64,000 nt of DNA from a virus. The notes beneath the pieces were generated by a model, which was not told where the DNA came from, made no database searches, and saw only the letters and a list, made by a program, of their open reading frames with translations. The stretch lies in IMG/VR virus record IMGVR_UViG_3300050132_000146, positions 1-64,000 of that record; one strand, 5' to 3'. Both the position numbers and the translations under genes were made by a program. This document shows positions 1-64,000 of this stretch, piece after piece; the stretch's first letter is position 1; the number at the start of each line of letters is the position of its first letter.

Positions 1-53
1 AGTTGGCGGCGGAGTCGGTGGAGAATAGCAAAGGAATTCCAGGAGCACGATAA
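1..53 (+). CDS. C-terminal end of an upstream gene (partial)
   Basis: From base 3 a frame stays open to a TAA at 51-53, encoding about 16 residues ending GIPGAR. The TAA overlaps the next start as TAATG, the coupling seen throughout this genome, which is the main reason to treat it as a real gene end. Its position before tail genes suggests a head-tail or tail gene; no function can be read from so few residues. Confidence 0.5.
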   Translation, partial: LAAESVENSKGIPGAR

Positions 54-472
54 TGAGCACACCTATCAGCAACGCATTGGAAGCTGGATTTGCCAGCACT
101 CTACAGGGTCTTCTGGGAGGGTACACCACGGATCAGTTCCCCGTCCTACAAGGCGGTCAGATGACTGAAAGGGTAGCCCCGTACTCAGTTTGCTCCTGTG
201 ACTCTGTTGAGGAGGCCGCGCCATTGAGCGGGTTCTATACATTCGAAATGCGGGTACAGAGCGTGAGCAATATTGATGACTCGGACAGCTCAGCTCACCA
301 AGCCCGCACAGAGGCTCTCAGGCAGGCTATAGATGGCGTTGCTAGGTACAGCAAGGACGATGATTCAGGAACTCAATTACTTGGATTCTATTTAGTAAAA
401 GGCGAGACCTTTGTAGATGAACAAAATCTAATTGATGTCTACACGCTAACTGGATGCGTTAAGTTTATCTAA
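53..472 (+). CDS. Putative tail terminator/completion protein
   Basis: This 139-residue protein has no signal peptide or membrane segment. The stretch around residues 75-100 (SDSSAHQARTEALRQAI) resembles small tail-completion proteins, which typically have an alpha/beta fold of this size. It sits directly before a tail-tube candidate and the tape measure, where siphophages carry the tail terminator. The start has one of the few clear Shine-Dalgarno boxes in the window (AGGAG at 41-45, 7 bases before ATG). The family assignment is inference from position and size; it could be another minor tail protein. Confidence 0.6.
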   Translation: MSTPISNALEAGFASTLQGLLGGYTTDQFPVLQGGQMTERVAPYSVCSCDSVEEAAPLSGFYTFEMRVQSVSNIDDSDSSAHQARTEALRQAIDGVARYSKDDDSGTQLLGFYLVKGETFVDEQNLIDVYTLTGCVKFI

Positions 473-542
473 CACACAATCAAGTTGACACTAACAGAGA
501 AATTAATGCCGAAACGGCAAAACCACTCATCCTTTAAGAACT

Positions 543-926
543 ATGGCTTTTTCCCAGTACTCAGGCGGCACTACAATTATCTTTGGCTTCGATGATAGCG
601 CTGCCTCCACGCTAGCTGCCGCAATCGGGCTTCTGCCTCAGAACTTGAAGATCACGGGTACACCCGAGTTCTCGGCCTCTGCGAAGAACGAGGACGGAGA
701 AATCATCAATTACGTCCAGGGGCCCGACCAGTTCGCATTTTCCATGGAGGGCTTTTTGGAGAATCAGACGCTTTTCGGAGCCGCCAAGAACTTCACTTTC
801 TCAATCTATGGTGTGAATCGACTTTTCATCATCAATAGTAAAGAGGTGACAAAAGTGAATGTCGACTATCAAAAATGCACTATCTCAGGCATGAGTTACC
901 TTAATGTGACCCAGGAAGACATCTAA
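543..926 (+). CDS. Putative major tail tube protein
   Basis: A 127-residue, beta-rich, globular protein (MAFSQYSGG..., ending SYLNVTQEDI). Size and order match siphophage tail tube subunits: tail terminator, tube, chaperone, tape measure. The preceding 70-base gap has a small TGCCG-aaa-CGGCA hairpin (507-519) and a TTGACA hexamer at 484, either of which could support separate high-level expression. I do not recognise a specific Pfam family, so the function rests on synteny. Confidence 0.55.
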   Translation: MAFSQYSGGTTIIFGFDDSAASTLAAAIGLLPQNLKITGTPEFSASAKNEDGEIINYVQGPDQFAFSMEGFLENQTLFGAAKNFTFSIYGVNRLFIINSKEVTKVNVDYQKCTISGMSYLNVTQEDI

Positions 927-939
927 ACAATTCTTGCTT

Positions 940-1530
940 ATGTGGGAAGATTTCCACGAAGCAATGGCATCCAGGCCGCACCGTTTGCTCGGTCGCGGCC
1001 TGTTTCCTTTTTGCTCGTACCATCACTTCTGGTTAAAGATTCTCAATTCTCCTCTGCTTGTTGGAGGTGAGGTTTCTCTCGTGGACATAGAAGTGGCCGT
1101 TCGCATATGCTCGTGCAAATTCGGTCAAGCCGAACGGGTAATAAAGCCAAGGTGGACGGATAAGTGGAAAATTCTGTACTACCAGTTCCGCTACAACATC
1201 CCCGACCTATGTAATCAGTTTGCAGAATACATCCAAGACTACAACTCACCACCCGAGCGAGCACCAACTGGAGGAGAGGTACACTCAACCTCAACTGCCG
1301 AACCATTTCCTTATCAGGCATGGCTAGTGACGGGATTAATGTGTGTAATGGGGTTGACCGAGGAGCAGGCGTGGATGATGCCAATTGGCAAGGCCGAATG
1401 GTATCTATCTATTTCAAACGCATTTAGAGACAAAGAAACAGGTATTCTTGGTGGTCACGACAGAGAATTCATCGAAGGAATGAAGGCCAGGAAATTACAG
1501 CAAGAACAAAATGGCAATACAAGCATCTAA
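940..1530 (+). CDS. Putative tail assembly chaperone-position protein
   Basis: A 196-residue soluble protein between tube and tape measure, the usual place of tail assembly chaperones. The N-terminal RPHRLLGRGLFPFCSYHHFWL stretch recalls phage proteins with an LGR-x-L-x-PFS-x-GH pattern found before tape measure genes. ATG at 940 is preferred to an upstream TTG at 934. The 3' end overlaps the tape measure start by 20 bases. I see no second frame-shifted product like lambda G/GT. Function is inferred from position. Confidence 0.55.
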   Translation: MWEDFHEAMASRPHRLLGRGLFPFCSYHHFWLKILNSPLLVGGEVSLVDIEVAVRICSCKFGQAERVIKPRWTDKWKILYYQFRYNIPDLCNQFAEYIQDYNSPPERAPTGGEVHSTSTAEPFPYQAWLVTGLMCVMGLTEEQAWMMPIGKAEWYLSISNAFRDKETGILGGHDREFIEGMKARKLQQEQNGNTSI

Positions 1531-4500
1531 CGCGGCCGGTGTCGGCGTCAAGGCAGTCACCAAGGATCTGGCGGCACTGGAAAACGGTGCCTGGGGTGCT
1601 GTTGGCGCACTCGTAGCCGGTGAATCAAAAGCCCGTATCGCATGGGCAGGCTTCTCCCAATTCTTCCTCATAAAGATCCTTGGTCCAGTCGGACTCTTCT
1701 CTTCCGTTGCCCTGGGGGCTACCATCGCTCTAAACAAGATGGGCAAGGCATTCGCTGAGATGGGTATGGAGTCAGCAAAGTCAATGGAGTCCCTTACTCT
1801 ACGCTTCAAGCCACTCCTTGCCGGTCTCGAATCAGCCAAGAAGCGCATGGAGGAACTCGCATCCTTCTCCTCTCAGACCCCCTTCCAACTCACCGGAGTA
1901 GTAGAGGCCAACCAAACACTCCAAAGCCTCACCAAGGGCGCTCTATCGACCGTTGCGGGCATGAAGCTGGTCGGCGATGCTGCCGCTGTTGCTGGCGTTC
2001 CTATGGAGGATATGGCGGTAAAGGTTGGTCGTCTCTATGACGGACTTCAATCCGGTCGTCCTGTGGGCGAGGTGGCACTACACCTACAAGAGCTTGGCGT
2101 AATCTCTGGAACCACGCGTAACCAACTCGAATCCATGCAGGAGTCTGGTCGCGCCGGATCTGACGTGTGGAAAGTGGCCGCCGCTGACATCGGAAAAGCC
2201 TCTGGAGCGATGGCCGCACAGATGACCACACTTCGCGGACTCACCACAAACCTTGACGATAATAAAGAAGCATTCCAACGCGCCTTCGCCAACAACTATC
2301 TTGAGGGCGAGAAGGCAATGGTTGAGTCTGTTGCCGGTGCATATAAAAACCTGACACCGGCAATTAGCCTTGTTGGACAAACGGTTTCGTACATATCAAA
2401 CGCCTGGGATAAATTCAGGGCAGGTATTATCGACGTTATAAGCAAGAGCACCGTTGTTCAGGGTACAATCATTGCCATCGGTGCAGCTTTCTCAACACTA
2501 AGCGCCGCAGTCCTCGCTGCAACCACTATTTATGGCGGGTCATGGCTTCTGGGTCTCACAAAGAGTGCCGGTCTTGCAAAAGAGGCGGCGCAAGGATATG
2601 ATCTTCTTGGCGCATCAATGAAGTTAATGGCATCTTCGGCCAAAGAGGCCGCAATTGGAGATGCTGGACTTGCTGTTATCCAAAGAGAACAGGCTACTAT
2701 TGCCGCACAAGAAGGCGTTGAAATAATCAAGAAAACCGGGGCAATGGGTGCTCTTGGTGGTGCAACGAAAACTCTTCTTGGTGTTATTAAGTCGCTCACG
2801 ATAGGAATGGTTGAATTCCTTGCATCGGCAGTATTCGACCCTCTTGTTCTTGCTGCCGCAGCAGTAATTGGACTCGTTGTTTCATACCGATACATGGCAA
2901 ATGCCCAGAAGGAAGCAAAACAGGAGCTTGTAAATCTCAGTAATGCCATTGTTGAGCACACGGCACTGCTCGATAAACAGCGTCTAGCTATTCGTACAAT
3001 CGCCGACCTTAATGCCCAGTACGCAGCAGAACTCACAAACGTAGCTGATGCATATGAGAAGCTTGGCCAAGCCAAGGCGAAGTCAGACCTTAACCCTAAC
3101 GATCAGAACCTAAAAACCAAGGTTTCCATCGCTCAAGAGGGTGTTCGTCAGGCCGATTCAGCCTTCAATAAAACCAAAGGAATAAAGTACGGTGACTTGG
3201 CTTTCGCTCCAGGCGAACAAACCGAAGCAGAACGCCTCGCCAAGAATCGTGAACTAGCTGAGTCACAGTTCAGCCACGACCTAAACAAAATGTCCCCAGA
3301 AGGACAGGTTTCAGCACTCCGTGAAAAGAAGGCTGAATACGACCGTCTGGCTGCTGAAAACAGCAACAAGAACAAGGAGTTCGAGGACACGCAAGCCAAT
3401 GCAGCAACTGCGGGGGCTAATCGTGGTGAGATTCAGGCCAAGATCGACGCAGCAATCCACCGTCGTGACCAACTGTCTGGAACCACTATTAAGACGAAGG
3501 TTTCATCGGGCGGTGATTACGCTTCAGAAGAAGATACGTCATACGGCGATGCCGTAGCATCTCGCGCCAAGGGTATTAAGGAAGCCCAGGACGAAGCGGA
3601 CAAGCTGTACGCCTCTCTACACGCTCTACCCGATGCCGCTGTGGCCGTAGACAAAGCTCTTGCTTCAGGCGATGCTCTGGTTGTGCTGAAAACCAAACTC
3701 GGATGGGTTGAAGCCCTTGCGACCGCTAATGAACGTCTTCAGGTGTCCACCCAATCCCTTGTGGATGCTGACAAGGAATATGCCAAAGCCTCTCAAGATG
3801 GCGATGAAAAAGCCAAGAAGGCCGCTGCCGACAAGCAAAACCTGGCCAAGAAAGCAGTTGAAAACTACACAAAGGATGTCCAAACAGCCACAAACGTAGT
3901 TGGATCTCATCTTGGCATGGACCCAAATAAAGCCACACTGGGACGCCAGCGCGACATCATCCAGGGTCAGATCACTGAAGTCCAATCGCAACGCAATGAA
4001 GCGTCCTCAAAAGGTCAGGATATGGGTCGTGTTCTTTCTGATAAGGAGAAGGAACTTTCTCTTGCCGAGAAAACAGAAGAATACGAAACCTCAAAGAAGC
4101 AAGCAGAACTCGACAACCTGGGACCACTAAACCTGGAGTACGCGCTGAAGATCAAGATTCTACAGATCGAAGAATCACGCCTAAAGCAACTTCGTGCTGA
4201 TAATCAAATCAGCCAGAGTCAGCTTGACCATGGAATTGCTAATCTCGCGATTGAAAAGCAGTCCCTGGACGTTGTGACTCGTCGTACAGCAATGGCAGCA
4301 AAGATTGGACAGGACGTTGAGGGCCTTTCAATTATGGCGTCAGGTCAAGATGCTTCAGGTGATACTCATGGAGCACTTGAATCCCGTAATCGTCAGCGCG
4401 TAGAAGAACGTAAAGCCAAGCAAATGGAAATTGAAGACTTTGCTAAGTCTCATTTTGCCAATAAGGGCGATCAGGATGATTACATTAAGACTCAGGGAAT

Positions 4501-5650
4501 CCATGAGGATGAGAAAAAGAAGCAGGCTGACGAAGAAGATAAGAATCGAGTTGAATATCGAGACAACCAATCCGACAGATCATTGTCTCGCAAGGGCACC
4601 GAGACCGACGTTGCGCAACAACTAATCGGCGAACTAGAAGCCAAGAAGAAACTCATCGACCTTGATGCAGAAGAACTCGAAAACAAGCGCAAAATAGGTG
4701 CCATCACCGAAAAGGAACTCGCTAACGGAATGGCCGAACTCGCTCTTGAGAACAAGCGCATCGAAGCTGAGCAAAAGCGTGCCACCATCAAATCCAAACT
4801 CGCCCAAGACTCAGCCCAGTCCTCAATCGACGAAGAGAACGACCAATACCACAACCGCCCAATCTCAGCTCAGCACGACAAATACCGTCGTCAAGCTTCC
4901 GACCGCGCAATCCGCGAGCAGGAGCTAAAGGACGAGGCCATGGGTCTTGACCAAAGCGAGCGCTACAACCACATCAAAAAGGGTCTCAGCCAGTTTGATG
5001 CAGGAACAAAGCGCGAGAACCGTGGAGAGGGCCTGGACGGTGCCCGTGCGGCGCTAAATAAGGTTGCTGAAGGTTGGCTTGACTTCCTGAATGCATTCAA
5101 GGAACTTATGGACAAGGTTCGTGAGTACCGCTCACAGCTCCAGGTCAAGGAACTCCGAGCCACCGGAAACGATGACGACGCCAAGAAAGCTGACCGAATC
5201 GAATCTCAAAAGGCGTTTGACTCCCGCGTTAAGGACATCATGAAGGACACCGGAACCTCAAAAGAGGACGCCACCGCCTACGTGAACCGTGAAATGAAGG
5301 CGGATCACGATGCGCCAATCAACAAGAACCTCAAGGAACTCAAGGATGAGCTTGCTAAAAAGCAGGAAGAACTGAAGTACGATCAGGCGCATCAGAAGCG
5401 CGAATACCACCAGGGAATGCAGATCGTCACCAAGGAGGGCTCCATCGGCGGCTCCATGGCCCTCCGTTCCGCCTCATACTACAAGACTGACGCTGAAAAG
5501 ACCCATCAGGATCTCCTGGACATCAAGAAGATCCTCACAACCATCCAGCAGACCGCTGGTGATTCATACGTTGTCCACTCCGTATCGCGACCAGTAATTG
5601 ACACGATCAATGTCGCTACACAGGGCGGAATGGCCACAATCAAGGTTTAA
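1511..5650 (+). CDS. Tail tape measure protein
   Basis: At 1379 residues this is the longest protein in the window. Tape measure proteins span the tail tube, set its length and help DNA entry. Residues about 90-140 (LTLRFKPLLAGLESAKKRM onward) show the N-terminal pattern of the family. Hydrophobic segments lie near residues 50-75, 315-350 and 430-465, followed by some 850 residues of charged Lys/Glu/Ala-rich predicted coiled coil, then a short compact C-terminus. It overlaps the chaperone-position gene and is followed 6 bases later by a fibre-like gene. No lysozyme or peptidase domain is visible. Length predicts a tail of roughly 200 nm by the usual 0.15 nm per residue rule (inference). Confidence 0.9.
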   Translation: MAIQASNAAGVGVKAVTKDLAALENGAWGAVGALVAGESKARIAWAGFSQFFLIKILGPVGLFSSVALGATIALNKMGKAFAEMGMESAKSMESLTLRFKPLLAGLESAKKRMEELASFSSQTPFQLTGVVEANQTLQSLTKGALSTVAGMKLVGDAAAVAGVPMEDMAVKVGRLYDGLQSGRPVGEVALHLQELGVISGTTRNQLESMQESGRAGSDVWKVAAADIGKASGAMAAQMTTLRGLTTNLDDNKEAFQRAFANNYLEGEKAMVESVAGAYKNLTPAISLVGQTVSYISNAWDKFRAGIIDVISKSTVVQGTIIAIGAAFSTLSAAVLAATTIYGGSWLLGLTKSAGLAKEAAQGYDLLGASMKLMASSAKEAAIGDAGLAVIQREQATIAAQEGVEIIKKTGAMGALGGATKTLLGVIKSLTIGMVEFLASAVFDPLVLAAAAVIGLVVSYRYMANAQKEAKQELVNLSNAIVEHTALLDKQRLAIRTIADLNAQYAAELTNVADAYEKLGQAKAKSDLNPNDQNLKTKVSIAQEGVRQADSAFNKTKGIKYGDLAFAPGEQTEAERLAKNRELAESQFSHDLNKMSPEGQVSALREKKAEYDRLAAENSNKNKEFEDTQANAATAGANRGEIQAKIDAAIHRRDQLSGTTIKTKVSSGGDYASEEDTSYGDAVASRAKGIKEAQDEADKLYASLHALPDAAVAVDKALASGDALVVLKTKLGWVEALATANERLQVSTQSLVDADKEYAKASQDGDEKAKKAAADKQNLAKKAVENYTKDVQTATNVVGSHLGMDPNKATLGRQRDIIQGQITEVQSQRNEASSKGQDMGRVLSDKEKELSLAEKTEEYETSKKQAELDNLGPLNLEYALKIKILQIEESRLKQLRADNQISQSQLDHGIANLAIEKQSLDVVTRRTAMAAKIGQDVEGLSIMASGQDASGDTHGALESRNRQRVEERKAKQMEIEDFAKSHFANKGDQDDYIKTQGIHEDEKKKQADEEDKNRVEYRDNQSDRSLSRKGTETDVAQQLIGELEAKKKLIDLDAEELENKRKIGAITEKELANGMAELALENKRIEAEQKRATIKSKLAQDSAQSSIDEENDQYHNRPISAQHDKYRRQASDRAIREQELKDEAMGLDQSERYNHIKKGLSQFDAGTKRENRGEGLDGARAALNKVAEGWLDFLNAFKELMDKVREYRSQLQVKELRATGNDDDAKKADRIESQKAFDSRVKDIMKDTGTSKEDATAYVNREMKADHDAPINKNLKELKDELAKKQEELKYDQAHQKREYHQGMQIVTKEGSIGGSMALRSASYYKTDAEKTHQDLLDIKKILTTIQQTAGDSYVVHSVSRPVIDTINVATQGGMATIKV

Positions 5651-5656
5651 TACATC

Positions 5657-7849
5657 ATGCCACTAACACCATCACTTGGGTCTCCTACAGTTTCGTTAAT
5701 CACGGTCGGTTCTGCTGTGCTCGGTGGGTCTGTTACCACGGGTAACGGTTCCCCAACCATTGCAATAGGAATTGTTTACGCCCCGGCCTCTGCTGGAACT
5801 GGTGTTCTTACATTGAATCATGCTGGTGCAACCACAATCCAGACATCTTCATTCGCTCAGTACGGTTCTACTGGGGCATTCTCGTTCCACTTCCCTGTTT
5901 CCGGTCTGAGCGCTGGTGTTCTTTACAACTTTGTTGCGGTTGCTGGTAATGTTGTTGGTGGTAATGCTTATTCTTCGGTTGGGCACTTTTCTACCCTTTC
6001 ACAGAACTGCAATCTGTCTGGACTTTCTATTTTTCCAGGTACGCTTACGCCTGGATTTGATCCATCCACAACCTCATACAGCGTTTTACTTCCTGTAGCC
6101 ACCACAAGCGCACAGCTTACGGCCACTAGACAACAAAACAACGCCACGATCAAGATCAATGGTCAGACGGCATCGTCTGGTGGTCTAAATACATTGACGC
6201 TTGTTCCTGGGGCCAATGTGGTTCCGGTTCTAGTTACGGCTCAGGATGGCGTTACGACACAGACGTACACGGTTACGGTTAATTGTGGTTTAGCCCCGGT
6301 TGTATCGTCACCAACATCTTCCGATGTAACATCCACTACTGTAACATTAGGCGGAAATGTGACGAGTGATGGTGGGTCTACGATTACAGATCGAGGTATT
6401 GTTGTTGGGTATAGCGCCATTAATTCAGATACCGCAACAGGAACTCCGTCTAAATTCAATCAAACGCCAATTATTGGCGGACCAAATATTAATCAATATT
6501 CAACATCAGGTACAACGGGTGCATTCACCCTGTCTGCCGCTGACTATTTGGGAGGACCAATATCAATTATTGGTGGTGTAGTGTACTCTTTTGCCGCATA
6601 TGCAACAAATGCAGCGGGAACCACATATAGCGATTACGCTAAGTTCACAACCGTTGGCGCTGACGGGTTTATCAGTTCATTCAAGATCAGCAAGGGTGAT
6701 ATTTCGCCACTATTTAATCCAGGCGTATTCTCATACACATCAACTGTACCAAACTCTGTTTCAGAGATCTCTATTTGCCCCACCCCTCTTCATAGGGACA
6801 CGGTTTGCAGTATAAACGGAAATCCGGCAGTAGGTGGAACCGGTTACGTATTCCCGCTTGTTGTTGGAAGTAATGTGTTTACCGTCATTGGTGTAAGCGG
6901 AAACGGATCAAACACCCGTACCTACACCCTAACCGTAACCCGATCAATATTCCAAATCCAAGTAAACTCCCCACTAGCCTACGTAATCGGTGGTAAATTC
7001 GGGAACCAACTAGTCTATGGAAATACCGGACTAAACGTACAAGAAGCTGGCGACATCACAACGGATCGTTTCGGCGTGTCCGCAGGTACGTGTGTGTTCG
7101 TTTCTCCAAAGAACAATGTACTTGAACTATCCGAGCAATTCCTTCATCTAGGAGTCGCAACGCATCCGTATGCGAACTGGCTTGTACTAACCAACAAGCG
7201 CGTAGTCATGTCTCCCGGTGTCTCAACCGTTGTCTGCACCTTCGAAGGGATCAAAAACCCCTCCGAGTTCATCTACAGCTTTGAAGCAGGTGCCACGCAG
7301 GAACCAATCCAAACCCATCCAAATTTCATCATCCTGGGCCAGCAATACGGCGTATGGACCGTGACTGATCCGAATACTCAGGTTTCTAATATTGTGGGAG
7401 GTGTTGAGGGTGGCATATTGCCGTCGTATGCTCAATTGTATCAGGGTCAGTTCGGTGGATTCCGCACAACCTCGAAACTTGCTGGTCTGGAGAACTACCT
7501 TGACTTCGGTGGCGCTACTTGGTCAGCAACTCAGGCCACTCCAGAGCCTCCGACTAACGCCCTGGCTACGATTGGCCACATATCAGTCCCTCTTGGCACC
7601 CCACCCATCTTCGATGATGGTCGAAGCGTGTTCTTCATTGGTCGCGGACCAAAAGGAGCCATCCTCGAAGAAATCGACTCGATCCAGCGTAACTGGCTGT
7701 ATATGGGCATGAACTTCACGCAACGAGGTTCGGCATACATGGTTACGCACAACTGGCTTTTGTCTGGTCCTGGTGGGTGGAATCCACTTATCTACTCCAA
7801 CGTTCCATTCGATCTTGGCGACGTTCAATCACCCGACTTCACCCTCTAA
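5657..7849 (+). CDS. Multi-domain beta-sandwich tail protein (Ig/FN3-like and cadherin-like repeats)
   Basis: A 730-residue Ser/Thr/Gly-rich protein. Residues about 1-115 and 210-330 are two fibronectin/Ig-like units that each end in a YxF-A-x-A-xN-x-x-G motif and a FST/FTT strand. Residues about 120-210 and 335-430 are two cadherin-like beta-sandwich units (PF12733 style) with signatures LSxLxxxxGxLxPxFxPxxxxY and YTLTV. The last 300 residues form a separate domain, perhaps the virion-anchoring or receptor-binding part. Such domains commonly decorate phage tails and bind surface glycans weakly. It follows the tape measure directly, so a distal tail or side-fibre role is likely. Confidence 0.75.
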   Translation: MPLTPSLGSPTVSLITVGSAVLGGSVTTGNGSPTIAIGIVYAPASAGTGVLTLNHAGATTIQTSSFAQYGSTGAFSFHFPVSGLSAGVLYNFVAVAGNVVGGNAYSSVGHFSTLSQNCNLSGLSIFPGTLTPGFDPSTTSYSVLLPVATTSAQLTATRQQNNATIKINGQTASSGGLNTLTLVPGANVVPVLVTAQDGVTTQTYTVTVNCGLAPVVSSPTSSDVTSTTVTLGGNVTSDGGSTITDRGIVVGYSAINSDTATGTPSKFNQTPIIGGPNINQYSTSGTTGAFTLSAADYLGGPISIIGGVVYSFAAYATNAAGTTYSDYAKFTTVGADGFISSFKISKGDISPLFNPGVFSYTSTVPNSVSEISICPTPLHRDTVCSINGNPAVGGTGYVFPLVVGSNVFTVIGVSGNGSNTRTYTLTVTRSIFQIQVNSPLAYVIGGKFGNQLVYGNTGLNVQEAGDITTDRFGVSAGTCVFVSPKNNVLELSEQFLHLGVATHPYANWLVLTNKRVVMSPGVSTVVCTFEGIKNPSEFIYSFEAGATQEPIQTHPNFIILGQQYGVWTVTDPNTQVSNIVGGVEGGILPSYAQLYQGQFGGFRTTSKLAGLENYLDFGGATWSATQATPEPPTNALATIGHISVPLGTPPIFDDGRSVFFIGRGPKGAILEEIDSIQRNWLYMGMNFTQRGSAYMVTHNWLLSGPGGWNPLIYSNVPFDLGDVQSPDFTL

Positions 7850-8040
7850 TGATCCAGCGCCAGAAACTTCTCGTCCGCAAGATCGGGAATAAAACACTGA
7901 TTACGCTTCCACCAACAAGACCCGTTTCGATGGCATACCGAATGATCGGAATGTCCACGGCTCTCGTTTACCAATCTGGCATGATTGGACCTATTATCAT
8001 GGGCGTATCAGTGGCTTCCGTTGGGGTACATATGCTATGA
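7849..8040 (+). CDS. Small membrane-like protein, function unknown
   Basis: 63 residues from an ATG that overlaps the previous stop as TAATG. The N-terminus is basic (RQKLLVRKIGNK) and residues about 35-60 are hydrophobic (GMIGPIIMGVSVASVGV), so one membrane segment is likely. A holin-like or tail-associated role is possible but unsupported. Coupling to both neighbours supports translation. Confidence 0.6.
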   Translation: MIQRQKLLVRKIGNKTLITLPPTRPVSMAYRMIGMSTALVYQSGMIGPIIMGVSVASVGVHML

Positions 8041-8291
8041 CCAGAAAGCCAATCATCTTTGCAGGTTTGCCAAAGACTGTTTCAGAGCAGAATCAGTTGG
8101 ATCAGTACAACCATGGTGTGAAATGGTCCGAATCAAAGCCAGCATCAATCGCAGGAAACTGGATGGGGCCGCGTCAGATCCCACCGGCATATGGACAGCA
8201 AAGACCCGCTCCAACGAAGAATATACTTCGTGTGAGCGGGTCGCTGAATTTGCTATCAATCAATGGCAGGGTGCTTTTGTCTCCCCAGTAG
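8037..8291 (+). CDS. Small hypothetical protein at end of tail operon
   Basis: 84 residues, starting in an ATGA overlap with the preceding stop. The composition is soluble, Gln/Pro/Ser-rich, with no recognised motif. Its last 36 bases overlap the end of the convergent glycosyltransferase gene. Probably the last gene of the rightward tail operon. Confidence 0.5.
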   Translation: MTRKPIIFAGLPKTVSEQNQLDQYNHGVKWSESKPASIAGNWMGPRQIPPAYGQQRPAPTKNILRVSGSLNLLSINGRVLLSPQ

Positions 8292-9368
8292 TTCGACAAC
8301 CGAGTCGATTACTTGCTCTGGTGTGATTGATGCGATCACGGTGCAGAACTTTGCGTGGGTGCAGGGGCGGTTGGGCGGGAATACGATGTTTTGCGAACTA
8401 TGAAAGAAACACGGGCTACAACCACCCTTTGGCTCAAGTACCGTACAGAAGTCGGGATTTGTCACCCTAAGAGCAGACGGGAATGAACCGAAGATCGCTA
8501 CAGTTGGTATACTCAGCGCCTGGGCTACGTGGAACAAGGATGAATCCGGCGTAAGCGCCACGTCACAGGTTTGTAGAACCGCCACGGATTCACGCATACC
8601 CAACCCATCGTTGGCCAAGTTGGTGCATCCAGGAAGGTCCACCTTCATTTGTCCAGGCTTACCGAACATGAAAACCTCGTGACCCATACTGGCGAGTGTG
8701 GCGCAGACGGTGGATAGTAGAGATGGGTGATAGGATCGTACAGGGCTGCTTGCAGCGACTTGGACGCCAATCCTGAGTGATTGGGTTCGCGGATAGCGGC
8801 GAAGCGCCTCAATGGCCTCTAATGGGCTTACATGCCATTCCAGGCGGCGTGAGTCGAGCGTTATTCCGATCTTCTGCGCGAATAGGTCTACAGCGTGGAT
8901 GTGTTCGGCTTCGGGGTTGTGCTCGATTAGGTTTTCATAGAAATACACAGCATCTCCTGGCTCAACAATGGATTGAGGAATTGGGGATGACATGACTTCA
9001 CAATTTACTCCATCGAAAGCAATCTTGTACTCATCGCCACAGACAACCACAACCCGGCACCTTGGCCACTTTGTTTTAAGTGCACGAATGGTTGGACCCA
9101 TGAAAAGACAATCTCCGTGGCCACCATATCTCCACAAGTACACTGTATGACCGTTCATGGAACGACGTGGTTGGATGGGAATATCGAACGCCTCGTTTAC
9201 GTGGGTCATGGACAAAAGGGATCGGCTCTTTCCGTCTGGACACGGAATTAACTGTGTGTCCTGAAGCATCATTCCTGATGTCTGACTGGTCAGCCAGTAC
9301 CGCTCCCCTGGCATCATGGTTGCGCCGCCAAAGACTGGAACCGGGTAATCGACTGAGACTAAATTCAT
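8256..9368 (-). CDS. Glycosyltransferase family 9-like (heptosyltransferase fold)
   Basis: 370 residues with the GT-B layout of family 9 enzymes such as the lipopolysaccharide heptosyltransferases. The N-terminal half has LWRYGGHGDCLFMGPTIRAL, the glycine-rich acceptor-side loop. The C-terminal half has ALTPDSSLFHVAQALSIP and VAIFGS, the usual ADP-sugar-binding region. It shares a 4-base overlap with the next gene upstream in the same operon. In a phage it might add a sugar to virion proteins or change host surface polysaccharide; the sugar cannot be read from sequence. Confidence 0.8.
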   Translation of the reverse strand: MNLVSVDYPVPVFGGATMMPGERYWLTSQTSGMMLQDTQLIPCPDGKSRSLLSMTHVNEAFDIPIQPRRSMNGHTVYLWRYGGHGDCLFMGPTIRALKTKWPRCRVVVVCGDEYKIAFDGVNCEVMSSPIPQSIVEPGDAVYFYENLIEHNPEAEHIHAVDLFAQKIGITLDSRRLEWHVSPLEAIEALRRYPRTQSLRIGVQVAASSPVRSYHPSLLSTVCATLASMGHEVFMFGKPGQMKVDLPGCTNLANDGLGMRESVAVLQTCDVALTPDSSLFHVAQALSIPTVAIFGSFPSALRVTNPDFCTVLEPKGGCSPCFFHSSQNIVFPPNRPCTHAKFCTVIASITPEQVIDSVVELLGRQKHPAID

Positions 9369-9958
9369 GGTGTGTAAAACGTGTGGCTTTCTGGAAACAA
9401 TTTATCGCACAACATCGCGCTGATCTTCCGCATATCCGCGTAATGCGAGTCGGGAGGTGGAGTCCTGGATGTGCCATCGTCCGTTACCTTTGCTCGACCC
9501 CCTGTACCATCGAATCCCACAAGCGTCAAGCTCGAACATCCTAAATAATAAGCAAAGTGAATCGCCGGATGTGACGAACTAGTGGCGATGTATAGTTGTT
9601 TGGACTTCGCCAGCTCATCACGAGTCTGGCGTAAGCGACCAGCACGACCCTCAACGGTGTTACCGAAGTGGGCAAACGGCAATGAGTCATCCGGCAGGAA
9701 TGAGCTTTCTTTACCCCAGGCGTTCAAGTATGGAATACCGCGAATCCACTGTGTTGGATGATGGCTCCACTGATTTGCGTCCTGATCGCATGAAATGCTA
9801 TAATGTGTTTTTGTTACCGAGCACACGTTATTAATCCCAATCACAATATGCCCGCTCGTATCGGGCTTATTCTCCAGCCACTTATCCAACGATGGACCAC
9901 GGCCAAGGAGGATGCACGGGAATCCCGCGTAACGGTTGTTTAGATTCTCGAATGTCAT
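9365..9958 (-). CDS. DUF115/CST-I-like glycan-related protein
   Basis: 197 residues opening with CILLGRGPSLDKW, the nucleotide-binding motif shared by DUF115 proteins and CST-I-type sialyltransferases (G-x-G-P-S-L). Later ATSSSHPAIHFAYYLGCSSLTLVGFDG matches the second conserved block of that superfamily. It lies between the glycosyltransferase and methyltransferase genes, with a 4-base overlap and a 2-base gap, so the three act together. The donor and acceptor are unknown. Confidence 0.65.
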   Translation of the reverse strand: MTFENLNNRYAGFPCILLGRGPSLDKWLENKPDTSGHIVIGINNVCSVTKTHYSISCDQDANQWSHHPTQWIRGIPYLNAWGKESSFLPDDSLPFAHFGNTVEGRAGRLRQTRDELAKSKQLYIATSSSHPAIHFAYYLGCSSLTLVGFDGTGGRAKVTDDGTSRTPPPDSHYADMRKISAMLCDKLFPESHTFYTP

Positions 9959-9960
9959 AA

Positions 9961-10551
9961 CTAAGGAAGTTGGATCAGGCTCAATCCCCTAGGCGAAGGA
10001 ATATGTATAACCCGATAACCCAACGAATCCAGGTCACGCTGGAGCTGATAAACATCCCTCATAGGGTGATTCGGAGCCGTGTCATGCGTCACAATCATTG
10101 ACCCCTTGCGCATCTTCGGAATCAACATCTTAATCTCAGTCAACCTCAGTCCAATCACCGAATCAATAAGCGCGAAATCAACTGGTAGTTGAAGATTTCC
10201 GATAAATTCAAGCGAGTCGCTAACATTCACGTCCACCCAATCAGTCAGTCCAACTTCGTTGATGTTGTGGACGGCATCCGCTGCTTGGTCTGTGTGCAGC
10301 TCAATGGTAGTTACTGATCCAAATCCATTCTCCCGGCAGGCGTGACCCATGACGGCGGCAGTGTAGCCATTCTCTGTTCCGGTCTCCAGGATGTGCGCTG
10401 GCTTGTAGTTGAGGACTAGGGCGTGGAGCAGGACGGCTTCCTCGACCGACATCGCCCCCTTGCCCCAACCTCCTTGATGGAAGAAGGGAGACATGGTTAA
10501 CTGTGGATGGCAGTCCGGTGAGGTGATTTCTCTGGCTAGGATGTTGTGCAT
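9961..10551 (-). CDS. Class I SAM-dependent methyltransferase (Methyltransf_24-like)
   Basis: 196 residues. ILETGTENGYTAAVMGHAC is the SAM-binding glycine motif, SVTTIELHTD carries the acidic residue at the end of strand 2, and VDFALIDS is motif II. The frame extends upstream to 10722, but ATG at 10551 is preferred because it follows an AAGAAATAAACAC leader of the type used elsewhere here and the conserved fold begins after it. First gene of a minus-strand trio with two glycan-type enzymes, suggesting sugar or protein O-methylation (inference). Confidence 0.75.
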   Translation of the reverse strand: MHNILAREITSPDCHPQLTMSPFFHQGGWGKGAMSVEEAVLLHALVLNYKPAHILETGTENGYTAAVMGHACRENGFGSVTTIELHTDQAADAVHNINEVGLTDWVDVNVSDSLEFIGNLQLPVDFALIDSVIGLRLTEIKMLIPKMRKGSMIVTHDTAPNHPMRDVYQLQRDLDSLGYRVIHIPSPRGLSLIQLP

Positions 10552-10901
10552 GTGTTTATTTCTTGCTGAATACTTTTGTCCAATGGAGAATGAGGCTGGT
10601 TGGCGTGGGGTTATCCCCATCCGTAATCCGACAGCAACATGTTTTTCCTGGTCTTGTGCATTCGATCCACCAGCATCCATCCCATGCCAAACACGGCTTC
10701 TGCCCAATCCTGCATACTGCATGTTGGTTGAAGTGGTTTACTGAGGTTTGGGTGGCGTCTAGCGATTGCACGGCTGCATTTAAACATAACGGACGGTGTT
10801 GTCAAGGGGAATTTGCACGGACGTTTGTTGTGCGGTTTTTGCTCATTTGCATGGACGGTGCTGGCCCTGGGGCGATTTTGCGAATGTCGAATTATATTCA
10901 A

Positions 10902-10930
10902 TAAGACAAACAAACATAAAGTATTATAAT
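10902..10930 (+). promoter_or_regulatory. Candidate sigma70-like promoter
   Basis: A perfect TATAAT lies at 10925-10930, with TAAGAC 17 bases upstream as a weak -35 match (TTGACA consensus). It points towards the accessory genes and sits in the divergent gap. Confidence 0.4.
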
Positions 10931-11181
10931 GTATCACAAACACCCCTTGCCAGAATGTTAGAATTTCCATAAATTAATTTAAAAATGAATGAAAATATCG
11001 CATGACGAACGGGAAACCCTCTCTACCTTGTATTCACCGGAAGGCTTCATCGCCTCCCCTATATGCGGATCACCCCTAACACGGTGGACACCCCCATGTC
11101 ATCAAGCCAAAGCGCGAAAGCGAGGTGCGGCTAACCCTATAATTTCCAGCGATGTTTTCAGGCACGGCTTGCGCATCTGAT

Positions 11182-11229
11182 TTCTGCCATCCCCTAATAG
11201 CTTCATGGTGAATCTATCGGATGGCAGAA
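11182..11229 (+). promoter_or_regulatory. Long-arm stem upstream of gene 11248
   Basis: Perfect 11-bp inverted repeat TTCTGCCATCC (11182-11192) and GGATGGCAGAA (11219-11229) closing a 26-base loop. It ends 18 bases before the preferred ATG at 11248 and contains an in-frame ATG at 11221, which is therefore the less likely start. It is one of several such elements in this zone. Confidence 0.6.
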
Positions 11230-11247
11230 TTCAGAACACATACCCAT

Positions 11248-11700
11248 ATGAAAACGAACATCGAAAACGCCAACGCCCTTCGCGAATACGCTCACAAAGC
11301 TGCAAGCACTGCGGGCCGAATCGCCAAGGCTGATCGCCAGCACAATGACCTTCAAACGGCCATCACTGGCAAGGCAACGATTGACAAGTACAACGCGCAC
11401 AAATCCCGTACTCCCCTCGAAATGGAACACCTGGGTTTTATGAAGGCCGTTGCGCTTATCAACAAGCTCGCCAAGGTGAATCTTGCCGATTGCCTTGCCC
11501 CTGCCCCTGAAAACATCGCCGCCGAAACCGAGGCCCCTGAGGTTGTCGCTCCGGCCCATGAGGTGGCCGAAACCGAGGCCCCTGAGGTTGTCGCTCCGGC
11601 CCATGAGGTGGCCGAAACCGAGGCCCCTGAGGTTGTCGCTCCGGCCCATGAGGTGGAAACCCCCCGCAAGCCTGCCAAGCCTGCCAAGGTGATAGCCTAG
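11248..11700 (+). CDS. Small Lys/Ala-rich protein with three identical 15-residue repeats
   Basis: 150 residues. Residues 1-90 are helical and basic. The C-terminal part is three exact copies of AETEAPEVVAPAHEV followed by a Lys/Pro tail (RKPAKPAKVIA). Start chosen at 11248, after leader GAACACATACCCAT, not the upstream ATG at 11221 inside a stem. Alternating acidic repeats with a basic tail resemble linker segments of nucleoid-associated proteins, but I recognise no family. A strong hairpin follows the stop. Confidence 0.7.
   Translation: MKTNIENANALREYAHKAASTAGRIAKADRQHNDLQTAITGKATIDKYNAHKSRTPLEMEHLGFMKAVALINKLAKVNLADCLAPAPENIAAETEAPEVVAPAHEVAETEAPEVVAPAHEVAETEAPEVVAPAHEVETPRKPAKPAKVIA
11521..11655 (+). 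repeat. Three perfect 45-base tandem repeats
   Basis: Units at 11521-11565, 11566-11610 and 11611-11655 are identical at the DNA level and in frame (15 residues each). Lack of synonymous drift means recent expansion or active homogenisation. Confidence 0.9.
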
Positions 11701-11714
11701 TTCACCAATCCCTC

Positions 11715-11742
11715 CCCCTTCCCTCACATCCGAGGGAAGGGG
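11715..11742 (+). terminator. Strong hairpin after gene 11248
   Basis: Perfect 11-bp stem CCCCTTCCCTC / GAGGGAAGGGG with a 6-base loop, 14 bases after the stop codon. No T-run follows, so it may act as a 3' stabiliser or processing barrier rather than a classic intrinsic terminator. Confidence 0.6.
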
Positions 11743-12440
11743 TGATAAAGAAAAGTTTCAGGTCTGTTAAGTTCTGTCCATGACTTCCGTGCATAGAATT
11801 TAGCCGATTGAATCCTAAGAAATGCCGATTCCTTCCGTTAACGTTATAAAATGGCCCTGCCACGTACGCCCTTAGACCGGGCGGCAGATGAATAATGCGA
11901 TAAGCCATAACATATATCCTAAGAGTCCGTGAGTTCTACCACTACGACTATGCCCAGAGAAGTGCCCCGTGCATCACTGGTTCCAGCCTGAACTTTATGA
12001 CGAATGATGGATAGTCCTGTCCCGGAGCTAGAGAGCTTCTGCACAATATCGAGGTACTTAGCTGCCCAAATAACAGGACACGAACGAGCGTGGATAATCC
12101 ACACCCGCGAGCAATTACAAGCTCAACGGAACGCTCAATGCCCGTCAGGCATTAGGTACAAACCCGCGTAAGCGAGGCCCGTACTAAGCGGTGACAACGC
12201 TAGGGATGAAAAAACTGTTGCAACGAAGTTACGCCCATTGGGTTAGTAGTGCCGTGCGCCCCACGAAAGAGGGCACAATATGCCACAAGCATAATCGTCA
12301 ATGGCCACCGTCGAAAGCGTACCATCAAGTATGGACTCGCAATCACAAACAAGCGCCATTCAGTAACACACGCTTTGAGCGTTTGCGTTCGAGTCACCAA
12401 TTAATGACGGAATGTGAAAACGCCCACCAATGTATTACAC
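11743..12440 (+). ncRNA. Candidate large structured non-coding RNA
   Basis: About 700 bases without a convincing gene, in an otherwise densely coding genome, yet full of local inverted repeats. Examples: CTGCC...GCCC-ttagacc-GGGC-GGCAG near 11855-11886, GAGCT-agag-AGCTT, GTGGA-taa-TCCAC, AATGCC-cgtca-GGCATT, CGC-GTAA-GCG with a GNRA loop, and ACGC-tttga-GCGT. Phages are known to carry large ornate RNAs (GOLLD, ROOL) of this size, often in accessory zones. I cannot align it to either class by eye. The alternative is decayed coding DNA. Strand is assumed from flanking genes. Confidence 0.4.
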
Positions 12441-12446
12441 ATACAT

Positions 12447-12475
12447 GTGCCATGCGGCAGTAAACCGCATGGCAC
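12447..12475 (+). promoter_or_regulatory. Perfect hairpin 4 bases before a start codon
   Basis: GTGCCATGCGG (12447-12457) and CCGCATGGCAC (12465-12475) form an 11-bp stem with loop CAGTAAA. Its 3' edge is 4 bases from the ATG at 12480. It would block ribosome loading on that gene unless opened, or could be a protein- or RNase-recognition site. Confidence 0.65.
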
Positions 12476-12479
12476 CAGT

Positions 12480-12680
12480 ATGTCTAAAACACAAGCATAC
12501 AAGAAGCGTAAGGCGCTACGTGCGCTAAACGAAGTCCGTGATTCATCGTTCATTGCCTCCCTCTGCGCAACGGGCGGAAAGCGAACCGGGCGCTCAACCA
12601 AAACCGTCGAGAAGGCCGCGTGTCGCGATCTCCGCAAGTCTCAGTACAAGCCCTCAACCTGGATCAAAATCAACCCGTGA
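12480..12680 (+). CDS. Small basic protein, unknown
   Basis: 66 residues, strongly basic (SKTQAYKKRKALRALNE; later TGGKRTGRSTKTVEKAAC), a nucleic-acid-binding composition. ATG at 12480 is chosen because the longer frame to 12414 runs through the hairpin at 12447-12475. No recognised family. The hairpin suggests translational control. Confidence 0.55.
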   Translation: MSKTQAYKKRKALRALNEVRDSSFIASLCATGGKRTGRSTKTVEKAACRDLRKSQYKPSTWIKINP

Positions 12681-12743
12681 AAATCATCACATGGCGATCA
12701 GGAGAGTTGTGCCACGCTCAAGTCCAAGGTGGATCCGTCGTCA

Positions 12744-12848
12744 ATGCGCAGCGGTAAAACCCTTGATGACGCTGTCCTAAAGGTTCTTATGGACCACAAA
12801 TTCCGACTTGGATTCTCCGTCGAAATGACGAATTCCTCCGAAGGGTAA
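12744..12848 (+). CDS. Very small hypothetical protein
   Basis: 34 residues (MRSGKTLDDAVLKVLMDHKF...). A 26-codon frame from a GTG overlapping the previous stop (12678) ends at a TAA within its first codons in another frame, so this may be the second half of a frameshifted gene. Support is limited to composition and position. Confidence 0.3.
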   Translation: MRSGKTLDDAVLKVLMDHKFRLGFSVEMTNSSEG

Positions 12849-12876
12849 TTTCACCATCAACCAAAACAAACGAAAA

Positions 12877-13215
12877 ATGAACATCGAAGACCTTACTCTG
12901 CGTGAAATACGCGAAATTGCCGCAATCACATGCCCTCAAAACCGTAGTCCGCAACCACATCCATACAAGATTGGCGGGTTGTACTTCATCCGAACCGTCA
13001 CCATGTCTCATGCTGGCCGTCTGGTTGAGGTGGGTGATCATGAATTGATCCTTGAAGACGCATCGTGGATTGCTGATACCGGGCGACTCACGCAAGCGCT
13101 CGCAACAGGTCAATTCTCTGAGGTGGAGAAATTCCCCGTTGGTCGCGTAATCGTGGGTCGCGGTGCCCTCGTGGACGCGTGTGAAATAACCGTGATTCCG
13201 GTCTCGCAGAAATGA
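12877..13215 (+). CDS. Phage accessory protein of the IRTVT...AAWIADTGR family (DUF6948-like)
   Basis: 112 residues containing YFIRTVTMSHAGRLVEV, LILEDASWIADTGR and VGRGALVDACEITVIPV, the conserved blocks of a small family widespread in phage and mobile-element genomes (I believe DUF6948; number from memory). Function is unknown. It follows leader CCAAAACAAACGAAAA and its stop overlaps the next ATG as ATGA. Confidence 0.7.
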   Translation: MNIEDLTLREIREIAAITCPQNRSPQPHPYKIGGLYFIRTVTMSHAGRLVEVGDHELILEDASWIADTGRLTQALATGQFSEVEKFPVGRVIVGRGALVDACEITVIPVSQK

Positions 13216-13451
13216 TTGCCTCTGTAGCAAGGGCGGGACTAGACTCGTCGCGGTCGGGGTCGGCGTCGTGGTCGCGGTCGCGGTCGGGGTCGGCGTCGTG
13301 GTCGGGGTCGCGGTCGGGGTCGGCGTCGTGGTCGCGGTCGCGGTCGGGGTCGGCGTCGTGGTCGCGGTCGCGGTCGGGGTCGGCGTCGTGGTCGCGGTCG
13401 CGGTCGGGGTCGCGGTCGGGGTCGTGGTCGTGGTCGCGGTCGGGTTCCTAA
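13212..13451 (+). CDS. Possible Ser/Arg-rich repeat protein
   Basis: 79 residues from an ATG overlapping the previous stop as ATGA. After residue 12 it is made only of Ser, Arg, Gly, Ala and Trp (SRSGSASWS repeats) because it crosses a 30-base tandem array. The array is also open in other frames, so coding is uncertain; the coupled start is the only positive evidence. Confidence 0.35.
   Translation: MIASVARAGLDSSRSGSASWSRSRSGSASWSGSRSGSASWSRSRSGSASWSRSRSGSASWSRSRSGSRSGSWSWSRSGS
13251..13445 (+). repeat. GC-rich tandem array of 30-base units built from GGTCGN hexamers
   Basis: Five 30-base units run 13251-13400, four identical and one differing at one base (13281-13310), then degenerate hexamers to 13445. 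Every unit is itself made of the hexamer GGTCG(C/G/T). The strand is G-rich and its complement C-rich. It reads as Ser-Arg, Val-Ala/Gly or Arg-Gly in the three plus frames and Arg-Pro on the minus strand. Length variation by slippage is expected. Confidence 0.9.
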
Positions 13452-13465
13452 AGCAGAAAATTTAA

Positions 13466-13499
13466 CCCACGACCATGGCGTCAAACCCGTGGTCGTGGG
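13466..13499 (+). terminator. Hairpin after the tandem array
   Basis: Perfect 10-bp stem CCCACGACCA / TGGTCGTGGG with a 14-base loop. Its arms contain GGTCG-type sequence and may derive from the adjacent array. A short T-run (AACAGTTTTG) follows, so termination is possible. Confidence 0.45.
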
Positions 13500-13514
13500 A
13501 ACAGTTTTGAGAAT

Positions 13515-13651
13515 AGAGTAGAGCGTCGTTGTGGATGGTACACAAGCGCATTTCCAGCGAGACCGCATATCTCATCTGTCATAGCGTGGGCCAGCAGGAC
13601 TGGATAGCAAATAAGGCCCAAAAGAACGTAAAGTCGTTCACGCTCTACTCT
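13515..13651 (+). promoter_or_regulatory. Long-arm stem element A upstream of gene 13693
   Basis: 12-bp arms AGAGTAGAGCGT (13515-13526) and ACGCTCTACTCT (13640-13651) enclose 113 gene-free bases. The right arm is followed by GCCCTCAAA, a box that also follows element B at 15505-15591. Probably a folded 5' leader or small RNA. Confidence 0.55.
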
Positions 13652-13692
13652 GCCCTCAAAGCAGCAATCCAAACAACGCATAGAAATATCGC

Positions 13693-14136
13693 ATGAAACC
13701 GAACCTGACACTCGACGAAGCTCCATCCGCCAAGAAAGCCAAGCGTGGCAACCTCACTGCAACCCGTGCTGCGCGTAAAGCACAGAAAAAGGCCAATTAC
13801 CTCGCGCGGTACGCCGTGCGCAAGGCTCAGAATGCGCGTAAGCGTGCTGAGAAGACGGCCAAGAACGAGGCCAAAACCGAGAACGAACTCACCCACGCCC
13901 AGATGCGGCATTTCCGTCGTATCGAGAATCGTGACAACCGAAAGGTTGGATCGGACAATCCTCTTTCCGGCTGCATGATTCCGGGTGAATTGTCACCCGT
14001 GGAAATCGCCCACAAGGCTCGTCGCATCTTCCGTCGCATCCACAAGGCGAAGTATTTGAGCATCAACTCCGCACTCGAACAAGACCGCCTGGAGTATCAC
14101 CAGCAGTGGGTGCGGCTCGTGGGCTCTGCTGCGTAA
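13693..14136 (+). CDS. Highly basic small protein, probable nucleic-acid binder
   Basis: 147 residues with many Lys/Arg/Ala (SAKKAKRGNLTATRAARKAQ; later RNARKRAEKTAK type segments), mostly helical. No fold family recognised. A DNA- or RNA-binding role is inferred from charge. It is preceded by stem element A and the leader GAAATATCGC, which also precedes an ATG at 11000. Confidence 0.6.
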   Translation: MKPNLTLDEAPSAKKAKRGNLTATRAARKAQKKANYLARYAVRKAQNARKRAEKTAKNEAKTENELTHAQMRHFRRIENRDNRKVGSDNPLSGCMIPGELSPVEIAHKARRIFRRIHKAKYLSINSALEQDRLEYHQQWVRLVGSAA

Positions 14137-14168
14137 ACCATCAACCAAAAATACTCGTTTCACCTACC

Positions 14169-14465
14169 ATGAAAACACCGAAATTCCTTCTCAATATCGC
14201 CGTCTGGCTCCATGCCGCACTCGTTAGCACGAAGCGCCACCTTCGTTCCAATGCTCGCGTCTACCGTGATCGCCCAGATTCCAGCATCACGGATGAACGA
14301 CTCATTAAGCTTTGTAATCGTCAGGATGCTCGTGAACAAGCCAAGCTCGACGCCGTGATCACTGGCTACTGCGCCAAGATCGACCGCGTTCGTGCTGGCA
14401 AGGGGAAGAATACCCTGACTGGCATTCCTCGCCAGTTCATTCCGTCAGATATGTTTGCTGCTTAA
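14169..14465 (+). CDS. Small hypothetical protein
   Basis: 98 residues from ATG 14169 (leader CGTTTCACCTACC). The N-terminus is hydrophobic (FLLNIAVWLHAALV), then basic (TKRHLRSNARVYRDR), so a membrane-anchored or N-terminal amphipathic helix protein is possible. No recognised domain. Confidence 0.55.
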   Translation: MKTPKFLLNIAVWLHAALVSTKRHLRSNARVYRDRPDSSITDERLIKLCNRQDAREQAKLDAVITGYCAKIDRVRAGKGKNTLTGIPRQFIPSDMFAA

Positions 14466-14485
14466 CCATCTTCCCTGATCAGGAG

Positions 14486-14529
14486 CCCACGCCACCGTTT
14501 CGGCATTTGAAGTACCGTGGTGGCGTGGG
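14486..14529 (+). terminator. Hairpin between genes 14169 and 14552
   Basis: 11-bp arms CCCACGCCACC / GGTGGCGTGGG around a 22-base loop, followed by GAATTTT. It could terminate the upstream unit and also lies 22 bases before the next ATG, like the other stem elements of this zone. Confidence 0.55.
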
Positions 14530-14551
14530 GAATTTTCAACAACACAAAACC

Positions 14552-14941
14552 ATGTACCAACTTTCTCAGCAACTCCGAGAAGCTGCGGATATTCTTGATG
14601 GTGGATTGAAGTGGGAGTGTTATGAGGAGCGCGTATCCTCATGGTATCCATCAGGACAAACCACACGATCTGTTTCCGAGTGCGTCTGGAAGAGAATCCC
14701 AATCCGTCGCTACACCGAACCAAAACAAGTCCAACTCGAACAAAAGGACTGGCTGGTTGGTGGTCCTTGGTATTTTAGATCAAAAACAGATCTAGCAACG
14801 ATTTTCATGGCAACTAAATTCTATGAAAATGCGGTTGGGTCATTCGACCGATATGGCGATAGGGATCATTCATCAATGATGTCTGATTACGAACGCTCCA
14901 ACGACGGGATCAACTGGCAACCATGCTCGAAACCGGAATGA
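14552..14941 (+). CDS. Hypothetical protein
   Basis: 129 residues from ATG 14552 (leader AACAACACAAAACC). The first 60 residues (LSQQLREAADILDGGLKWE...SVSECVWKRIPIRRY) contain a pattern seen in small phage proteins of unknown function. It overlaps the next gene by ATGA. Soluble and Trp-rich. Confidence 0.6.
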   Translation: MYQLSQQLREAADILDGGLKWECYEERVSSWYPSGQTTRSVSECVWKRIPIRRYTEPKQVQLEQKDWLVGGPWYFRSKTDLATIFMATKFYENAVGSFDRYGDRDHSSMMSDYERSNDGINWQPCSKPE

Positions 14942-15075
14942 TCATCTACACCAAACACATCTGCGGAGTCTGGTTCGCGTCCTACCAGTCAGACATGGGT
15001 AATGCATCTGGCGCTCAGACTGAGGCTGATGCGATACTTCGGTTAATTGAACTTAACGGACTTGTTCGTCTATGA
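14938..15075 (+). CDS. Small hypothetical protein
   Basis: 45 residues (MIIYTKHICGVWFASYQ...LRLIELNGLVRL). It starts in an ATGA overlap with the gene before and ends in an ATGA overlap with the next; an in-frame ATG at 14923 is also possible. The C-terminal helix pattern resembles phage proteins that end with ALRxLxELNGL. Function unknown. Confidence 0.5.
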   Translation: MIIYTKHICGVWFASYQSDMGNASGAQTEADAILRLIELNGLVRL

Positions 15076-15251
15076 GAATCACAAAAGATATTACTCCTGT
15101 CCTGTTGCACCCACTCCTGACTGCACGCCTAGAGCGTGAGCGTCAGTCCTCGCCATTCTACAAACTCGGCCACACCTTCGTCGCCTTAGTGGCGTGGATT
15201 CTGTGCCTTGCAATCCTGAGTTTAGGTCTGGTTGCTTGCTTTGCGCCATGA
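15072..15251 (+). CDS. Small membrane protein
   Basis: 59 residues. A charged N-terminus (RLERERQSS) is followed by a clear membrane helix at residues 34-57 (FVALVAWILCLAILSLGLVA). Coupled by ATGA at both ends to its neighbours. Confidence 0.55.
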   Translation: MRITKDITPVLLHPLLTARLERERQSSPFYKLGHTFVALVAWILCLAILSLGLVACFAP

Positions 15252-15328
15252 CCGCATTCTTAGTTATCCTCCTAATATGGGCCATCGCTCACTTTATCTT
15301 GGCAGGTCTCCCTAGCATCGACAACTAA
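15248..15328 (+). CDS. Tiny membrane peptide
   Basis: 26 residues, nearly all one hydrophobic helix (MTAFLVILLIWAIAHFILAG). The ATGA coupling to the previous gene is the main support for translation. Confidence 0.4.
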   Translation: MTAFLVILLIWAIAHFILAGLPSIDN

Positions 15329-15329
15329 C

Positions 15330-15509
15330 ATGAAACCCACCCAGCCATCGCTCCGTTCCGTAATCCTCTCCACGGACTACGCCGCAGCGGTGGCTGAGTG
15401 GCTGGCCAGCCCTATTTCCGTAGTCTCAGACGCTGCCAAGCACATCCAGGTGTGTTCTGACCGCATGAATAGGGTAAAACCCGTTAAAGCGCATTGTAGA
15501 GAGAAGTAG
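15330..15509 (+). CDS. Small hypothetical protein
   Basis: 59 residues (MKPTQPSLRSVILSTDYAAA...), predicted helical, starting one base after the preceding stop. Its stop (TAG at 15507-15509) lies in the left arm of stem element B. No family recognised. Confidence 0.5.
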   Translation: MKPTQPSLRSVILSTDYAAAVAEWLASPISVVSDAAKHIQVCSDRMNRVKPVKAHCREK

Positions 15510-15591
15510 AGTGGGCGTGTGAGATTGGGATCTGTGGCCCCGACTAAAATCGGTACCTGAAAAGACCAATTACAAGCACGCCCACCCTACT
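15505..15591 (+). promoter_or_regulatory. Long-arm stem element B upstream of the ubiquitin-like gene
   Basis: Arms AGTAG-a-GTGGGCGTG (15505-15519) and CACGCCCAC-c-CTACT (15577-15591) pair over 14 bp with one mismatch. Inside is CCGA-ctaaaa-TCGG. The right arm is followed by GCCCTCAAA as in element A. It is the only structured sequence before the ubiquitin-like gene at 15675 and so may control the cassette. Confidence 0.55.
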
Positions 15592-15674
15592 GCCCTCAAA
15601 ATCAGTTGTCCTCAACACATTACGTGACGCCGTTCCTGCGCTTGGATGTAAAAGTTAAAGACAAACACACACAT

Positions 15675-15992
15675 ATGGCTACCCACACACTCCAGACGAT
15701 CTTCGTGAACATCAACGGCAACAACCAGCCGTTCCCTGTCACGCATGGTACCACCGGCAATTCCTTCCTGGGCAACTCCACCAACCGCGATCTGTTCCAG
15801 ATCCCGGCCAATGTGGACGTTCTCGTGAACGGCGTCGGCGGCAGCGCTGGCGATCTCGGCCTCCGTGCCGGTGACGTGCTGACCTTCCAGACGAAGGCCA
15901 GTTCCAAGGCCGCCAAGGGCACCCTGCCCGCTGGCGTCAAGGTGAAGAAGGCCGCAACCGCGACCAAAAAGCCCGCCAAGGCGAGCAAGTAA
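15675..15992 (+). CDS. Ubiquitin-like (beta-grasp-like) small protein, PRTRC protein C position
   Basis: 105 residues from the ATG at 15675, after leader ACAAACACACACAT. Residues 5-20 (TLQTIFVNINGNNQPFPV) read as a beta hairpin and residues 47-72 (NVDVLVNGVGG ... LGLRAGDVLTFQT) match the closing strands of beta-grasp proteins, where an L-x-x-GD-x-(V/L) turn is typical. It lacks a C-terminal Gly-Gly; the tail is Lys/Ala-rich (VKVKKAATATKKPAKASK). It is followed by E2-like, ThiF and JAMM genes, the partners of prokaryotic ubiquitin-like proteins. A palindrome and terminator follow it, so it may be made in excess over its enzymes. The fold call is inference from pattern plus neighbours. Confidence 0.55.
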   Translation: MATHTLQTIFVNINGNNQPFPVTHGTTGNSFLGNSTNRDLFQIPANVDVLVNGVGGSAGDLGLRAGDVLTFQTKASSKAAKGTLPAGVKVKKAATATKKPAKASK

Positions 15993-16001
15993 GCCATACG
16001 A

Positions 16002-16015
16002 GCAGTCTAGACTGC
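16002..16015. promoter_or_regulatory. Perfect 14-base palindrome, possible operator
   Basis: GCAGTCTAGACTGC lies 9 bases after the stop of the ubiquitin-like gene and 13 bases before a terminator. Palindromes of this size commonly bind dimeric repressors; here it could control read-through into the enzymes. Confidence 0.4.
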
Positions 16016-16028
16016 CCAGTAGCGCTAT

Positions 16029-16055
16029 GGGGCGAATCCAAGTAGGGTTCGCCCC
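16029..16055 (+). terminator. Intrinsic terminator between ubiquitin-like and E2-like genes
   Basis: 11-bp stem GGGGCGAATCC / GGGTTCGCCCC (one G-T pair), loop AAGTA, followed by TTTTTC. It separates the ubiquitin-like gene from its enzymes and probably sets their ratio. Confidence 0.8.
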
Positions 16056-16093
16056 TTTTTCTTTCCAAACCAGATACCAGAACCACCAAGTAA

Positions 16094-16945
16094 ATGCAAA
16101 AATCATCAGTACTAGCAAACTGGCCCGTGAGCCAGCAATCCATCGAACAGTTCGATGTTGTTGATTTTGACGGAAGTGTTCGTGCACCAGCGGCGACATT
16201 CCGAAAGACAACCACGTATGAGTTCGTCGGTCTTGGTGGTATCCCTACCACTCAACAGTCTTTCATGTCTATGACACCAATGCTTTCAATCCCATTCAGT
16301 GAACTCGGAATCGCCGAATCCGGCAACGCTGAGTTCAAGATGTTCTTGTCCAAGCATGAAACGATGGGAAATATCTTCCTCATCAAGATGCACATGATTC
16401 GTCTGAACACGAAGTTCTCGGTAATCCAGGACAATGTAACCACCCCAGGAGTCGATGGTGCTGATGCAACGATTACACAAACATCACTCATCGTCCCGAA
16501 CTACACATCAGGTGTAGGACTTGCTCCAGTCTGGACTATGCCAGAGGCATCCGATTACGACTTCTGGCTTCTGTCGAAGTGTCCGTACACAGATCGTGGA
16601 CAGGCACATTTCTTCGCGGCCAAGAAGTCGAACAAGATGACTATCGGTAGACCTCCGCTTCCAAACTGCTTTGGCGACACCCGCTTCTGCATTGGAAATG
16701 AGGAATGGTGCCGACGTGGCGCATCTGATCCAATCGAGGTCGCCAAGGCTGCGGTAAAGGCAGCATTCATCAATCAGTGGCAGACGGACCTTCTTACCGA
16801 ACAGGCCAAAGAGGTTTCGAAGCGAATCTTCCGGTTCGATATTGAGACACAGAAACAGGTACCAACTGTTCCAAACTTCGCAACTGACTGCGGAGCTGTC
16901 GCCCATCAGGCAATCAGCAATATCATGTCAATGGTTGTTGAATAA
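16094..16945 (+). CDS. E2-like conjugating protein (PRTRC protein B / Prok-E2_D-like)
   Basis: 283 residues. The key block is residues 186-233: RPPLPNCFGDTRFCIGN followed by a helix ending AAFINQWQTDL. This matches the PRTRC protein B pattern (aPLxNVxxxGxVCxGN then a Phe-rich segment), the E2-like family known as Prok-E2_D. Cys199 in FCIGN is the likely thioester Cys; Cys192 is the alternative. The N-terminal 150 residues are beta-rich and unassigned. It follows the ubiquitin-like gene across a terminator and precedes the 80-residue gene and ThiF. The assignment rests on this motif and on synteny; overall similarity to known PRTRC B looks low. Confidence 0.6.
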   Translation: MQKSSVLANWPVSQQSIEQFDVVDFDGSVRAPAATFRKTTTYEFVGLGGIPTTQQSFMSMTPMLSIPFSELGIAESGNAEFKMFLSKHETMGNIFLIKMHMIRLNTKFSVIQDNVTTPGVDGADATITQTSLIVPNYTSGVGLAPVWTMPEASDYDFWLLSKCPYTDRGQAHFFAAKKSNKMTIGRPPLPNCFGDTRFCIGNEEWCRRGASDPIEVAKAAVKAAFINQWQTDLLTEQAKEVSKRIFRFDIETQKQVPTVPNFATDCGAVAHQAISNIMSMVVE

Positions 16946-16946
16946 T

Positions 16947-17189
16947 ATGAAAGTACAACTTCACGGTGCCACTCGTGAGCAATTCGAGATTGGCCAAACA
17001 TTCGCATTCACATCCTGGCAAAAGCGGTCAGATCCAGGTAAAACGCTGCGTCAGATGGAAAACATCAAAAAGCGTAGTTCATCTGCCGAATTCTCATTGT
17101 CGGAGGCATTCCCAACAGGAGTTCCTGTTCCGGATATTACCAACATCCAGAAACCCCAACGCCTAGAATCAGAGCCACTATTCCCATGA
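16947..17189 (+). CDS. Small protein within the conjugation cassette, unknown
   Basis: 80 residues from ATG 16947 directly after the E2-like stop. The first half is mixed (MKVQLHGATREQFEIGQTFA), the second Ser/Pro-rich and probably disordered. It overlaps the ThiF gene by ATGA. It may be a structural partner or second small modifier; there is no terminal Gly-Gly. Confidence 0.6.
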   Translation: MKVQLHGATREQFEIGQTFAFTSWQKRSDPGKTLRQMENIKKRSSSAEFSLSEAFPTGVPVPDITNIQKPQRLESEPLFP

Positions 17190-17899
17190 CCCCAAAACAC
17201 ATCCACGTAATCGGTTGCGGAGGCGTTGCCTCGCACCTACTCACTGCGCTCATTCAGACCGCAGAATTCGCCATGGACTGTCCCACCATCCACTTCTGGG
17301 ATGGTGACAAGTACGAGGACAAGAATATCGCTCGCCAGTTCCTTGCAAAAGGACGTGAGGGTCAATCGAAGTCTGAAGTATTCGCTGAGTACTATGGCGC
17401 TCTCTACGGAGGAACCATCATCGCTCACGATCAGTATTTCTTCGCTGACACATACACCATCGAAGAGAACTCCTTGATCATCTGCGTTGTGGACAACCAC
17501 CGTGGACGGCGTGAATGCAGGGAATCAGCAAGGCGCTCAAGTTCCATACTTGTTTCTGGTGCAAATGAGACGGAATCAGGTGAGGCATGGGTGTGGCTTC
17601 GTGAGAACGAGGGAAAGAATACTGATCCTTGGGTTCGCTATCCTGACCTTGAGACAGACGTTGGTATTGACCCGCTTCACGCGCAGGGTTGTCAGTCCGA
17701 ACTTGCAATCGTGGACAATCCACAGATCCCTGCTGGTAACATGCTCACTGCGGCGTGTATCGTGGGCCTTATTCAGGGAACGATCCTTGGTACCGAGGAG
17801 TATTGGGGCTACAGGTACAACCCAGCAGAGTACCGTTTCGTGCGGAATGGTCTCTTTGGTAAAACATTCGCACAACTGGAGACCACGACTACGCTATGA
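17186..17899 (+). CDS. ThiF/E1-like adenylating enzyme (PRTRC ThiF type)
   Basis: 237 residues forming one Rossmann adenylation domain. IHVIGCGGVASHLL at residues 6-19 has the GxGGxxS nucleotide loop. FWDGDKYEDKNIARQF at 37-52 contains the D-x-D, Asn, Arg and Gln residues that bind ATP. Asp103 in VVDN is the Mg-linked Asp of the family. GCQSE at 168-172 places Cys169 where E1 enzymes carry their thioester Cys, just before IPAGNMLTAAC. E1 enzymes adenylate the C-terminus of a ubiquitin-like protein and pass it to an E2, matching the genes before it. No extra UFD or domain fusion. It overlaps both neighbours by 4 bases. Confidence 0.88.
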   Translation: MTPKHIHVIGCGGVASHLLTALIQTAEFAMDCPTIHFWDGDKYEDKNIARQFLAKGREGQSKSEVFAEYYGALYGGTIIAHDQYFFADTYTIEENSLIICVVDNHRGRRECRESARRSSSILVSGANETESGEAWVWLRENEGKNTDPWVRYPDLETDVGIDPLHAQGCQSELAIVDNPQIPAGNMLTAACIVGLIQGTILGTEEYWGYRYNPAEYRFVRNGLFGKTFAQLETTTTL

Positions 17900-19833
17900 A
17901 CCATAATCCGCACGGAATTACAAATGACCAGATCCCGGAAGGTTGGAGACTTCTGACGGTAGAAGAACTTAGTGTTCTCGCAACAAGAGCGTATGGTGCG
18001 CAATATTGGGATTGCGATAATGGTGAGTTTAGGTTTAACTCATCATTCAGAGATCGATCAGGATCAAACGTTGGTGTAGCAACTACCTCAATCGTGCCCA
18101 ACGGATGGTCGGCAACAAACCAAATACACGAACCAATGCAAACAAACCGAATGACAGCAGATCAGTATGTTGACTGCTACAATCCAGATCAAGTTCCACT
18201 TGATTCTGTGCCAGATGGGTGGAGGATCATGTCCAGAACTGAAGCCACACCAATAAGGTTGGTTGATGGAGCTAAATATTGGTACGGTGCACCACGAGTT
18301 CCGGTCTTCCGATTTGCATCGGAAGAAAGAAACGGAATAGGAACAAGCCAAGTTGGAGGTTCCGACACCTGCATCGTTCCCATCTCGTGGGTTGATCCAA
18401 GGACCGTTGTGACACCAAACCGAATGACCCAACAGCAGTTCGATGACTCGTTCAACCCAAGCGATCTCACACTCGATCAGATCGAAGATGGTTGGACCAT
18501 CGTAAGTCGAACTGTTTCTGAACCTGGCGAATGGATACACGGAGCTGAGTGGTGGGATGGTGATGCGTGGTCTGATTCTGAGGGTACCCTTGGACGTGGG
18601 TGTTATGGTGATACTGTTGTAACCATTCGAATCAGAATTAACCCACAGACTGAATCGGTTGATGACGTGCCCGAACCAGAGCCTGAGCGTCACTTCAACA
18701 TCGTCGCCGAAGTCCAACGAATCGAACCATCCTTCACAATGGCTGAAATCCTTTCCACGTTCGCAACGTGTGGTGAAGAGTCGCAAGGAAGGGTGGATAG
18801 GTTGTTGGCTAGAGACCGTCAGTCTGATTATGACTCGTGGGAACGCTCGGCTCGCATTAACTCTGGTAGGCGTTCAACAAGAATCGTATGCGCCATTCAG
18901 TGTGCACTTCTCGCATTCGCTCACCCTGAGATCACCCAGGTCACACCAATTGCCACGCCAACCCCTCCGGTGGCACCAGCAACGCCTCCGGTGGGCTTGC
19001 GTGAATATCACAACCCTCGTAATGTCACTCTGGACGACATGGATGGGTGGACGCTTTGTCGGGTCGGTGAGCATATTCAAGGCAGTCGTATTGATGGTGC
19101 GCAATACTGGAATATTGATTCAAGAACATGGAGATATCAGTATTCCAGTGATCGCTACACCCTCTTCTACCCAGAAGAAACCATTCGTAAGCCCGGATCT
19201 ATGGGTCCGCCACCAGACCCTAACTCACCGGACCCTATTGTTCGCCTGACCATAGCGTGCCGTCGAAAGACGACTCCCGACATCAAATCGGCCATCTTCA
19301 CAAACCCCGCATCCTCAATTGTCTACACCCTGGCAAGGATAGAGATCAGTGAGAATGGTTGGTACAACACTCTGGAGGAGCAGCCTAAGACCCATGATGA
19401 ATGGGTTACGTGGCTTAATGCTTGTACTACCGAGGCCCCGCCACCTCCAGTCGTTGAACCTCCGCAACCGAATGATGATGGGGCACCCGCGTTCACTGTT
19501 CGAGTAACATGGAATAATACATGCGTATTGATTCATCATCAGCCATCCACTACTCCGTTTTCGTCAGAAGTTATTGTGCCAAATCACATTGCTCGCCGTG
19601 GAGCTGATGCGGTATATGATTATATTAATAGAGAGAGGAGTCTTGCCCCGGTTTCGGGAGAAACCGTTCTTGGTAGTATTGAGCACAATTCAACATACAG
19701 ATACAATGAACGTGATCTTGAAATCCCAATGTTCAATCCTCTTGAAGAATGGCAAAGAGCCAATGGAATCGTCGAAGAAACTGACGAGGAAGAATCAGAA
19801 GATGAACACGAGGACGAAGACGAAGATATTTAA
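17896..19833 (+). CDS. Four-repeat protein between E1 and JAMM genes, novel
   Basis: 645 residues. Four copies of a roughly 65-residue module begin near residues 4, 92, 186 and 373, with signature NPxxLTxDQIxDGW-(R/T)-(I/L)-xxR...GAxYW...FR. Between repeats 3 and 4 is a helical segment (HFNIVAEVQRIEPSFTM) and a Thr/Pro linker. A C-terminal domain (residues about 490-620, FTVRVTWNNTC onward) precedes an acidic tail DEEESEDEHEDEDEDI. No known family recognised. It starts inside the E1 stop (ATGA) and precedes the JAMM gene, so it belongs to the cassette. A conjugation target, scaffold or E3-like adaptor is possible, but no RING or HECT features are visible. Confidence 0.8.
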   Translation: MNHNPHGITNDQIPEGWRLLTVEELSVLATRAYGAQYWDCDNGEFRFNSSFRDRSGSNVGVATTSIVPNGWSATNQIHEPMQTNRMTADQYVDCYNPDQVPLDSVPDGWRIMSRTEATPIRLVDGAKYWYGAPRVPVFRFASEERNGIGTSQVGGSDTCIVPISWVDPRTVVTPNRMTQQQFDDSFNPSDLTLDQIEDGWTIVSRTVSEPGEWIHGAEWWDGDAWSDSEGTLGRGCYGDTVVTIRIRINPQTESVDDVPEPEPERHFNIVAEVQRIEPSFTMAEILSTFATCGEESQGRVDRLLARDRQSDYDSWERSARINSGRRSTRIVCAIQCALLAFAHPEITQVTPIATPTPPVAPATPPVGLREYHNPRNVTLDDMDGWTLCRVGEHIQGSRIDGAQYWNIDSRTWRYQYSSDRYTLFYPEETIRKPGSMGPPPDPNSPDPIVRLTIACRRKTTPDIKSAIFTNPASSIVYTLARIEISENGWYNTLEEQPKTHDEWVTWLNACTTEAPPPPVVEPPQPNDDGAPAFTVRVTWNNTCVLIHHQPSTTPFSSEVIVPNHIARRGADAVYDYINRERSLAPVSGETVLGSIEHNSTYRYNERDLEIPMFNPLEEWQRANGIVEETDEEESEDEHEDEDEDI

Positions 19834-19857
19834 CCCAGAAAAACAACCAGCACACCC

Positions 19858-21399
19858 ATGATCTACATCAACGACAAGAATGAGGTTCTCGAACGTCGAG
19901 AAACCTCCATTGGTTCAGCCTTCGTTTCAACCAGGATTAAGGCAATCCCAATCGCACAACGAGCCTACATCAACTTCCAAAAAAAGATGCCGCTCGCAAT
20001 GTGGCGTCAGATGATTGGATTCTTCCTGTGGTCTCAAAAGGAGCATAAGTCCGAGGCACAGGTCACTGGATTCATCCACCAAGATACTGGTGAGTGGTTC
20101 ATGATTCCTTTCCACCAGATCGGTATTGGAATGACAACCAAGGAGGTTGAGGGTGGTGACAATATTTCCCTATGGGAGCAAATCATACAAGCCGGATTCG
20201 GTCCAAACCCAATCTTCACCGGCCATCACCATTGTACTTCGTCTGCGTTCGCCTCTGGTACAGACACTACCGACGAGTACACGAACAAGCCCCAAGGAGT
20301 ACACATCACAATCGGCAAGTTGGACTCAAACCCACTTGACCTACATTGCCGAGCAAAGCTGTCGTTCATGGGTCAGTTCAATCAGGAAACTGGAGAGGTA
20401 ATCTCACCTGGAAGCTCAATCCTTCTACCATCTCACCCTCTTGAGTTCGTTGAAACCGGACTTCGTAATGAGGATGTTGGCGGAATGAATGACGTTCTCA
20501 TCAAGCAGATCACTGAGTTCTTCCTGCTCAAGAAGGAGGAGTGGGAATTCCCAGAGGAGTGGAAGGCGCGAATGACAAAACAGTCTTACGCCACACACAG
20601 CACAGTCACATACACACCAGGGGGTCATCTATCCTGGAAGGACAGCAAGAAGCGCCCAAAGTCCCGGTGCCCGGCGAATACGAAGTATCCGCTGGTTCTG
20701 GTAAACAGCGTGGTAAACATCTGCGCAAATCCGCTAAATACAACCGCATGGTTCGACGCGGTAAGAGAGGCGGTCACTAAGAAGGAGCCAGAGAAGCTCG
20801 AAAACTTCTTCAATGAAATGTGTGATCGGTGCGGATATGCCAAACCAAATAAGGAATGGTGTTGGGCGTGGCTTGAAGCGTGGGAGATTGCTGACCTTCT
20901 CTTGAATTGCAAGAGTGGCACCGACTATGTATTTGACAACCTTCCTGGAGAGTACTACGATGCGCTTCTGGTTAGCGTTGTTGTGGCCATGTATGAGTCG
21001 GACATCAATGCAGAAGCGTTCCGCGCATACTTCACCAACAACAAGGCTCTTGAGAATACCGGTAATGACCCAGCTTTCAAGGAGTGCGGAATCCACACGC
21101 TCAATATCGGCAAGAAGCCAAATACTGGCATCTGGAATCTGTATCAGAAGATGTACGACAAGGCATCCAACGAGTTCATTGATCGTCACTCAACCGTGAA
21201 CAAGGAGGCTCAGACAATCTTTGAGGCCAAGTTTAAGGAAATGGGAGTTCCAAAGGAAGAACTTGTGTTCGATGCCGGTGAAGACCCAGAGTCCGAATTC
21301 TACGGATACTCTGCCGAAGAGATCGCTCAAATGGAAGGGTATGGACTCACATTCCCTGATTACCAGGGAAGCAGCTCATACGCAGGAAGAATCCTCTAA
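19858..21399 (+). CDS. JAMM/MPN metallo-isopeptidase-like protein with C-terminal extension (PRTRC protein A-like)
   Basis: 513 residues. The complete JAMM zinc signature is present: His123-x-His125-x7-Ser133-x2-Asp136 in GHHHCTSSAFASGTD, with Glu66 in SEAQVTGF as the upstream catalytic Glu. JAMM enzymes remove or process ubiquitin-like modifiers. Here it would mature the ubiquitin-like protein, whose Lys-rich tail hides any diglycine-type end, or reverse conjugation. The domain spans about residues 10-200. The following 310 residues are unassigned and include a Cys pair (CDRCGYAKPNKEWCW) and helices. The gene closes the cassette, 24 bases after the repeat protein. Confidence 0.85.
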   Translation: MIYINDKNEVLERRETSIGSAFVSTRIKAIPIAQRAYINFQKKMPLAMWRQMIGFFLWSQKEHKSEAQVTGFIHQDTGEWFMIPFHQIGIGMTTKEVEGGDNISLWEQIIQAGFGPNPIFTGHHHCTSSAFASGTDTTDEYTNKPQGVHITIGKLDSNPLDLHCRAKLSFMGQFNQETGEVISPGSSILLPSHPLEFVETGLRNEDVGGMNDVLIKQITEFFLLKKEEWEFPEEWKARMTKQSYATHSTVTYTPGGHLSWKDSKKRPKSRCPANTKYPLVLVNSVVNICANPLNTTAWFDAVREAVTKKEPEKLENFFNEMCDRCGYAKPNKEWCWAWLEAWEIADLLLNCKSGTDYVFDNLPGEYYDALLVSVVVAMYESDINAEAFRAYFTNNKALENTGNDPAFKECGIHTLNIGKKPNTGIWNLYQKMYDKASNEFIDRHSTVNKEAQTIFEAKFKEMGVPKEELVFDAGEDPESEFYGYSAEEIAQMEGYGLTFPDYQGSSSYAGRIL

Positions 21400-21403
21400 C
21401 AAT

Positions 21404-21568
21404 ATGGAAGAACTACGAATCGAACCAAAAGACAAAGATCCGCCATCTGTACTTGATGAAATCATGTCGAAGGCACAAGAGGTATCTATTCGAAAGATGC
21501 GAGAAGCCGCATCCGAGTACCTGGACTTAATACACAGGGCAGCCAAGAACCTCCTAAAGTCAGAATGA
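21404..21568 (+). CDS. Small helical protein
   Basis: 54 residues from ATG 21404, five bases after the JAMM stop. Charged and helical throughout (RKMREAASEYLDLIHRAAKN). The end overlaps the next gene by ATGA, so it probably shares the cassette transcript. Confidence 0.55.
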   Translation: MEELRIEPKDKDPPSVLDEIMSKAQEVSIRKMREAASEYLDLIHRAAKNLLKSE

Positions 21569-21951
21569 CCCGACTCCGATCCCACGAATATTTCATTACT
21601 GCGTGGGTCGAGATCATCAGTCTGTATCCAAAACGACCCATTTCAGAACTACTGGAGTGGACGGATAGAAGCATTCGGGCCTGGATGGGCTGCAAGGTTG
21701 CTGTCATAAAGGCTCGTGATGCCGACTCAAAGAAACTGTCGTCTCTATGCTCAAGGTTTGTATCGGTTCACAAGCGACAGCACAGGCTGTATAATGAACT
21801 GATGATCCTTGAGTTTAGAGACGATCCAATGGGCTCGAAAGAGCGAAGGAAGACAACAAGAAGAATGAACACGCTGATCGACAAACACCACCCGATGATG
21901 CAGGAACTTGAGTGGCTTGGGTTGGAGGTTTTGGCGGTTACTGGTGGTTAA
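21565..21951 (+). CDS. Small basic helical protein, unknown
   Basis: 128 residues, Arg/Lys/His-rich with SELLEWTDRSIRAWMGCKV, which could be a helix-turn-helix-like pair of helices. A DNA-binding role is possible but unproven. ATGA coupled to the previous gene. Confidence 0.6.
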   Translation: MTRLRSHEYFITAWVEIISLYPKRPISELLEWTDRSIRAWMGCKVAVIKARDADSKKLSSLCSRFVSVHKRQHRLYNELMILEFRDDPMGSKERRKTTRRMNTLIDKHHPMMQELEWLGLEVLAVTGG

Positions 21952-21952
21952 T

Positions 21953-22222
21953 ATGCAATACACCGTAAACATTGTTGCTGCCGCAATCAAATGCGAGGAA
22001 CGAATCTGGTCGCTTCCGGCACCAGCAAGACACGCTGACATCAGGGTGTGGATATTCAAGAGAAAGATGCCAGATGATAGTCTTGGAGAGTGTGGATTCC
22101 TTCTGAGTGACGGAACCTTCGCAAGAAGGTCCGTGGCACACTTCATCGCAACACAATCTGGACAAATCCTTCGAAAAGAAGACGAATCTGTATACGAACT
22201 CAACACAGAAATGCTATGGTAA
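21953..22222 (+). CDS. Hypothetical protein
   Basis: 89 residues from ATG 21953 (leader GGTGGTTAAT). Mixed alpha/beta composition (QYTVNIVAAAIKCEERIWSL). It overlaps the following gene by 7 bases. Not recognised. Confidence 0.55.
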   Translation: MQYTVNIVAAAIKCEERIWSLPAPARHADIRVWIFKRKMPDDSLGECGFLLSDGTFARRSVAHFIATQSGQILRKEDESVYELNTEMLW

Positions 22223-22668
22223 CAAACGAAAAACAAGAAAGAATCCTCCGTGGTTTAATCCACCTAAGCATATTCGGATGCGCTCCACAAGATGAGATTG
22301 AAGATCCGAAGCGCTACAAACTCGGCCTTGACTATGCCATTGATCGCATGATCAGTGTGGCTAAGATTTACGATCTTGGTGCACCGTTCATCCACAAGAA
22401 GCACTGGACAGGAAACTCAGTCGCATACCTTATCGACTACTGGATTAAGTACCAACTATCACTACCTCAAGAGCATGAAATCACAACCATGTCCATTCTG
22501 CGGAAAAAAGCCAACGTGGCAACCAGGGGTAAAGACGGAAAGTTCGTGTCTAAAGCACGAGTGCCCGAATGGGGTGATGAGGGTTTACCTGTTTCGGAAG
22601 GTACGGGAGAGGGCGGTGGAAGTGTGGAACCGGAGGGTTCTGGGGTTGAGCCTGAGATAGTATTTTAA
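22216..22668 (+). CDS. Hypothetical protein with Gly/Glu-rich tail
   Basis: 150 residues: a compact N-terminal 110 (IDRMISVAKIYDLGAPFIHK) and a disordered tail with SEGTGEGGGSVEPEG. No domain recognised. The tail does not end in Gly-Gly, so I do not call it a second modifier. Confidence 0.55.
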   Translation: MVTNEKQERILRGLIHLSIFGCAPQDEIEDPKRYKLGLDYAIDRMISVAKIYDLGAPFIHKKHWTGNSVAYLIDYWIKYQLSLPQEHEITTMSILRKKANVATRGKDGKFVSKARVPEWGDEGLPVSEGTGEGGGSVEPEGSGVEPEIVF

Positions 22669-22690
22669 CCAAAACAAAACAAAACACAAA

Positions 22691-23053
22691 ATGATAACAC
22701 CGTTTCAAATCTACCTCTGGGGAATCTGCGATCAGGTTCAGTTTGGAGCTACCGCCATGGCCTTCATCTTTGGAGCTGCCTCTATTATTTCATCCGTTGT
22801 ATGGTGCATCCTGTTTGAAGATAATGAGAAACAGGCCAGAAACTCTGCATCAAGAGTATTTATATTATCTGCTCCATTATTCGCGCTGATGATGGCTCTA
22901 ATCATGTTCCTTCCAACCTCAAAAACTATTGCGTGTATGTACGTAATACCAGCAGTAGCGAACTCAACACCGATTCAAAAGGACATTCCTGAGGTTTACA
23001 AGATGGCTATTGATAAGTTCAAGAGCGAGTTGAAAACACCTTCTTCTAAGTAA
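22691..23053 (+). CDS. Small membrane protein with two helices
   Basis: 120 residues after a long AACCAAAACAAAACAAAACAC leader. Two hydrophobic segments, residues 16-40 (AMAFIFGAASIISSVVWCIL) and 57-85 (FILSAPLFALMMALIMFLP), with a short charged C-terminus. Topology is holin-like, but the location is far from other lysis candidates. Followed by two terminators. Confidence 0.6.
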   Translation: MITPFQIYLWGICDQVQFGATAMAFIFGAASIISSVVWCILFEDNEKQARNSASRVFILSAPLFALMMALIMFLPTSKTIACMYVIPAVANSTPIQKDIPEVYKMAIDKFKSELKTPSSK

Positions 23054-23059
23054 CACTTT

Positions 23060-23079
23060 CCACGGCACTAACGTCGTGG
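23060..23079 (+). terminator. Short hairpin terminator
   Basis: CCACGGC / GTCGTGG (one G-T pair) with a 6-base loop followed by TTTT, 7 bases after gene 22691. Confidence 0.55.
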
Positions 23080-23103
23080 TTTTCTGGGTAGGTATAAGGG
23101 ATG

Positions 23104-23139
23104 CCCGCCAGTAGCTCGTGTGAGTTACTGGCGGGTTTT
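23104..23139 (+). terminator. Strong intrinsic terminator
   Basis: CCCGCCAGTA / TACTGGCGGG with an inner CTC-gtgt-GAG gives about 14 continuous pairs including one G-T, followed by TTTTG. It ends the 21.4-23.0 kb unit. Confidence 0.8.
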
Positions 23140-23142
23140 GTT

Positions 23143-23225
23143 TAGAGTTCTGGGTATCGTTAGATTCAGCAGATCCGCAAGCGCTTGTCTACGGGACTTG
23201 ATGGGTAGCGGAACCCAGAACTCTA
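23143..23225 (+). promoter_or_regulatory. Long-arm stem element C upstream of gene 23232
   Basis: Perfect 13-bp arms TAGAGTTCTGGGT (23143-23155) and ACCCAGAACTCTA (23213-23225) enclose 57 bases. The right arm ends 6 bases before the ATG at 23232, so the whole 5' leader is folded. It directly follows a terminator, implying that a new transcript starts here. Confidence 0.6.
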
Positions 23226-23231
23226 CACAAC

Positions 23232-23450
23232 ATGAAACCACTCGACAAGAACGGAAGAGAGATTAAGGTTGGGGATTTGGTGAGGCTCACCACAACATTC
23301 AATGATTATCTTCATCCAGAACGAAAGTTTGAGGTGTTTGATTCCGATCAGGGCCTAAATCTATCTGACGGGTTCTTCTACAAGCGCCTCGAAGACTTCC
23401 GTAACGGACCAGACTGCGCATACCACTCCGTTGAAATCGTTTCACCTTAA
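23232..23450 (+). CDS. Small hypothetical protein (SH3-like composition)
   Basis: 72 residues starting KPLDKNGREIKVGDLVRLT, the opening of small SH3/KOW-like barrel proteins common in phages. Such proteins bind nucleic acids or partners; no function can be assigned. First gene after stem element C. Confidence 0.6.
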   Translation: MKPLDKNGREIKVGDLVRLTTTFNDYLHPERKFEVFDSDQGLNLSDGFFYKRLEDFRNGPDCAYHSVEIVSP

Positions 23451-23463
23451 CCAACACACAACC

Positions 23464-23682
23464 ATGCTTACGAAAGAACAGTTACAGGAATGGGATGAAC
23501 TTGAAAAAGAATACCTGGCTTGGCCTGGAAATACAGCGGGAAGAGAGGTTGCTGTTGAGGATATGAAAATACACCTATTCAAACACCGCCACTGCCTACG
23601 TAAACACGTCGCCGCATCCATGGTAATGAGCGATGCGATCAGGAATGGTAGGGAGATGGCCGCGCAGACTTCTCATATTTAG
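23464..23682 (+). CDS. Small helical protein
   Basis: 72 residues from ATG 23464 (leader CCAACACACAACC). Helical, with several His residues (LFKHRHCLRKHVAAS). Unknown. Confidence 0.5.
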   Translation: MLTKEQLQEWDELEKEYLAWPGNTAGREVAVEDMKIHLFKHRHCLRKHVAASMVMSDAIRNGREMAAQTSHI

Positions 23683-23684
23683 CC

Positions 23685-24005
23685 ATGAAAAGACCGAAGA
23701 TTACGCCTGGACAGTGGAGTTACGGAGAAGAGGACGAAGAAGGACATTTCGTTATCGAGTCCATTCAACCAAATAAACACGACTGTTGTGTGTGTTATGG
23801 GGCTGGATGGTATGAAGAGGGTCGTAATGATGGACCGGCAAACGCCAAAGCCATCGCGGCACTTCCGTTGTTGTTGGATGCGTTGGAGAAGATCTGTAAA
23901 AACTTTGAGTCACTGTATTCAGGTGACAATAGAGAGCATCTTGAGTACCAAGGATCATACGTAGAAGCAAAGAAAGCCCTACTCGCAGCCGGATACACGG
24001 AATAA
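23685..24005 (+). CDS. Phage protein of the ANAxAIAALP-type small family
   Basis: 106 residues. The end of the domain (NDGPANAKAIAALPLLLDALEKICK...AKKALLAAGY) matches a very common small phage family whose members end NAxLIAAAPELLEALxxxxxxxxxALxxAG. The function of that family is not established. Starts two bases after the previous stop. Confidence 0.7.
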   Translation: MKRPKITPGQWSYGEEDEEGHFVIESIQPNKHDCCVCYGAGWYEEGRNDGPANAKAIAALPLLLDALEKICKNFESLYSGDNREHLEYQGSYVEAKKALLAAGYTE

Positions 24006-24047
24006 TCTCCAACAGCATTGATAGCGTTGGTCGCACTACAACTACCC

Positions 24048-24680
24048 ATGAAGATTGAAGAAGTTAACATCAACTGCCTAGCTAAGTGCTGTGGTGTTTC
24101 TCCCGAATACAATCCTCGTGGATCTGGTTTCTTTTGCCCAACTTGCAAAAAGGAGAAGTTCGGATGGGGCGGAACCATTGAATGGCACGCTGGACTTTGG
24201 AACACTTCGTTCCATAAGACTGTTGCTAGTGGTGGTCATGGTACGGATATTCCGTTCAGTATTGATTATCAAGATCCACCGGAACTTATTGAGGGCGGAT
24301 GGAAGTATGCAAAGACTCACATGAGTTTTCATCTTCCGTGGCAAGAGGATAGGAAGGGAAATCACGACTTCGTTCTGTTTCGCTGTCTGGATAGGAACGA
24401 CAAGTCACTGTTGGAGTCGGAGGATGGTTTCGAGTGCTGCATTGATGACTTCAGGTGCCTTAAGAGGCTGGAGTTAATGTCGCTAGACGGAAGGGTTTGT
24501 GATGTTGAATTCCCCAACGTTAAGGGAAGGAAGCCGTTTTACGCTTATCTGAGCCGATCCTGGTGTACGGATGGGACTTGGAATTACCTACTGAACTTGA
24601 ATGTTCTGAATATAAAGTGGAGATATAAATTAGCCAATCAACTAGGCTCTATTGGTCTCCCGTTTCCTGACTTTAAATAG
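24048..24680 (+). CDS. Cys-rich hypothetical protein
   Basis: 210 residues from ATG 24048. An N-terminal zinc-ribbon-like group (CLAKCC ... FFCPTCKKEK) and a later CC pair (GFECCIDDFRC). The middle is Trp/His-rich. No enzyme motif recognised. A terminator follows. Confidence 0.55.
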   Translation: MKIEEVNINCLAKCCGVSPEYNPRGSGFFCPTCKKEKFGWGGTIEWHAGLWNTSFHKTVASGGHGTDIPFSIDYQDPPELIEGGWKYAKTHMSFHLPWQEDRKGNHDFVLFRCLDRNDKSLLESEDGFECCIDDFRCLKRLELMSLDGRVCDVEFPNVKGRKPFYAYLSRSWCTDGTWNYLLNLNVLNIKWRYKLANQLGSIGLPFPDFK

Positions 24681-24732
24681 GCTCCTATCCGAGCGATGCG
24701 AAGGTGCAATGCCTTAGCCTAGTGTTAAATGA

Positions 24733-24762
24733 CCCACCCAGTCCTTAACGGGGTTGGGTGGG
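24733..24762 (+). terminator. Intrinsic terminator
   Basis: CCCACCCA / TGGGTGGG stem with a 14-base loop followed by TTTTAC, after gene 24048 and before gene 24778. Confidence 0.75.
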
Positions 24763-24777
24763 TTTTACTTTAAATAT

Positions 24778-25050
24778 ATGAGCAGACCATCAATTCACAC
24801 TGATAAACTAAACGAACACTTAACCATTTCAGAGTGCCACCCTGACTCCGAGTGCCGAACCAATAATTGGTGGCTCTACGATGATAGGGCTGGCATGAAT
24901 ATTGGGATTCGTGAAAAGACACGCGACGAAGCATTCGTAGAAGCGATTGAGTATTGGGCAGAACGAGCGATAAAGTATGAGAAGCTCTATTTATCCATTC
25001 GGTCTAAGGTAGACTCATTCGTTGGTCAGTTCATAGAGCAGGATGATTAG
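24778..25050 (+). CDS. Small phage protein (WLYDxxxGMNIxxxxKTxxEAFxEAIxYW)
   Basis: 90 residues. NNWWLYDDRAGMNIGI followed by TRDEAFVEAIEYWAERA is a pattern I recognise from many small phage proteins of unknown role. Last rightward gene before the convergent terminase; ends at a shared terminator. Confidence 0.6.
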   Translation: MSRPSIHTDKLNEHLTISECHPDSECRTNNWWLYDDRAGMNIGIREKTRDEAFVEAIEYWAERAIKYEKLYLSIRSKVDSFVGQFIEQDD

Positions 25051-25068
25051 ATCTGGTATCGTCAATAA

Positions 25069-25094
25069 CCCGCACACCTTAACTGGTGTGCGGG
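25069..25094. terminator. Bidirectional intrinsic terminator
   Basis: Perfect 10-bp CCCGCACACC / GGTGTGCGGG stem with a 6-base loop, T-run on the + side. It sits between the convergent ends of gene 24778 and the terminase and probably serves both. Confidence 0.85.
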
Positions 25095-25105
25095 TTTTTT
25101 TGCGT

Positions 25106-26875
25106 TTAGGGGTTGGGCTTTTCGGGCTCGTAGATTAGTCCGCAGATTGCGGCTGCGCAGATATTCATCATCTCACATGACGCAAGGTGATCTTTTCCTT
25201 CACGCTTACAGAACCATTCAATCTGAACCACGCCATCCTTACCCATGTATTCACGCTGCTCATAAGCCGTGGATTGTAGGGCGTATTCTGGATGTGCGTC
25301 TTTATGAAACTGGAAATCACCAAGTTCTCCGTGCTGCATCATGGTTAATCGCTCAAGGCACGATGGCTTTGAGTAAAACCAAAGCGTCAGTGGCTTCACC
25401 CGGCCCGCTAAAGCAGTACCAATTGCAGGGTCAGCAAGAGTTGAGGTGAAGATAGCTTTACGTCCATCCTTTTGGAAGTGCTGCTTGTCTTCACCCTTGA
25501 ACGCCTTGTACTGATACCCAGAGTCCACGACCATACGATAGATTTCCGTTGCCCAGTGGCCAGAGTCGATGGCAATGTTTCCTGGCTCTACGCCCCAATT
25601 TCTAGCAATTTGTTCCCACTCTTCCTTTGACCATACGCGTCCACAATCAAGAAGACGTGACTGAGCCCCGGTTCCCCAGGCTCTAATAACATACCAGAAG
25701 TGTCGTCCGCCTTTACCCTGAACGTCAATCGTCATGATTCGACGCTTTTCTTCAGGCCACGGTTCTTTTGGGTCGTAATCCCGCTGACGCTTGTAGATGA
25801 ATTTTTCATCCTTGGCGTACAAAATACGCGAATGGTATGGCTGGCCACATGTTTCTGTAATCCAAGATTTCAATGGCTCTGGGTCTCCCCATTGCATGGC
25901 CTGTAGTGCCTTAATACGCTCGATTACCTGCGTCTTCCACTCTGCCCAATATGGAAGTAGCGCATTCCATGTATAGCTCCTTGTATCGCTTGGGGCATTT
26001 GGGTTGGTAACGACCCATCTTCCTGAGTTGCCGAGCTGCTTCCTTTGCCTTATATTATCCGTAATGATGCCATCACAAGCACAGCACTCCCACCTGATCG
26101 TTTTGGTCAGTTTATCAAAGTCGATGCTTCCGTCCGTAGATTTTGTGCTTTCGTCCTCCGTCCAGGTCAATCCGCCTTTAATGTCATCGTCCTTCCATCC
26201 GAGTGGTTGCTCCTTGCCGCAGTGAGGGCAGGAGATGTGATAGACTTGGGCGTTGCCGTCCAGGAAAGATCGGTGAAGGGCATCCATTTCTCCAGCCGGG
26301 GTAGAGATGATGATCTCTTTAAAGTTGTGGGAGAAGGAGCGTGTACGCTTACGAACCATCTCCAGAGCGCCCGGAGGGTACGAGCGAGCTTCGTCTAGGA
26401 AGAGGTAGCGGAAGGGTGTGGACTGGAGAGCGGCTTTGTTTTCCGCAGATGCAATGATAAGAGGAGCGCCAGGAAAGTAGATTTCAAGTGTTTTGTTTCG
26501 TGATCGGGTTTTGGGCATCTTTGCTGCGACCGGGGCGCAGGCTTCGAAGATGGGGAGGATTCGGGATTTGGCGATCTTTTGGGCTTCGGTTTCGTTCTTC
26601 GTTAACCACAAAATCGGCCCTGGGTCCTCGCTAATCGTGTAGGCGAGCAGGCACAGGAAGGTGAGAGTCTTGGCTGACTGGGCTGAGCACATGCAGGAGA
26701 TTCGTCGAACTGAGTCGTCCGCGAAGTCTTCCATAATTGGGCGCAGCCACTGGCAATCAGCGGAACTCCAACGAGCCCCCGCCGCATTCATCTTGTCGAT
26801 TACATTTCGCTCAGACCACTGCCACGGATTGCACTCTTGAGAAGGTCGGACTGCTGTGCATAAAGTCGCGACCAT
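25106..26875 (-). CDS. terL: Terminase large subunit (GpA-like)
   Basis: 589 residues from the ATG at 26875 (a GTG at 26899 is also in frame). The ATPase half has CNPWQWSERN, the adenine-side motif, CSAQSAKT (residues 63-70) as the degenerate Walker A typical of GpA-type terminases, and YLFLDEARSY with Asp161-Glu162 as Walker B. The nuclease half has IMTIDVQGKGG and IAIDSGHWATEI, carrying metal-binding Asp residues. It packages DNA at the portal. Its start overlaps the small subunit end by 76 bases. Unusually it lies on the minus strand, 28 kb from the portal gene. Confidence 0.93.
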   Translation of the reverse strand: MVATLCTAVRPSQECNPWQWSERNVIDKMNAAGARWSSADCQWLRPIMEDFADDSVRRISCMCSAQSAKTLTFLCLLAYTISEDPGPILWLTKNETEAQKIAKSRILPIFEACAPVAAKMPKTRSRNKTLEIYFPGAPLIIASAENKAALQSTPFRYLFLDEARSYPPGALEMVRKRTRSFSHNFKEIIISTPAGEMDALHRSFLDGNAQVYHISCPHCGKEQPLGWKDDDIKGGLTWTEDESTKSTDGSIDFDKLTKTIRWECCACDGIITDNIRQRKQLGNSGRWVVTNPNAPSDTRSYTWNALLPYWAEWKTQVIERIKALQAMQWGDPEPLKSWITETCGQPYHSRILYAKDEKFIYKRQRDYDPKEPWPEEKRRIMTIDVQGKGGRHFWYVIRAWGTGAQSRLLDCGRVWSKEEWEQIARNWGVEPGNIAIDSGHWATEIYRMVVDSGYQYKAFKGEDKQHFQKDGRKAIFTSTLADPAIGTALAGRVKPLTLWFYSKPSCLERLTMMQHGELGDFQFHKDAHPEYALQSTAYEQREYMGKDGVVQIEWFCKREGKDHLASCEMMNICAAAICGLIYEPEKPNP

Positions 26876-27396
26876 GTTTGGTCCCGCCGTCGTCCCCACT
26901 CGCCAAGGGATAGCTCTTGGAGGATTCTGCGAGCGGATTCACCCAGGCGCTTAGTGAGTTCTGGGGTATCTAGGCCGGAAAGGTTCTGGGCGAGTTCATG
27001 CTTTTCTCGCTTGAGGGCTTCAGCGAATCCGTGCGCCATGTCTGAATAGACCCGTACCACTTCATCCCAAGCTACGTATTGACCCTCAGCAACATCGTTG
27101 TCGAACTTCTTTTGGCGACGGGTTTCCTCAAGAATCGCCATCTGAACCGCGTGTTTAGCGGTGGTTGAGCCAGATACTTTTGCGCTAGAAGCCTTGCCAT
27201 AACGCTCCATCCATGCCTTCCAGGCATTAATAGCGTAACGCTTATCCGTCCGTGGGGTAGGGGATTGTTCCTCTTTTACCCAAAGTCCTATACACTGGAC
27301 GGATACACCAAGTTCACGCGCCAGTACAGCTTGATTCTTTGCCAGGGGTCCGTCCGATGAATCCTGGATTTCCGGGGAGAATTTGTGTTTTGCCAT
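26800..27396 (-). CDS. terS: Terminase small subunit (Nu1-like)
   Basis: 198 residues. KNQAVLARELGVSVQCIGLWVKE is the winged-helix DNA-binding motif of Nu1-type small terminases, followed by the long helical oligomerisation region (QMAILEETRRQKKFDNDVAEGQYV). It directs the large subunit to the packaging site. Placed just upstream of terL on the minus strand with a 76-base overlap. Confidence 0.85.
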   Translation of the reverse strand: MAKHKFSPEIQDSSDGPLAKNQAVLARELGVSVQCIGLWVKEEQSPTPRTDKRYAINAWKAWMERYGKASSAKVSGSTTAKHAVQMAILEETRRQKKFDNDVAEGQYVAWDEVVRVYSDMAHGFAEALKREKHELAQNLSGLDTPELTKRLGESARRILQELSLGEWGRRRDQTWSRLYAQQSDLLKSAIRGSGLSEM

Positions 27397-27437
27397 GGTT
27401 TTCTTTGGAAGAGAGTCAACCGTGATAACAAATAGTC

Positions 27438-27443
27438 ATTATA
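27438..27443 (-). promoter_or_regulatory. Candidate -10 box for the terminase operon
   Basis: The minus strand reads TATAAT here, about 42 bases upstream of the terS start. No convincing -35 lies 17 bases further, so the site is tentative. The 27397-27619 gap is divergent and must hold promoters both ways. Confidence 0.35.
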
Positions 27444-27619
27444 GTGGCTATAGTTGGTATCGGTATTCCCCCAGAATGGTTATTTTTTACAAATCGAAAT
27501 AGACCGGACTGGGCTTCGCCTTTCGGCAAATCCCAAGTCAAGTAGATTCCTTTGCTTTTATGGTGGTGGACAAACATTTCTATTGACAACATGATTATAG
27601 TGTGCGAGTGGTGTGCTGT

Positions 27620-28429
27620 ATGAATAACGAAACAACAGAATGGAAACCCGTACCTGGGTTTGAATCATATTCAGTATCGAATACTGGATTCATTAAGAGC
27701 CACAAGTATGGCAGAGAGTATCAGTTAAGCTCTAAGCCAAATCACATGGGCTACATCATGTGTAGTATGCACCATGATGGAAGGGCTTGCGCAACAGCCA
27801 TTCATCGCTTGATTGGCAAGCTGTTCCTTGCGCCACCAGAAGACCCAAACTGCATCTTCCTGAACCATAAAGACGGCAATAAAACAAACAACCATGTTGA
27901 TAACCTTGAGTGGTGTACTCAACAGCGTAATGTTCAGCACAGCATTAAGGTGCTCAAGAAGTTTGGATCAGGACCACGCAAGGGCGTTGGTGTAACACAG
28001 GAAACAAAAGATGAGGCCCTTGCCTTGTACGAGGCTGGCGAGGGTGCTGGTGCCATCGGTAAGAAGCTAGGAATCAGTAAGGACTATGTGCTAGATCTTG
28101 TTGGCCGAGTAACCCTTCACTCCATGCTCACAACGCAGAACAGAAGCACAAATGTCTACCATAAGTTCACCCTTCAAAACGTTCTAGACGCCTTTGATTT
28201 GGCTGAAAAGGGTGAAACCCGTATTGCTATATCACGCCATATTGGATGCACTGTCATAGCCCTAAATATGCTGGATCTACCAATCCTACCTCCTGTATTC
28301 CACCTGTCCCCGCCGAAGCCAAAAGGAAAGCCAAAGAACAAGTATCAAAAGCCTCGCATTTATTCATCTGTAGATGAAATCATTCCCTTGACACCACCAT
28401 CAACCCGCACTATAAACCCAGCCACATGA
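27620..28429 (+). CDS. HNH homing endonuclease (NUMOD4 + HNH_3 type)
   Basis: 269 residues from ATG 27620. TEWKPVPGFESYSVSNTGFI is a NUMOD4 DNA-binding module. AIHRLIGKLFLAPP ... FLNHKDGNKTNNHVDNLEWC is the HNH nuclease core. GAGAIGKKLGISKDYV is a C-terminal helix-turn-helix. Free-standing homing endonucleases spread by cutting related genomes. It sits next to the terminase operon and couples by ATGA to a train of tiny genes. Confidence 0.88.
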   Translation: MNNETTEWKPVPGFESYSVSNTGFIKSHKYGREYQLSSKPNHMGYIMCSMHHDGRACATAIHRLIGKLFLAPPEDPNCIFLNHKDGNKTNNHVDNLEWCTQQRNVQHSIKVLKKFGSGPRKGVGVTQETKDEALALYEAGEGAGAIGKKLGISKDYVLDLVGRVTLHSMLTTQNRSTNVYHKFTLQNVLDAFDLAEKGETRIAISRHIGCTVIALNMLDLPILPPVFHLSPPKPKGKPKNKYQKPRIYSSVDEIIPLTPPSTRTINPAT

Positions 28430-28641
28430 ACCCACCACCTCACATCCTCCTTCAGTGCTACATCAACCTCCGCGAAGCAGCACGCATGATCAATGATCAC
28501 TTCGATGACCTCGAACAAGATGAGCTTGCCTACATCCAGCTACTCTACCAAATCGCAGAGAGGCTCAAGCCATACCTTGGCTACACCGAAGTAGCAAAAG
28601 GTGAAATAGCCCTTTACTCCCCACCCAAACCAATCCATTAA
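28426..28641 (+). CDS. Small helical protein
   Basis: 71 residues, acidic helical (INLREAARMINDHFDDLEQDELAY). Starts in an ATGA overlap with the HNH gene. First of the tiny-gene train; unrecognised. Confidence 0.55.
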   Translation: MNPPPHILLQCYINLREAARMINDHFDDLEQDELAYIQLLYQIAERLKPYLGYTEVAKGEIALYSPPKPIH

Positions 28642-28647
28642 CACACC

Positions 28648-28854
28648 ATGCAAGCCTCAGGATGCTTCGAACCACCCGGCACCAACATCTACGACCTACG
28701 CACCGAAACAGCCCGCCAACGCCACCACATCACACTCTACCGCGAAGGCTTAAGTCGCATCGCTCACCCGTGCATGTACGACCCAACAACCGAATCACCA
28801 CAAGAGATCGCTGCGCGCTTCCTTCAGGTGATCTTCATGAAAGAACCGAAATGA
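28648..28854 (+). CDS. Small hypothetical protein
   Basis: 68 residues (MQASGCFEPPGTNIYDLRTE...). ATGA overlap with the next gene. Not recognised. Confidence 0.5.
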   Translation: MQASGCFEPPGTNIYDLRTETARQRHHITLYREGLSRIAHPCMYDPTTESPQEIAARFLQVIFMKEPK

Positions 28855-29036
28855 ACCCACAAGACACCATCACCATCAAGAAGTCCACGTACAACGAACT
28901 AATCCGTGATCAACGCATCCTCAGCTCTCTGTACCAGAGCGGAGTAGACAACTGGGAATACTACGATGAGGCAATGAAGTGCGCTGACATTCCTGTTGAA
29001 CACGAAGAAACCGAGGAGGAAATCTACGGATCATGA
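28851..29036 (+). CDS. Small acidic protein
   Basis: 61 residues with an acidic C-terminus (HEETEEEIYGS) and helical middle (KSTYNELIRDQRILSSLYQ). Coupled by ATGA at both ends. Confidence 0.5.
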   Translation: MNPQDTITIKKSTYNELIRDQRILSSLYQSGVDNWEYYDEAMKCADIPVEHEETEEEIYGS

Positions 29037-29242
29037 AGCTACTTGAAAACTTGAGCTATTCGGCCACCCAAGCCGACTCCTGGGGCCGAGACTACGCACG
29101 AGTGAGTCTTGATGAGATTGAGCAGGTGTGCTACGCCTTAAAAACGGCATCAAACATTATCCAGGTCTGTTCACGGGACTATTCAGAGGATGATGAACTT
29201 ATGTCAGAACTCATGAGTAATTGGAGGGAGGCCACTGAATGA
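29033..29242 (+). CDS. Small hypothetical protein
   Basis: 69 residues, acidic (LDEIEQVCYALKTASNIIQV). ATGA coupled to both neighbours. Confidence 0.5.
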   Translation: MKLLENLSYSATQADSWGRDYARVSLDEIEQVCYALKTASNIIQVCSRDYSEDDELMSELMSNWREATE

Positions 29243-29427
29243 GAACCGGTATTCTAGAAGAGGTTGAAAACCGGATCTTCAACAACATCTACATCCCACC
29301 AGACAGAACCTTCTTGATCGAGATATTCGCAGCACTGAAGGCCGGTCAAGCCATGCACGACAGCTTAATCTCCCACGGGGACTACTGTTCATATGGGGTA
29401 GAAGACTGGGAAAACGCCATTGCGTAA
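29239..29427 (+). CDS. Small hypothetical protein
   Basis: 62 residues (MRTGILEEVENRIFNNIYIP...). Helical; no motif. Coupled by ATGA to the gene before. Confidence 0.5.
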   Translation: MRTGILEEVENRIFNNIYIPPDRTFLIEIFAALKAGQAMHDSLISHGDYCSYGVEDWENAIA

Positions 29428-29432
29428 GAAAA

Positions 29433-29534
29433 ATGAAGAAAGTTCTAGACAAATGTGAAAGATGTGAGAAGTTGACTCGTTGTACTCAACATGAGGTTCT
29501 CTATTCGCTAGTACCGGACAGAAATCTGAGATGA
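29433..29534 (+). CDS. Tiny zinc-binding-like peptide
   Basis: 33 residues with Cys-x2-Cys-x5-Cys-x2-His (CERCEKLTRCTQH), enough for a single zinc site. The ATG follows the previous stop by 5 bases. Ends 22 bases before a strong terminator. Confidence 0.45.
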   Translation: MKKVLDKCERCEKLTRCTQHEVLYSLVPDRNLR

Positions 29535-29556
29535 TCGAATAGATTGAACCAGGACA

Positions 29557-29595
29557 GCCCAGACTTTAGCGAGTACTAGTCGCTAGAATCTGGGC
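29557..29595 (+). terminator. Long hairpin terminator
   Basis: GCCCAGA...TAGCGA-gtactag-TCGCTA...TCTGGGC pairs over 16 bp with one C-A mismatch and a 7-base loop, followed by TCTTCT. It closes the 27.6-29.5 kb unit. Confidence 0.75.
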
Positions 29596-30092
29596 TCTTC
29601 TATACTCACGACCCAGACATTACTAACAGCGGCATTCTTGGCTGGCCGCTATATAAACCATACGAATCAAAACAACTCTGAAGGAGCACCGAACACTCGC
29701 CATGTAGCGAACCAGTAGACCCCACAGAGGCACCGCGCAGATTAGTTCTTTGCGGTATCAGCACGAAAACGTGTTGGAGTGGCCCACCGTCATTCTGACA
29801 GGCGCAGTGTTAACGGAGGTTTGGAGATGATTTACTCGATCATTGAGAGTTCCCTGTGCTGAGTCCACCACGTTCACCAAGACTGGCATGATTCCCGTCA
29901 AAACACATTGAGGATCAATTCTGAGAGAACATAGCCTTGTCGGGCTCAAGACACCAAAACAGAAAATCCTACTAGCAGGCTCCGTGACCTTGGCTCCAAA
30001 CCAGAAGATCAGACTACTCGGAATACAGTCTATCCTATTAAAACAGGACGACTTTCCAAGCCTCACCATGCCCATTCACCACCCAGAAGCCA
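29596..30092. other. Gene-free stretch of about 500 bases
   Basis: No convincing coding frame on the + strand; minus-strand frames look like chance. Contains hairpins AGCGGC-N11-GCCGCT (29628-29650) and ATGAT-ttactcg-ATCAT near 29825-29845. It could hold a small RNA, promoter or remnant DNA beside the HNH gene that follows. Confidence 0.35.
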
Positions 30093-30530
30093 ATGAATAT
30101 GAAGAAAGAGATGGATAAGACTGACACGAGGCAATGGTACAAGAACTACCTTCAAACGGATCACTGGAGAGAGCTGAGGCTCGCAAAGCTGGAGGACTCC
30201 AAAAATAGATGCGAATGGTGTAAATGTAAAACTCGGCTTGAGGTTCATCATAAGCGATACAACGCATTCCATGAAACATTTGCCGATCTACAGGTCTTGT
30301 GCGAAGATTGCCATGAGCGCATACATGCTAAAGAAAAGCAAAAAGAGTCTGCTAAAAATACACCATCACCACAGGCCATCTCTTCTCGTGAGAAACACAT
30401 TATAACTGAGCTATGCGAGTCCATTAGATGCGCCACCAAAGCTGGAAATAAAACCTCAGTAAAAGCTTATAAGCTATTGCTTGAGTCCATTCAAACTGAT
30501 GCTCAATCCATTTTACGACTTCTAAAATGA
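30093..30530 (+). CDS. HNH endonuclease
   Basis: 145 residues. CEWCKCKTRLEVHHKRY and LQVLCEDCHERIH form the HNH core with two Cys-x2-Cys zinc knuckle halves and the catalytic His pair. The N-terminal YLQTDHWRELRLAKLED is typical of small phage HNH enzymes, which may nick DNA during packaging or act selfishly. The C-terminal 60 residues are helical. It overlaps the next gene by ATGA. Confidence 0.85.
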   Translation: MNMKKEMDKTDTRQWYKNYLQTDHWRELRLAKLEDSKNRCEWCKCKTRLEVHHKRYNAFHETFADLQVLCEDCHERIHAKEKQKESAKNTPSPQAISSREKHIITELCESIRCATKAGNKTSVKAYKLLLESIQTDAQSILRLLK

Positions 30531-30847
30531 ACCTACCCGACATCATCCAGGCTACCCGCCACATCCGCACCGAAGCCGCCATCCGAGCAACCTCAAACGA
30601 ACTCCTAGCCTGGGTTGCAGTAATGCCAGAACACCCGCTTTCCAACGAAGCCTACCTCGAAATCCACCGACGCGCCGGTACAACTCCCCACGTAATCACA
30701 AAGACCATACACACCACCGCAGCCAAGCTCCCAATCCTCCTACGCATGAAACATTGGAACAAAAAGCTCTTGCAAACCATTGCAGATGAGAATAAGAGTG
30801 AGCTATGGCGTGAATGCGCCAATGAAATGCTTAACAAAACCAAATGA
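30527..30847 (+). CDS. Small helical protein
   Basis: 106 residues (MNLPDIIQATRHIRTEAAIRAT...), basic and helical at the C-terminus (LRMKHWNKKLLQTIADENK). Coupled to both neighbours by ATGA. Unknown. Confidence 0.5.
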   Translation: MNLPDIIQATRHIRTEAAIRATSNELLAWVAVMPEHPLSNEAYLEIHRRAGTTPHVITKTIHTTAAKLPILLRMKHWNKKLLQTIADENKSELWRECANEMLNKTK

Positions 30848-31053
30848 ACCCCAATCAACCCCACCCCATGACCATCCCCGAAACAATCACCGCCATACGT
30901 TCCGGCCTCATAACATCAGTCACCGATGACGAGTGCCGAAACCTCTGCGCCTGGGCATACGGCCCAACCCCTCCCGTAAAGATCACCTTCTGTCCCCATG
31001 GAATCCCGCACCGCTTCAACTGCGAGAAGTGCACAATGGAAGACGACTCATGA
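30844..31053 (+). CDS. Small zinc-knuckle-like protein
   Basis: 69 residues. The C-terminus has CPHGIPHRFNCEKC, a likely single zinc site, after a helical acidic N-terminal part. ATGA coupled both sides. Confidence 0.5.
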   Translation: MNPNQPHPMTIPETITAIRSGLITSVTDDECRNLCAWAYGPTPPVKITFCPHGIPHRFNCEKCTMEDDS

Positions 31054-31205
31054 CCTACGACATCGAAATACGCACAGCCGGTTGTTGGGAAACCATCATG
31101 ACCACCGACAACCTCTCTGACGCCCTCTTTGAAGCCTCGCTACTCACCGCCTGCGTACGCGAGGAATGGATAAGGATCTGTACCCCAGACCTAAAGATCC
31201 TCTAG
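31050..31205 (+). CDS. Small hypothetical protein
   Basis: 51 residues (MTYDIEIRTAGCWETIMTTDN...), predicted beta-beta-alpha. Starts by ATGA overlap. Confidence 0.5.
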   Translation: MTYDIEIRTAGCWETIMTTDNLSDALFEASLLTACVREEWIRICTPDLKIL

Positions 31206-31228
31206 CTGTTGACTCCACCCAACCCTAA

Positions 31229-31603
31229 ATGACCACTTTCCAACGACTATTCGCCCTTTCCGCAGCCATGGACGAATGCATCGAACTCGCCCGTGGTCAA
31301 TACGCCGCCCAAGAAATAGCCCGCATGGGCGAATGGGGCAAGCACGAAGTAGCCCAGATGGGTCCGACCGCAATGGCAATCCTCAAGCGTGACCCTAAAG
31401 CCTACCACGCCATTATCAACACCTCACTGGCCAAGTACGGTTTCCCCGAACTCCCCAAGGAGCATAGCAAGGCCATGGTTGGCATGGGTCGTGACCGCAT
31501 CGCCAAGGCCATCCGTCGTCATCGCAACAAGGAGCCAATTGAGCCTGGATTTGGGCATGATGGTACGTACATCCACAACCCACTTGGAACGGGTAAGAAC
31601 TAA
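31229..31603 (+). CDS. Hypothetical basic protein
   Basis: 124 residues, helical N-terminal half (DECIELARGQYAAQEIARMGE) and a basic segment MGRDRIAKAIRRHRNKEP. Not recognised. Confidence 0.55.
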   Translation: MTTFQRLFALSAAMDECIELARGQYAAQEIARMGEWGKHEVAQMGPTAMAILKRDPKAYHAIINTSLAKYGFPELPKEHSKAMVGMGRDRIAKAIRRHRNKEPIEPGFGHDGTYIHNPLGTGKN

Positions 31604-31618
31604 TGCCAGCCCTTACAA

Positions 31619-31762
31619 ATGAAATTCTGGATACAAATACTCTGGTGGTCAATATGTAAAGAATACCACGAGAGAACTCGACTAATAATCTTCGGACCAT
31701 GCCCACCTCCATATCCAATGCCAAAAAGTTTATCAGATCAGTTAAATCTGAGGGCGGGGTAA
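31619..31762 (+). CDS. Possible small membrane-associated protein
   Basis: 47 residues opening with a Trp/Ile-rich segment (MKFWIQILWWSICKEYHE), then a Pro-rich part. It overlaps the acetyltransferase-like gene by 64 bases in another frame. Only the start region resembles a real gene. Confidence 0.35.
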   Translation: MKFWIQILWWSICKEYHERTRLIIFGPCPPPYPMPKSLSDQLNLRAG

Positions 31763-32166
31763 ACAGGCTTGATGCGCTACTTGACTCCTGCCTAGAATTC
31801 GGCTCAGTCGCCCGCTCCCGCATCAAGATCATCACCATCACACACCCTTCAGGCTTCACCACACACCAAGCCCACATCGGTGACTCCCAACGCCACATCG
31901 GCACAATAGGCGTTGAACCCTCAGGAGAAGTCAAGTGGTCCGGTATCCGCGAGAAGTTCCAGAAGATGGGTCTTGGCAAAAAGCTCTACGGTGAGGCAAT
32001 GCGTCGTCGTCCTCAAGGCATCATGTCCTCCGACAAAGAGGAGATCAGCCAAGCCGCAAAAGGCGTCTGGAAGTCAATGTATAAAAAGCCCAGGTCATAC
32101 CGCGTGTCTGAGGACAAGAGTGGTAACTTCACTGCTCAGATCCACCCGAAGGCGCTGATTAAATAA
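31699..32166 (+). CDS. GNAT acetyltransferase-like protein
   Basis: 155 residues. The central part has QRHIGTIGVEPSGEVKWSGI followed by FQKMGLGKKLYGEAMRR, resembling the acetyl-CoA-binding (Q/R)-x-x-G-x-(G/A) motif A of GNAT enzymes. The N-terminal 50 residues are helical. The C-terminal strand pair is short, so the fold may be partial. Substrate unknown. A terminator follows. Confidence 0.5.
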   Translation: MPTSISNAKKFIRSVKSEGGVNRLDALLDSCLEFGSVARSRIKIITITHPSGFTTHQAHIGDSQRHIGTIGVEPSGEVKWSGIREKFQKMGLGKKLYGEAMRRRPQGIMSSDKEEISQAAKGVWKSMYKKPRSYRVSEDKSGNFTAQIHPKALIK

Positions 32167-32217
32167 GCCCTGGGTTATTCTAGCTAACCAAACGCTAACC
32201 TCTGGGTTATTTTCACA

Positions 32218-32253
32218 CCCGCCCCGCCTCTTAACAATGCGTAATTGGGCGGG
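32218..32253 (+). terminator. Intrinsic terminator
   Basis: CCCGCCC / GGGCGGG stem with a 22-base loop followed by TTTTTT, after gene 31699. Confidence 0.75.
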
Positions 32254-32273
32254 TTTTTTGTGTCAAAAACTAC

Positions 32274-32302
32274 TTGACTTGTGTTTTGTCTGGTGGATTA
32301 TA
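32274..32302 (+). promoter_or_regulatory. Candidate sigma70-like promoter
   Basis: TTGACT at 32274-32279 and ATTATA at 32297-32302 with a 17-base spacer, right after a terminator and 8 bases before the ATG at 32310. Matches a bacterial housekeeping promoter moderately well. The short distance implies a nearly leaderless message. Confidence 0.45.
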
Positions 32303-32309
32303 GGGCCAC

Positions 32310-32495
32310 ATGAAAACACTAGAACAAAGAAAAGAAGAATACCTTGAAGAGTTGGTTCAGGTTGGACGCCGCCATGGCTTCTCGTTATCACACGAAGATC
32401 AGCATGGAGCATTTGAGGTAACGGTAAATTGGCCAGTGTACGAGAACTGGTTGCGTAATGCCCTTATTTCAAGGCAGCTTGAGAAATCATCTTGA
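32310..32495 (+). CDS. Small hypothetical protein
   Basis: 61 residues (MKTLEQRKEEYLEELVQVGRR...), charged helix then VTVNWPVYENWL. First gene after a terminator and candidate promoter. Confidence 0.5.
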   Translation: MKTLEQRKEEYLEELVQVGRRHGFSLSHEDQHGAFEVTVNWPVYENWLRNALISRQLEKSS

Positions 32496-32533
32496 CACAA
32501 CCAAAACCCGCCCCACATTAACCCCACCGCACC

Positions 32534-32824
32534 ATGCCCTTCCAAGACCTCTACCACCCAAACATCTACCGCCTACGCGGACCACTCCAAACACAGCAAG
32601 AAACCATGCAAGAACCAAAAATCTCCGAAGCCCAATACATCAAGCTCACTAAACCAACCGTTAGCTACCCGCGACTCCAAGACCTGCCAAGAGCAGAGAG
32701 AATAGCCTTCCGTAAGGTATTGTGTGGCCAGACTGTTCCAATTGATCCGAACGATGATGTTCACGACCGCTACTACCCATGGGACTACAAACGCTGGAAA
32801 GCTGGGCTTCCTGTGATCGACTAA
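32534..32824 (+). CDS. Small hypothetical protein
   Basis: 96 residues; the C-terminus DDVHDRYYPWDYKRWKAGLP is Trp/Tyr-rich. An internal ATG at residue 25 is an alternative start. Unknown. Confidence 0.5.
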   Translation: MPFQDLYHPNIYRLRGPLQTQQETMQEPKISEAQYIKLTKPTVSYPRLQDLPRAERIAFRKVLCGQTVPIDPNDDVHDRYYPWDYKRWKAGLPVID

Positions 32825-32841
32825 ACCCCATCCCAAAACAT

Positions 32842-33051
32842 ATGAGACCACCATACCAACAGAGAATCGTTCAGGAACAAACTGACCTATGTGATAAAAT
32901 CGCCCTCCTTGAGGCATTTATCAGCCCAGACGGAATCTGGGTCACACTACCACCAGCCGAACAAGAAAGAATGACGCGACAGCTCACACATATGCGCGAA
33001 TACGCCAGAGCCCTCGGTGATCGTATTCATGCATTCCCACACCATGAATAA
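32842..33051 (+). CDS. Small coiled-coil phage protein
   Basis: 69 residues from ATG 32842. QEQTDLCDKIALLEAFI and ERMTRQLTHMREYARALGDRI match small phage proteins with a helical LxxKxxxLxxFI...LxxQxxxMxxYxxxLxxRI pattern. Function unknown. Confidence 0.6.
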   Translation: MRPPYQQRIVQEQTDLCDKIALLEAFISPDGIWVTLPPAEQERMTRQLTHMREYARALGDRIHAFPHHE

Positions 33052-33072
33052 ACACTACATAGCCATCTCCTA

Positions 33073-34005
33073 ATGATCACAACCGGAACCGAACCACGAC
33101 TAGAGTGCTCCTCGAAAGGAGATAAGCGCTTCTCAGCATTCTACGCACGCATACACAATCGTAACAACAAAACCATTGAAGAGATCTATCAAGCCAGTAA
33201 AGTATTCGAAGATGGTTCCACCAATCTTTCTTGGCGAGAAGCCAAGGGTCGCAAGGCAGTAAATATGGACGAGTGCTCAACGCTATACTCCAAGCTATGG
33301 GATGAATACTTCTCGGCAAATCCAGACCTACTTACATTCATTAAGACATTCAACGGATTCACCGATATTTTCGGACAACCCGGACACTGCTGTCAAGCAA
33401 CCGAGGTCCACCGCATCGCTAATCAATCTAAAATGACACCAAAACACTACATCGCCATCGACACCGAAACAGGTGGCCTAGACCCCTCTCGCTGCGCCCT
33501 CCTCTCCATCTCCTGCGTCTCCTCCCGTGGCCCAACCTTCTCTCGACACATCTACCCACCTCAGGGCGACGTAGACGCACGCGCAGCGGAGGTTTCTGGC
33601 TACACACCAGAGAAGTGGATTGAGCGTGGCGCGGTGCCCTTAAAACAGGCTCTGGATGAAATGCGCGAATGGTTCAAAGAAGTTAATAATGAAAAGACTG
33701 CCGAAGTGGTTGCCCATAATGCCAAATTCGATCAGGACTTCATTCATCAGGCCGTAATACGTACTGGCTTCGGTGTTCGACGAAGCATTGAGTGGACATG
33801 CACCAAAAAGAGGCTATCAAACTTCAAAGCCAAGCGCTACATGACCGGAACCGCCAAACTCGACGATCTCGGAACCCTCTCTGGTTTCTGGCAACTCGAA
33901 CCACGCTTATCCGCTCACGATGCCCTCCAAGACGCCCGCTGTTGCCTGCACGGTGCGATTTGGCTTGACGAACAGGAAAAGATCAATACATTAACTCCGC
34001 AATGA
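33073..34005 (+). CDS. DnaQ-like 3'-5' exonuclease fused to an N-terminal phage domain
   Basis: 310 residues. Residues 1-115 form a domain (KGDKRFSAFYAR ... TDIFGQPGHCCQAT) that I know as a stand-alone conserved phage protein of unknown role. From residue 126 comes a DEDD exonuclease: IAIDTETGGL (Asp130, Glu132), VVAHNAKFDQDF and HDALQDARCC supply the four acidic residues. An ATG at residue 121 (33433) could give a separate exonuclease. Exonucleases of this type proofread or degrade DNA. The fusion is the odd feature. Confidence 0.8.
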   Translation: MITTGTEPRLECSSKGDKRFSAFYARIHNRNNKTIEEIYQASKVFEDGSTNLSWREAKGRKAVNMDECSTLYSKLWDEYFSANPDLLTFIKTFNGFTDIFGQPGHCCQATEVHRIANQSKMTPKHYIAIDTETGGLDPSRCALLSISCVSSRGPTFSRHIYPPQGDVDARAAEVSGYTPEKWIERGAVPLKQALDEMREWFKEVNNEKTAEVVAHNAKFDQDFIHQAVIRTGFGVRRSIEWTCTKKRLSNFKAKRYMTGTAKLDDLGTLSGFWQLEPRLSAHDALQDARCCLHGAIWLDEQEKINTLTPQ

Positions 34006-34163
34006 ACACACAACACTACTGGCAAGCCTTCCGCGAAGGCTACCACTCAACCGAAAGTAGAAACCCGTACATCTTCTACCCTCACGGATTCGGAGAGTCG
34101 GTAGCACTAGCGGCAGCTTGGACTAAAGGACGCGACGAACAAATCAACCAAAACTGCAAATGA
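34002..34163 (+). CDS. RMF/CrpP-like small protein
   Basis: 53 residues: WQAFREGYHSTESRNPYIFYP then AWTKGRDEQ. This matches the ribosome modulation factor pattern A-x-x-x-GY-x-x-x-x-x-x-(C/N)PY ... W-x-x-G-(W/R). RMF dimerises ribosomes in stationary cells; small phage relatives may target host translation (inference). Coupled by ATGA on both sides. Confidence 0.5.
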   Translation: MNTQHYWQAFREGYHSTESRNPYIFYPHGFGESVALAAAWTKGRDEQINQNCK

Positions 34164-34510
34164 AAAAATCAGCAATATTTGAGATAATTTTGAGTTCGTT
34201 CCCAAACTTGGTATTCCCATCATGGGAGCCCGAGGAACAACCCGAACCACCCGCCATCCTTGCTGAAGACGCTAAATCAATGTCTGAACTTGGTAAGATC
34301 TCAGCGGAAAAGGAAAGGTTAAAAGCCAAGAAAGAAGCCAGAGATAAGGTGTTTTGGTGGATTCGGTACTCTGCTGAAAATGGCAAAAACCAACGCAGAT
34401 TTCACGATCCAATCGCTCCAGAAACCAAACAAGAACTACTCTCTCTTGGGTACAAGATCGAAGAGACTGAAGGAACCATAACAGACAAGTTAACAATCGT
34501 ATCCTGGTAA
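34160..34510 (+). CDS. Hypothetical protein
   Basis: 116 residues; a Pro/Glu-rich N-terminal part (WEPEEQPEPPAILAED), then a charged helix (KISAEKERLKAKKEARDK) and a small folded end. ATGA coupled. Confidence 0.5.
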   Translation: MKKSAIFEIILSSFPNLVFPSWEPEEQPEPPAILAEDAKSMSELGKISAEKERLKAKKEARDKVFWWIRYSAENGKNQRRFHDPIAPETKQELLSLGYKIEETEGTITDKLTIVSW

Positions 34511-34511
34511 A

Positions 34512-34769
34512 ATGAAAACCACACTAACACTTCTCACCTGCATTTTCCTATCCTCCTGCGGACCGGGATATTTCGATACACCACCAGCAAACGAAATCAC
34601 CCTGCCAGCAAACCAGAAACTGATCACAGCGTCCGTAGACTCACTGGGATACGTTACGGTCTTAACGCGAGAGTTCTATTTGTATGATCAGCCAGAAAAG
34701 AAGTACCTTCGTGAGTACAACATAACTCACAACAAGGTTAAGATCACCATCATCCAAGAAACCCGATGA
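34512..34769 (+). CDS. Small lipoprotein
   Basis: 85 residues with a clear lipoprotein signal: MKTTLTLLTCIFLSSC, lipobox LSSC, Cys16. After cleavage about 70 residues of beta-rich protein would sit on a membrane. Phage lipoproteins can exclude other phages or act as outer spanins. Followed by an ATGA-coupled membrane peptide. Confidence 0.65.
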   Translation: MKTTLTLLTCIFLSSCGPGYFDTPPANEITLPANQKLITASVDSLGYVTVLTREFYLYDQPEKKYLREYNITHNKVKITIIQETR

Positions 34770-34888
34770 GCCTACTCCGAAAACTCCGCGAGTACGCATA
34801 TGTCTCCTCAATCACCGTCCTTGGCCTCGTGATCTGTATTGGGTTCATTGAGTGCTCACGAAAGACGATTCAACTACTCACACCATGA
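34766..34888 (+). CDS. Small membrane peptide
   Basis: 40 residues with one membrane helix (VSSITVLGLVICIGFIE) between basic ends. ATGA overlap with the lipoprotein gene before and the zinc-ribbon gene after. Confidence 0.5.
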   Translation: MSLLRKLREYAYVSSITVLGLVICIGFIECSRKTIQLLTP

Positions 34889-35139
34889 ATAAACAACAAA
34901 TCGGCATCTGCTCAATCTGCGGTGGTAACGTAACCGTGGAAACCATGTACTACTCAGTCATCCCGCCAACCCCACGCTGCGAGCGCTGTGGCTCTCATCG
35001 TGCTCCATACGGACCCATCATCCCAATGATTCCATGGCACCCACAATATACTCCGCATCCTGGCTGGCATTCAGACAGACCGTGTGATCCGCCATGGTTT
35101 ATCACATCAACCATACCACACTCAACCTGCATTTGCTGA
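34885..35139 (+). CDS. Small zinc-ribbon-like protein
   Basis: 84 residues with CSICGGN and CERCGSH, two Cys-x2-Cys pairs forming a zinc ribbon, followed by a His/Pro-rich tail (PWHPQYTPHPGWH). Unknown role. Confidence 0.55.
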   Translation: MNKQQIGICSICGGNVTVETMYYSVIPPTPRCERCGSHRAPYGPIIPMIPWHPQYTPHPGWHSDRPCDPPWFITSTIPHSTCIC

Positions 35140-35140
35140 T

Positions 35141-35362
35141 ATGCAATCTAAGCTAAACTCATTCATCGAATCCCTCTGGAACGTAGCAATCGGCTTCTCA
35201 ATAAACCTCGTCGCCCAGATCCTGATCTTCCCGCTCTACGGCATCCACCTCCAAACACACCAGAACTTCACAATGGGACTCTGGTTCACCGGAATCTCAA
35301 TCGCCCGCTCCTACTTCCTCCGTCGCTACTTCACCAAACGAACTGAATCACCCAAATGCTAA
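35141..35362 (+). CDS. DUF7220-like small membrane protein
   Basis: 73 residues. ESLWNVAIGFSINLVAQILIFP, then FTGISIARSYFLRRYF, matches a small family found in many phages and prophages (SIxRSYxxRRxF signature; family number from memory). Two hydrophobic helices. Function unknown. Confidence 0.7.
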   Translation: MQSKLNSFIESLWNVAIGFSINLVAQILIFPLYGIHLQTHQNFTMGLWFTGISIARSYFLRRYFTKRTESPKC

Positions 35363-35556
35363 ACACATCCGCCGAATATAACGTCGCCCTCTCTCGCATC
35401 ATAGCCATGCCGTTCAAGGAAGCTCTCTACCTCGCATCCTACGCCAAGCAAACCCTTCTTCGCCTAGCCGCACAGCAGGTAATTGAGATGTATGAGGAAG
35501 GCGCGCTTCAGAAGCGTCCAGAAGACCTAACCTACTACGATGACACTGAGTCATGA
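35356..35556 (+). CDS. Small helical protein
   Basis: 66 residues (AMPFKEALYLASYAKQTLLRLAAQ), amphipathic helices. Overlaps the previous gene by 7 bases and the next by ATGA. Confidence 0.5.
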   Translation: MLNTSAEYNVALSRIIAMPFKEALYLASYAKQTLLRLAAQQVIEMYEEGALQKRPEDLTYYDDTES

Positions 35557-35723
35557 GCCTTGACTACACCGCCATTCGCAACTCCATCGAAGACCTTCCC
35601 TGGCACAAGATCCTCTGGCTGTCCAAGAACGCCAACATCCCAATGTACCGCTCAGCCGCGAAGGAAATAGTTGCGGAACATGATAAAAACCTCTTGACCG
35701 AGGAGAAAGAGTCAGCACATTAA
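35553..35723 (+). CDS. Small hypothetical protein
   Basis: 56 residues (MSLDYTAIRNSIEDLPWHKI...), charged helical. ATGA start. Confidence 0.5.
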   Translation: MSLDYTAIRNSIEDLPWHKILWLSKNANIPMYRSAAKEIVAEHDKNLLTEEKESAH

Positions 35724-35730
35724 GACCCAC

Positions 35731-36027
35731 ATGAAAATCACCCACTATCAATGCGATTGCTGCCACCAACCAATCGACGCAACGCTCCCAGCAGACCGTC
35801 CGTCAAGTATCAAGATCGCAACCTCCTTCACCAAGGTTCACCCATTTAAGCTGAACCTTGACGAGTGCAATGACGCCAACAACCTCATAATATTTGAGAT
35901 TGAACACTGCTGTTATTCTTGTAGAAGGATGCTGTCAGATGTAATCACCGAACAGATCATCGCCATCCGACGCCACTTCAAAGTCGAAACCCTCAAGGCG
36001 GACAAAACTCTACCCGTAAAACAATGA
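35731..36027 (+). CDS. Small Cys-rich protein
   Basis: 98 residues with CDCCHQPID near the start and CCYSC later, a probable zinc site; beta-rich middle. ATGA coupling to the next gene. Confidence 0.5.
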   Translation: MKITHYQCDCCHQPIDATLPADRPSSIKIATSFTKVHPFKLNLDECNDANNLIIFEIEHCCYSCRRMLSDVITEQIIAIRRHFKVETLKADKTLPVKQ

Positions 36028-36200
36028 CCGAACTACCCGAAGCCTTCTGCAAGCTTCAAGAAGCCAACGACAACCTTCAAGACCAAGTAGACGAGCTTAC
36101 CGTCAAACTTGCTAGATCTGAAGAAGACTACATCAAGCTCCAAGTAGCCTACCAAGCACTTAAACTCACATTCGACATCCTAAATGAGCGCACCGAATAA
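36024..36200 (+). CDS. Small coiled-coil protein
   Basis: 58 residues with heptads (CKLQEANDNLQDQVDELTVK) over most of the length. Overlaps both neighbours. Confidence 0.5.
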   Translation: MTELPEAFCKLQEANDNLQDQVDELTVKLARSEEDYIKLQVAYQALKLTFDILNERTE

Positions 36201-36408
36201 AGTACCATGCTCCGTGACGGACGCAGAACTTGCGGCGATTGAACGTCGTAGGGAGAAGATTAAGCTGGAGCTGAAAGGAATCCCTTGGGGCCATTCACTC
36301 TGTACGGAATGCGGTTGTACGTATCCGAATACTCACCCAGATAGCTATCGCTGGATTCAGTCCAGGGCTTGGGGCCACTGCATTTGTCACCACTGCCAAC
36401 CAATCTAA
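36184..36408 (+). CDS. Small zinc-ribbon-like protein
   Basis: 74 residues: a charged N-terminal helix, then LCTECGCTYPNTH and HCICHHC, giving a four-ligand zinc site. Confidence 0.5.
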   Translation: MSAPNKVPCSVTDAELAAIERRREKIKLELKGIPWGHSLCTECGCTYPNTHPDSYRWIQSRAWGHCICHHCQPI

Positions 36409-36410
36409 CC

Positions 36411-36647
36411 ATGGCCGCACCAAAAAAGAAATCAAAAGCATATCATAATCTACCGAAGGAAGAGGGGTTCTTTTGGTATCAGGCAAGCCCAACCTCAAAG
36501 TGGCTACCACTACAGATCACCATTATGAATAACCAAATCTTCTTCTGGCTCTGGGGTTCACCGAACCACATTGAATCGCTTCCCCGTGATCATCCAGAAT
36601 GTCGGTTTTCCAGTCGAATCGAAGAACCCCAACCACCAACACCATGA
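36411..36647 (+). CDS. Small hypothetical protein
   Basis: 78 residues from ATG 36411; basic start (APKKKSKAYHNL) and Trp-rich beta part. ATGA overlap with the next gene. Confidence 0.5.
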   Translation: MAAPKKKSKAYHNLPKEEGFFWYQASPTSKWLPLQITIMNNQIFFWLWGSPNHIESLPRDHPECRFSSRIEEPQPPTP

Positions 36648-36922
36648 CTGCACAAAAGAAACCACAAAAGAGACTCTGGCGCTATAAGGGCGACGGAGAA
36701 TCAAAGGGCGTAATCTATGAGATCCTCACCTTCAATCCAGCAGACGTTGGAGAGCCCGACATTAAGCAGCCACACAAGATCCTGTTCGCTTGGTCTCGCC
36801 CACACGTAGGAGACGCAATTTTCATCCGAAACTGCTCAAAGCGCCAAGACAAAACTCCCATCGGCGGATTCTCCTGGGAGGGGAATTCCATCGACTTCAT
36901 GAAAGTTTTCGAACCCGCTTGA
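36644..36922 (+). CDS. Small hypothetical protein
   Basis: 92 residues from ATG 36644; beta-rich (KRLWRYKGDGESKGVIYEIL). It shares a Lys-rich start and Trp/Phe pattern with the gene before, so an ancient duplication is possible. Confidence 0.5.
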   Translation: MTAQKKPQKRLWRYKGDGESKGVIYEILTFNPADVGEPDIKQPHKILFAWSRPHVGDAIFIRNCSKRQDKTPIGGFSWEGNSIDFMKVFEPA

Positions 36923-36955
36923 CATTCACAAAACACACCGTAACATACACACATC

Positions 36956-37306
36956 ATGAAGACATTCAAAGCAAAGAAGCAACTACCAAAAGAACAGGTT
37001 GCAATCATCGCCGAATCGGTTGTTCGGGACCATGGAATCCTGACAATTCAGGACGAGCTTGATCACCAAGCGCTACTAGGCTACCGCGCCCAAGAAGACA
37101 TCCGATACACGGAAAACGAACTCGTACGTGCCGCAACAGCCTACCTGCTCCACACGGTAGACTTCCCTGGTATGAGCACCTGGCCATTCCACCCGGAGTC
37201 GTTCAAGCCAGGGTCGAGGAAGCGTAACTTGGCTAAGGCCGGGGCGCTGATTGCTGCTGAACTCAACCGCATCAACCTTCTGGAGGAACAAGGTCATGCT
37301 TCTTGA
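36956..37306 (+). CDS. Conserved phage protein (WPF...NLAKAGALIAAELNRI family)
   Basis: 116 residues. ENELVRAATAYLL, STWPFHPESFKPGS and RNLAKAGALIAAELNRI are the conserved blocks of a small protein common in many phages, whose role is unknown. Good AC-rich leader (CCGTAACATACACACATC). It overlaps the next gene by 11 bases. Confidence 0.75.
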   Translation: MKTFKAKKQLPKEQVAIIAESVVRDHGILTIQDELDHQALLGYRAQEDIRYTENELVRAATAYLLHTVDFPGMSTWPFHPESFKPGSRKRNLAKAGALIAAELNRINLLEEQGHAS

Positions 37307-37535
37307 GGTTTGCGATAACGAAACGAAGGAAGCCGTTATGGCTCGCATTGGTGACTGCCAAATGGTCCCGATTGAACTGGCGGCGGAACTGCTAACCGTC
37401 ACTGAGGACGATATTCGTCAAAGCGGTATGGAAGTTTTCTACTTCGAAGAATCCGATTCCCTCAAGATTCGCTTGACGACCCTGGAAAAGTACATTAACA
37501 TCTCATCCACGAAACTAAACATCACAAACGCATGA
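37296..37535 (+). CDS. Small acidic protein
   Basis: 79 residues from ATG 37296, acidic with ELAAELLTVTEDDIRQ, possibly a small helix-turn-helix. Overlaps the previous gene. Confidence 0.5.
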   Translation: MLLEVCDNETKEAVMARIGDCQMVPIELAAELLTVTEDDIRQSGMEVFYFEESDSLKIRLTTLEKYINISSTKLNITNA

Positions 37536-37792
37536 ATCAATCCGAGCAAGAAGCAGCCAACATCATCCTCTCAACAATCGACGGCGCAGACTGCCTAGAT
37601 TGTCTCCTCAAGAAAATCGAAGCCTACAACCTCCTCATCGAAACCGCACACATGCGGGTTGATATTGAATTTGCTGAGCTTGATTTGATCATGGCGAACG
37701 ACGCAGAGTATAACTCGTATGCGCCAGAGAATGTGATTGAGGTTAATTTCTCAGTCAAGGAACCAGAAGTTGAACACGATAACGAGGCTTAA
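37532..37792 (+). CDS. Small acidic protein
   Basis: 86 residues, helical and acidic (EQEAANIILSTIDGADCLDC). Coupled by ATGA to the previous gene. Confidence 0.5.
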   Translation: MNQSEQEAANIILSTIDGADCLDCLLKKIEAYNLLIETAHMRVDIEFAELDLIMANDAEYNSYAPENVIEVNFSVKEPEVEHDNEA

Positions 37793-37796
37793 TTAT

Positions 37797-38024
37797 ATGC
37801 AACCAGGAGACAAATTTTGGATTAGGTTCTGGAAGATTCCAGCAACAACGGTCGTGATTTTTACTGCTCTGGTAGTTCATCATGATGATATAGATACAGT
37901 AATTAAAAGGGGTTCTGAAATAGAAAAGCTTTCAGCACAAGTGGCAGAAATTCAAACCAAACTCGCCGAGCCGAAAACTCAGCAGCCGCCCTTTCCTCTT
38001 TTCGTACCCCACCTTGGAAACTGA
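37797..38024 (+). CDS. Small membrane-anchored coiled coil
   Basis: 75 residues: a membrane helix at residues about 12-30 (KIPATTVVIFTALVVHH) then a coiled coil (SEIEKLSAQVAEIQTKLAE). Topology suits an inner-membrane spanin or accessory protein. Last of the tiny-gene train. Confidence 0.5.
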   Translation: MQPGDKFWIRFWKIPATTVVIFTALVVHHDDIDTVIKRGSEIEKLSAQVAEIQTKLAEPKTQQPPFPLFVPHLGN

Positions 38025-38072
38025 ACCACAAGAACCGTTTCCTGAAACACCGCATTTCGCAAATACACAAAA

Positions 38073-40028
38073 ATGAGTACAACACAAGCACCAAAACGAG
38101 CGAGTAAGCTCAAAGCAAAGAAGCCAGAAGACCGGGAGCCAACTAAACCGAAGATGCTTATCTTTGGACAACCGGGCGTAGGTAAATCACAACCACTGTC
38201 GGCCAATATCCTAACTCCATCTGGCTGGGTAAAAATGGGAGACATTAAGGCCGGTGATATGGTCATCTCGGTAGACGGAAATCCAACAAAGGTTCTTGAG
38301 GTTTATCCTCAAGGTGAACTCGATGTGGTTGAATTGGTTTTCCATGATGGATCAAAAACACGGTGTTCAAAAGATCATCTTTGGCAAACAAGGACGAAGC
38401 TTGATAGGGCGGCGAAAAGATTGGGATCAATTAAAGAGACTTCTGATTTAATTAAAAGTATTGAATCCTGCCATTCGATCCCGGTTGTCAGTGAAGTGTA
38501 TTTTCCTGAGAATGAGGTACTAATCCACCCATACATCATGGGATGTTTGCTTGGTGACGGATGCCTTCGTGGCGACGATATAACCATCACTCAGGCGGAT
38601 GAAGATCTGTTCAATAATGTTGAAAAACTTCTTCCAGATGGCTTTAAGCTATCCAAAAGAAGCCATCTCACACGATGCGAAACAAGGTCTATTACAACTC
38701 GTCGTGGAGATAAAAACCCATTCACAGAATACCTCCGATCTGTTGGCCTGATGGGTAAAAAATCACTAGATAAGTTCGTACCAACTGAATATCTCATTAA
38801 CTCTGTTGAAAATCGCATTGCCCTATTACAGGGTCTTCTCGATACTGACGGAACTGTTGGAAGTAGGGGTACCACCGTGAGCTTCTCATCAGCCTCAGTT
38901 AATCTTGCAAATGCGGTTGCATTTATCGTCCAATCACTGGGCGGGGTTGCGTTTCGATCAGTAAGAAGCAAGAGGGGCTATAAGAAGGATGGAATATACC
39001 ATGAGTGTTTGCCATCATTTACAGTAACCGCTAATCTTCCAAACCATATTGCTCCATTCGCTATTGCAAGGAAGTCTGGTAAAGTTGTTGAAAAAACAAA
39101 ATATCAACCATCTAGATTCCTGAAGGAGATTAATGAGTCTGGTAAAGAGTTGTGTCAGTGTATTTCCGTGGACCATCCAACCAGCCTATATGTAACCGAC
39201 GACTTTATCGTCACTCATAATACCTGGTTTTCACTGGACTTCCCAGGATGTTATTACATTGACTCCGAAGGCGGTTCAGCACGAACCCACTACATGGACA
39301 AACTCAAGGCGTCCGGTGGTGAGATCATGGGACCAGAAGAAGGGGCGAATGACTTCGAGACAGTCCTTGGACAAGTCCAGGCCCTGGCTACCGAGAAGCA
39401 TGAGTTCAAGACACTTATCATTGACTCCATCTCCAAGCTGTTCAACTCAGCCGTAACTACCGAGCAGGAACGCCTTGGTGACAAGGATGCCTTCGGTGCC
39501 TCCAAGAAGCCTGCGGTTGCTTACATGCGCCGTCTGGTGAACTGGATTCAGCGCCTGGATATGAATGTCATTCTCGTTGCCCACCAGAAGGATGAGTGGG
39601 GAGTTGATGCAAAGGGTGAGCGTTGCGCCATCGGCCATACGTTCGATTGCTGGGACAAGCTGGAGTATGAGCTTGATCTTGTGCTTCAGTTAATGAAACA
39701 GGGCAGTAGCCGTGTGGCGTCAGTTCGCAAGTCCCGCCTTCTTGGCTTCCCTGATAAGGATCGCTTCCCAATTAGCTTTGACACCTTCGCTGAGCGATAT
39801 GGTAAAGATGTGATTGACAAGGAGGTGAAAGCGGTTATTCTGGCCACGGCTGAAGAGGTTTCTGAGATTGTCCGTCTCGTTACTCTACTGAAGCTTGGCG
39901 AAGACGAGATTAACAAATGGTGGACCAAATGGAACGTTTCCGATTGGACCGAAATGAGCGACGAACAGGCTGCGAAGGCAATTAAGTTTTTGCAGGAAAA
40001 GATCAACCCAACAGTAAAGGATAAATAA
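38073..40028 (+). CDS. Sak4-like RecA-type ATPase, interrupted by an intein
   Basis: 651 codons. Extein residues 1-38 and 384-651 form a RecA-fold ATPase of the Sak4/AAA_24 type used in phage recombination-dependent replication. MLIFGQPGVGK is the Walker A motif up to Lys38; the Thr follows the intein (TWFSLDFPG), giving GVGKT after splicing. FKTLIIDSIS is Walker B; VILVAHQ is the sensor strand. The mature protein would be about 306 residues, normal for the family. It is followed by an SSB-like gene after a 3-base gap, the usual Sak4 partner order. Confidence 0.88.
   Translation: MSTTQAPKRASKLKAKKPEDREPTKPKMLIFGQPGVGKSQPLSANILTPSGWVKMGDIKAGDMVISVDGNPTKVLEVYPQGELDVVELVFHDGSKTRCSKDHLWQTRTKLDRAAKRLGSIKETSDLIKSIESCHSIPVVSEVYFPENEVLIHPYIMGCLLGDGCLRGDDITITQADEDLFNNVEKLLPDGFKLSKRSHLTRCETRSITTRRGDKNPFTEYLRSVGLMGKKSLDKFVPTEYLINSVENRIALLQGLLDTDGTVGSRGTTVSFSSASVNLANAVAFIVQSLGGVAFRSVRSKRGYKKDGIYHECLPSFTVTANLPNHIAPFAIARKSGKVVEKTKYQPSRFLKEINESGKELCQCISVDHPTSLYVTDDFIVTHNTWFSLDFPGCYYIDSEGGSARTHYMDKLKASGGEIMGPEEGANDFETVLGQVQALATEKHEFKTLIIDSISKLFNSAVTTEQERLGDKDAFGASKKPAVAYMRRLVNWIQRLDMNVILVAHQKDEWGVDAKGERCAIGHTFDCWDKLEYELDLVLQLMKQGSSRVASVRKSRLLGFPDKDRFPISFDTFAERYGKDVIDKEVKAVILATAEEVSEIVRLVTLLKLGEDEINKWWTKWNVSDWTEMSDEQAAKAIKFLQEKINPTVKDK
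38187..39221 (+). other. Intein with LAGLIDADG homing endonuclease in the Sak4-like gene
   Basis: 345 residues (38187-39221) inserted between Lys and Thr of the P-loop. It starts SQPLSANILTP and ends DDFIVTHN before Thr. LAGLIDADG motifs are IMGCLLGDGCL and LLQGLLDTDGT. Three residues define class 3 inteins: Trp in block B (SKDHLWQT), Cys in block F (LCQCISVDH) and Thr at +1, all present. Ser at position 1 is therefore probably not the nucleophile. Closely related to the intein at 44652-45692. Confidence 0.88.
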
Positions 40029-40031
40029 CAC

Positions 40032-40517
40032 ATGAGAATCACACCAAAGAGCGAACAGCAGTTGAAGGAAGAAGAAGCGGAGCGCATGAAGGCGTTCCAG
40101 TGTCCAGACGGCACTTGGGACTTTGAAGTCATTGAGGCAACCGAGGGCGTCAGCAAGTCTTCTGGAGCAGAGATGATCACGATTACCATGTCGGTTTTCG
40201 CAGAGTCTGACAAGCCGTACATGATTAAGGATTACCTTCTTGAGTCTGTGTCCCATAAGGTTCGTCACTTCTTCTTCTCGGCTGGTCGAGGGGATTTGTA
40301 TGATGGCGGTCGGTTCACGGCTGATGATTGCCGTGGATTGTGCGGTAAGGTGATCATTAAGCTTGGGAGGGCCAGTGGGAATTTTGCAGCCAAGCCTGAG
40401 GTTAAGGATTATGTGGTGCCGGTAGATGGTGAGCCGGTGGCACCAAGGATGCGGCAGGCAGTTGTGGATACCTTTGGGGACGAGAACCTGGAAGATATGG
40501 ATTTAATTCCATTTTGA
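40032..40517 (+). CDS. SSB-like / DUF669-like DNA-binding protein
   Basis: 161 residues. The middle is a probable OB fold (TWDFEVIEATEGVSKSSGAE and ITITMSVF). It ends EDMDLIPF, the acidic tip with terminal Phe that single-strand binding proteins use to recruit partners. Next to Sak4, as in many phages. It likely coats single-stranded DNA for replication and annealing. Confidence 0.7.
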   Translation: MRITPKSEQQLKEEEAERMKAFQCPDGTWDFEVIEATEGVSKSSGAEMITITMSVFAESDKPYMIKDYLLESVSHKVRHFFFSAGRGDLYDGGRFTADDCRGLCGKVIIKLGRASGNFAAKPEVKDYVVPVDGEPVAPRMRQAVVDTFGDENLEDMDLIPF

Positions 40518-40585
40518 TGCTACGGACTAGTTAAACAACCACCAAGGAGGTTCCATCCCTCCTTGGTTTCAACCAAAACACACAT

Positions 40586-41368
40586 ATGATAACAAGAGAC
40601 GATATTACATGCGATTTCAGGGGACCACACACGGTCGTTGGTGAACTTAATCTACGAGTTACGCATAACGCCATTACGGGAGATTTTGGGCAAGGCCCAG
40701 ATCGACTGCCTGCAATTCATGGGGTTCAGGATGCTATTCTTGACTCCATCTATGGAGATGTTCGTGAGAATGCTGAAAGTCTAAGGGGAGCTTTCATTGA
40801 CTTAAATCAAGAAGGTCTTACTACAAGAGAATATCAGAACCGAATTGATCGTTTTATGAACATTGTGGATGTTCTGTGTAATACTGGTCTAACTATTGAG
40901 GATAACGAACCAACAATCCGTGAGCGTGTCATTAATGCCGGTCGGCGAGGTAATGGTCTTCTGGGTACTGCGCAAGCCGGTATAGGAGGTATGGGACCAT
41001 GGACGGGTGGTATTACGCGAGTTGGAGGATCACCACTCAATCCGGTGCGTGAAACACCTCCACCCCCACCGCCCGACCCATCACGCCTACACCCGAACAC
41101 GGTGGCTGAGATTAACTCCCAGCTAGACGCGATGCCAGATCTTACGCCTGCGGCTCGGAGGGTGGCTTTTAACAACATCGTGGCTGAGTATATCACGCAT
41201 CTTCCTACTCAAGCAAGGGTAAACAACCGGGTTACACGCCCTCTTGTTGAGCCTGATATTTACGATCTAGGTCGAGTACCTGAAGCCATGACTGGCATAG
41301 CTCAAGCCATGACTCAGCATGAGCCTCTTATGATGACCGAGGAAGATACTCTGCCTGTACCATTCTGA
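40586..41368 (+). CDS. Unknown protein with SSB-like acidic tip
   Basis: 260 residues. An N-terminal beta/alpha part, a Gly-rich region, a Pro run (TPPPPPPDPS) and a helical end. It finishes MMTEEDTLPVPF, also resembling the acidic tip of SSB proteins. No other family features. Lies between the SSB-like and RuvC-like genes; its stop overlaps the next start (TGATG). A recombination accessory role is inferred. Confidence 0.6.
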   Translation: MITRDDITCDFRGPHTVVGELNLRVTHNAITGDFGQGPDRLPAIHGVQDAILDSIYGDVRENAESLRGAFIDLNQEGLTTREYQNRIDRFMNIVDVLCNTGLTIEDNEPTIRERVINAGRRGNGLLGTAQAGIGGMGPWTGGITRVGGSPLNPVRETPPPPPPDPSRLHPNTVAEINSQLDAMPDLTPAARRVAFNNIVAEYITHLPTQARVNNRVTRPLVEPDIYDLGRVPEAMTGIAQAMTQHEPLMMTEEDTLPVPF

Positions 41369-41862
41369 TGGAATTCTTCTGTGGCATCGACCAGGGCATC
41401 ACGGGCGGAATTACCGTCTTGGATAAAGGATCTGAAATAATCCAGTCATGGGTTATGCCAGCCTTTAGGCGAGACGATATAACCGAGGTGGACATTAAGG
41501 GCGTTTCAGATATTCTCTGTGACTTCCTGGCCCACACCCAAACGTACTTCATGCTCGAAAGGCCACTGAAGCACGCCAAGTCCTCACAGGCTCACGCCAG
41601 CATGGGTAGGTCATACGGAAGGCTTAGCGCCCTTCTTGACCTGTCTGGATGCCGGTGGAAGCCGATTGATCCAAGGGCATGGCAGAAGGCTTTACTAGGG
41701 AAGAAGATTCCGAAGGGGGAGACAAAGATCAGAGCGGTGGCCAAATGTCTGGAGTTATGGCCAAGTGAGGATTGGCGGGCGAGTGCTCGCTGTAAAGTAG
41801 AACACCTTGGGAAAATTGATAGCGCCCTAATCGCTTTCCATTTACTTAACACACACAAATGA
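41368..41862 (+). CDS. RuvC-like Holliday junction resolvase
   Basis: 164 residues. GIDQGITGGITVL at residues 6-18 with Asp8, FMLERPLKHA with Glu64, and KIDSALIAFHLL with Asp150 are the three metal-binding acids of the RuvC RNase-H fold. PRAWQKALLG is the DNA-contact segment of phage members. It resolves branched DNA before packaging. Start overlaps the previous stop; end overlaps the next gene by ATGA. Confidence 0.9.
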   Translation: MEFFCGIDQGITGGITVLDKGSEIIQSWVMPAFRRDDITEVDIKGVSDILCDFLAHTQTYFMLERPLKHAKSSQAHASMGRSYGRLSALLDLSGCRWKPIDPRAWQKALLGKKIPKGETKIRAVAKCLELWPSEDWRASARCKVEHLGKIDSALIAFHLLNTHK

Positions 41863-42161
41863 ATCCGACAACAAGACAAACAAGACTAGAACCAACAGAC
41901 ACAATGAACCAAAAACTACAGTCAGTACTACGAATCGCAGCAGACAACCTCATCGCCTTTGGTGAGGAGCACGATGCAAACCTCACCGCCTCAATCCAAG
42001 ACCTTGAGGACGGAGCAACATTCTCCATGGGATTCAGCATCAAACTGAACACTGATGATGACGTTGTGAGCACTAAGCTATCCTGGGCTCGCAAGTACAG
42101 CGCCGAGTGCGAAAACAAGGTGCCAGATCCGAACCAACTCGAATCCGACATCGCTGAATAA
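41859..42161 (+). CDS. Small hypothetical protein (KLxWSxKxxxxCENKVxDPxQ)
   Basis: 100 residues from ATG 41859 (ATGA overlap), or 85 residues from ATG 41904, which has the better leader (GAACCAACAGACACA). The C-terminus VVSTKLSWARKYSAECENKVPDPNQ is a conserved phage signature with no assigned role. Not a known enzyme. Confidence 0.6.
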   Translation: MNPTTRQTRLEPTDTMNQKLQSVLRIAADNLIAFGEEHDANLTASIQDLEDGATFSMGFSIKLNTDDDVVSTKLSWARKYSAECENKVPDPNQLESDIAE

Positions 42162-42177
42162 TCAAACCAAAACACAC

Positions 42178-42282
42178 ATGGACCTAAACGAACTATCCCA
42201 AGTCTGCCATAAGGCGAACGAGAAGTGGTGGCAAAACATCGACACTGGTGAGACACTGAAGCGAAACAAGGTGAACTACTAA
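42178..42282 (+). CDS. N-terminal part of a split MazG-like protein
   Basis: 34 residues: LNELSQVCHKANEKWWQNID, the first helix of MazG-like nucleotide pyrophosphohydrolases. The frame ends at TAA 42280-42282, overlapping the next ATG. Reading -1 from about 42270 continues KRNK into GELLMLIVSEVSE, the exact next motif, so this and the next gene are one domain in two frames. Confidence 0.6.
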   Translation: MDLNELSQVCHKANEKWWQNIDTGETLKRNKVNY

Positions 42283-42527
42283 TGCTCATCGTCTCGGAGG
42301 TTTCCGAGTGCATGGAGGGTGAACGAAAGGATCTCATGGACGACAAGCTTCCGCATCGAAAGATGGCTGAGGTAGAGTTGGCTGATGCGATCATTCGAAT
42401 CCTCGACTACGCCGCCGGATTCGGTTACGACCTGCAAGGAGCCTTCGATGAAAAGATGGCGTACAATGCAGTCCGTGAAGATCACAAGCACGAGGCGCGT
42501 AAAATCGCTGGAGGCAAACAGTTCTAA
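42282..42527 (+). CDS. C-terminal part of a split MazG-like nucleotide pyrophosphohydrolase
   Basis: 81 residues: LIVSEVSECMEGERK and VELADAIIRILDYAAG carry the E-x-x-E...E-x-x-D metal-binding pattern of MazG. The C-terminus is EKMAYNAVREDHKHEARK. MazG enzymes hydrolyse NTPs or dNTPs to monophosphates. Whether it works alone, reassembles with the 34-residue piece, or is made by -1 frameshifting is open. Confidence 0.75.
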   Translation: MLIVSEVSECMEGERKDLMDDKLPHRKMAEVELADAIIRILDYAAGFGYDLQGAFDEKMAYNAVREDHKHEARKIAGGKQF

Positions 42528-42950
42528 ATGACCCGAGCCGAGTTCATCCAAAAACTCGTCCAGGCTGCTGAGCACCAAAAACAACACGATTTGCTACGAG
42601 CTGAGCTGGATTCAGATCTGGCGTATCACCTCAAAGTAGCACGTGAAAGCAGCCTCCTTACTCTCAAGGAGGCTGCTTTTCGTTTGGGGCATGATGCGAG
42701 CTACGTTAATGGCAGGGAGAATATGGGCGTTCGGTGGGACACCATAAAAGCGCTTGACGCACTCAAAATCTGGACGAGTAAAACAGCAGAAGCACCAAAA
42801 CGGCTCAAGCCTGGGCCAAAACCAAAATACACACATGAAGAAAAGCTTATTCGAAGAAGGTCAGCGTATGCTGGAGCGTCAGAAGGAAACAGTGACGGAC
42901 GAACAGGAGTCAGAATTAGCGTACTCAACGGTACCGCCAGTAGCGAGTAA
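42528..42950 (+). CDS. Helix-turn-helix-like protein
   Basis: 140 residues. SSLLTLKEAAFRLGHDASYV reads as a helix-turn-helix and the tail (APKRLKPGPKPKYTHEEK) is basic. A regulator is possible. It begins directly after the MazG stop. Its last 116 bases overlap the next gene in another frame. Confidence 0.55.
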   Translation: MTRAEFIQKLVQAAEHQKQHDLLRAELDSDLAYHLKVARESSLLTLKEAAFRLGHDASYVNGRENMGVRWDTIKALDALKIWTSKTAEAPKRLKPGPKPKYTHEEKLIRRRSAYAGASEGNSDGRTGVRISVLNGTASSE

Positions 42951-43275
42951 ACTTGGGGTAGACCCAAAGGGCTTGGCCGGTCTCACAAAGCCTCCTATGT
43001 GGCTTTGCTCGCCAGCAGGTATGGAAGCAGAGGCTTGGGCCATGGGTCTTGGGGCAAAGAAGTATGGTCCATTCAACTTTAGACAGAACAAGGTCTGTAT
43101 GAGCACGTACTTGGCGGCGATCCTGAGGCACGTCTACAGGATCATTGACGGGGAGTTTATTGACCCTGAGTCGGGTCAGCCGCACCTGGGTCACATTAAG
43201 GCTGGCTGTGGGATTGTTCTGGACGCGCAGAGGCACGGTACGCTGGTGGATGACCGGGTGATGGGGGGGAAATAA
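42835..43275 (+). CDS. dATP/dGTP pyrophosphohydrolase-like (DUF5664/MazZ-related)
   Basis: 146 residues from ATG 42835 (leader CAAAATACACAC). AKKYGPFNFRQNKV, YLAAILRHVYR, FIDPESGQPHLGHIKAGCGI match the DUF5664 family, which includes phage enzymes acting on dATP/dGTP. It may shape the nucleotide pool together with the MazG-like protein. No purZ-like gene is visible in this window, so a Z-DNA pathway is not supported. Confidence 0.8.
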   Translation: MKKSLFEEGQRMLERQKETVTDEQESELAYSTVPPVASKLGVDPKGLAGLTKPPMWLCSPAGMEAEAWAMGLGAKKYGPFNFRQNKVCMSTYLAAILRHVYRIIDGEFIDPESGQPHLGHIKAGCGIVLDAQRHGTLVDDRVMGGK

Positions 43276-43958
43276 TGCACTACTACCCACATCACATCGG
43301 GGACTACTACCTGGACACCGGGCACCTTGAACCCATGGAGGATCTTTGCTATCGCAGACTCCTTGATCTTTACTACTCAACCGAGCGTCCAATTTCCACG
43401 GAAACCCAGCGGGTTGCCAGCAGGTTACGTCTGGGTTATGAGATTGTCGAAACCGTGTTAAAGGAGTTCTTCGAACTACGCGAAGATGGGTGGCATCAGC
43501 CGCGTTGTGACGCAGAAATTGCCAAATATAATGCCCTGGCAGACAAGAGTAGAGAGAACGGGAAGCAAGGTGGCAGGCCGAAGAAAACCCAGCGGGTTAT
43601 TTCTGGGAACCCAGCAGGAACCCAGCAGGATGCCAGCGGGTTAGCAACCAGAACCAAGAACCATGAACCAAGAACCAGTCTTTTGCTCGACCTGCTTCCG
43701 CCTGATTGTTCTGAAGTTCGGAGGAACATTTTCACGGAATGGCTTCAGTATAAGACCGAACGAAAAGAGACGTACATGCCCACTGGGTTCCGAACACTCA
43801 TCAAGAAGTTCTCCAACCTCTCAGATGAAGAATTTGAGAAAGTAGTTGAAAACAGTATGGCCAGCAACTACGCTGGAATATTCCCAGACAAAACACACCC
43901 GTCACAGCCAGAGTTCACCTGGGTTCCAGACGGCATCACACCTCGACCACGACGCTAA
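43275..43958 (+). CDS. DUF1376 replication initiator-like protein
   Basis: 227 residues. The N-terminal HIGDYYLDTGHLEPMEDLCY and RRLLDLYYSTERPI are DUF1376 signatures, found in phage and prophage initiation proteins upstream of helicase genes. The linker is polar and low-complexity because of internal DNA repeats. The C-terminal part (FTEWLQYKTERKE) resembles helicase-loading domains. It precedes the DnaB-like gene by 6 bases. Confidence 0.8.
   Translation: MHYYPHHIGDYYLDTGHLEPMEDLCYRRLLDLYYSTERPISTETQRVASRLRLGYEIVETVLKEFFELREDGWHQPRCDAEIAKYNALADKSRENGKQGGRPKKTQRVISGNPAGTQQDASGLATRTKNHEPRTSLLLDLLPPDCSEVRRNIFTEWLQYKTERKETYMPTGFRTLIKKFSNLSDEEFEKVVENSMASNYAGIFPDKTHPSQPEFTWVPDGITPRPRR
43403..43642 (+). 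repeat. Direct repeats inside the DUF1376 gene, possible origin
   Basis: The 13-mer AACCCAGCGGGTT occurs at 43403-43415 and 43586-43598. Variants AACCCAGCAGGA lie at 43608-43619 and 43619-43630, and TGCCAGCGGGTT at 43631-43642. They are followed at 43651-43679 by repeated GAACCAAGAACCA. Iterons inside an initiator gene are how lambda marks its origin. Confidence 0.5.
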
Positions 43959-43964
43959 ACACAC

Positions 43965-46340
43965 ATGGCACCCTTCCAAAAGATCACGACAACAGAAGAC
44001 ATGCTTGGTGACATCACCAAGGTCACAATGCCGTTCTCGGACGAGGCCGAGATGGGCATCCTGTCCTGCATCATCCAAGATCCTCGCCACTGCCTTGACG
44101 AAACCCGCACCGCAATCTCCCCAGACGCCTTCTACCACCAGAAGAACCGGCATGTTTACGAGGCTATCCTGACCCTCACCGACACAGGCAAGCCGGTGGA
44201 CATTGTGACGCTTACCACTGAGCTTCGCGCTCAAGGTCTACTGGAAAAGGTTGGCGGCGGTGCTCAGATTTCAGAGATTTACACCTTCATTCCGGTTTCG
44301 GCTCACTTCCCGTTCTACCTAGCAATCCTCAAGGAGAAGCATTGTTCGCGTCAGGCCGTACGTATCGGCGCAGAGATCATCCAGATGGCTCGTGATTCGC
44401 ACGAGGACGCGGCTACGGTAGTGGCTGAGACTGACAGGCTGGCAATGCAAATTCACACGGATCATGATTCAGGTCAAATTGATACCATGGGTAGTCTGGT
44501 GGCGGAAGCGTTTGAGTATATCGAAACTCAGATGAAGAATCCGGGTGGGATTCCCGGACTGACGACCGGGATTGCTCAGCTTGATGACAGAACTGGCGGA
44601 ATCGTTCCAGGAGAGGCTTGGATCATGGCTGGTGGAACCAGCGACGGTAAGGCGCAGCCTTTAGATGCGAAGATTTTAACACCGAATGGATTTGTTTTCA
44701 TGGGTGAAATTAAGGTTGGGGACTTTGTGATTGGAGTTAATGGGTGTCCGGTTGAGGTACTGTCTGTTTATCCACAGGGAATTAAGGAGGTGTTTAGGGT
44801 TCTAACGAACGATGGATACTCGACAGAATGCTGTGATGAGCATTTATGGTTAACGAGCACATGGAAAAATAGGTGTAAAAAAACCTCAGAACAAGTGAGG
44901 CCTCTTTCAGAAATACGAAAGACACTGTTTGCATCTGGAAGAACCAGGCTTAATCACCAGCTACCGGATCTTGCTCCAGTACAGTTCAATTCAAACAAAA
45001 CACTACCGATGAATCCATGGCTTCTTGGGGCGCTTCTTGGAGATGGGTGCCTTTGTGCAGGAAATATCAAATTCACAAATCAAGATCAAGACATTGTTGA
45101 GCGAGTTAGGAAATGTATTCCAGATTGTGATATAATGACGTGTGATCCCAATAGGCCTATAGAATTTAGGGTGAAGAGAAAGCAAAGAAATAACCAGCAG
45201 TCTGAAACAAAATCTATCATAGAATCTCTTGGGCTTCTCGGAACGGATAGTTCCACCAAGTTCATTCCCAATGAATACAAGTTAGCCTCAGTTGAGGATC
45301 GTATTGAAATTTTGCGAGGACTCTTCGATACAGATGGAAGCGTAATGAAGGGAATGTCAGTTGATTATAGTACCTGCTCAAATAAACTTGCAGATGATGT
45401 GGTTTGGATCGTCCAGTCACTTGGGGGAAGCGCCAGAATCAGGGAGAAGTGGCCTACCTGCATGTATAAAGGTGTAAAAGTCACTGGGCAGCTATCGTAT
45501 AGAATCGTCGCCAAGTTCCCCAAACACATAATCCCGGTATGGACTGTGAAAAAGAGAAAAAGGTGGACCGGAAGAACTCGCGGTGGTCACAGATTCATTG
45601 AATCTGTCACTCCTATTGGACAAAAAGAGTGTCAGTGCATAAAGGTCACTGGAGGGCTCTACGTGACCGACGGGTTCATTGTGACCCACAATACCGCTTT
45701 GGCGATGCAGGTGGCCCTGGAAATGGCCCTAGCGGGAGCGCCAGGAGCCTACTACCTCTGCGAAAGTTTGAAAGTGAAGTGGACCATCCGACTTTTGGCT
45801 TGTTTGAGCCGGGTTCCGATGAAACATATTCTTCGTGGAACACTCACCAGGGAGATGCAGCAACAGGTCGGTGTCGCTGCCATGAAGCTCCAAAAGCTCC
45901 CCATCACCCTCAGGCACAAGCCAGGGATTGAGGTAACGAAGATGGTTGCTGACATTCGGATGCTGAAGCGCAAGCTTGGAATCAAGTGGTACGTGGGCGA
46001 CTACCTTCAGCGCATCAGCAACTCTGGGTGCAAAGGAAATCGTCAGGAGTATATCGCTGAGATTAGCAAGAGGCTCACGGACGTTGGGTCTGAGCTTGGG
46101 GTTGGGTCTATAGTTCTGAGCCAGCTTAACCGAGAGGGTCAAGTGCGTGAATCAGATGCCCCCACCCATGATGCCGACGTTGTGATTACATTGTCGGTAC
46201 CAGAAGAGAAGCAGAACGGGAAAATGGTTAGGAACGAGGCAAAGAGGGTGCTGAGTATTGGGAAAGCTAGGAACGAGGAGCGCGGGCGGACCATAAACCT
46301 CATGTTCCAGGGTGAGATCCAAAGATTCACTGCGGTTTAG
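43965..46340 (+). CDS. Replicative DNA helicase DnaB-like, interrupted by an intein
   Basis: 791 codons. Residues 21-130 are the DnaB N-terminal domain (DEAEMGILSCIIQDP, FYHQKNRHVYEAI). The RecA core begins at about 200 (GLTTGIAQLDDRTGGIVPGE). The P-loop AGGTSDGK ends at Lys229, then an intein occupies 230-576 and Thr577 resumes (TALAMQVALEMALAG). Later, IKWYVGDYLQRI is Walker B (the expected first Asp has become Gly-Asp here), and SIVLSQLNREG is the DnaB4 motif. The mature protein would be about 444 residues, normal for DnaB. Unwinds DNA at the fork. Confidence 0.92.
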   Translation: MAPFQKITTTEDMLGDITKVTMPFSDEAEMGILSCIIQDPRHCLDETRTAISPDAFYHQKNRHVYEAILTLTDTGKPVDIVTLTTELRAQGLLEKVGGGAQISEIYTFIPVSAHFPFYLAILKEKHCSRQAVRIGAEIIQMARDSHEDAATVVAETDRLAMQIHTDHDSGQIDTMGSLVAEAFEYIETQMKNPGGIPGLTTGIAQLDDRTGGIVPGEAWIMAGGTSDGKAQPLDAKILTPNGFVFMGEIKVGDFVIGVNGCPVEVLSVYPQGIKEVFRVLTNDGYSTECCDEHLWLTSTWKNRCKKTSEQVRPLSEIRKTLFASGRTRLNHQLPDLAPVQFNSNKTLPMNPWLLGALLGDGCLCAGNIKFTNQDQDIVERVRKCIPDCDIMTCDPNRPIEFRVKRKQRNNQQSETKSIIESLGLLGTDSSTKFIPNEYKLASVEDRIEILRGLFDTDGSVMKGMSVDYSTCSNKLADDVVWIVQSLGGSARIREKWPTCMYKGVKVTGQLSYRIVAKFPKHIIPVWTVKKRKRWTGRTRGGHRFIESVTPIGQKECQCIKVTGGLYVTDGFIVTHNTALAMQVALEMALAGAPGAYYLCESLKVKWTIRLLACLSRVPMKHILRGTLTREMQQQVGVAAMKLQKLPITLRHKPGIEVTKMVADIRMLKRKLGIKWYVGDYLQRISNSGCKGNRQEYIAEISKRLTDVGSELGVGSIVLSQLNREGQVRESDAPTHDADVVITLSVPEEKQNGKMVRNEAKRVLSIGKARNEERGRTINLMFQGEIQRFTAV
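44652..45692 (+). other. Intein with LAGLIDADG homing endonuclease in the DnaB-like gene
   Basis: 347 residues starting AQPLDAKILTP and ending DGFIVTHN before Thr. LAGLIDADG motifs are LLGALLGDGCL and LRGLFDTDGSV. Ala at position 1 cannot act as nucleophile, but block B Trp (DEHLWLTS), block F Cys (ECQCIKV) and +1 Thr give the class 3 triad, so splicing is expected. Insertion point identical to the Sak4 intein (K/T of the P-loop). Confidence 0.9.
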
Positions 46341-46389
46341 AAAGATTCCGCTTGCAAAGGAAGAAAGAGTGGCGTATTGAATCGGACAC

Positions 46390-46605
46390 ATGAAACTACT
46401 TTCAACGGAAATTATCAATTCGATTGAGGACTATAAGCGCAGTCCGTTTAATGAGGACGCCGCGCATTTCCTTGAAGAACACGGTGAAGAGATTATCACC
46501 ATAATTTCCAAATACGAAGCTATGCAAACCGCATTATTCAAAATCCGAGCGTATTACGGAGATGCGGAGTATGTTCGCCAAATTTCACAGAACGCCACAT
46601 CCTAA
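46390..46605 (+). CDS. Small helical protein
   Basis: 71 residues (MKLLSTEIINSIEDYKRSPF...), acidic helical. Its stop overlaps the next start as TAATG. Unknown. Confidence 0.55.
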   Translation: MKLLSTEIINSIEDYKRSPFNEDAAHFLEEHGEEIITIISKYEAMQTALFKIRAYYGDAEYVRQISQNATS

Positions 46606-47168
46606 TGAACACAACCTCAGACTACACATCACGTCAGCGTCAGCACGACGCTGAATACCAGAGAGAGTATGACCAGTGGCTTGACTCGCTTAGCGAAGAG
46701 GAGCTGTCTGAGCTGGAGAAGCATGGGCTGGATCATGCTAGTATCGAGAAGGTGGCGCATAGCGTTGGGAGGGAGAAGGACTTGGGTGAGACTGCGGTGC
46801 AGCATAGTCACCGCTCAATCGAATCCGATGCCCCCAAGGACGCTAAGCTCCTTGAGTCCATCCGCCTCATCGTCTCTACGCTAATCTCCGAAGTGAATCT
46901 CAAGGTAAGTATCTGCGGACTATGCTTCGCTTGTGGACTTAGCGCCTGTAGCGTCTGGGGTTCACAGGCGAATGCGGCAAAGGCCATTGGTGTATCCAGG
47001 CAGCACCTGGGTAAATCAACGAAGTTCTGGCAGCGGACGCTAGACCTTCCTCAGAACCCGTACACCAGCAGCAAGTCGAAGTCAGCGAAGCTGAAGAAGG
47101 TCCAGACCGAAAACCACTGGCGTCGTAAAAAGTTCGATGCACCAAAGAAATGTCTTGCAAAGAAGTAG
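46605..47168 (+). CDS. Helix-turn-helix-like protein, possible regulator
   Basis: 187 residues. The first 70 are highly charged (DQWLDSLSEEELSELEKHGL), and residues about 125-165 (ANAAKAIGVSRQHLGKSTKFW) form a convincing helix-turn-helix. The C-terminus is Lys-rich. A phage transcription regulator or replication accessory is possible. Confidence 0.6.
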   Translation: MNTTSDYTSRQRQHDAEYQREYDQWLDSLSEEELSELEKHGLDHASIEKVAHSVGREKDLGETAVQHSHRSIESDAPKDAKLLESIRLIVSTLISEVNLKVSICGLCFACGLSACSVWGSQANAAKAIGVSRQHLGKSTKFWQRTLDLPQNPYTSSKSKSAKLKKVQTENHWRRKKFDAPKKCLAKK

Positions 47169-47191
47169 AACTGTGAGATACTGAAAAACAC

Positions 47192-47809
47192 ATGAGCACA
47201 GAACACGAAAATACCGTTAGCATTGGGCATGGCAACCATCGCATCGAAATCACCGAACATGGTTGCACTATTTTAGGCGACCCATCCGTGGAACAGTGGC
47301 GCTCCCACCTTATTTCACTTAAGAAGGTTAAGGAAATCTACCATCAGGCACTTGCCGACTTGGTAAAGTTCGGAACCGAACGGTTTGGCGCAGCAGAGGT
47401 TGAAAATACCCTGACCCAGCTCGAATTCAGTCTTGCCGACGGCCATCACGCTCTTGCCATCAGCTCGCTTCCGAATACTATTCGTATTCAGCCAAACCTG
47501 AGCACCGAGCATCAGTACGTGCTTGGTAAGGATCTGGCCGGTGACTCCGCGCAGCAGGAACATTGGGGAAAGGTTGCTGAAGAGGCCAATCTTTCACCAC
47601 AGGATCTTCGTCTGTCGATCTCCCACGGTCGCATTATTCGTGCTCGTGAACGGGTAAATGGGATTGTCTCGTTTGAGTCGGTTGTGGCGCTGTTTAATAG
47701 GTCCGCCAGGGCGCTGCAAGGCGTTGTGCTTACTGAGGCCCAAAGGATGAGCATTTACGATCTCCTGAGTCCTATCTTGAACTTCGCTGAGGCACTTAAG
47801 GCGGTATGA
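47192..47809 (+). CDS. Hypothetical protein
   Basis: 205 residues with a beta N-terminal part (HRIEITEHGCTILGDPSVEQW) and a helical C-terminal part. NLSPQDLRLSISHGRI could be a DNA-binding helix pair. Preceded by an AACACATG start; its stop overlaps the next start as ATGA. Confidence 0.6.
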   Translation: MSTEHENTVSIGHGNHRIEITEHGCTILGDPSVEQWRSHLISLKKVKEIYHQALADLVKFGTERFGAAEVENTLTQLEFSLADGHHALAISSLPNTIRIQPNLSTEHQYVLGKDLAGDSAQQEHWGKVAEEANLSPQDLRLSISHGRIIRARERVNGIVSFESVVALFNRSARALQGVVLTEAQRMSIYDLLSPILNFAEALKAV

Positions 47810-47940
47810 GCCGTCCAGTATCCATTTGGGAATGGGCCGATACCGGCTCAGTAGACGATCCAATGCCGCCGTTGACTCCTGGTGAGTGGATCAGTATTGG
47901 TGTGATCATTGCGATCATCCTGTTGGCTGTTTTTAATTGA
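47806..47940 (+). CDS. Small membrane protein
   Basis: 44 residues: polar N-terminus (SIWEWADTGSVDDPMPPL) and a membrane helix (ISIGVIIAIILLAVFN). Starts in an ATGA overlap. The tRNA-Glu gene begins 7 bases after its stop. Confidence 0.5.
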   Translation: MSRPVSIWEWADTGSVDDPMPPLTPGEWISIGVIIAIILLAVFN

Positions 47941-47947
47941 TTTCAAT

Positions 47948-48019
47948 ATCGCATTCGTCTATCGGTAAGGACAGCAGCTTTTCAGGCTGCATAGAGCAGT
48001 TCGACTCTGCTATGCGATG
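47948..48019 (+). tRNA. tRNA-Glu (TTC)
   Basis: A complete cloverleaf can be drawn: 7-bp acceptor ATCGCAT / ATGCGAT, D-arm GTCT/GGAC, anticodon arm GCAGC-TTTTCAG-GCTGC with anticodon TTC, T-arm AGCAG-TTCGACT-CTGCT, discriminator G. CCA is not encoded. Confidence 0.9.
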
Positions 48020-48032
48020 CTAGTTTGAAGTA

Positions 48033-48119
48033 TTCAGTATCGTCTAAGCGAGCGGAAAACTCGTAAAGGTAGGACTCCTGGCATGGTCTGGAAATGTTGG
48101 TTCGATTCCAACTACTGTT
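48033..48119 (+). tRNA. tRNA-like remnant or unusual tRNA
   Basis: A perfect T-arm GTTGG-TTCGATT-CCAAC (48096-48112) is followed by TACTGTT, pairing 5 of 7 with TTCAGTA at 48033-48039. A D-stem GTCT/GGAC like that of the tRNA-Glu is present, but the loop contains an extra CGAG-cggaaaa-CTCG hairpin and no normal anticodon stem is visible. Degenerate copy or interrupted tRNA. Confidence 0.35.
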
Positions 48120-48376
48120 CACTTCTCCAGATCGACGTGACGATAGCCATTACGCCAGAGGAAGGTGCTGAGCATCTTTGCCTCTTTAGTAACCTGCTCC
48201 TCTGACCTTAAAAAGTCTAGGTGGTGCATATATTCGTGGCACGTCACCTCAAGCCTCCGAAGCGGGGAGAGCCTTGGGTCTATGAGTATTCGACCGTCTT
48301 CGAAACACATGCCGTCGGCTCCTCTAGAGCGGAGTTTTGTGTACTCTATGATTGGGTATTTTGGCTTGCGCGGCAT
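48119..48376 (-). CDS. Small HExxH metalloprotein
   Basis: 85 residues with EVTCHEYMHHLDF, the HExxH zinc-protease motif, followed by a helix. Similar small proteins with HExxHxxD occur in phages without assigned function. Overlaps the end of the GIY-YIG gene by 31 bases. Confidence 0.6.
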   Translation of the reverse strand: MPRKPKYPIIEYTKLRSRGADGMCFEDGRILIDPRLSPLRRLEVTCHEYMHHLDFLRSEEQVTKEAKMLSTFLWRNGYRHVDLEK

Positions 48377-49104
48377 AGCTTTTTCTTTCTGCTCAGTGAT
48401 TGATTAACGGGTGTTTTTAACGCATCCACGAATGACATTCCTTTACTCATTCTGTATTTCAATGTAACTGGAGATATTGAATATTCTCTACACCAATCAA
48501 GGCTTAATTTTGTCGCACCATCAAGTTCATATCGTTTTTGAACGATACTATTTGGTGTGCATACAAGAGGCTTTGTAACAGCATCGCAAACAGACCATCC
48601 AGCGCGTATCCTGTCCATTATGTTTTTAGACTTAACACCAAATACAGAAGACCACTCTATTGCAGTAAGAGTTCTTCCAAATGCGCTGAATTTCAGCTGG
48701 TTAATTTCCCTCAGATGATCCTTCCTCTCCTGACTTAATCTAAGCAACTTCATCTTTGCTAATTGAGATTCGCCCCACTTTCTTCCGAGTGTTGGTCTTG
48801 ACACATCAATGGCTATATTATATTCTGGATCAGATTCATTTATTGACAATTGCTCAATTGGCAAACACTCCTCTTGCTGACACACCATGATTATCTCAAA
48901 TGAGAAGCTTTTTTCTCCGTGCTTTGTCCACGATCTCTGTAGATGCTCGTTGTGATGAATACCCCTCCTTAAAAGAGATTTATGAGTTGCCCACCTTGCC
49001 CTAAATGAATATGATGCAGAGCCAATATATGACTTACCGTTCACATTGTTTTTTATTCGGTAAACACCAGTACTATTCAAATAGGGATTAATATACTTTT
49101 CCAT
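48346..49104 (-). CDS. GIY-YIG homing endonuclease
   Basis: 252 residues. GVYRIKNNVNGKSYIGSA is the GIY-YIG core, with ARWATHKSLLRRG as the conserved Arg region and Glu in FEIIMVCQQEE as a catalytic candidate. The rest holds NUMOD1-like DNA-binding repeats (FGRTLTAIEWSSVFGVK; TKLSLDWCREYSIS). Its lower GC content than neighbours suggests recent arrival. It overlaps the metallophosphoesterase by 17 bases. Confidence 0.88.
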   Translation of the reverse strand: MEKYINPYLNSTGVYRIKNNVNGKSYIGSASYSFRARWATHKSLLRRGIHHNEHLQRSWTKHGEKSFSFEIIMVCQQEECLPIEQLSINESDPEYNIAIDVSRPTLGRKWGESQLAKMKLLRLSQERKDHLREINQLKFSAFGRTLTAIEWSSVFGVKSKNIMDRIRAGWSVCDAVTKPLVCTPNSIVQKRYELDGATKLSLDWCREYSISPVTLKYRMSKGMSFVDALKTPVNQSLSRKKKLCRASQNTQS

Positions 49105-50101
49105 CTACAACGGAGTGGTTGGATACGTGAAATTCCTTGTCACCAATTGTGTCCACAATAATGAAACCATGAGACCATCGGTTCACGGGCATGAAGCGCG
49201 GGAAAAGTCCCGCCAGGCACCCAGAAGAGAAGGTAGATATGGTGCGCCTGTCGCCCGGAACGCCAAGACAAATTGTGTGCTCGGATCGTTGGTGGTGATG
49301 TCCGCAGATAGCCGACACACCAAGCTTGTCGCAAAGACCCTTTGCTGGGCTAACCGGGCTTGTAGCACCCCCTTGTAATTCGTGTCCGTGTAAAATTTGT
49401 ACACCAGAGAGATTGGCAATTTGAGTAGACTCAATTTGAGTGAAACCGAACCTTTCGTATTGTAATACACTCGGCATCGAGAAGTTTGGAACACCAAGAA
49501 GAACCGGCGCATTCTGGTTTAGGTATCGCTCGTAACGGGACTCATGGTTGCCAACTTTGGCATATACGTCGCACTTCTTAAACTTGGAACGAAGGTATGC
49601 GAAAAATTCAATACAGCCAGAAATCTCACCCTTAAGATCTCTTTCTCGAATGTCAGGACAATATTTTGACAAAGAATGGGCATCCCAGAAATCGCCATTT
49701 AGGATGATGCGGGTACATTTGCGCTTTTGTCCATAGGAGATTGCGGCATCAAGAGCCACTGAATCGTGGTACGGAATATGCACGTCACTTAAAATTAGTG
49801 TTGTGCTATCACCTAGAAGATCAATCGGGTCGCATCCATCCGGCCTGCTTTTGGGAAGTGAGAGCATCGGGCTTTTCCATCCCTTTGGCCTAGCGTCACG
49901 AGCAATCTGTGGGTGCTCAGTGGATTCACCACTCACTCCGCGAATTCTCTGTACTGTCCTGCGGGCATTCTCGACGCTTGGGAACAGGGCGGTTTCACAA
50001 GCATGTAGTGCCCGTGCTACGGTTTTGTTGGGAGAGTCACTAAAACGCCTTGAATAATCTAGCGCCACCTGAGTCCGAATCGTTGCCGTTGGCTTTTCCA
50101 T
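49088..50101 (-). CDS. Calcineurin-like metallophosphoesterase
   Basis: 337 residues. Metal-binding motifs in order: ILSDVHIPYHD (D-x-H), LNGDFWDAHS (G-D-x-x-D), VGNHESR (G-N-H-E), LHGHEL and CGHHHQ. Residues 1-70 look like a helical DNA-binding domain (ATIRTQVALDYSRR). Phage members are often described as DNA-repair-type phosphoesterases (Mre11-like), without proof. First gene of a leftward unit. Confidence 0.85.
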   Translation of the reverse strand: MEKPTATIRTQVALDYSRRFSDSPNKTVARALHACETALFPSVENARRTVQRIRGVSGESTEHPQIARDARPKGWKSPMLSLPKSRPDGCDPIDLLGDSTTLILSDVHIPYHDSVALDAAISYGQKRKCTRIILNGDFWDAHSLSKYCPDIRERDLKGEISGCIEFFAYLRSKFKKCDVYAKVGNHESRYERYLNQNAPVLLGVPNFSMPSVLQYERFGFTQIESTQIANLSGVQILHGHELQGGATSPVSPAKGLCDKLGVSAICGHHHQRSEHTICLGVPGDRRTISTFSSGCLAGLFPRFMPVNRWSHGFIIVDTIGDKEFHVSNHSVVDGKVY

Positions 50102-50144
50102 AGTCCACTAAACTACAGTCAACAATAACAAATGTCAATCTGTT

Positions 50145-50624
50145 TTACACAGTAAAACTCACATCAACAACATCGTCCGTCTGTAATCCCAACTTGTCCA
50201 GAATTACAGGAGAGCAGTCAATAATCCTTCCATCCGTGCTGGTGCCGTTTGGTCCGAAGTCCGCTGGCTTACAGATCACATAGGCACCAGTCTTCGGGTT
50301 GGACACTTTTATACCAAGTTTGCGCAGAGCCGACTGTGGAATAGCCACAGGAAGACGTTTACCCACATTCTGATGACCCACAATCGCGTCCTGATTAACC
50401 TGAGACTGATTGTACGCCCACCTCATAGCAACGTAAGGAAAGGCCACATTAAGCCTTCTTGCGGTTCCGGTTGTATTTGGTGGCTGCTGGGTCAGGAACA
50501 TTCCCATTGGAGCATATTCCATGCTGCCATGATCATACAATGCAAGATCTTCAGACGCAGCAACCCCCGTGTCATGTGGACCGCCAAATGTGGAGCACTT
50601 TCCTGTAAATGTGTAGATCTGCAT
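50145..50624 (-). CDS. Double-psi beta-barrel (RlpA-like) phage protein
   Basis: 159 residues. STFGGPHDTGVAASEDLALY at the start and ADFGPNGTSTDGRIIDCSP followed by LGLQTDDVVDVSF at the end match the RlpA/expansin-like barrel. RlpA proteins bind or cleave denuded peptidoglycan, so a lysis or cell-wall entry role is plausible; it has no signal peptide. No other endolysin is recognisable in the window. Confidence 0.65.
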   Translation of the reverse strand: MQIYTFTGKCSTFGGPHDTGVAASEDLALYDHGSMEYAPMGMFLTQQPPNTTGTARRLNVAFPYVAMRWAYNQSQVNQDAIVGHQNVGKRLPVAIPQSALRKLGIKVSNPKTGAYVICKPADFGPNGTSTDGRIIDCSPVILDKLGLQTDDVVDVSFTV

Positions 50625-50628
50625 AAAA

Positions 50629-51006
50629 TTACTTCCCGCTCACGCCACTATCTTTAGCCATCATCAAGCCAATCGCCGCAAACACTTCAGGCACAACAAC
50701 ACTCAAATCAATGGGTGTGTGACTCAAATAATCACTCAGAACCTTAACCAGAACCGCAACAAGCCCACCGCTACCAAGCAACGACGTTTTCCACGACGTT
50801 CCAAGCGTATGTCCCTTAATTGCCATAACAAACGACACAAGATCCTTGGCAAGTGCTAATTCCTGCATCAGGCTCAGCTTCTGAACTGCTGATACAATTT
50901 CCTTACCCGTAACCTGATCAACTGGAATTGCCTTCCGAATCTCGGTTGGCGGTTCTGCCTGATGTTCAATAAACGAACTAAGTTCTTGGCTTCCTGGTAG
51001 TGGCAT
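50629..51006 (-). CDS. Holin-like membrane protein
   Basis: 125 residues from ATG 51006 (a GTG at 51042 is in frame). Two hydrophobic segments near the C-terminus (LLGSGGLVAVLVKVLSDYL and VVVPEVFAAIGLMMAKD) follow a polar N-terminal part. Topology and position beside the RlpA-like gene suggest a holin. Confidence 0.55.
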   Translation of the reverse strand: MPLPGSQELSSFIEHQAEPPTEIRKAIPVDQVTGKEIVSAVQKLSLMQELALAKDLVSFVMAIKGHTLGTSWKTSLLGSGGLVAVLVKVLSDYLSHTPIDLSVVVPEVFAAIGLMMAKDSGVSGK

Positions 51007-51010
51007 ATAA

Positions 51011-51178
51011 TTAAGGGATTGGGATGAATCTGAGCGCTGCACTCAAAACCGTAGCTACACCCGTAATTACGGTCTGTAGCGTAGTCTGTTTCGGTGGCGG
51101 AGCTTGAAGAATAGTAATCTGAACAGCCTGTGTTTTGGCAGGATCAGAAGGATCTAAACCAACCGCCTGCGCCTTGAT
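51011..51178 (-). CDS. Small protein following an in-frame TAG, no standard start codon
   Basis: 55 codons beginning immediately after the TAG of the lipoprotein gene, in the same frame, and ending 4 bases before the next ATG. Codon use and composition are protein-like (IKAQAVGLDPSDPAKTQAVQ; C-terminus TVLSAALRFIPIP). No ATG, GTG or TTG is available in frame, so it must arise from amber read-through, an ATC start, or be non-coding. It fills its gap exactly. Confidence 0.5.
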   Translation of the reverse strand: MKAQAVGLDPSDPAKTQAVQITILQAPPPKQTTLQTVITGVATVLSAALRFIPIP

Positions 51179-51532
51179 CTACTTGGTAGAAGTTCCCTTG
51201 GCGGCGTCATAGGCAACAACAGCCTTGGTGGCGATGTCTACCCAGTCATTGACTGTGGCGGGAGAGGCGGGAGCAGCCTGGGCGGCGTTGTACTGGTTAA
51301 CAGCGCTCATTGCGATGACCACAAAGTCAGCGGGAGTCACTTTTCGAACCTTGGCGATGGCCTCGTATTGGGTGGCAACGTTCAAGGCAATTCCGGCATC
51401 AGCCACAAGGGTCTTGTTCTGTGCCAGGGAGGTAATACCATTGCCAAGCGAAGTCACGCCAGCCTTAAACTGGGTACAAGAAGCGGTGGACAGAATTAGA
51501 ACGGCGAACAGGGCGGTCAGTGTGTTTTTCAT
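51179..51532 (-). CDS. Small lipoprotein, spanin-like position
   Basis: 117 residues from ATG 51532. Signal MKNTLTALFAVLILSTASC with lipobox STASC, Cys19. The mature part is Ala-rich helical. Lipoproteins of this size next to holin-like genes are often outer-membrane spanins. Ends at TAG 51179-51181. Confidence 0.65.
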   Translation of the reverse strand: MKNTLTALFAVLILSTASCTQFKAGVTSLGNGITSLAQNKTLVADAGIALNVATQYEAIAKVRKVTPADFVVIAMSAVNQYNAAQAAPASPATVNDWVDIATKAVVAYDAAKGTSTK

Positions 51533-51557
51533 AGTGAAACACGAACCTCTGTCAACC

Positions 51558-51770
51558 TTAATGGTGGGCAGCTTCAAGGATCGGCTTGATTGCCGCAGCA
51601 AGTAGCTCGTGCTCCTTCTGAAGCTCAAAGATCTTGTTGATGACCCAAACAACGAACATGATGAACGATGCCGTCATGGGAGCAAGGATCACAAGGAACG
51701 CCTTGAACGCAAGTGACCACATACCCTCAAGGGTAAGGATGTGGTCTCCGTTTTTGTCGGTGATGGCCAT
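51558..51770 (-). CDS. Small membrane protein (holin or inner spanin candidate)
   Basis: 70 residues with a central membrane helix (FKAFLVILAPMTASFIMFVVW) and a charged helical C-terminus (FELQKEHELLAAAIKP). N-terminal MAITDKNGDHI is cytoplasmic-like. Suits an inner spanin or holin. Confidence 0.6.
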   Translation of the reverse strand: MAITDKNGDHILTLEGMWSLAFKAFLVILAPMTASFIMFVVWVINKIFELQKEHELLAAAIKPILEAAHH

Positions 51771-51782
51771 GGTGGTTGATAA

Positions 51783-52172
51783 TTACAGGTAGTCGTTCGC
51801 GCTGATTTCAAGAGTGGCGGAATCGGATACCTGGCCGCCATAGACATCGAAGGCGCGCATACTGATCTGTTGATCCGTGGGGTTCGACAAAACCAGCGTA
51901 GCCACGCTGGCGTCTTTAAGGGTTTGGTTGGTGGACTGCCTGGCACTCACATCCTTCAGCGCCACCAGACCGGCCGCAGACACGGCGGCAACCCCGGCGT
52001 TACCCTGGAGTTGCTGATGGATCGACACCAGCGCGGCAGTCGCCGTGTCGTTACCGATTTGCGCCGGGCTCTCGCCCTTCACAGCGGCGGCCACGGCAAC
52101 GGCGGTGAGGGCATCGGACTGCTCGGCATCGAGCGTGATGGGGGGCAGGATGAGTTTGAAAATGGTGTTCAT
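51783..52172 (-). CDS. Hypothetical Ala/Ser-rich protein
   Basis: 129 residues from ATG 52172. Helical N-terminal half and a beta end (TLVLSNPTDQQISMRAFDVY). Likely virion or tail associated from its neighbours. Confidence 0.55.
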   Translation of the reverse strand: MNTIFKLILPPITLDAEQSDALTAVAVAAAVKGESPAQIGNDTATAALVSIHQQLQGNAGVAAVSAAGLVALKDVSARQSTNQTLKDASVATLVLSNPTDQQISMRAFDVYGGQVSDSATLEISANDYL

Positions 52173-52185
52173 GGCTTGGTTAGGA

Positions 52186-53301
52186 TTAGGATTGCTCAAC
52201 AATGGCGGCGCAATTGGCGACGGTGCCGAACCCCGGTGCACCGGTGTATCTCAGCACGAGCGACTCACCAGCGTCGTTGCCGGCAAGCCAGATAGCCGCT
52301 GAGGCGTCAATGGGCTGGAGCACGCCTGCGCCGGTGAGCGTGGCGAGGTCAATATAAGTTCCCGTGAATTTCAGCGACAACGAGACCGGGCACGCTGGGA
52401 AGCCTGCGCCCGGATTGGACAGCCAGGCCCCCACCATCTTGATCTTCTTGCCGGCGACAGCCGCCACGAGTTCGACTTCAGGTACTCCCCCGTGTTCCGG
52501 CACGTCGTCAACGCCCGCCGTGGTACCGCCGCCGCTGTAAGTGGGAGTGCCAATGACAGAGGCGCACGACAGGATGAGTGACACGTTTGCGCCAGCTGCC
52601 GACGTAGCAAAAGCGAGGGTAGATACGGAGTCGTCAGTTGCAGAGCCAGGGAATGCCGCGCTGCTGAGGGCGGACAGGAAGGCGGCATTGGCTGAGGTCA
52701 CGTCGGAATACGCAATCACGATGGAACCGCCGATGAGCTGGCCGCTGTTGTTAAACTCGAAGACCTGGTCAAACGTCCCCGATCCCCCGACAGTCACCGC
52801 CACATGGATGGAATAACCGTCAGTCGGGGTGATGGTGGAGTTATAAGAGACGTTCCCCGAGGCTCCGCTCGCCGGCACATCCGCAACGGTATGGCCTGTG
52901 ACCGGGTTGTAGGCGCGCACCAAGGTGCTGCCACCGCCGCCGCTGATGCCAGTGAGCTGCGAGCCATCCAATGCCGGCAGCTTGCCAGCGCCATCGAGCT
53001 GCACAACCTTGTTCGCCGTGGTGCCGACATCGAGCGCAGCCGCAGTGCCGAAGGAACGAGCCGCGACATAGAGCGTGTCGAAGTAGGTCTTCAACGTCGC
53101 CTTTATGTTGACCCAAGTCACCTTCTTCAGCACATTGGATGCCGCGCTGTCGATCACACCCACCTCATCAGCATCTACCGGAGTGGTCTTTGCTGTAGCC
53201 GCATGGATATTCGCTCCAGTATAAACCTCCGCGAAGTTAGCATTGATCGCGTTACGAGCATTCAGCCCGCTCTCGCCGTTGGTAAGTGAAGATTGAGCCA
53301 T
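52186..53301 (-). CDS. Tail-fibre/baseplate-associated beta protein
   Basis: 371 residues. The N-terminus NGESGLNARNAINANFAEVY is typical of phage fibre or appendage proteins that begin with an INxNFxxVY motif. The rest is Gly/Ala/Ser/Thr-rich beta sheet including GKLPALDGSQLTGISGGGG, a collar-like repeat. Probably a receptor-binding or decorating subunit. Confidence 0.7.
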   Translation of the reverse strand: MAQSSLTNGESGLNARNAINANFAEVYTGANIHAATAKTTPVDADEVGVIDSAASNVLKKVTWVNIKATLKTYFDTLYVAARSFGTAAALDVGTTANKVVQLDGAGKLPALDGSQLTGISGGGGSTLVRAYNPVTGHTVADVPASGASGNVSYNSTITPTDGYSIHVAVTVGGSGTFDQVFEFNNSGQLIGGSIVIAYSDVTSANAAFLSALSSAAFPGSATDDSVSTLAFATSAAGANVSLILSCASVIGTPTYSGGGTTAGVDDVPEHGGVPEVELVAAVAGKKIKMVGAWLSNPGAGFPACPVSLSLKFTGTYIDLATLTGAGVLQPIDASAAIWLAGNDAGESLVLRYTGAPGFGTVANCAAIVEQS

Positions 53302-53304
53302 AAA

Positions 53305-53442
53305 TTAAGAGTCTTTCCAGGTGTCAGTGTCGATCCAAGATCCAGAGTCACGCCATGCTCCAAGTCCGAGAATCCAGCCGTCGTCCCCGCCTGCAACGCG
53401 GCGCTTACTGATAGAGAAGACGCTAAGTAGAAGTCCAAGCAT
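53305..53442 (-). CDS. Tiny Trp-rich phage protein
   Basis: 45 residues; the C-terminal half GGDDGWILGLGAWRDSGSW then IDTDTWKDS shows repeated Trp-Asp motifs common in small structural-cluster phage genes. Fills the gap between its neighbours. Confidence 0.5.
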   Translation of the reverse strand: MLGLLLSVFSISKRRVAGGDDGWILGLGAWRDSGSWIDTDTWKDS

Positions 53443-53448
53443 GATGGT

Positions 53449-53700
53449 TTAGAGCTTGTATGCGCGAACTGCGCCTGAACTCATTGTGAAGGCGGTGATA
53501 CCCTTGGCGTTGTAGAACTTGGTACCAGCGGGCCATGCGGTTCCGGTGAGAGCATCTCCAGTTGCGCCAACCTCGGTGAAAACAGCGAAGGTTGCATCGG
53601 CAAGAACGTCGATCAGATAGAAGTTCCCGGTGACTTCGGTTGTCCCGGTTTCGTTAACAACGCCAGATGCGGCAAAGGAAAGGTCAAAAGCGTCAGCCAT
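53449..53700 (-). CDS. Small beta-rich structural protein
   Basis: 83 residues (SGVVNETGTTEVTGNFYLIDVL...). Similar single-domain proteins occur as minor virion or fibre-tip components. It begins the leftward structural unit, back to back with gene 53796. Confidence 0.6.
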   Translation of the reverse strand: MADAFDLSFAASGVVNETGTTEVTGNFYLIDVLADATFAVFTEVGATGDALTGTAWPAGTKFYNAKGITAFTMSSGAVRAYKL

Positions 53701-53795
53701 AGTGACCGAAATGAAATGTCAACAAAACATTATTCCGAATAATAGCCAAGTTGACATCTGCAAATCGCAAACCCCAATAATCAACATTTTTCTAT

Positions 53796-54242
53796 ATGGC
53801 CGACATTTCCATCACCGCAGCCAACGTCGCAATCTCCGCGAATACTGATACTCAGGCGAAGCAGGCCGTAGCCGGTGCCACTATTACTGCGGGCCAGCCA
53901 ATTTACCTGGACCCAACTTCCACCCCAGCCGGTCTGGCGACCCCAGCAAAGACCCTTACCGCCGTCACTTCGGCTGTGGTTGGTATTTCGCTGAATGGTG
54001 CTTCTTCGGGGCAGCCTGTTGACTACGTCGTCCAAGATCAAGCCTTTGTTCCCGGTGGCACACTGGTTGCCGGTAAGGTCGTAATGCTCAGCGCTTCTAC
54101 CGCTGGTGGTTTTATCACCCAGACCCCTACTGATTGGGATGTTACGGGTCAATTCGGTTGCATCCTTGGGATTGCCACGAGCACCACGACCATGAAGTTC
54201 AGGGCGAATGCGATCCAGCGTTCTGGTGTTGCTCACGGTTAA
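53796..54242 (+). CDS. Capsid decoration-like protein (DUF2190-like)
   Basis: 148 residues: ITAGQPIYLDPTSTPAGLATPA and SAVVGISLNGASSGQPVDYVV fit the pattern of DUF2190-type decoration proteins (TAGxPVY...GxALxGAAxGxxVxV). It shares general design with gene 63150. Likely stabilises the capsid shell. Confidence 0.65.
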   Translation: MADISITAANVAISANTDTQAKQAVAGATITAGQPIYLDPTSTPAGLATPAKTLTAVTSAVVGISLNGASSGQPVDYVVQDQAFVPGGTLVAGKVVMLSASTAGGFITQTPTDWDVTGQFGCILGIATSTTTMKFRANAIQRSGVAHG

Positions 54243-54288
54243 TTTTATGCGGGGACGGTCTAATCCACCGGATTCGCTCCCTTTCAAT

Positions 54289-54362
54289 TGCGGGGTCGTC
54301 TAGTGGCCCAGGACACGAGCCTCATAAGCTTGCATTCACAGGTTCGAATCCTGTCTCCGCTA
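54289..54362 (+). tRNA. tRNA-Met (CAT)
   Basis: Cloverleaf with D-arm GTCT/GGAC, anticodon arm CGAGC-CTCATAA-GCTTG (anticodon CAT), variable CATTC and T-arm ACAGG-TTCGAAT-CCTGT. The acceptor pairs 6 of 7 bases (TGCGGGG / CTCCGCT); the first pair is T-T. CCA not encoded. Elongator type by its anticodon stem, or Ile2 if modified. Confidence 0.85.
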
Positions 54363-54387
54363 CTAATTCGTAGATATACGATCACTC

Positions 54388-54654
54388 ATGGCCTCATTCG
54401 CTTGGCTCCAAATTTACAGATCGTATACAGGCGACCAGCTAAACGCTGAAATCGCCATGCTGACGAAACAGATTACCGATGCCAACGGAATAACCTCGGC
54501 AGGATCTGGGTCCAAGACATACGCCAGGGATCTTGCACACCTCGAAGGACGACTAGCAGCCGCCTGCCAGATTCAGATTGAAAAAGGTCAATCTGGCTGT
54601 CCTAAAATGCGTGGTGGATGGGGCGTGGGAAATTTCACAAATTTCCGTGGCTAA
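54388..54654 (+). CDS. Head-tail connector-like small protein (gpW position)
   Basis: 88 residues: AWLQIYRSYTGDQLNAEIAML and YARDLAHLEGRLAAAC. Small proteins of this type lie directly before lambda-like portal genes, as gpW does, and join head to tail. Family assignment by position. Confidence 0.55.
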   Translation: MASFAWLQIYRSYTGDQLNAEIAMLTKQITDANGITSAGSGSKTYARDLAHLEGRLAAACQIQIEKGQSGCPKMRGGWGVGNFTNFRG

Positions 54655-54679
54655 TGCAGTTGACCCACATTAACGCATC

Positions 54680-56446
54680 ATGGCTACAGCTACCGAAAAA
54701 CCAGGACCAAAAGTAAACTTTCTTGAGCGTGCCATTGGTGCCGTTGCCCCATCGTGGGCTCTTGGTCGGGCCAAGGCCAATCAGGAGCTGATCAAGTATT
54801 TCAATTATGACGGTGCCAACCCCGGCACTGCTCGCGGCAATTCTGGTGGTCTATATCGTAACGCCTCGCCTGAAACGGCGGCAATGACCCGCGACCGAAT
54901 CAATTTAATTTGGGAGGCGAGGGACATGGAGCGAAACTTCCCAATCGTCGCCGGTCTCCTAGACCGAATCGCCCAATACGCCTGCCACCGACTTGAATAC
55001 AAGGCAATGACCGGCGACCCAAAGACCAACGTAGAATACGAGCGCTATTTCCACGACTGGTGCTCCCGTGCAGACATATCTGGACGCCTTCGTCTCAAAA
55101 ACCTCTGCCAGCTCGCAGTCCGATCCTACTTCCGTGATGGAGATATGGGGTTCATCATGACGAAGCGCAACAACGAGCTTCGTCTTCAGCCCATCGAAGC
55201 TGACCGTATCGGAAACCCGCTCCACAAGGTTCCGTCCGAACGTGAAATGGGTGGCGTAATCATTGGAAACGATGGTCAGCCTCTTGAATATGAGATTTGG
55301 AATCGCTCAAATACTAATCAGTATTCCAAGGATCACAACGAGAGTGCCGATAATTTCATCCACTTCTGGAGGCCAATTCGTTTTGATCAATATCGCGGCG
55401 TTTCTCCTCTTGCTCCTGTCATTCCTCATTGTCGAGACGCTTACGAGCTTATTGCCTTGGAGAAAGCTGCTTGCAAGCTTCAATCGTCTTATACGGTGTT
55501 TAAGCACCTCAAAGACCCTAATTCCAACTCGGCTCAGGCGGCGTGGGATCAAAAACCCACAATAAACTCACCTGCAAACACGGAAATCGTAGGCGGTAAG
55601 ATCCAGACCGTGACCGATGCGGAGGATATTACCTTTGCTCCCGCCCAGACTCGTCCAAGCGGAGCGTTCATGCAGTTCCACGAGACTATTGTACGGCTCA
55701 TCGCTCTTGGCGTTAACTTCCCGTTCGGATTCTGTTGGAACATGGGTGACTTTGGCGGAACAAGCTCACGCATCGAACTCAAGCAGGCAGAACGCCGAAT
55801 TCAGGACATTCAGCAAATGCTTGTTGAGATCATCCTAAACCGTGTACGCGATCAAGTCATCAGCATGGGAATCGCAAACAAAGCAATCCCAGCTCATGCC
55901 AAATGGCGCGAAGGTAGGTTCACATTCGGCGCTTGGCTTACCGCTGACGTTGGATACCAGACCAACGCTGACTTGCAGCTTATCCAGCTCGGATTGAAGT
56001 CCAAGCATCAGTGGGGTCAGGAAAACGACAACGACTTCGAAACCGTTCAGGACGAGCTGTATTCAGAAATCGAGTACCAGCGCAACCTCTCAGCAGAGAA
56101 GATGATTCCTATGGAACTCCTTCCAGGAGGCAACCCAATGGCCACAGCGCTGCTCTCAGCGGCAGAACAGAGTCGTGAGTCACTTGCTACGCTCGAAGCC
56201 CAACAGCAGCAGATGAACGCGCCTCCACCGCCTCCTCCTGGCCTCATCGGGTCAGTAGGCGACAAGGGCGTTAAGACTTTACTTGACTTGAACCAGCAGG
56301 TCGCTGATGGTGTTCTTCCGCGCCAGGCGGCGGTTCAGCAGGTGATGGCTATTTTTGGAACGACCGAGCAACAGGCTGAGGTTCTGGTTCCGCCAGCACC
56401 AAGCAAGAAAGATTTGAAATCAAAGTCGGTTGACGCGAAAGATTAA
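54680..56446 (+). CDS. Phage portal protein, lambda family
   Basis: 588 residues. SPETAAMTRDRINLIWEARD and FPIVAGLLDRIAQYACH are the N-terminal signature of lambda gpB-like portals. SRADISGRLRLKNLCQLAV, DGDMGFIMTKR and LRLQPIEADRIGNP continue it. The C-terminus is a Pro/Gln-rich and helical crown. Forms the dodecameric gate for DNA at one capsid vertex. Coupled closely to the next large gene. Confidence 0.93.
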   Translation: MATATEKPGPKVNFLERAIGAVAPSWALGRAKANQELIKYFNYDGANPGTARGNSGGLYRNASPETAAMTRDRINLIWEARDMERNFPIVAGLLDRIAQYACHRLEYKAMTGDPKTNVEYERYFHDWCSRADISGRLRLKNLCQLAVRSYFRDGDMGFIMTKRNNELRLQPIEADRIGNPLHKVPSEREMGGVIIGNDGQPLEYEIWNRSNTNQYSKDHNESADNFIHFWRPIRFDQYRGVSPLAPVIPHCRDAYELIALEKAACKLQSSYTVFKHLKDPNSNSAQAAWDQKPTINSPANTEIVGGKIQTVTDAEDITFAPAQTRPSGAFMQFHETIVRLIALGVNFPFGFCWNMGDFGGTSSRIELKQAERRIQDIQQMLVEIILNRVRDQVISMGIANKAIPAHAKWREGRFTFGAWLTADVGYQTNADLQLIQLGLKSKHQWGQENDNDFETVQDELYSEIEYQRNLSAEKMIPMELLPGGNPMATALLSAAEQSRESLATLEAQQQQMNAPPPPPPGLIGSVGDKGVKTLLDLNQQVADGVLPRQAAVQQVMAIFGTTEQQAEVLVPPAPSKKDLKSKSVDAKD

Positions 56447-56451
56447 AGACT

Positions 56452-59400
56452 ATGGAGCTTCCTAAAATTCCCTTCGGTGATGCAAAGCGTGCGCTGAAGC
56501 ACATGCTGAAGAAGAGTGGCGCGAAGATTAAACGCCAGGGCCTGGGGTCTGCTCCGGTTTATGTTACTCACGAAAAAGACCCCGCGATTAAAGCGGCTCA
56601 AGACGCAATGGGACTGAAAGGAAATCATGTTTACATCGGTCGCGGGGAAGATCGTCTTCCTGGTGGTAAGCCAATTTTCCACAGCAAGGTGGTAGCTGCA
56701 CTTCACGAAACCGGACACTCACTAGATCCAAGGATTTCAGAACGCGGGACAGCCATTACGCATGGGCATCAAGGCACCGGTCACCTGTCCCCAAGCGAAC
56801 AGGAGCATTTGAATATCGTCACTGAAAAAACAGCAAACAAGAATGCTCTTGGGGCACTAAAGGAAACCGGAGCAAAGGAGGGCGTCCAAAAGGCGTGGAA
56901 GAAAAACGCCAATCACCAGATGAAGGAGGGGTATCGAAAGCCATTGATTTCACGTCGATGGATGGCTGGTAAACTCCAGGCTGAGAAAGATGCCGGAAGA
57001 GAGCCATGGAACATGCGACCGGTTAAACCTAAATACTCGGAGATCAAAAAAGTTCTCCAAGAATCACCACATCTCCGCAAGAAAAACGTTGACCTATCGC
57101 GTATTCAAAACCTGATCGAATTCATGGACGGACCACCTTCAATGCCAGAAATGCAGGGTAAATCGAAACTGAAGAAGCGCTTGCGGCGTAAGCTCCGTGA
57201 ATTCGGCATGATCAGCGAAGTCGCGGGTCAGATGGCCACGCTTCCGCTTGAGAATAGCGTTGCTAAGAAGCTGAAGCCGATTATTAAGAAGGGTCTTTCT
57301 AAGCTTCCTGAGAAGTGGAAACCTTCTGAAGCATGGTCTGAGCGCATTGGAGACACGGCTTCGTACCTTCCTGGTACTGTGGCTGGCGCGGCTATTGGTG
57401 AGGTACTTGGAAAGAAGAAGATGGATAAGCCAAAGGAGTTTTCTATTGGAAGCCTAATTAACGACGCCAATAGGCCAAGAAGCGATACAGACAGGCGACT
57501 TAAGGGTATTGGTGCTTACGGAAGCAACGCTGTAACCGGAGGTTTTACTGGCGCGGTGATTGCCGGGGCGCGGGCTGCTAAAAAGGGCGTTAACATTCAT
57601 GATCCTAAAGCAATTGGTCCTCACTTCAACAGGGGTGCCGCCATTGGGGCTGGTGCCGGTCTGGCATATCGCGCTATCGCGCATAAAAAGATCAACAAGC
57701 TCTACAAGGAAGACAAAAACATCAAGGCAGCAGCCTTACAGGTTCCGTTAATGACTGCCGCTGGCGCTGGTGCGCTCGGTGTTGGTGGTGCTATTGCTGC
57801 CACGGCAGCGGCTGGGCACCTGTACCGCTCACCCAAAACAATTGCCAAGGCCGCTGGTAAATCTAAGATTGGACGCAAGTTCAAAGCAGCACTGCTAAAC
57901 CGTGAGCGTCACGCAAACCCGACCCGTCGTACCAAGGTCGTACCACACGGTAAAATCATCGACGCTAACACGGGTAAGCCAAATCTTGAGATCGCTGACA
58001 AGAGCACTCATAACCTACTGTCGGCTAAATACCCGGCGTTGACCCTATTCGCTGAAGAAATGAACGAACAGAAGAAACGCAAGAACTGGCAGACGGCAAA
58101 GGACGCAACCAAGGTTGGCGCTGGAGTTGCTGGTATCGCTGGCATTGGACTGCTCACGCACAAGGGCAGTAAGGCTATCTCTGGTCTCGCCAAGCGCGGT
58201 CGCGCTGGATTGCGTGTTGCGGCAAGGAAGGCGTCTCAAACATCCGACTCCGTAAACAAGCTTGTAAATGAGCACGGCAAGGGAATTGCCACGTCAGCGC
58301 AAGAGGCTCTTGATAATATCAAGAACGCTACCGCCATGACTGGGGATATGGGGCGTATTTACGTTAAGGCCAAGGAGAATGTCACTGGGCATATTCCAAA
58401 GGCCGCTAAAGAGGGGTTCCATGAGGGCGTTCAGAGCAATAGGCCACACCTGGGTCGTCGCATCGCTAATGGACTCGGATTCCGTGTTCGCAAGGAAGAG
58501 CTAAAGGCCAAGATCCGCGAGATCTTCTTCAACTACCGAGACGAAGAATACGAACAACCCAAGCGCATCCTGACCGAAAAGGACCACGCTGAAATCGCAG
58601 CGGATCGAAAGCATGTTCGCAACCTTGTTCTTGGCGGTCTGGCTACAGCTGGCGTTGGGGCTTATGCTGTGAGTGGGAATCCGTTGCTGAAGTCGGCGAG
58701 GAGTCATATTGGTAGCCTTCTCAAGGAGCACGCGCCTGATATTGGTCATTCCAAGACGGCTCGGAAATGGTTCCCACACTGGGAGGCTACACAGGCTAAG
58801 GCTGCTGAAAAGGTTGGTTCTACCGAAGTGCAGAAGCAGGAACTGGTTAAAACCCACAAGAAGGTTGGTGAGTATTTGAAGGAGGAGGTTGAAAACCCGT
58901 TAAAGGCTATTCATAAAAAGAAGCCAAAGGGTCCAATTCACGAGGCTTCAGCAAAACTGAAGCTCATCAACTTTGGCAAGGAAGACCAGCTCGTAGATAC
59001 CCATAACGTCTATTCCAAGCCGCTCGACGTAGCCACTGGAAAGTCCACGGGCCATGTCCGTGACTACGATGATAAGGGTAGGGCAACCGGAAGCCTGTCA
59101 AAGATCTCACGCGAAGAAGCCATTGGTCATCATCAGGTGATCAAAGGTGTCTATCGCAAGGCTGAACAGGTACAAAAGCATGGTGGACGGGCCCTGAACC
59201 TAATCCGTGACGCTGCTGACGTTGTTCGTGGCGAACCACGCGCCAAAGACCCGTGGGGCCGGAAGCGCAAGCGTGAATGGGAAAAGAGCTGGTTCAAGAA
59301 TGCTGCTGGTGCCACGGTTGGTACAGTCGGCGCTCTTGCGCTAATCAAGAAGTTCCCAAAACAGTCTGAAAAGGTTGTTGATAAACTGAGCCACGCAAGC

Positions 59401-60006
59401 GATTTGTGGCACGGAACCAGCCGTCGTCGCCCACCGGAAGGAATGGTCGCAACTTCAGCTATTCTGGATTCTGTAAAGCACTTTGATTCAACCCTGAATG
59501 AGTTGGATTACACCGCCCCAGATTGGGATCTGCGCCATCAGCATCGTAAATCAGTGCGTGTCTATGCCCCGGAAGCGCACCCTCGTGAGCGTCGCGAGAA
59601 GAAGTGGCACGAGAAGATTGGTAATGAGCGCAAGATGTGGGCCGGTGGTGTATTAGCCGCTGGCGCGGTTGGTGCCGCAATTAATCACGGCGCATCTAAG
59701 GCAAAGTTTGCCAACAGATTGAAAAACGCAATAGCAAAATCAGCAGAACGTCACTCTGCTGATCTTGAGAAACACGCCCATTGGCAAGAGGCTGAAATTC
59801 ATAATACTGTACACGACGTTCTTCACAACTCAAGGCTTCCATCTCATTACAAAGAGCAGTTTCACTCAGAACTTGTGAATAGCGGAATTCATGACAGATC
59901 TGAAATTGGTGCCGATAGGGAGAATGGGTCAAGGCTTATGCCCAGGATCAGAACCGAAACCCAGCCAGAACTTGATCTGAAGAATGGACACAAGAAGAAA
60001 GAATAA
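56452..60006 (+). CDS. Large probable internal virion protein with HExGH metallopeptidase motif
   Basis: 1184 residues, very basic. Residues 80-130 carry AALHETGHSLDPR (His85, Glu86, His89) and VTEKTANKNALGAL with Glu125 as the likely third zinc ligand, a zincin active site. The rest alternates amphipathic Gly/Ala-rich membrane-like stretches (AAIGAGAGLAYRAIAHKK; KVGAGVAGIAGIGLL) with Lys-rich segments, as in proteins ejected into the host with the DNA. It lies between portal and protease in a run of four similar proteins. A minor head or ejection role is inferred. Confidence 0.7.
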   Translation: MELPKIPFGDAKRALKHMLKKSGAKIKRQGLGSAPVYVTHEKDPAIKAAQDAMGLKGNHVYIGRGEDRLPGGKPIFHSKVVAALHETGHSLDPRISERGTAITHGHQGTGHLSPSEQEHLNIVTEKTANKNALGALKETGAKEGVQKAWKKNANHQMKEGYRKPLISRRWMAGKLQAEKDAGREPWNMRPVKPKYSEIKKVLQESPHLRKKNVDLSRIQNLIEFMDGPPSMPEMQGKSKLKKRLRRKLREFGMISEVAGQMATLPLENSVAKKLKPIIKKGLSKLPEKWKPSEAWSERIGDTASYLPGTVAGAAIGEVLGKKKMDKPKEFSIGSLINDANRPRSDTDRRLKGIGAYGSNAVTGGFTGAVIAGARAAKKGVNIHDPKAIGPHFNRGAAIGAGAGLAYRAIAHKKINKLYKEDKNIKAAALQVPLMTAAGAGALGVGGAIAATAAAGHLYRSPKTIAKAAGKSKIGRKFKAALLNRERHANPTRRTKVVPHGKIIDANTGKPNLEIADKSTHNLLSAKYPALTLFAEEMNEQKKRKNWQTAKDATKVGAGVAGIAGIGLLTHKGSKAISGLAKRGRAGLRVAARKASQTSDSVNKLVNEHGKGIATSAQEALDNIKNATAMTGDMGRIYVKAKENVTGHIPKAAKEGFHEGVQSNRPHLGRRIANGLGFRVRKEELKAKIREIFFNYRDEEYEQPKRILTEKDHAEIAADRKHVRNLVLGGLATAGVGAYAVSGNPLLKSARSHIGSLLKEHAPDIGHSKTARKWFPHWEATQAKAAEKVGSTEVQKQELVKTHKKVGEYLKEEVENPLKAIHKKKPKGPIHEASAKLKLINFGKEDQLVDTHNVYSKPLDVATGKSTGHVRDYDDKGRATGSLSKISREEAIGHHQVIKGVYRKAEQVQKHGGRALNLIRDAADVVRGEPRAKDPWGRKRKREWEKSWFKNAAGATVGTVGALALIKKFPKQSEKVVDKLSHASDLWHGTSRRRPPEGMVATSAILDSVKHFDSTLNELDYTAPDWDLRHQHRKSVRVYAPEAHPRERREKKWHEKIGNERKMWAGGVLAAGAVGAAINHGASKAKFANRLKNAIAKSAERHSADLEKHAHWQEAEIHNTVHDVLHNSRLPSHYKEQFHSELVNSGIHDRSEIGADRENGSRLMPRIRTETQPELDLKNGHKKKE

Positions 60007-60033
60007 CCCGTTGACAATCGAAAAACAAAGAAA

Positions 60034-60513
60034 ATGAATACACTCGCTAAACTTGCAGAATTTGAAGCAAAGCTCGATACCGTGCTTTTTGACTCCCAGG
60101 AAGATGAATCACATCCGGTTAAAAACGTCCTAAAGGCTGGCGCTGCCGTTGGTGTTGGTTATGGTGCTTATAAGGGTGGTAAGGCTGCTAAAAATGCACT
60201 CACCAATCGCTATGGCGTGACTGACGACATGGGTAATGTATCGGCCACTGGCGATATGATCAAGAAGGGTATCAAAAAGGATGTTGGAGACACAGCAGGT
60301 AGAGTGAAAGCGATCCCTGGTAAATTTGGTGATGCGTTTAAGTCGGCTCGTGCTGGCGCTTCCGAAGGTCTTGGACTCGACGTTCTTCCGGCATTGAAAT
60401 CAGCCGCTAAGCGCAGCGTTGAGCGATTCTCTGAAAAAGATCTCGCCAAGCGCATTATCGAACTCGATACCCTCACTGACAAGATCATTGAACTTCGCGT
60501 AGCCCGCCAGTAA
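60034..60513 (+). CDS. Probable internal virion protein
   Basis: 159 residues. Starts LAKLAEFEAKLDTVLFDSQ, then LKAGAAVGVGYGAYKGGK, the Gly/Ala membrane-like pattern seen in gene 56452. The FEAKLDTVLFDS motif recurs in the next gene. Preceded by GTTGACAATCGAAAAA, a leader also found inside the protease gene. Confidence 0.6.
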   Translation: MNTLAKLAEFEAKLDTVLFDSQEDESHPVKNVLKAGAAVGVGYGAYKGGKAAKNALTNRYGVTDDMGNVSATGDMIKKGIKKDVGDTAGRVKAIPGKFGDAFKSARAGASEGLGLDVLPALKSAAKRSVERFSEKDLAKRIIELDTLTDKIIELRVARQ

Positions 60514-60515
60514 TC

Positions 60516-61472
60516 ATGCCACGCTACATCCACGTAAACGATGATCAGGTTCGTGAGAACGGACTTGGTGAAAGGATTCTTCGTAAAGGAGTAATCATTG
60601 GCGGAACCGTGGGCGGCGTGTCTAAAATCGGTGGCGTAAAGGGCGCGGTAATCGGAGCTGGAGCGGGACTGGCTGCTTCGCATATGATCAAAAAGATCCA
60701 GGACCGCAGGGCGATTCGAGACGGTAATGTTTACGATAGGGATATTGAGCCAAATCAACTTGAAGCTATGAGACCTGGAATTTTGAAGGAGTTTGCGATT
60801 GATTTGGGCACTACGCCTGAGCCATATAAGCCATGTCCAATGCCGGTTTGTGATGAAGCGCCCAAAAGGTACTTTCCATCACTCTACATCGACAATAGCG
60901 GAGAGGATCTGAAGAAGATTCCAAACTCAGGTAAGGCCGTGATTACGTACAAGGTCAAGTCAAGGTCCAGTAATTGGAATGGTGAAAAGGAGACTCATGG
61001 CATGAATATCGAGATCCACAGTATTGCGCCGAAGCTGAAGGAGCTGGAGGCAGTTCTGGATGAGAGGTTGTTCGACTCAGCCGGTGCTCGCCCACGTACA
61101 CCAGCAGGAACCTTTGAGTCCCAGGCGCAGAACGGTCTTCCTGATCCACTGTCGATCAAGAGGGCATACCAGACCGGGAGAGAGGATCAGTCTAGGGGGA
61201 ATCTTGGACGTGGTATTATCGCTGCGGGTTTGGTGGGCGCTGCTGGATTGGCCGGACATAAGCTAGGCAAGGTTGCTGGCGTTGTGGACAAGAAGGCTTA
61301 CGGTCAGGCAATGGGTCGAAAAGGGTACAAGGCGGCTCAGAACAGGGCTACGGTTGAGCGCGAGGGTCTTGGTAGCATGATCAAGCGTCAGGCTGACGAG
61401 ATTGGTGTAAGGAAGAGCGTCGAGAGCGATCACCTGAAGGAAATTCGAGACCTCATGAAGAGGAAGAAATAA
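60516..61472 (+). CDS. Probable internal virion protein
   Basis: 318 residues. Contains IIGGTVGGVSKIGGVKGAV and IIAAGLVGAAGLAGHKLGK membrane-like segments and LKELEAVLDERLFDSAGAR, matching the LxEFxxxLDxxLFDS motif of gene 60034. Basic C-terminus. Probably packaged with the capsid. Confidence 0.6.
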   Translation: MPRYIHVNDDQVRENGLGERILRKGVIIGGTVGGVSKIGGVKGAVIGAGAGLAASHMIKKIQDRRAIRDGNVYDRDIEPNQLEAMRPGILKEFAIDLGTTPEPYKPCPMPVCDEAPKRYFPSLYIDNSGEDLKKIPNSGKAVITYKVKSRSSNWNGEKETHGMNIEIHSIAPKLKELEAVLDERLFDSAGARPRTPAGTFESQAQNGLPDPLSIKRAYQTGREDQSRGNLGRGIIAAGLVGAAGLAGHKLGKVAGVVDKKAYGQAMGRKGYKAAQNRATVEREGLGSMIKRQADEIGVRKSVESDHLKEIRDLMKRKK

Positions 61473-61476
61473 TTAA

Positions 61477-61785
61477 ATGAATATACTGAATAAAAAGCTG
61501 GTTGAGTTGAATGCGCTTTGCGATGAGGCGTTGGTTGAGTTTTCTGATGAAAAGAAATCTTTGGTAAAAAAGATGGATGATTTTGAATCATCTCATCCTA
61601 AAACAAGAAACGCCGCCCTCCTGGCTGCTGGTGCCTATCAGGGTCATATTGCGACAAAACATTGGAAAACCATCAAAGAGGATGCAGCTTACGCTGCCGA
61701 TAAGATTAAGAATGGATTTAAGTCTGGACACACCAAAGTCAAGGCTCATCTTCCAGATCTGAGCAAGGTTCACTTCCGTAAGTAA
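61477..61785 (+). CDS. Small probable internal virion protein
   Basis: 102 residues beginning KKLVELNALCDEALVEFSDE, a diverged LxELxxxxDxxLxEF motif, followed by a short Ala-rich helix (AALLAAGAYQGHIATK) and basic end. Last of the four-member run; a terminator follows. Confidence 0.6.
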   Translation: MNILNKKLVELNALCDEALVEFSDEKKSLVKKMDDFESSHPKTRNAALLAAGAYQGHIATKHWKTIKEDAAYAADKIKNGFKSGHTKVKAHLPDLSKVHFRK

Positions 61786-61807
61786 ACAACTACCCAAAAC
61801 ACTCGAC

Positions 61808-61835
61808 AACCCAAACTGAGGAATCGGTTTGGGTT
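61808..61835 (+). terminator. Intrinsic terminator before the protease gene
   Basis: AACCCAAAC / GGTTTGGGTT stem followed by TCTTTG, between gene 61477 and the protease. Confidence 0.7.
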
Positions 61836-61866
61836 TCTTTGTTGACAATTCAAAACAACGATAATC

Positions 61867-63123
61867 ATGGCATCTCGCAAGAACAACGATCAAGAATTCC
61901 TTTTCGAATCCCATAATCTTGGGCTTGAGAACATTGATGCAGTGAACGGAATTATCCGTGGCGTTTCGGTGATCACATCCGGCGTAACTGCCCGTGGTCA
62001 CAATCTCCAGGTGGACATGAAGTGCCTGGAGCAGATGTGTGAGCTAGGCCAGAAGATGGGTAAGGTTCCGGTGAAGACGAATCATCGGACAGGGTTGGAC
62101 GCCGTGAACGGATACCTAACGAATTTCGCTATCAAGGACAATAAGCTTAAGGCTGACTGGCACCTGCTGAAGAGTCACAAAGAGTTCCAACACTTGATTG
62201 AAATGAGTGAGGTCATGGCCTCTAGTTTCGGCCTTAGTGCCGCATTTCTGGGTCGCTCAGTGGACGGCAAGAACCGCGAGATCTTCGATGAAGAAATCTC
62301 CCCAGGAAAGAATGTTCAGTACGTCCAGGATAATGGAAAGAAAGTAGTGCTTGGTCTTTCCGATAAGAGGTTTGCACGATGCTCTGAGTTAGTGTCGGTC
62401 GATGCAGTTGCTATGGCTGCTGCGAATCCAGATGGACTATTCGAATCCAAAGTTGACAATCGAAAAATAAACAATCATCAATCTATGAGCGATACTAACA
62501 AGACCACCGAAGAACAACTTGCCGATCTGACGAAGCTTTTCGCTGCTCAGGCCGTTCAGGCTGAAACCCAGTCTGAAGCCATTAACCAGCTTTCTGCTAC
62601 TCTTAACCAGCTTATCGAGTTCGCTACCAGCGAGGACGAAGAAGATGAAGACGAGGGCGACGATGAGGAAGAAGAAGACGAACCTAAGCATAAGAAGGGC
62701 AAGGAAAAGGGTAAGGATGGCGAAAATGAATATGCAGCCACCATTGAAGGTGCCATGCAGTATCTCGAAGCCAAGGTTCAGACCCAGCTTCAGAATGAGC
62801 AGGATGCCCAGCTTTCCCACGCCTTCGAAGTGATCGAAGAAAAGGTGGTTGCTCTTACCGAGTTCAACGCCACCCTTCAGGCCGAAAACGAAGCTCTCCG
62901 CACCGCCTATAATAAGGCCAACGGTCAGTCTGCTATTCCTGGCCGCGAAAGCGCAGTACGACTTTTCTCGGCAAACGCTGAGTGCGATGAGTGGGAAGCC
63001 AAGGTTCATGAATTTGAAGCCGCTGGTGCCAAGAAGACCGAAGCCATTTCTAAGGCTATCGCCTTTGATGATGGCACCCTGTACCTGAAGCACCTTGAGC
63101 GTGCCGGTGCTGTGCGTAAGTAA
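61867..63123 (+). CDS. Prohead protease with C-terminal scaffold domain
   Basis: 418 residues. Residues 25-205 form the protease: RGVSVITSGVTARGHN, VKTNHRTGLDAVNGYLTNF with catalytic His73, and SEVMASSFGLSAAFLG with the Ser around 119-120, as in S78-type maturation proteases. Residues 207-418 are an acidic, coiled-coil scaffold (EDEEDEDEGDDEEEEDE, then helix). During assembly it would template the shell and then cleave capsid proteins. An internal start gives the scaffold alone (62485). Leader GTTGACAATTCAAAAC. Confidence 0.85.
   Translation: MASRKNNDQEFLFESHNLGLENIDAVNGIIRGVSVITSGVTARGHNLQVDMKCLEQMCELGQKMGKVPVKTNHRTGLDAVNGYLTNFAIKDNKLKADWHLLKSHKEFQHLIEMSEVMASSFGLSAAFLGRSVDGKNREIFDEEISPGKNVQYVQDNGKKVVLGLSDKRFARCSELVSVDAVAMAAANPDGLFESKVDNRKINNHQSMSDTNKTTEEQLADLTKLFAAQAVQAETQSEAINQLSATLNQLIEFATSEDEEDEDEGDDEEEEDEPKHKKGKEKGKDGENEYAATIEGAMQYLEAKVQTQLQNEQDAQLSHAFEVIEEKVVALTEFNATLQAENEALRTAYNKANGQSAIPGRESAVRLFSANAECDEWEAKVHEFEAAGAKKTEAISKAIAFDDGTLYLKHLERAGAVRK
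62485..63123 (+). CDS. Internal scaffold protein from in-frame start
   Basis: 212 residues beginning MSDTNKTTEEQLADLTKLF at an in-frame ATG. Upstream within the protease coding sequence is GTTGACAATCGAAAAA (62452-62467), the same 16 bases that precede gene 60034, and the adjoining residues (KVDNRKINNHQS) look like an untranslated leader read as protein. Same arrangement as lambda C/Nu3. Confidence 0.65.
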   Translation: MSDTNKTTEEQLADLTKLFAAQAVQAETQSEAINQLSATLNQLIEFATSEDEEDEDEGDDEEEEDEPKHKKGKEKGKDGENEYAATIEGAMQYLEAKVQTQLQNEQDAQLSHAFEVIEEKVVALTEFNATLQAENEALRTAYNKANGQSAIPGRESAVRLFSANAECDEWEAKVHEFEAAGAKKTEAISKAIAFDDGTLYLKHLERAGAVRK

Positions 63124-63149
63124 TCCAACCAAAACAAACTTCAAACAAA

Positions 63150-63521
63150 ATGAATCAACATAACAATATTTCGCTCACGCTGGCTACTAGCGTAGTCGCT
63201 CCCGCTTACAGCCGCCTCAAGGTGGTTACTGGCGGTCTCGTGGATCTCGCTGCTGCCGCTGATGGTACGCTGTGGATTGGTACCAACCTTCAGGACGCTG
63301 ACCAGACTGTGGTTGGCCGTGACACTGTCGCCATTCAGGGCAAGTTCACTGGTATTCATTACGCCATCAATGGTGCTGCCACGGCGATTGCCGCTGGTGA
63401 TGCCATCCAGGCTGCTGATTCTGGCAAGGTCGCCAAATACAGCGCTGGTACTAAGATTGGTATCGCGCTTAGCCCATCGACTGCGGTTGGTGATGTGTTC
63501 AAAGTCATTTACCAGTATTAA
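63150..63521 (+). CDS. Head decoration-like protein (DUF2190-like)
   Basis: 123 residues with GKFTGIHYAINGAATAIAAGD and KIGIALSPSTAVGDVFKVI, the pattern of small capsid decoration proteins. It sits between scaffold and major capsid genes, as lambda D does. Confidence 0.7.
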   Translation: MNQHNNISLTLATSVVAPAYSRLKVVTGGLVDLAAAADGTLWIGTNLQDADQTVVGRDTVAIQGKFTGIHYAINGAATAIAAGDAIQAADSGKVAKYSAGTKIGIALSPSTAVGDVFKVIYQY

Positions 63522-63566
63522 TTCGAGATCAAACCGAACCAAACCAAACTTCACTCTTTATAATCT

Positions 63567-64000
63567 ATGTACGCAAATGCAGCTTCGGTCTCTCGGCCTG
63601 AAATCTCCGCTTTCCTTGAGGAAGCCCAGGGGATTGAAAAACTCCTGATCGGCACCAAGGTCTTGCCGGTCTATACCTCCACCGCTCGCGCTGGTCGTTA
63701 TCCTAAACTTCGTATCCAGCTCGGCGAACTGCTGAAGACTGGCGGCGATAAGCGTGCTCCTGATGGTACGTATTCGGAAGTCTCTCGTTCCTGGGAATGG
63801 GATACGTTCGACTGCCAGGAATGGGGTCTTACGGAACGTATTGACGACGCTCTGCGTGAGGAAATGAAGAATTTCTTCGACCTGGAAGTCACCACTTCGA
63901 AGGCTGTTATGCGTCAGCTCATGCTGGCTCACGAACTGCGGGTTTCCACGCTGGTTATGAGTTCCGGTAACTCTGGCTTCACCGCCACGAATCCTACCGC
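63567..64000 (+). CDS. Major capsid protein (partial, runs off the window)
   Basis: First 144 residues. The N-terminal ISAFLEEAQGIEKLLIGTKV then RYPKLRIQLGELLKTGG and RSWEWDTFDCQEWGLTERID are features of HK97-fold capsid proteins of the lambda gpE-like/Mu-like type, directly after protease and decoration genes. The open end is cut by the window. Confidence 0.85.
   Translation, partial: MYANAASVSRPEISAFLEEAQGIEKLLIGTKVLPVYTSTARAGRYPKLRIQLGELLKTGGDKRAPDGTYSEVSRSWEWDTFDCQEWGLTERIDDALREEMKNFFDLEVTTSKAVMRQLMLAHELRVSTLVMSSGNSGFTATNPT

Follow-up and report, generated by a model that had tools for sequence, protein, structure and literature searches.

What is known of ubiquitin-like (Ubl) conjugation in bacteria concerns mainly host defense or uncharacterized plasmid cassettes. 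Bil, Bub and CBASS are host defenses, often with fused E1-E2 proteins and other partners. The PRTRC cassettes (NCBIfam TIGR03734-03742) are found on plasmids and integrative elements, for example pQBR55 and A. aromaticum plasmid 1. The type 6d operons of Iyer, Burroughs and Aravind (2006) come from bacteria and encode a Ubl with a highly conserved terminal Gly, together with an E2 in which a downstream His is absolutely conserved (PMC1779556). In phages, a Ub-like protein and a JAB/NlpC protease act in lambda tail assembly as TAPI and TAPK (PMC1779556). No description of phage E1-E2-Ubl-JAMM operons was found in the open literature, paywalled papers and preprints lying outside this search.

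A six-gene cassette and its phage relatives

We analyzed a window comprising positions 1 to 64,000 of an IMG/VR virus record that spans 65,104 bp. Six ORFs lie on the + strand at 15675-21399 in the order Ubl, E2-like, Y, E1/ThiF, X and JAMM. Since the same record also holds a GpA-type terminase and a lambda-type portal, an earlier note on this DNA was correct in calling the cassette phage-borne. All ORF coordinates and motifs listed there check on the sequence; an ORF between E2 and E1 (16947-17189) and a strong terminator hairpin (16029-16055) had been overlooked. The contig of one terminase relative (L018, 82% identical) stops short of the cassette, and an Rfam search gave no match.

Single-sequence scans with the window E1 or JAMM returned zero relatives, so alignment-based queries were required; neither tblastn with the E2 against phages nor a search of plasmids with the window E1 produced a match. 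Synteny is nevertheless conserved in related phages: in 64 non-redundant viral or MAG loci the four core genes are all present, arranged as Ubl-E2-E1-JAMM. In JAMM-guided scans, which ignored the other three genes when selecting loci, Ubl, E2 and E1 adjoin JAMM in 60 of 79 loci, and nearly all exceptions end at contig edges. Core genes stand in another order in L108, JAMM stands alone in L062 despite 7.8 kb of upstream sequence, and L066 has a weak JAMM and no E1 that we could see. The association is far above chance, and the cassette, which is confirmed, represents a whole family and not an isolated instance.

Cassettes of relatives adjoin genes for DNA polymerase A, Rad52/Mgm101, primase, helicase or RNA polymerase. 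Such neighbors recall the role guessed for PRTRC plasmids, that is, genome maintenance, in which the Ubl would mark partition or replication proteins for persistence or segregation of the element. DNA polymerase, primase or Rad52-like neighbors would fit this role, as would the ParB-family gene of PRTRC cassettes and a protein, ParB-like by eye and with no Pfam match, encoded 3' of the cassette in L038. However, no PRTRC ParB was found in the 65-kb record at E<=1 and these phages show no sign of plasmid-type replication, and we consider genome maintenance rather unlikely.

The Ubl modifier and the terminator behind its gene

The first gene (15675..15992, + strand) encodes a 105-aa protein, for which the earlier note proposed a beta-grasp-like fold. 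The AF2 model (pLDDT 76) has the expected bb-alpha-bb topology, and its top Foldseek matches in the PDB are ubiquitin, SUMO and MoaD (probability 1.00, E about 1e-3), with a TM of about 0.57-0.64 to single-domain Ub-fold targets, which bears out the proposal.

K78 is invariant in an alignment of 22 Ubls. Related Ubls finish at S-K-[AG] or a few residues past it (alignment A9); most end in Ser-Lys-Ala, which outnumbers Gly ends among the phage Ubls, and those of Vibrio phage D69 and Salmonella phage Arash end in TGTKG. An Ala end is unusual for an E1 substrate and, being that of most of these Ubls, counts against a conjugation pathway. Past the conserved SKA end (residue 79), the window Ubl has a basic tail of 26 residues (80-105; 15912..15989, + strand) modeled at a pLDDT of about 52, a predicted precursor extension that the JAMM protein would trim. 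Tandem Ubl precursors with KG/KA ends, such as the five-unit one of L008 (5598-6704) and the three-unit one of Vibrio phage D69, likewise call for an endopeptidase. The GC3 of the window Ubl gene is 0.83, versus 0.43-0.58 for the compared genes; as the excess is only slight across relatives (positive in 41 of 64, mean +0.03), we give it no weight.

The gap between the Ubl and E2 genes contains an intrinsic terminator hairpin (16029..16064, + strand) with an 11-bp stem, a loop of 5 and a T-rich tail, folding at -22.2 kcal/mol (z -4.2). A perfect-stem terminator occupies the equivalent place in 30 of 64 loci and in none of 64 controls, folding having been computed for four examples. Lying 3' of the Ubl gene, it would limit transcription of the enzyme genes and thus leave the Ubl in excess. 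This terminator, the predominance of SKA over Gly ends and the 26-residue tail are new details.

The E1, JAMM and E2-like proteins

The E1/ThiF adenylyltransferase gene (17186..17899, + strand) encodes the motifs G10-C-G12-G13-V-A-S16, D39-G-D41 and N47-I-A-R50-Q51. The protein passes the Pfam ThiF model (37 bits versus a cut-off of 28.1, E 2.6e-9), and GxGGxxS, DxD, N..RQ, K and D are kept in about 100 sequences. The candidate catalytic Cys169 (codon 17690-17692), already pointed out in the earlier note, is present in 102 of 102 aligned sequences. In the PDB, the E1 profile matches the NEDD8, SUMO and Ub E1s, ThiF, MoeB, BubCD and Cap2. The E1 tree places the window with 14 phage E1s of like cassettes (86/94), nearly all of which have the gene order of the window.

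The last gene (19858..21399, + strand) encodes a JAMM/MPN+ metalloprotease with H123-x-H125-x7-S133-x2-D136 and an upstream Glu66. The His-x-His-x7-Ser-x2-Asp residues noted earlier occur in 109 of 109 aligned family members and the Glu in 108 of 109. The PRTRC_A profile matches 17 of 19 JAMM family members (best 5.1e-17), whereas a search with the window protein gave no hit; Pfam Prok-JAB is reached by the D69 and Arash proteins and not by the window copy, and Rpn11 matches are weak.

A JAMM protease and a Ubl could also serve in counter-defense, the cassette stripping or out-competing anti-phage Ubl conjugation by the host (Bil, Bub, CBASS Cap2). Anti-phage systems of the Ubl type are known in bacteria (PMC10097602; Bil work, as cited in PMC12660748), phage E1s give weak E1-E2 matches in PADLOC, and a sponge Ubl would need the high expression that the terminator suggests. 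Yet a pure remover needs JAMM alone, while the E1 and E2 catalytic residues are equally invariant, and the same core occurs as PRTRC on plasmids, where no virus particle is built. Counter-defense thus appears rather unlikely.

The E2-like protein (16094..16945, + strand) carries RPPLPNCFGDTRFCIGN, which contains the candidate catalytic Cys199 (codon 16688-16690), preceded by an HPN-like P-N191. Asn191 and Cys199 are conserved in 84 of 84 aligned sequences. No curated E2 family, whether in Pfam, including Prok-E2_D, or the PRTRC_B profile, matches the window protein. Among its family, 6 of 16 members reach Prok-E2_D at E<=0.1 (best 1.1e-4, below the cut-off; the D69 E2 scores 4.4e-4, also below it) and one of 16 reaches PRTRC_B (0.0034); hhalign of the family against PRTRC_B gives an E of 0.0014. 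The AF2 model is mediocre (pLDDT 66.5, pTM 0.63), with strands, N..C loop and helices in an order that fits the UBC fold; Foldseek with this model (pLDDT 66) returned no E2 structure, and a PDB profile search with the family returned nothing relevant. The canonical HPN histidine is absent from the phage E2s, and downstream of the Cys no alignment column has His in more than 40% of them, a conserved N-x-D-L being found instead; because both histidines are missing, we can only infer E2 activity. Of the E2 assignment in the earlier note, the invariant Asn and Cys and the distant similarity to PRTRC_B and Prok-E2_D therefore stand, while the structural comparison did not bring out an E2; identity as an E2 is suggested by motif, position and the distant similarity to Prok-E2_D/PRTRC-B.

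That Foldseek result would suit a sulfur-carrier or small-molecule pathway, with Ubl, E1 and JAMM acting as ThiS/MoaD-ThiF-JAB and a second protein that is no conjugating enzyme. MoaD is among the closest folds of the Ubl, the E1 profile matches ThiF and MoeB too, and JAB proteins are found alongside ThiS-like proteins in siderophore operons (PMC1779556). Such a pathway is nonetheless very unlikely: neither a metabolic neighbor nor a rhodanese was seen, the set includes an E2-like partner whose N and C are invariant, as well as the invariant E1 Cys169, and profile comparisons link it to PRTRC.

The additional genes Y and X

The overlooked ORF, Y (16947..17189, + strand), encodes 80 aa between E2 and E1 and shares an ATGA overlap with the E1 start. 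An ORF occupies this position in 71 of 72 loci, mostly at about 110 aa, and no sequence homology was detected between the window Y and those of other loci. The 645-aa X protein (17896..19833, + strand) lies between E1 and JAMM; the ATGA overlap of its gene with E1 is present at 17896-17899, as the earlier note had it, and the repeats it described were located as four, at residues 1-77, 90-172, 181-257 and 370-444, followed by an acidic C-terminus. Other loci also have a gene at the X position, many of these belonging to one family. Searches of viral contigs, phage records and Pfam with the window X turned up no relative. An apparent resemblance between its C-terminus and the X family did not prove significant when tested, and a pairwise one to L074 was equaled by 3 of 500 shuffles for a pair chosen after the fact.

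Proposed pathway, targets and significance

The 64-locus synteny, near-invariant catalytic residues, modeled beta-grasp fold of the Ubl and one-to-one correspondence with PRTRC C, B, ThiF and A argue for the full attach-and-remove pathway that the earlier note had proposed. Judging from sequences and models, the operon probably constitutes a working, phage-run cycle of Ubl conjugation and deconjugation, whatever its target. Family-library matches of the window proteins other than E1, absent or below cut-off, count against it, as do the Foldseek outcome for the E2 model, the missing E2 histidines and the lack of demonstrable kinship between the window Y and X and their counterparts elsewhere. 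In such a cycle, JAMM would trim the Ubl tail and expose a Lys-Ala (residue 79) or Lys-Gly (residue 82) end; E1, as its invariant residues suggest, would adenylate this end and load it onto Cys169; the Ubl would then move to E2 Cys199 and on to target lysines, from which JAMM would also remove it. Y and/or X could perhaps provide an adaptor, an E3-like factor or a preferred target.

The likeliest targets may be replication/transcription or host-takeover proteins in the infected cell and not components of the virion, a tentative choice that we favor because cassettes of relatives adjoin replication and RNA polymerase genes. The same context makes virion tagging somewhat less likely. Capsid or tail proteins would then be tagged at assembly, with the enzymes possibly packaged, and LC-MS did place the Arash E1 (Gp246), JAMM (Gp247), E2 (Gp248) and neighboring Gp249 among virion proteins (PMC10585845). 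However, as few as two peptides sufficed for inclusion among the 116 proteins of that proteome, ribonucleotide reductase is one of them, the coverages seem too high to be plausible, and its authors themselves mention carry-over of abundant infection proteins (PMC10585845); PRTRC plasmids, moreover, have no virion. We thus regard virion modification as quite unlikely.

Given a complete E1-E2-Ubl-JAMM operon that many phages conserve, its active sites nearly invariant, bacterial viruses probably carry out this kind of protein modification themselves. We may further speculate, well short of certainty, that dozens of phage lineages practice an autonomous, reversible tagging in which a Lys-Ala, not Gly-Gly, modifier is kept above its enzymes by a conserved terminator and reprograms replication or host proteins, a system of phages and not of hosts. 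The phage cassettes offer ready-made single-operon systems for biochemistry, connect the puzzling PRTRC cassettes of plasmids with an infection cycle that has scorable deletion phenotypes, and bear on the question of where, before eukaryotes, E1/E2 cascades diversified.

Comparison with known systems

Bil, Bub and CBASS Cap2/Cap3 follow a similar E1/E2/JAMM logic, and BubCD and Cap2 chains match our E1 profile in the PDB; unlike them, the phage cassette consists of separate genes and resides in a phage. PADLOC gave weak, partial E1-E2 matches for E1 only and nothing for the remaining proteins, recognizing no CBASS, Bil or Bub defense protein (fused E1-E2 and partners) in the cassette. Lambda TAPI/TAPK differ in lacking E1 and E2 and in their tail-gene context. 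Type 6d operons likewise encode the Ubl, E2-like protein, E1 and JAB in individual genes and add one more conserved protein, although the phage E2s lack the downstream His of the 6d-type E2 (PMC1779556). Phage-borne E1 and JAMM also occur in Vibrio phages D69/D181/D148, Salmonella phage Arash, Bacillus phage KLEB27-3 and Acinetobacter phage ME3, with an E2 found in D69, Arash and KLEB27-3; their cassettes fall on another branch of the E1 tree and place JAMM before E1. The ME3 and KLEB27-3 records already bear PRTRC-A/ThiF labels, the conjugation system being unrecognized there.

The closest relation is to PRTRC, whose C, B, A and ThiF pair one-to-one with the phage Ubl, E2, JAMM and E1 (hhalign E1-ThiF 4.3e-21, JAMM-A 1.4e-9, E2-B 0.0014, Ubl-C 0.0015; all off-diagonal pairs at least 0.13). 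PRTRC B and the phage E2 have in common the motif N-x7-C-x-G, and the GTKG terminus of PRTRC C recurs in some phage Ubls, whereas most end in SKA. The window E1 scores 39.3 bits against PRTRC_ThiF (E 4.5e-10), far below the equivalog cut-off of 144.75, although the hhalign value makes a distant homology clear. At E<=1, no PRTRC ParB, D, E or F appears in the 65-kb record, which may be incomplete and in which divergent copies may escape. The phage order Ubl-E2-Y-E1-X-JAMM contrasts with ParB-E-C-F-B-A-ThiF, Y and X are extras relative to PRTRC, and the phage E2 lacks the downstream His, unlike that of the PRTRC cassette. Because ParB, D, E, F and the PRTRC gene order are absent, the phage cassette is, as judged from sequence, PRTRC-like rather than PRTRC.

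Gene content of the cassette

Six closely spaced genes occupy window positions 15675-21399 on the plus strand of a 65,104-bp virus record that also encodes a GpA-type terminase and a lambda-type portal. They specify, in order, a 105-aa candidate modifier (Ubl), an E2-like protein, a small ORF (Y), an E1/ThiF, a repeat protein (X) and a JAMM protein. Y (16947-17189, plus strand, 80 aa), absent from the gene list of the earlier note, starts one base past the E2 stop and shares an ATGA with the start of E1. An ATGA overlap also joins E1 to X, a protein of 645 aa with four repeats, and JAMM begins 24 bases after X. A strong terminator hairpin (16029-16055) separates Ubl from the remaining genes. 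E1 scores above the Pfam ThiF cut-off (E 2.6e-9) and resembles the ThiF of PRTRC, a plasmid and integrative-element cassette (E 4.5e-10), but far under that family's cut-off. Family searches gave no convincing match for any other cassette protein on its own, and the case therefore rests on relatives; E1 excepted, the evidence from this single window is thin.

An inverted repeat (15499-15597; 21-nt arms, 86% complementary, 57 nt apart) lies in an ORF-poor stretch just upstream of Ubl and has no Rfam match. Low-complexity coding repeats, made of SGSASWSRSR units and of EAPEVVAPAHEVAET units (13212-13451 and 11221-11700), are also found upstream of the cassette.

Conservation in related phages

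A tblastn search with E1 retrieved Vibrio phages D69, D181 and D148 and Salmonella phage Arash. Genes adjoining E1 there match Prok-JAB above cut-off, Prok-E2_D below threshold and ThiF, and the cassettes also encode small proteins that end in TGTKG or are built of TGTKG-ending units. Scanning IMG/VR with an E1 alignment gave 11 phage contigs, mostly large; JAMM alignment scans gave 36, then 89 viral loci (80 retained), and a JAMM scan of MAG contigs 8 loci, several assigned to Verrucomicrobia; these sets partly overlap, and records very close to the window may be absent. JAMM neighbourhoods were examined with HMMs of Ubl, E2 and E1, which are independent of the JAMM scan: the exact order Ubl-E2-E1-JAMM was present in 60 of 79 scored loci, the others being mostly truncated at contig ends. 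L108 carries the genes in another order, and in L062 and L066 E1 was not seen although some upstream sequence is present. After removal of identical E1s, E2-E1-JAMM remained in 72 loci and all four genes in order in 64. In an E1 tree whose deeper forks are weakly supported, the window clusters with 14 phage E1s (support 86/94), nearly all from cassettes of the same gene order, separate from plasmid PRTRC.

An ORF, mostly of about 110 aa, lies between E2 and E1 in 71 of the 72 loci. A further gene separates E1 from JAMM in 28 loci, the window included, and many of these genes belong to a single family characterised by an acidic tail and a conserved helical motif. Sequence comparison did not demonstrate homology between Y or X and the relatives' genes at the same places; they count as positional counterparts only.

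We also observed a second cassette type (L014, 4303-12007; also L048, L050, L051 and L054), with very large E2-like proteins, JAMM, E1, Ubl and usually a second E1-like gene. Its Ubl ends in GTKG or RKG, preceded in several cases by a Rho_N/SAP-like domain. In L048, and by visual inspection also in L014, the cassette is followed by an RNA polymerase Rpb1 gene.

Active sites and folds

Catalytic residues were counted in alignments of distinct family members, using only sequences with a residue at the column. The cysteines that the earlier note had singled out proved to be the conserved ones: E1 Cys169 is kept in 102/102 sequences and E2 Cys199, together with Asn191, in 84/84. JAMM His123, His125, Ser133 and Asp136 are kept in 109/109.

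The suspected beta-grasp fold of the small protein was borne out by a model from a 22-sequence alignment (pLDDT 76), which has bb-alpha-bb order and whose best PDB neighbours in Foldseek are archaeal ubiquitin, SUMO, MoaD and ISG15 (probability 1.00, E about 1e-3). For the 283-residue protein, proposed to be E2-like, the outcome is mixed: its weaker model (pLDDT 66.5, pTM 0.63) follows the UBC order, its strands preceding the N191..C199 loop and its helices coming after it, but Foldseek returned no E2 structure. The putative E2 assignment therefore rests on the motif N-x7-C-x-G, constant position, sub-threshold Prok-E2_D matches in 6 of 16 relatives (best 1.1e-4) and a profile that resembles PRTRC B (E 0.0014, versus at least 0.32 for the other five PRTRC families). 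The motif is comparable with the HPN..C of eukaryotic E2s.

Ubl ORFs end in QASSKA in 43 cases (redundant set), others in SKA(V), TKG, GTKG or RKG, and Lys78 of the window Ubl is invariant among 22 Ubls. By alignment, the window Ubl would end at Ala79 (or Gly82), and it carries a 26-residue basic tail that would need removal. Several Ubls consist of tandem units: five in L008, three in D69 and two each in L015, L016 and L019. Together, tail and tandem units call for a processing peptidase, for which we infer JAMM to be the obvious candidate. The polyubiquitin-like genes of L008 (5598-6704, five units) and L001 (2391-3182, three units) have TGTKG at the end of each unit.

A terminator downstream of the modifier gene

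Of 64 loci, 30 have a perfect-stem terminator in the gap separating Ubl from E2, versus 0 of 64 matched E1 coding stretches, a contrast somewhat flattered by the use of coding sequence as an imperfect match for an intergenic gap. Stem sequences differ among loci, and four folded examples, at z -2.7 to -4.2, beat their own shuffles. Most simply read, this arrangement yields modifier in excess of the enzymes.

Possible targets

Cassette neighbours in relatives include DNA polymerase A, AEP primase, Rad52/Mgm101, helicase and RNA polymerase, pointing to early or replicative functions. Putative targets might thus be replication/transcription or host-takeover proteins, a tentative proposal that we rate somewhat below an even chance. 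Counter-defence, genome maintenance and virion modification are rival roles, and these are not mutually exclusive. Modification of the virion would fit the Arash virion proteome, which includes E1, JAMM and E2, but few peptides support them and the list runs to 116 proteins (PMC10585845). Moreover, Arash gp251, for which two peptides were reported (PMC10585845), is recorded in a different frame overlapping the conserved, unannotated Ubl ORF (L002, 107-307); as the two frames clash, the annotation or peptide assignment needs re-examination.

Two replication genes of the window phage each contain a probable intein, with LAGLIDADG/Hom_end domains inside the AAA_24 protein gene (38073-40028) and the DnaB helicase gene (43965-46340). 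At 33073-34005, a DarT1-associated NADAR-like domain is fused to an RNase T-type exonuclease, possibly for counter-defence against ADP-ribosylation.

Comparison with known systems

We set profiles of the phage Ubl, E2, E1 and JAMM families against those of six PRTRC families drawn from two plasmids. The result is strictly diagonal: E1-ThiF 4.3e-21, JAMM-A 1.4e-9, E2-B 0.0014 and Ubl-C 0.0015, with all other pairs at least 0.13; the E2-B and Ubl-C values have low hhalign probabilities (7%) and are therefore supportive, not conclusive. PRTRC_A is matched by 17 of 19 JAMMs. We filed the cassette as PRTRC-like, not PRTRC: searches of this genome revealed no ParB, D, E or F, its genes are arranged in another order, and in the phage E2s N-x-D-L takes the place of the downstream histidine described as absolutely conserved in 6d-type E2s. 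On our reading of the 6d description, 6d operons and PRTRC would be the same kind of system. In the open literature covered, host antiviral conjugation has been described (PMC10097602), and a jumbo-phage survey makes no mention of E1/E2/JAB systems (PMC7824862). Bacterial operons of comparable kind are already described there (PMC1779556), and some phage records already carry PRTRC-A/ThiF labels.

Follow-up and report, generated by a model that had tools for sequence, protein, structure and literature searches.

The closest described systems are the prokaryotic ubiquitin-like operons, PRTRC-like ones among them, in which a candidate ubiquitin-like modifier (Ubl), an E2-like protein, an E1 and a JAMM protease lie in one row (Iyer et al. 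2006, PMC1779556). In the literature searched, no other paper fitted a phage cassette of PRTRC or ubiquitin-like type. Among phages, Vibrio phage D69 and Salmonella phage Arash harbor cassettes whose E2-like, JAMM and E1 proteins carry the same motifs as those found here. Lysine deserts have in turn been described as protecting components of ubiquitin systems (PMC10169902) and as being commoner in phages of pupylating Mycobacterium (PMC10665810).

We analyzed a 64,000-nucleotide stretch of DNA (the window), which makes up the greater part of an IMG/VR virus record of 65.1 kb and in which 854 open reading frames (ORFs) were compared. As in the described operons, Ubl candidate, E2-like protein, E1 and JAMM lie together, in a packed + strand gene row from 15.7 to 21.4 kb:

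15675..15992, +, candidate ubiquitin-like modifier (Ubl), with a tail of about 24 residues past a KG-like end
16094..16945, +, E2-like protein with the motif P-x-P-N-x2-G-D-x3-C-x-G
16947..17189, +, small gene of 80 aa, with an ATGA overlap with the E1 start
17186..17899, +, E1, a ThiF-family adenylating enzyme (PF00899, E=2.6e-9, above cut-off)
17896..19833, +, four-module repeat protein with an ATG start (645 aa, 72.8 kDa, pI 4.6)
19858..21399, +, JAMM metalloprotease (HxHx7SxxD) with an extra C-terminal part of about 300 residues

The Ubl candidate was the best of the 854 window ORFs against a profile of nine phage Ubls from E1 loci, with a weak E-value of 0.041, and hhalign aligned it with phage Ubls at P=2.6e-5 (probability 75). 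In an alignment, the motif of the E2-like protein is common to the D69 and Arash proteins; no match of weight to this protein was found in Pfam, PHROG or NCBIfam. The HxHx7SxxD motif of the JAMM protein aligns with three phage JAMM proteins, and a search with its N-terminal 200 aa retrieves the JAMM ORFs located at the E1 loci of other phages (best E=5e-8). An E1 and a JAMM thus flank the repeat protein, in agreement with an earlier reading of this DNA made without database searches (here the sequence-only reading). The E1 also matched PRTRC_ThiF (TIGR03736) at E=4.5e-10, under the curated cut-off of that model, and because of this we call the row PRTRC-like rather than PRTRC in the strict sense.

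The repeat-protein ORF lies exactly where it had been placed, its ATG overlapping the E1 stop codon (ATGA at 17896-17899), and a gap of 24 bases separates it from the JAMM gene. Since ATGA-type overlaps also occur at 17186/17189 and 21565/21568 in the same row, the junction with E1 is not special. Tight packing with E1 and JAMM is compatible with a shared function, though it is usual in this row. A phage E1 profile recovered 30 IMG/VR loci, all 30 with a JAMM-motif ORF nearby; because JAMM precedes E1 in 29 of these 30 (ORF-to-ORF gap of at most 515 bases), the order E1, repeat protein, JAMM seen in the window is unusual. The sole locus of the 30 with E1 before JAMM, L065, has two tandem JAMM-motif ORFs after E1 (8604-10434). 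Several cassettes carry a second, diverged E1-like gene after the Ubl gene (L063, 9211-10071; L068, 10201-11088; L078, 9413-10273), and tandem three-copy Ubl-like proteins are encoded near phage E1 genes at 4936-5568 in L055 and at 5391-6182 in L002.

The repeat protein contains four degenerate copies of one module of about 65 residues and an acidic tail. Its parts are listed below, with the scores obtained from a profile built exclusively on modules of other phages (the external profile):

17902..18111 (residues 3-72), +, module 1 (29.4 bits at residues 3-40)
18178..18396 (residues 95-167), +, module 2 (7.9 bits at residues 96-130; self-match to module 3)
18451..18651 (residues 186-252), +, module 3 (24.6 bits at residues 187-249)
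18688..18930 (residues 265-345), +, region between modules 3 and 4, then a Pro/Thr/Ala linker, as seen in the sequence
19009..19197 (residues 372-434), +, module 4 (22.3 bits at residues 372-434; AlphaFold model)
19468..19755 (residues 525-620), +, possible C-terminal domain, as suggested by the sequence
19768..19830 (residues 625-645), +, acidic tail (15 of 21 residues D/E)

When the protein was compared with itself, the best off-diagonal match joined modules 2 and 3 (score 127; shuffle maximum 52, n=100). The next pairs scored 57, 52, 51, 51 and 51, so that the weaker pairs, taken one by one, are close to what shuffled sequences reach at best. Module 2 alone is not significant against the modules of other phages and is tied in via module 3. 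Residues 265-345 are probably helical, as judged by eye. The acidic tail noted by the sequence-only reading was borne out, and the separate C-terminal domain that it had also described is plausible; AlphaFold modeled residues 524-624 with a pLDDT of 41. No relative of residues 265-345 or of residues 525-620 was present among the fetched loci. On visual inspection, residues around 570-620 looked like the terminal part of a phage Ubl, an identity that we rejected (hhalign P=0.27).

To find the module elsewhere, we scanned viral contigs with DNA patterns. The first pattern, corresponding to NPxx[LIV]TxxQ[IVM]xxG[YW]R, hit 10 contigs, six of them with an open-frame module; L011, L013, L015 and L018 were dropped, the pattern lying there in a 30-residue open frame. 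A second pattern hit 12 contigs, of which six were already known, one (L023) was dropped as chance and five were new and carried the module. The final set thus comprises 11 other module-bearing IMG/VR records of 5.9-186 kb, representing 8 distinct lineages, with three pairs having the same protein. Searched against 3477 ORFs, a profile of nine external modules, none from the window, scored the repeat protein at 86 bits (E=3.8e-25), while 2000 shuffles of the whole protein reached only 7.5 bits, and the four domains that it found lie where the sequence-only reading had placed its four modules. Because the selection pattern spans the first 17 residues of the module, and that part is therefore biased, we scored the remainder of the module alone. 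It still gave 18.4 bits (E=8.6e-5 among 854 ORFs), compared to 7.7 bits reached by 1000 shuffles. Furthermore, in L021 and L022 two more neighboring genes that had not been selected by the pattern bear the module (47 and 37 bits).

The relatives in these 11 other records carry an unnamed phage module of the form HNPxxLTxxQVGxGYRLL...W...TYRxP (L009, L010, L012, L014, L019, L020, L021, L024), which is the same module by the 86-bit profile match. Unlike the window protein with its four copies, these proteins have one or two copies, alone or fused to small modules, and no E1 or JAMM accompanies them. In two near-identical records the module forms a row of three stand-alone small genes, and in five other phages it is fused behind another small module (the N-module). 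The latter is also encoded in the window, as a separate gene:

14507..14941, +, gene with the N-module of five other phages (profile of five, E=8.1e-7)

This is the only one of the 854 window ORFs matching the N-module profile under E=0.1, the next ORF having an E-value of 0.27, and the sibling gene sits 3 kb upstream of the repeat protein. The phage therefore holds two pieces of one modular repertoire, only one of which lies between E1 and JAMM. In the 186 kb phage contig L021, a long row of ORFs of about 80-100 residues runs from 97-876 onward to 12554, and the first three have one module copy each.

Family searches gave no name to the protein. No family in Pfam, PHROGs or NCBIfam matched it, and seven single- or double-module sequences gave no Pfam match and one PHROG at E=0.11. 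By tblastn, the whole protein had no match in phages or plasmids, a single module matched phages only at E=0.3 or worse, and the multi-module relative L019 had no match in phages. The best of the single-module matches, in Vibrio phage CKB-S1, was outside the annotated frame and was discarded. Bacterial genomes gave no hit by pattern scan and 18 stretches by a profile-derived scan, none of which was confirmed; prophage carriage of the module was thus not seen. Searches of phages, plasmids and viral contigs gave no relative that shares the layout of the entire protein. The module itself is absent from Pfam and PHROGs, no publication on it was found in the literature looked at, and we regard it as undescribed.

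A single-module structure prediction, also proposed by the sequence-only reading, was obtained for module 4 and led to no known fold. The AlphaFold model (14-row alignment; pLDDT 75, pTM 0.61) shows a short helix and four short strands, and structure searches with it in PDB and BFVD yielded nothing at E<=0.001. A mixed whole-protein alignment spreads single modules across several repeats. Two further identities were rejected: a kelch repeat, whose best chain in a PDB sequence profile search reached E=4.9e-6 only by summing weak pieces, with no stretch passing alone, and an Lcl_C ("GWRLPT") domain for module 1, which had no Pfam match at E<=10.

The sequence-only reading had considered the repeat protein to be dedicated to the modifier pathway, and had named its occurrence mostly in genomes lacking E1 and JAMM as the result that would speak against this. 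This is what we observed. None of the 11 other module-bearing records has a ThiF protein (PF00899), a phage-type E1 (phage E1 profile) or a JAMM, though these records may be fragments, as may all records compared. The phage E1 and JAMM searches were controlled on five E1-bearing records and on the window itself, all of which were detected. Conversely, the module was not found at E<=0.01 in any of the 30 whole E1-bearing IMG/VR records, in the two E1-bearing records in new contigs added by a second E1 scan of 15 loci (0/32 in total), or in the GenBank E1 phages D69, MT835919 and Arash (0/3). This is in agreement with the remark of the same reading that comparable cassettes lack such a protein. 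Two of the 30 records gave weak module matches (E=0.024 and 0.037) from an Lcl_C-like motif. The one in L048 was set aside, PF07603 (Lcl_C) matching there at E=1.7e-6, under its cut-off, and a weak match in Arash (E=0.0135 over 25 positions) was counted as no match on its E-value alone. Because none of the 11 other module records has E1 or JAMM, the position between these two genes does not make the protein dedicated to the pathway, and gene neighborhood alone would have misfiled it.

We thus hold it somewhat more probable than otherwise that the repeat protein is a lineage-specific, binding-type accessory protein rather than a core pathway component. Its building block is a small phage module that is also seen in other environmental phages, within modular proteins or standing alone. 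Four copies would have been joined in tandem here, in a gene that ended up flanked by the E1 and JAMM genes of a PRTRC-like ubiquitin-like operon. The small, strand-rich, aromatic modules, the Pro-rich linkers and the acidic tail suggest a non-enzymatic binding array; the module model behind this proposal is moderately confident (pLDDT 75) and matched no known fold. Such an array would be made together with the operon and would probably act against or upon a host protein. Having lost its lysines, it would escape any lysine-directed conjugation operating alongside it in the cell. Even if the protein is accessory only, it brings to light a small phage module that family libraries miss.

Indeed, the repeat protein is strongly depleted in lysine. 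It has 5 lysines and 49 arginines in 645 residues (0.8% lysine), compared to an average of 6.4% lysine in the remaining 51 ORFs of the window that reach 120 aa (binomial 3.6e-13), a set that contains some false antisense genes. Its lysine-free runs span 126, 304 and 147 residues, and the run of 304 makes it a lysine desert, defined as a lysine-free stretch of at least 150 residues. The modules share in this depletion, 2 of their 269 residues being lysine compared to 25 of 588 in related modules (Fisher p=0.005), with none at all in modules 1 and 3, and the five related-module proteins that we counted contain 3.6 to 7.7% lysine.

These numbers favor the most interesting live rival of the accessory reading, namely, that the protein is a lineage-specific receptor or scaffold of the pathway that presents host proteins to the charged E2 and, through lysine loss, avoids being modified itself. 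The start codon within the E1 stop, the JAMM gene 24 bases downstream, the scarcity of lysine next to plentiful arginine, the particularly lysine-poor modules and the runs of 304 and 147 residues would all fit, and the lysine deserts of ubiquitin and pupylation systems offer precedents (PMC10169902, PMC10665810). The window protein shares with these the lysine-free stretch of at least 150 residues; no link to a proteasome or to pupylation is known here. Lysine scarcity is thus compatible with a protected pathway partner. However, the protein is missing from all other phage cassettes examined, and the flanking proteins are not deserts (3.0% lysine in E1, 5.3% in the E2-like protein, 9.5% in the Ubl and 7.0% in JAMM). 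Moreover, a second desert lies far from the operon, at 40586-41368 (0 lysines and 22 arginines in 260 residues; no family in Pfam or PHROGs). With a second desert this distant and none among the flanking proteins, lysine depletion is more characteristic of this phage than of E1 phages as a group. Lysine-depleted genes (at least 200 aa, p<1e-4) make up 3 of 24 in the window, 1 of 243 in other phage E1 loci, 1 of 34 in module loci and none of 67 in lambda, Mu and the first 50 kb of P1, in counts that use longest-first ORFs with some false genes and, for the E1 loci, the + strand only. Lysine-poor ORFs exist elsewhere too: among 379, 27 had less than 1.2% lysine with more than 3% arginine, several of them in GC-rich loci or antisense-looking by eye. 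We consider the scaffold or adaptor role, which the sequence-only reading had also offered, tentative and rather unlikely, and as applying to this one copy.

A further reading is more doubtful still: a foreign tandem-module protein would have been recruited as a lysine-free receptor whose modules grip host proteins for modification by the charged E2, the purged lysines sparing the receptor, and the product of 40586-41368 may be spared likewise. To our knowledge, no targets have been identified for ubiquitin-like cassettes of this type in phages, and an almost lysine-free, gene-overlapping, multi-module protein in such a cassette offers a concrete candidate for their receptor.

We judged it improbable that the protein is a virion or tail-associated structural protein lying in the operon by chance. 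Repeats and an acidic, lysine-poor composition would suit a structural protein, and lysine-poor ORFs are found in other viral loci, such as one in L011 with 2 lysines in 342 residues. Against this, there is no PHROG match, and the portal and terminase genes are located elsewhere in the window (25106-26899, 54680-56446). The neighbors of related modules were read by eye. The listed relatives of the terminase are only about 25% identical and come from many hosts. At 5657-7849 the window encodes a protein of 730 residues in which lysine and arginine are both scarce and which weakly resembles a family of major head proteins (E=7e-4).

The proposal of the sequence-only reading that the protein is a substrate, its repeats accepting the phage's own Ubl through lysine to give a decorated multivalent protein, is very unlikely. 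Only the position between E1 and the deconjugase favors it, and it is disfavored because the 645 residues include just five lysines, none of which falls in modules 1 and 3; an N-terminal or non-lysine Ubl linkage may occur. That the four repeats are decayed Ubl copies is barely credible: D69 and L055 do have three tandem Ubl-like copies near E1, and D69 carries its three-copy protein in place of the module, but a single Ubl candidate is already present in the window, the modules match the external profile instead, no GG or KG ends were seen in them, and the repeat protein is not among the listed Ubl-profile matches at E<=5.

Two other features of the window were observed. On the - strand, the ORF at 13239-13568 consists largely of a Pro-Arg dipeptide repeat and represents a simple-repeat DNA stretch. 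In addition, a RecA/Sak4-like ATPase (AAA_24, 38073-40028) and a DnaB helicase (43965-46340) each contain a LAGLIDADG_3 insert, and these are probably two related inteins in one phage.
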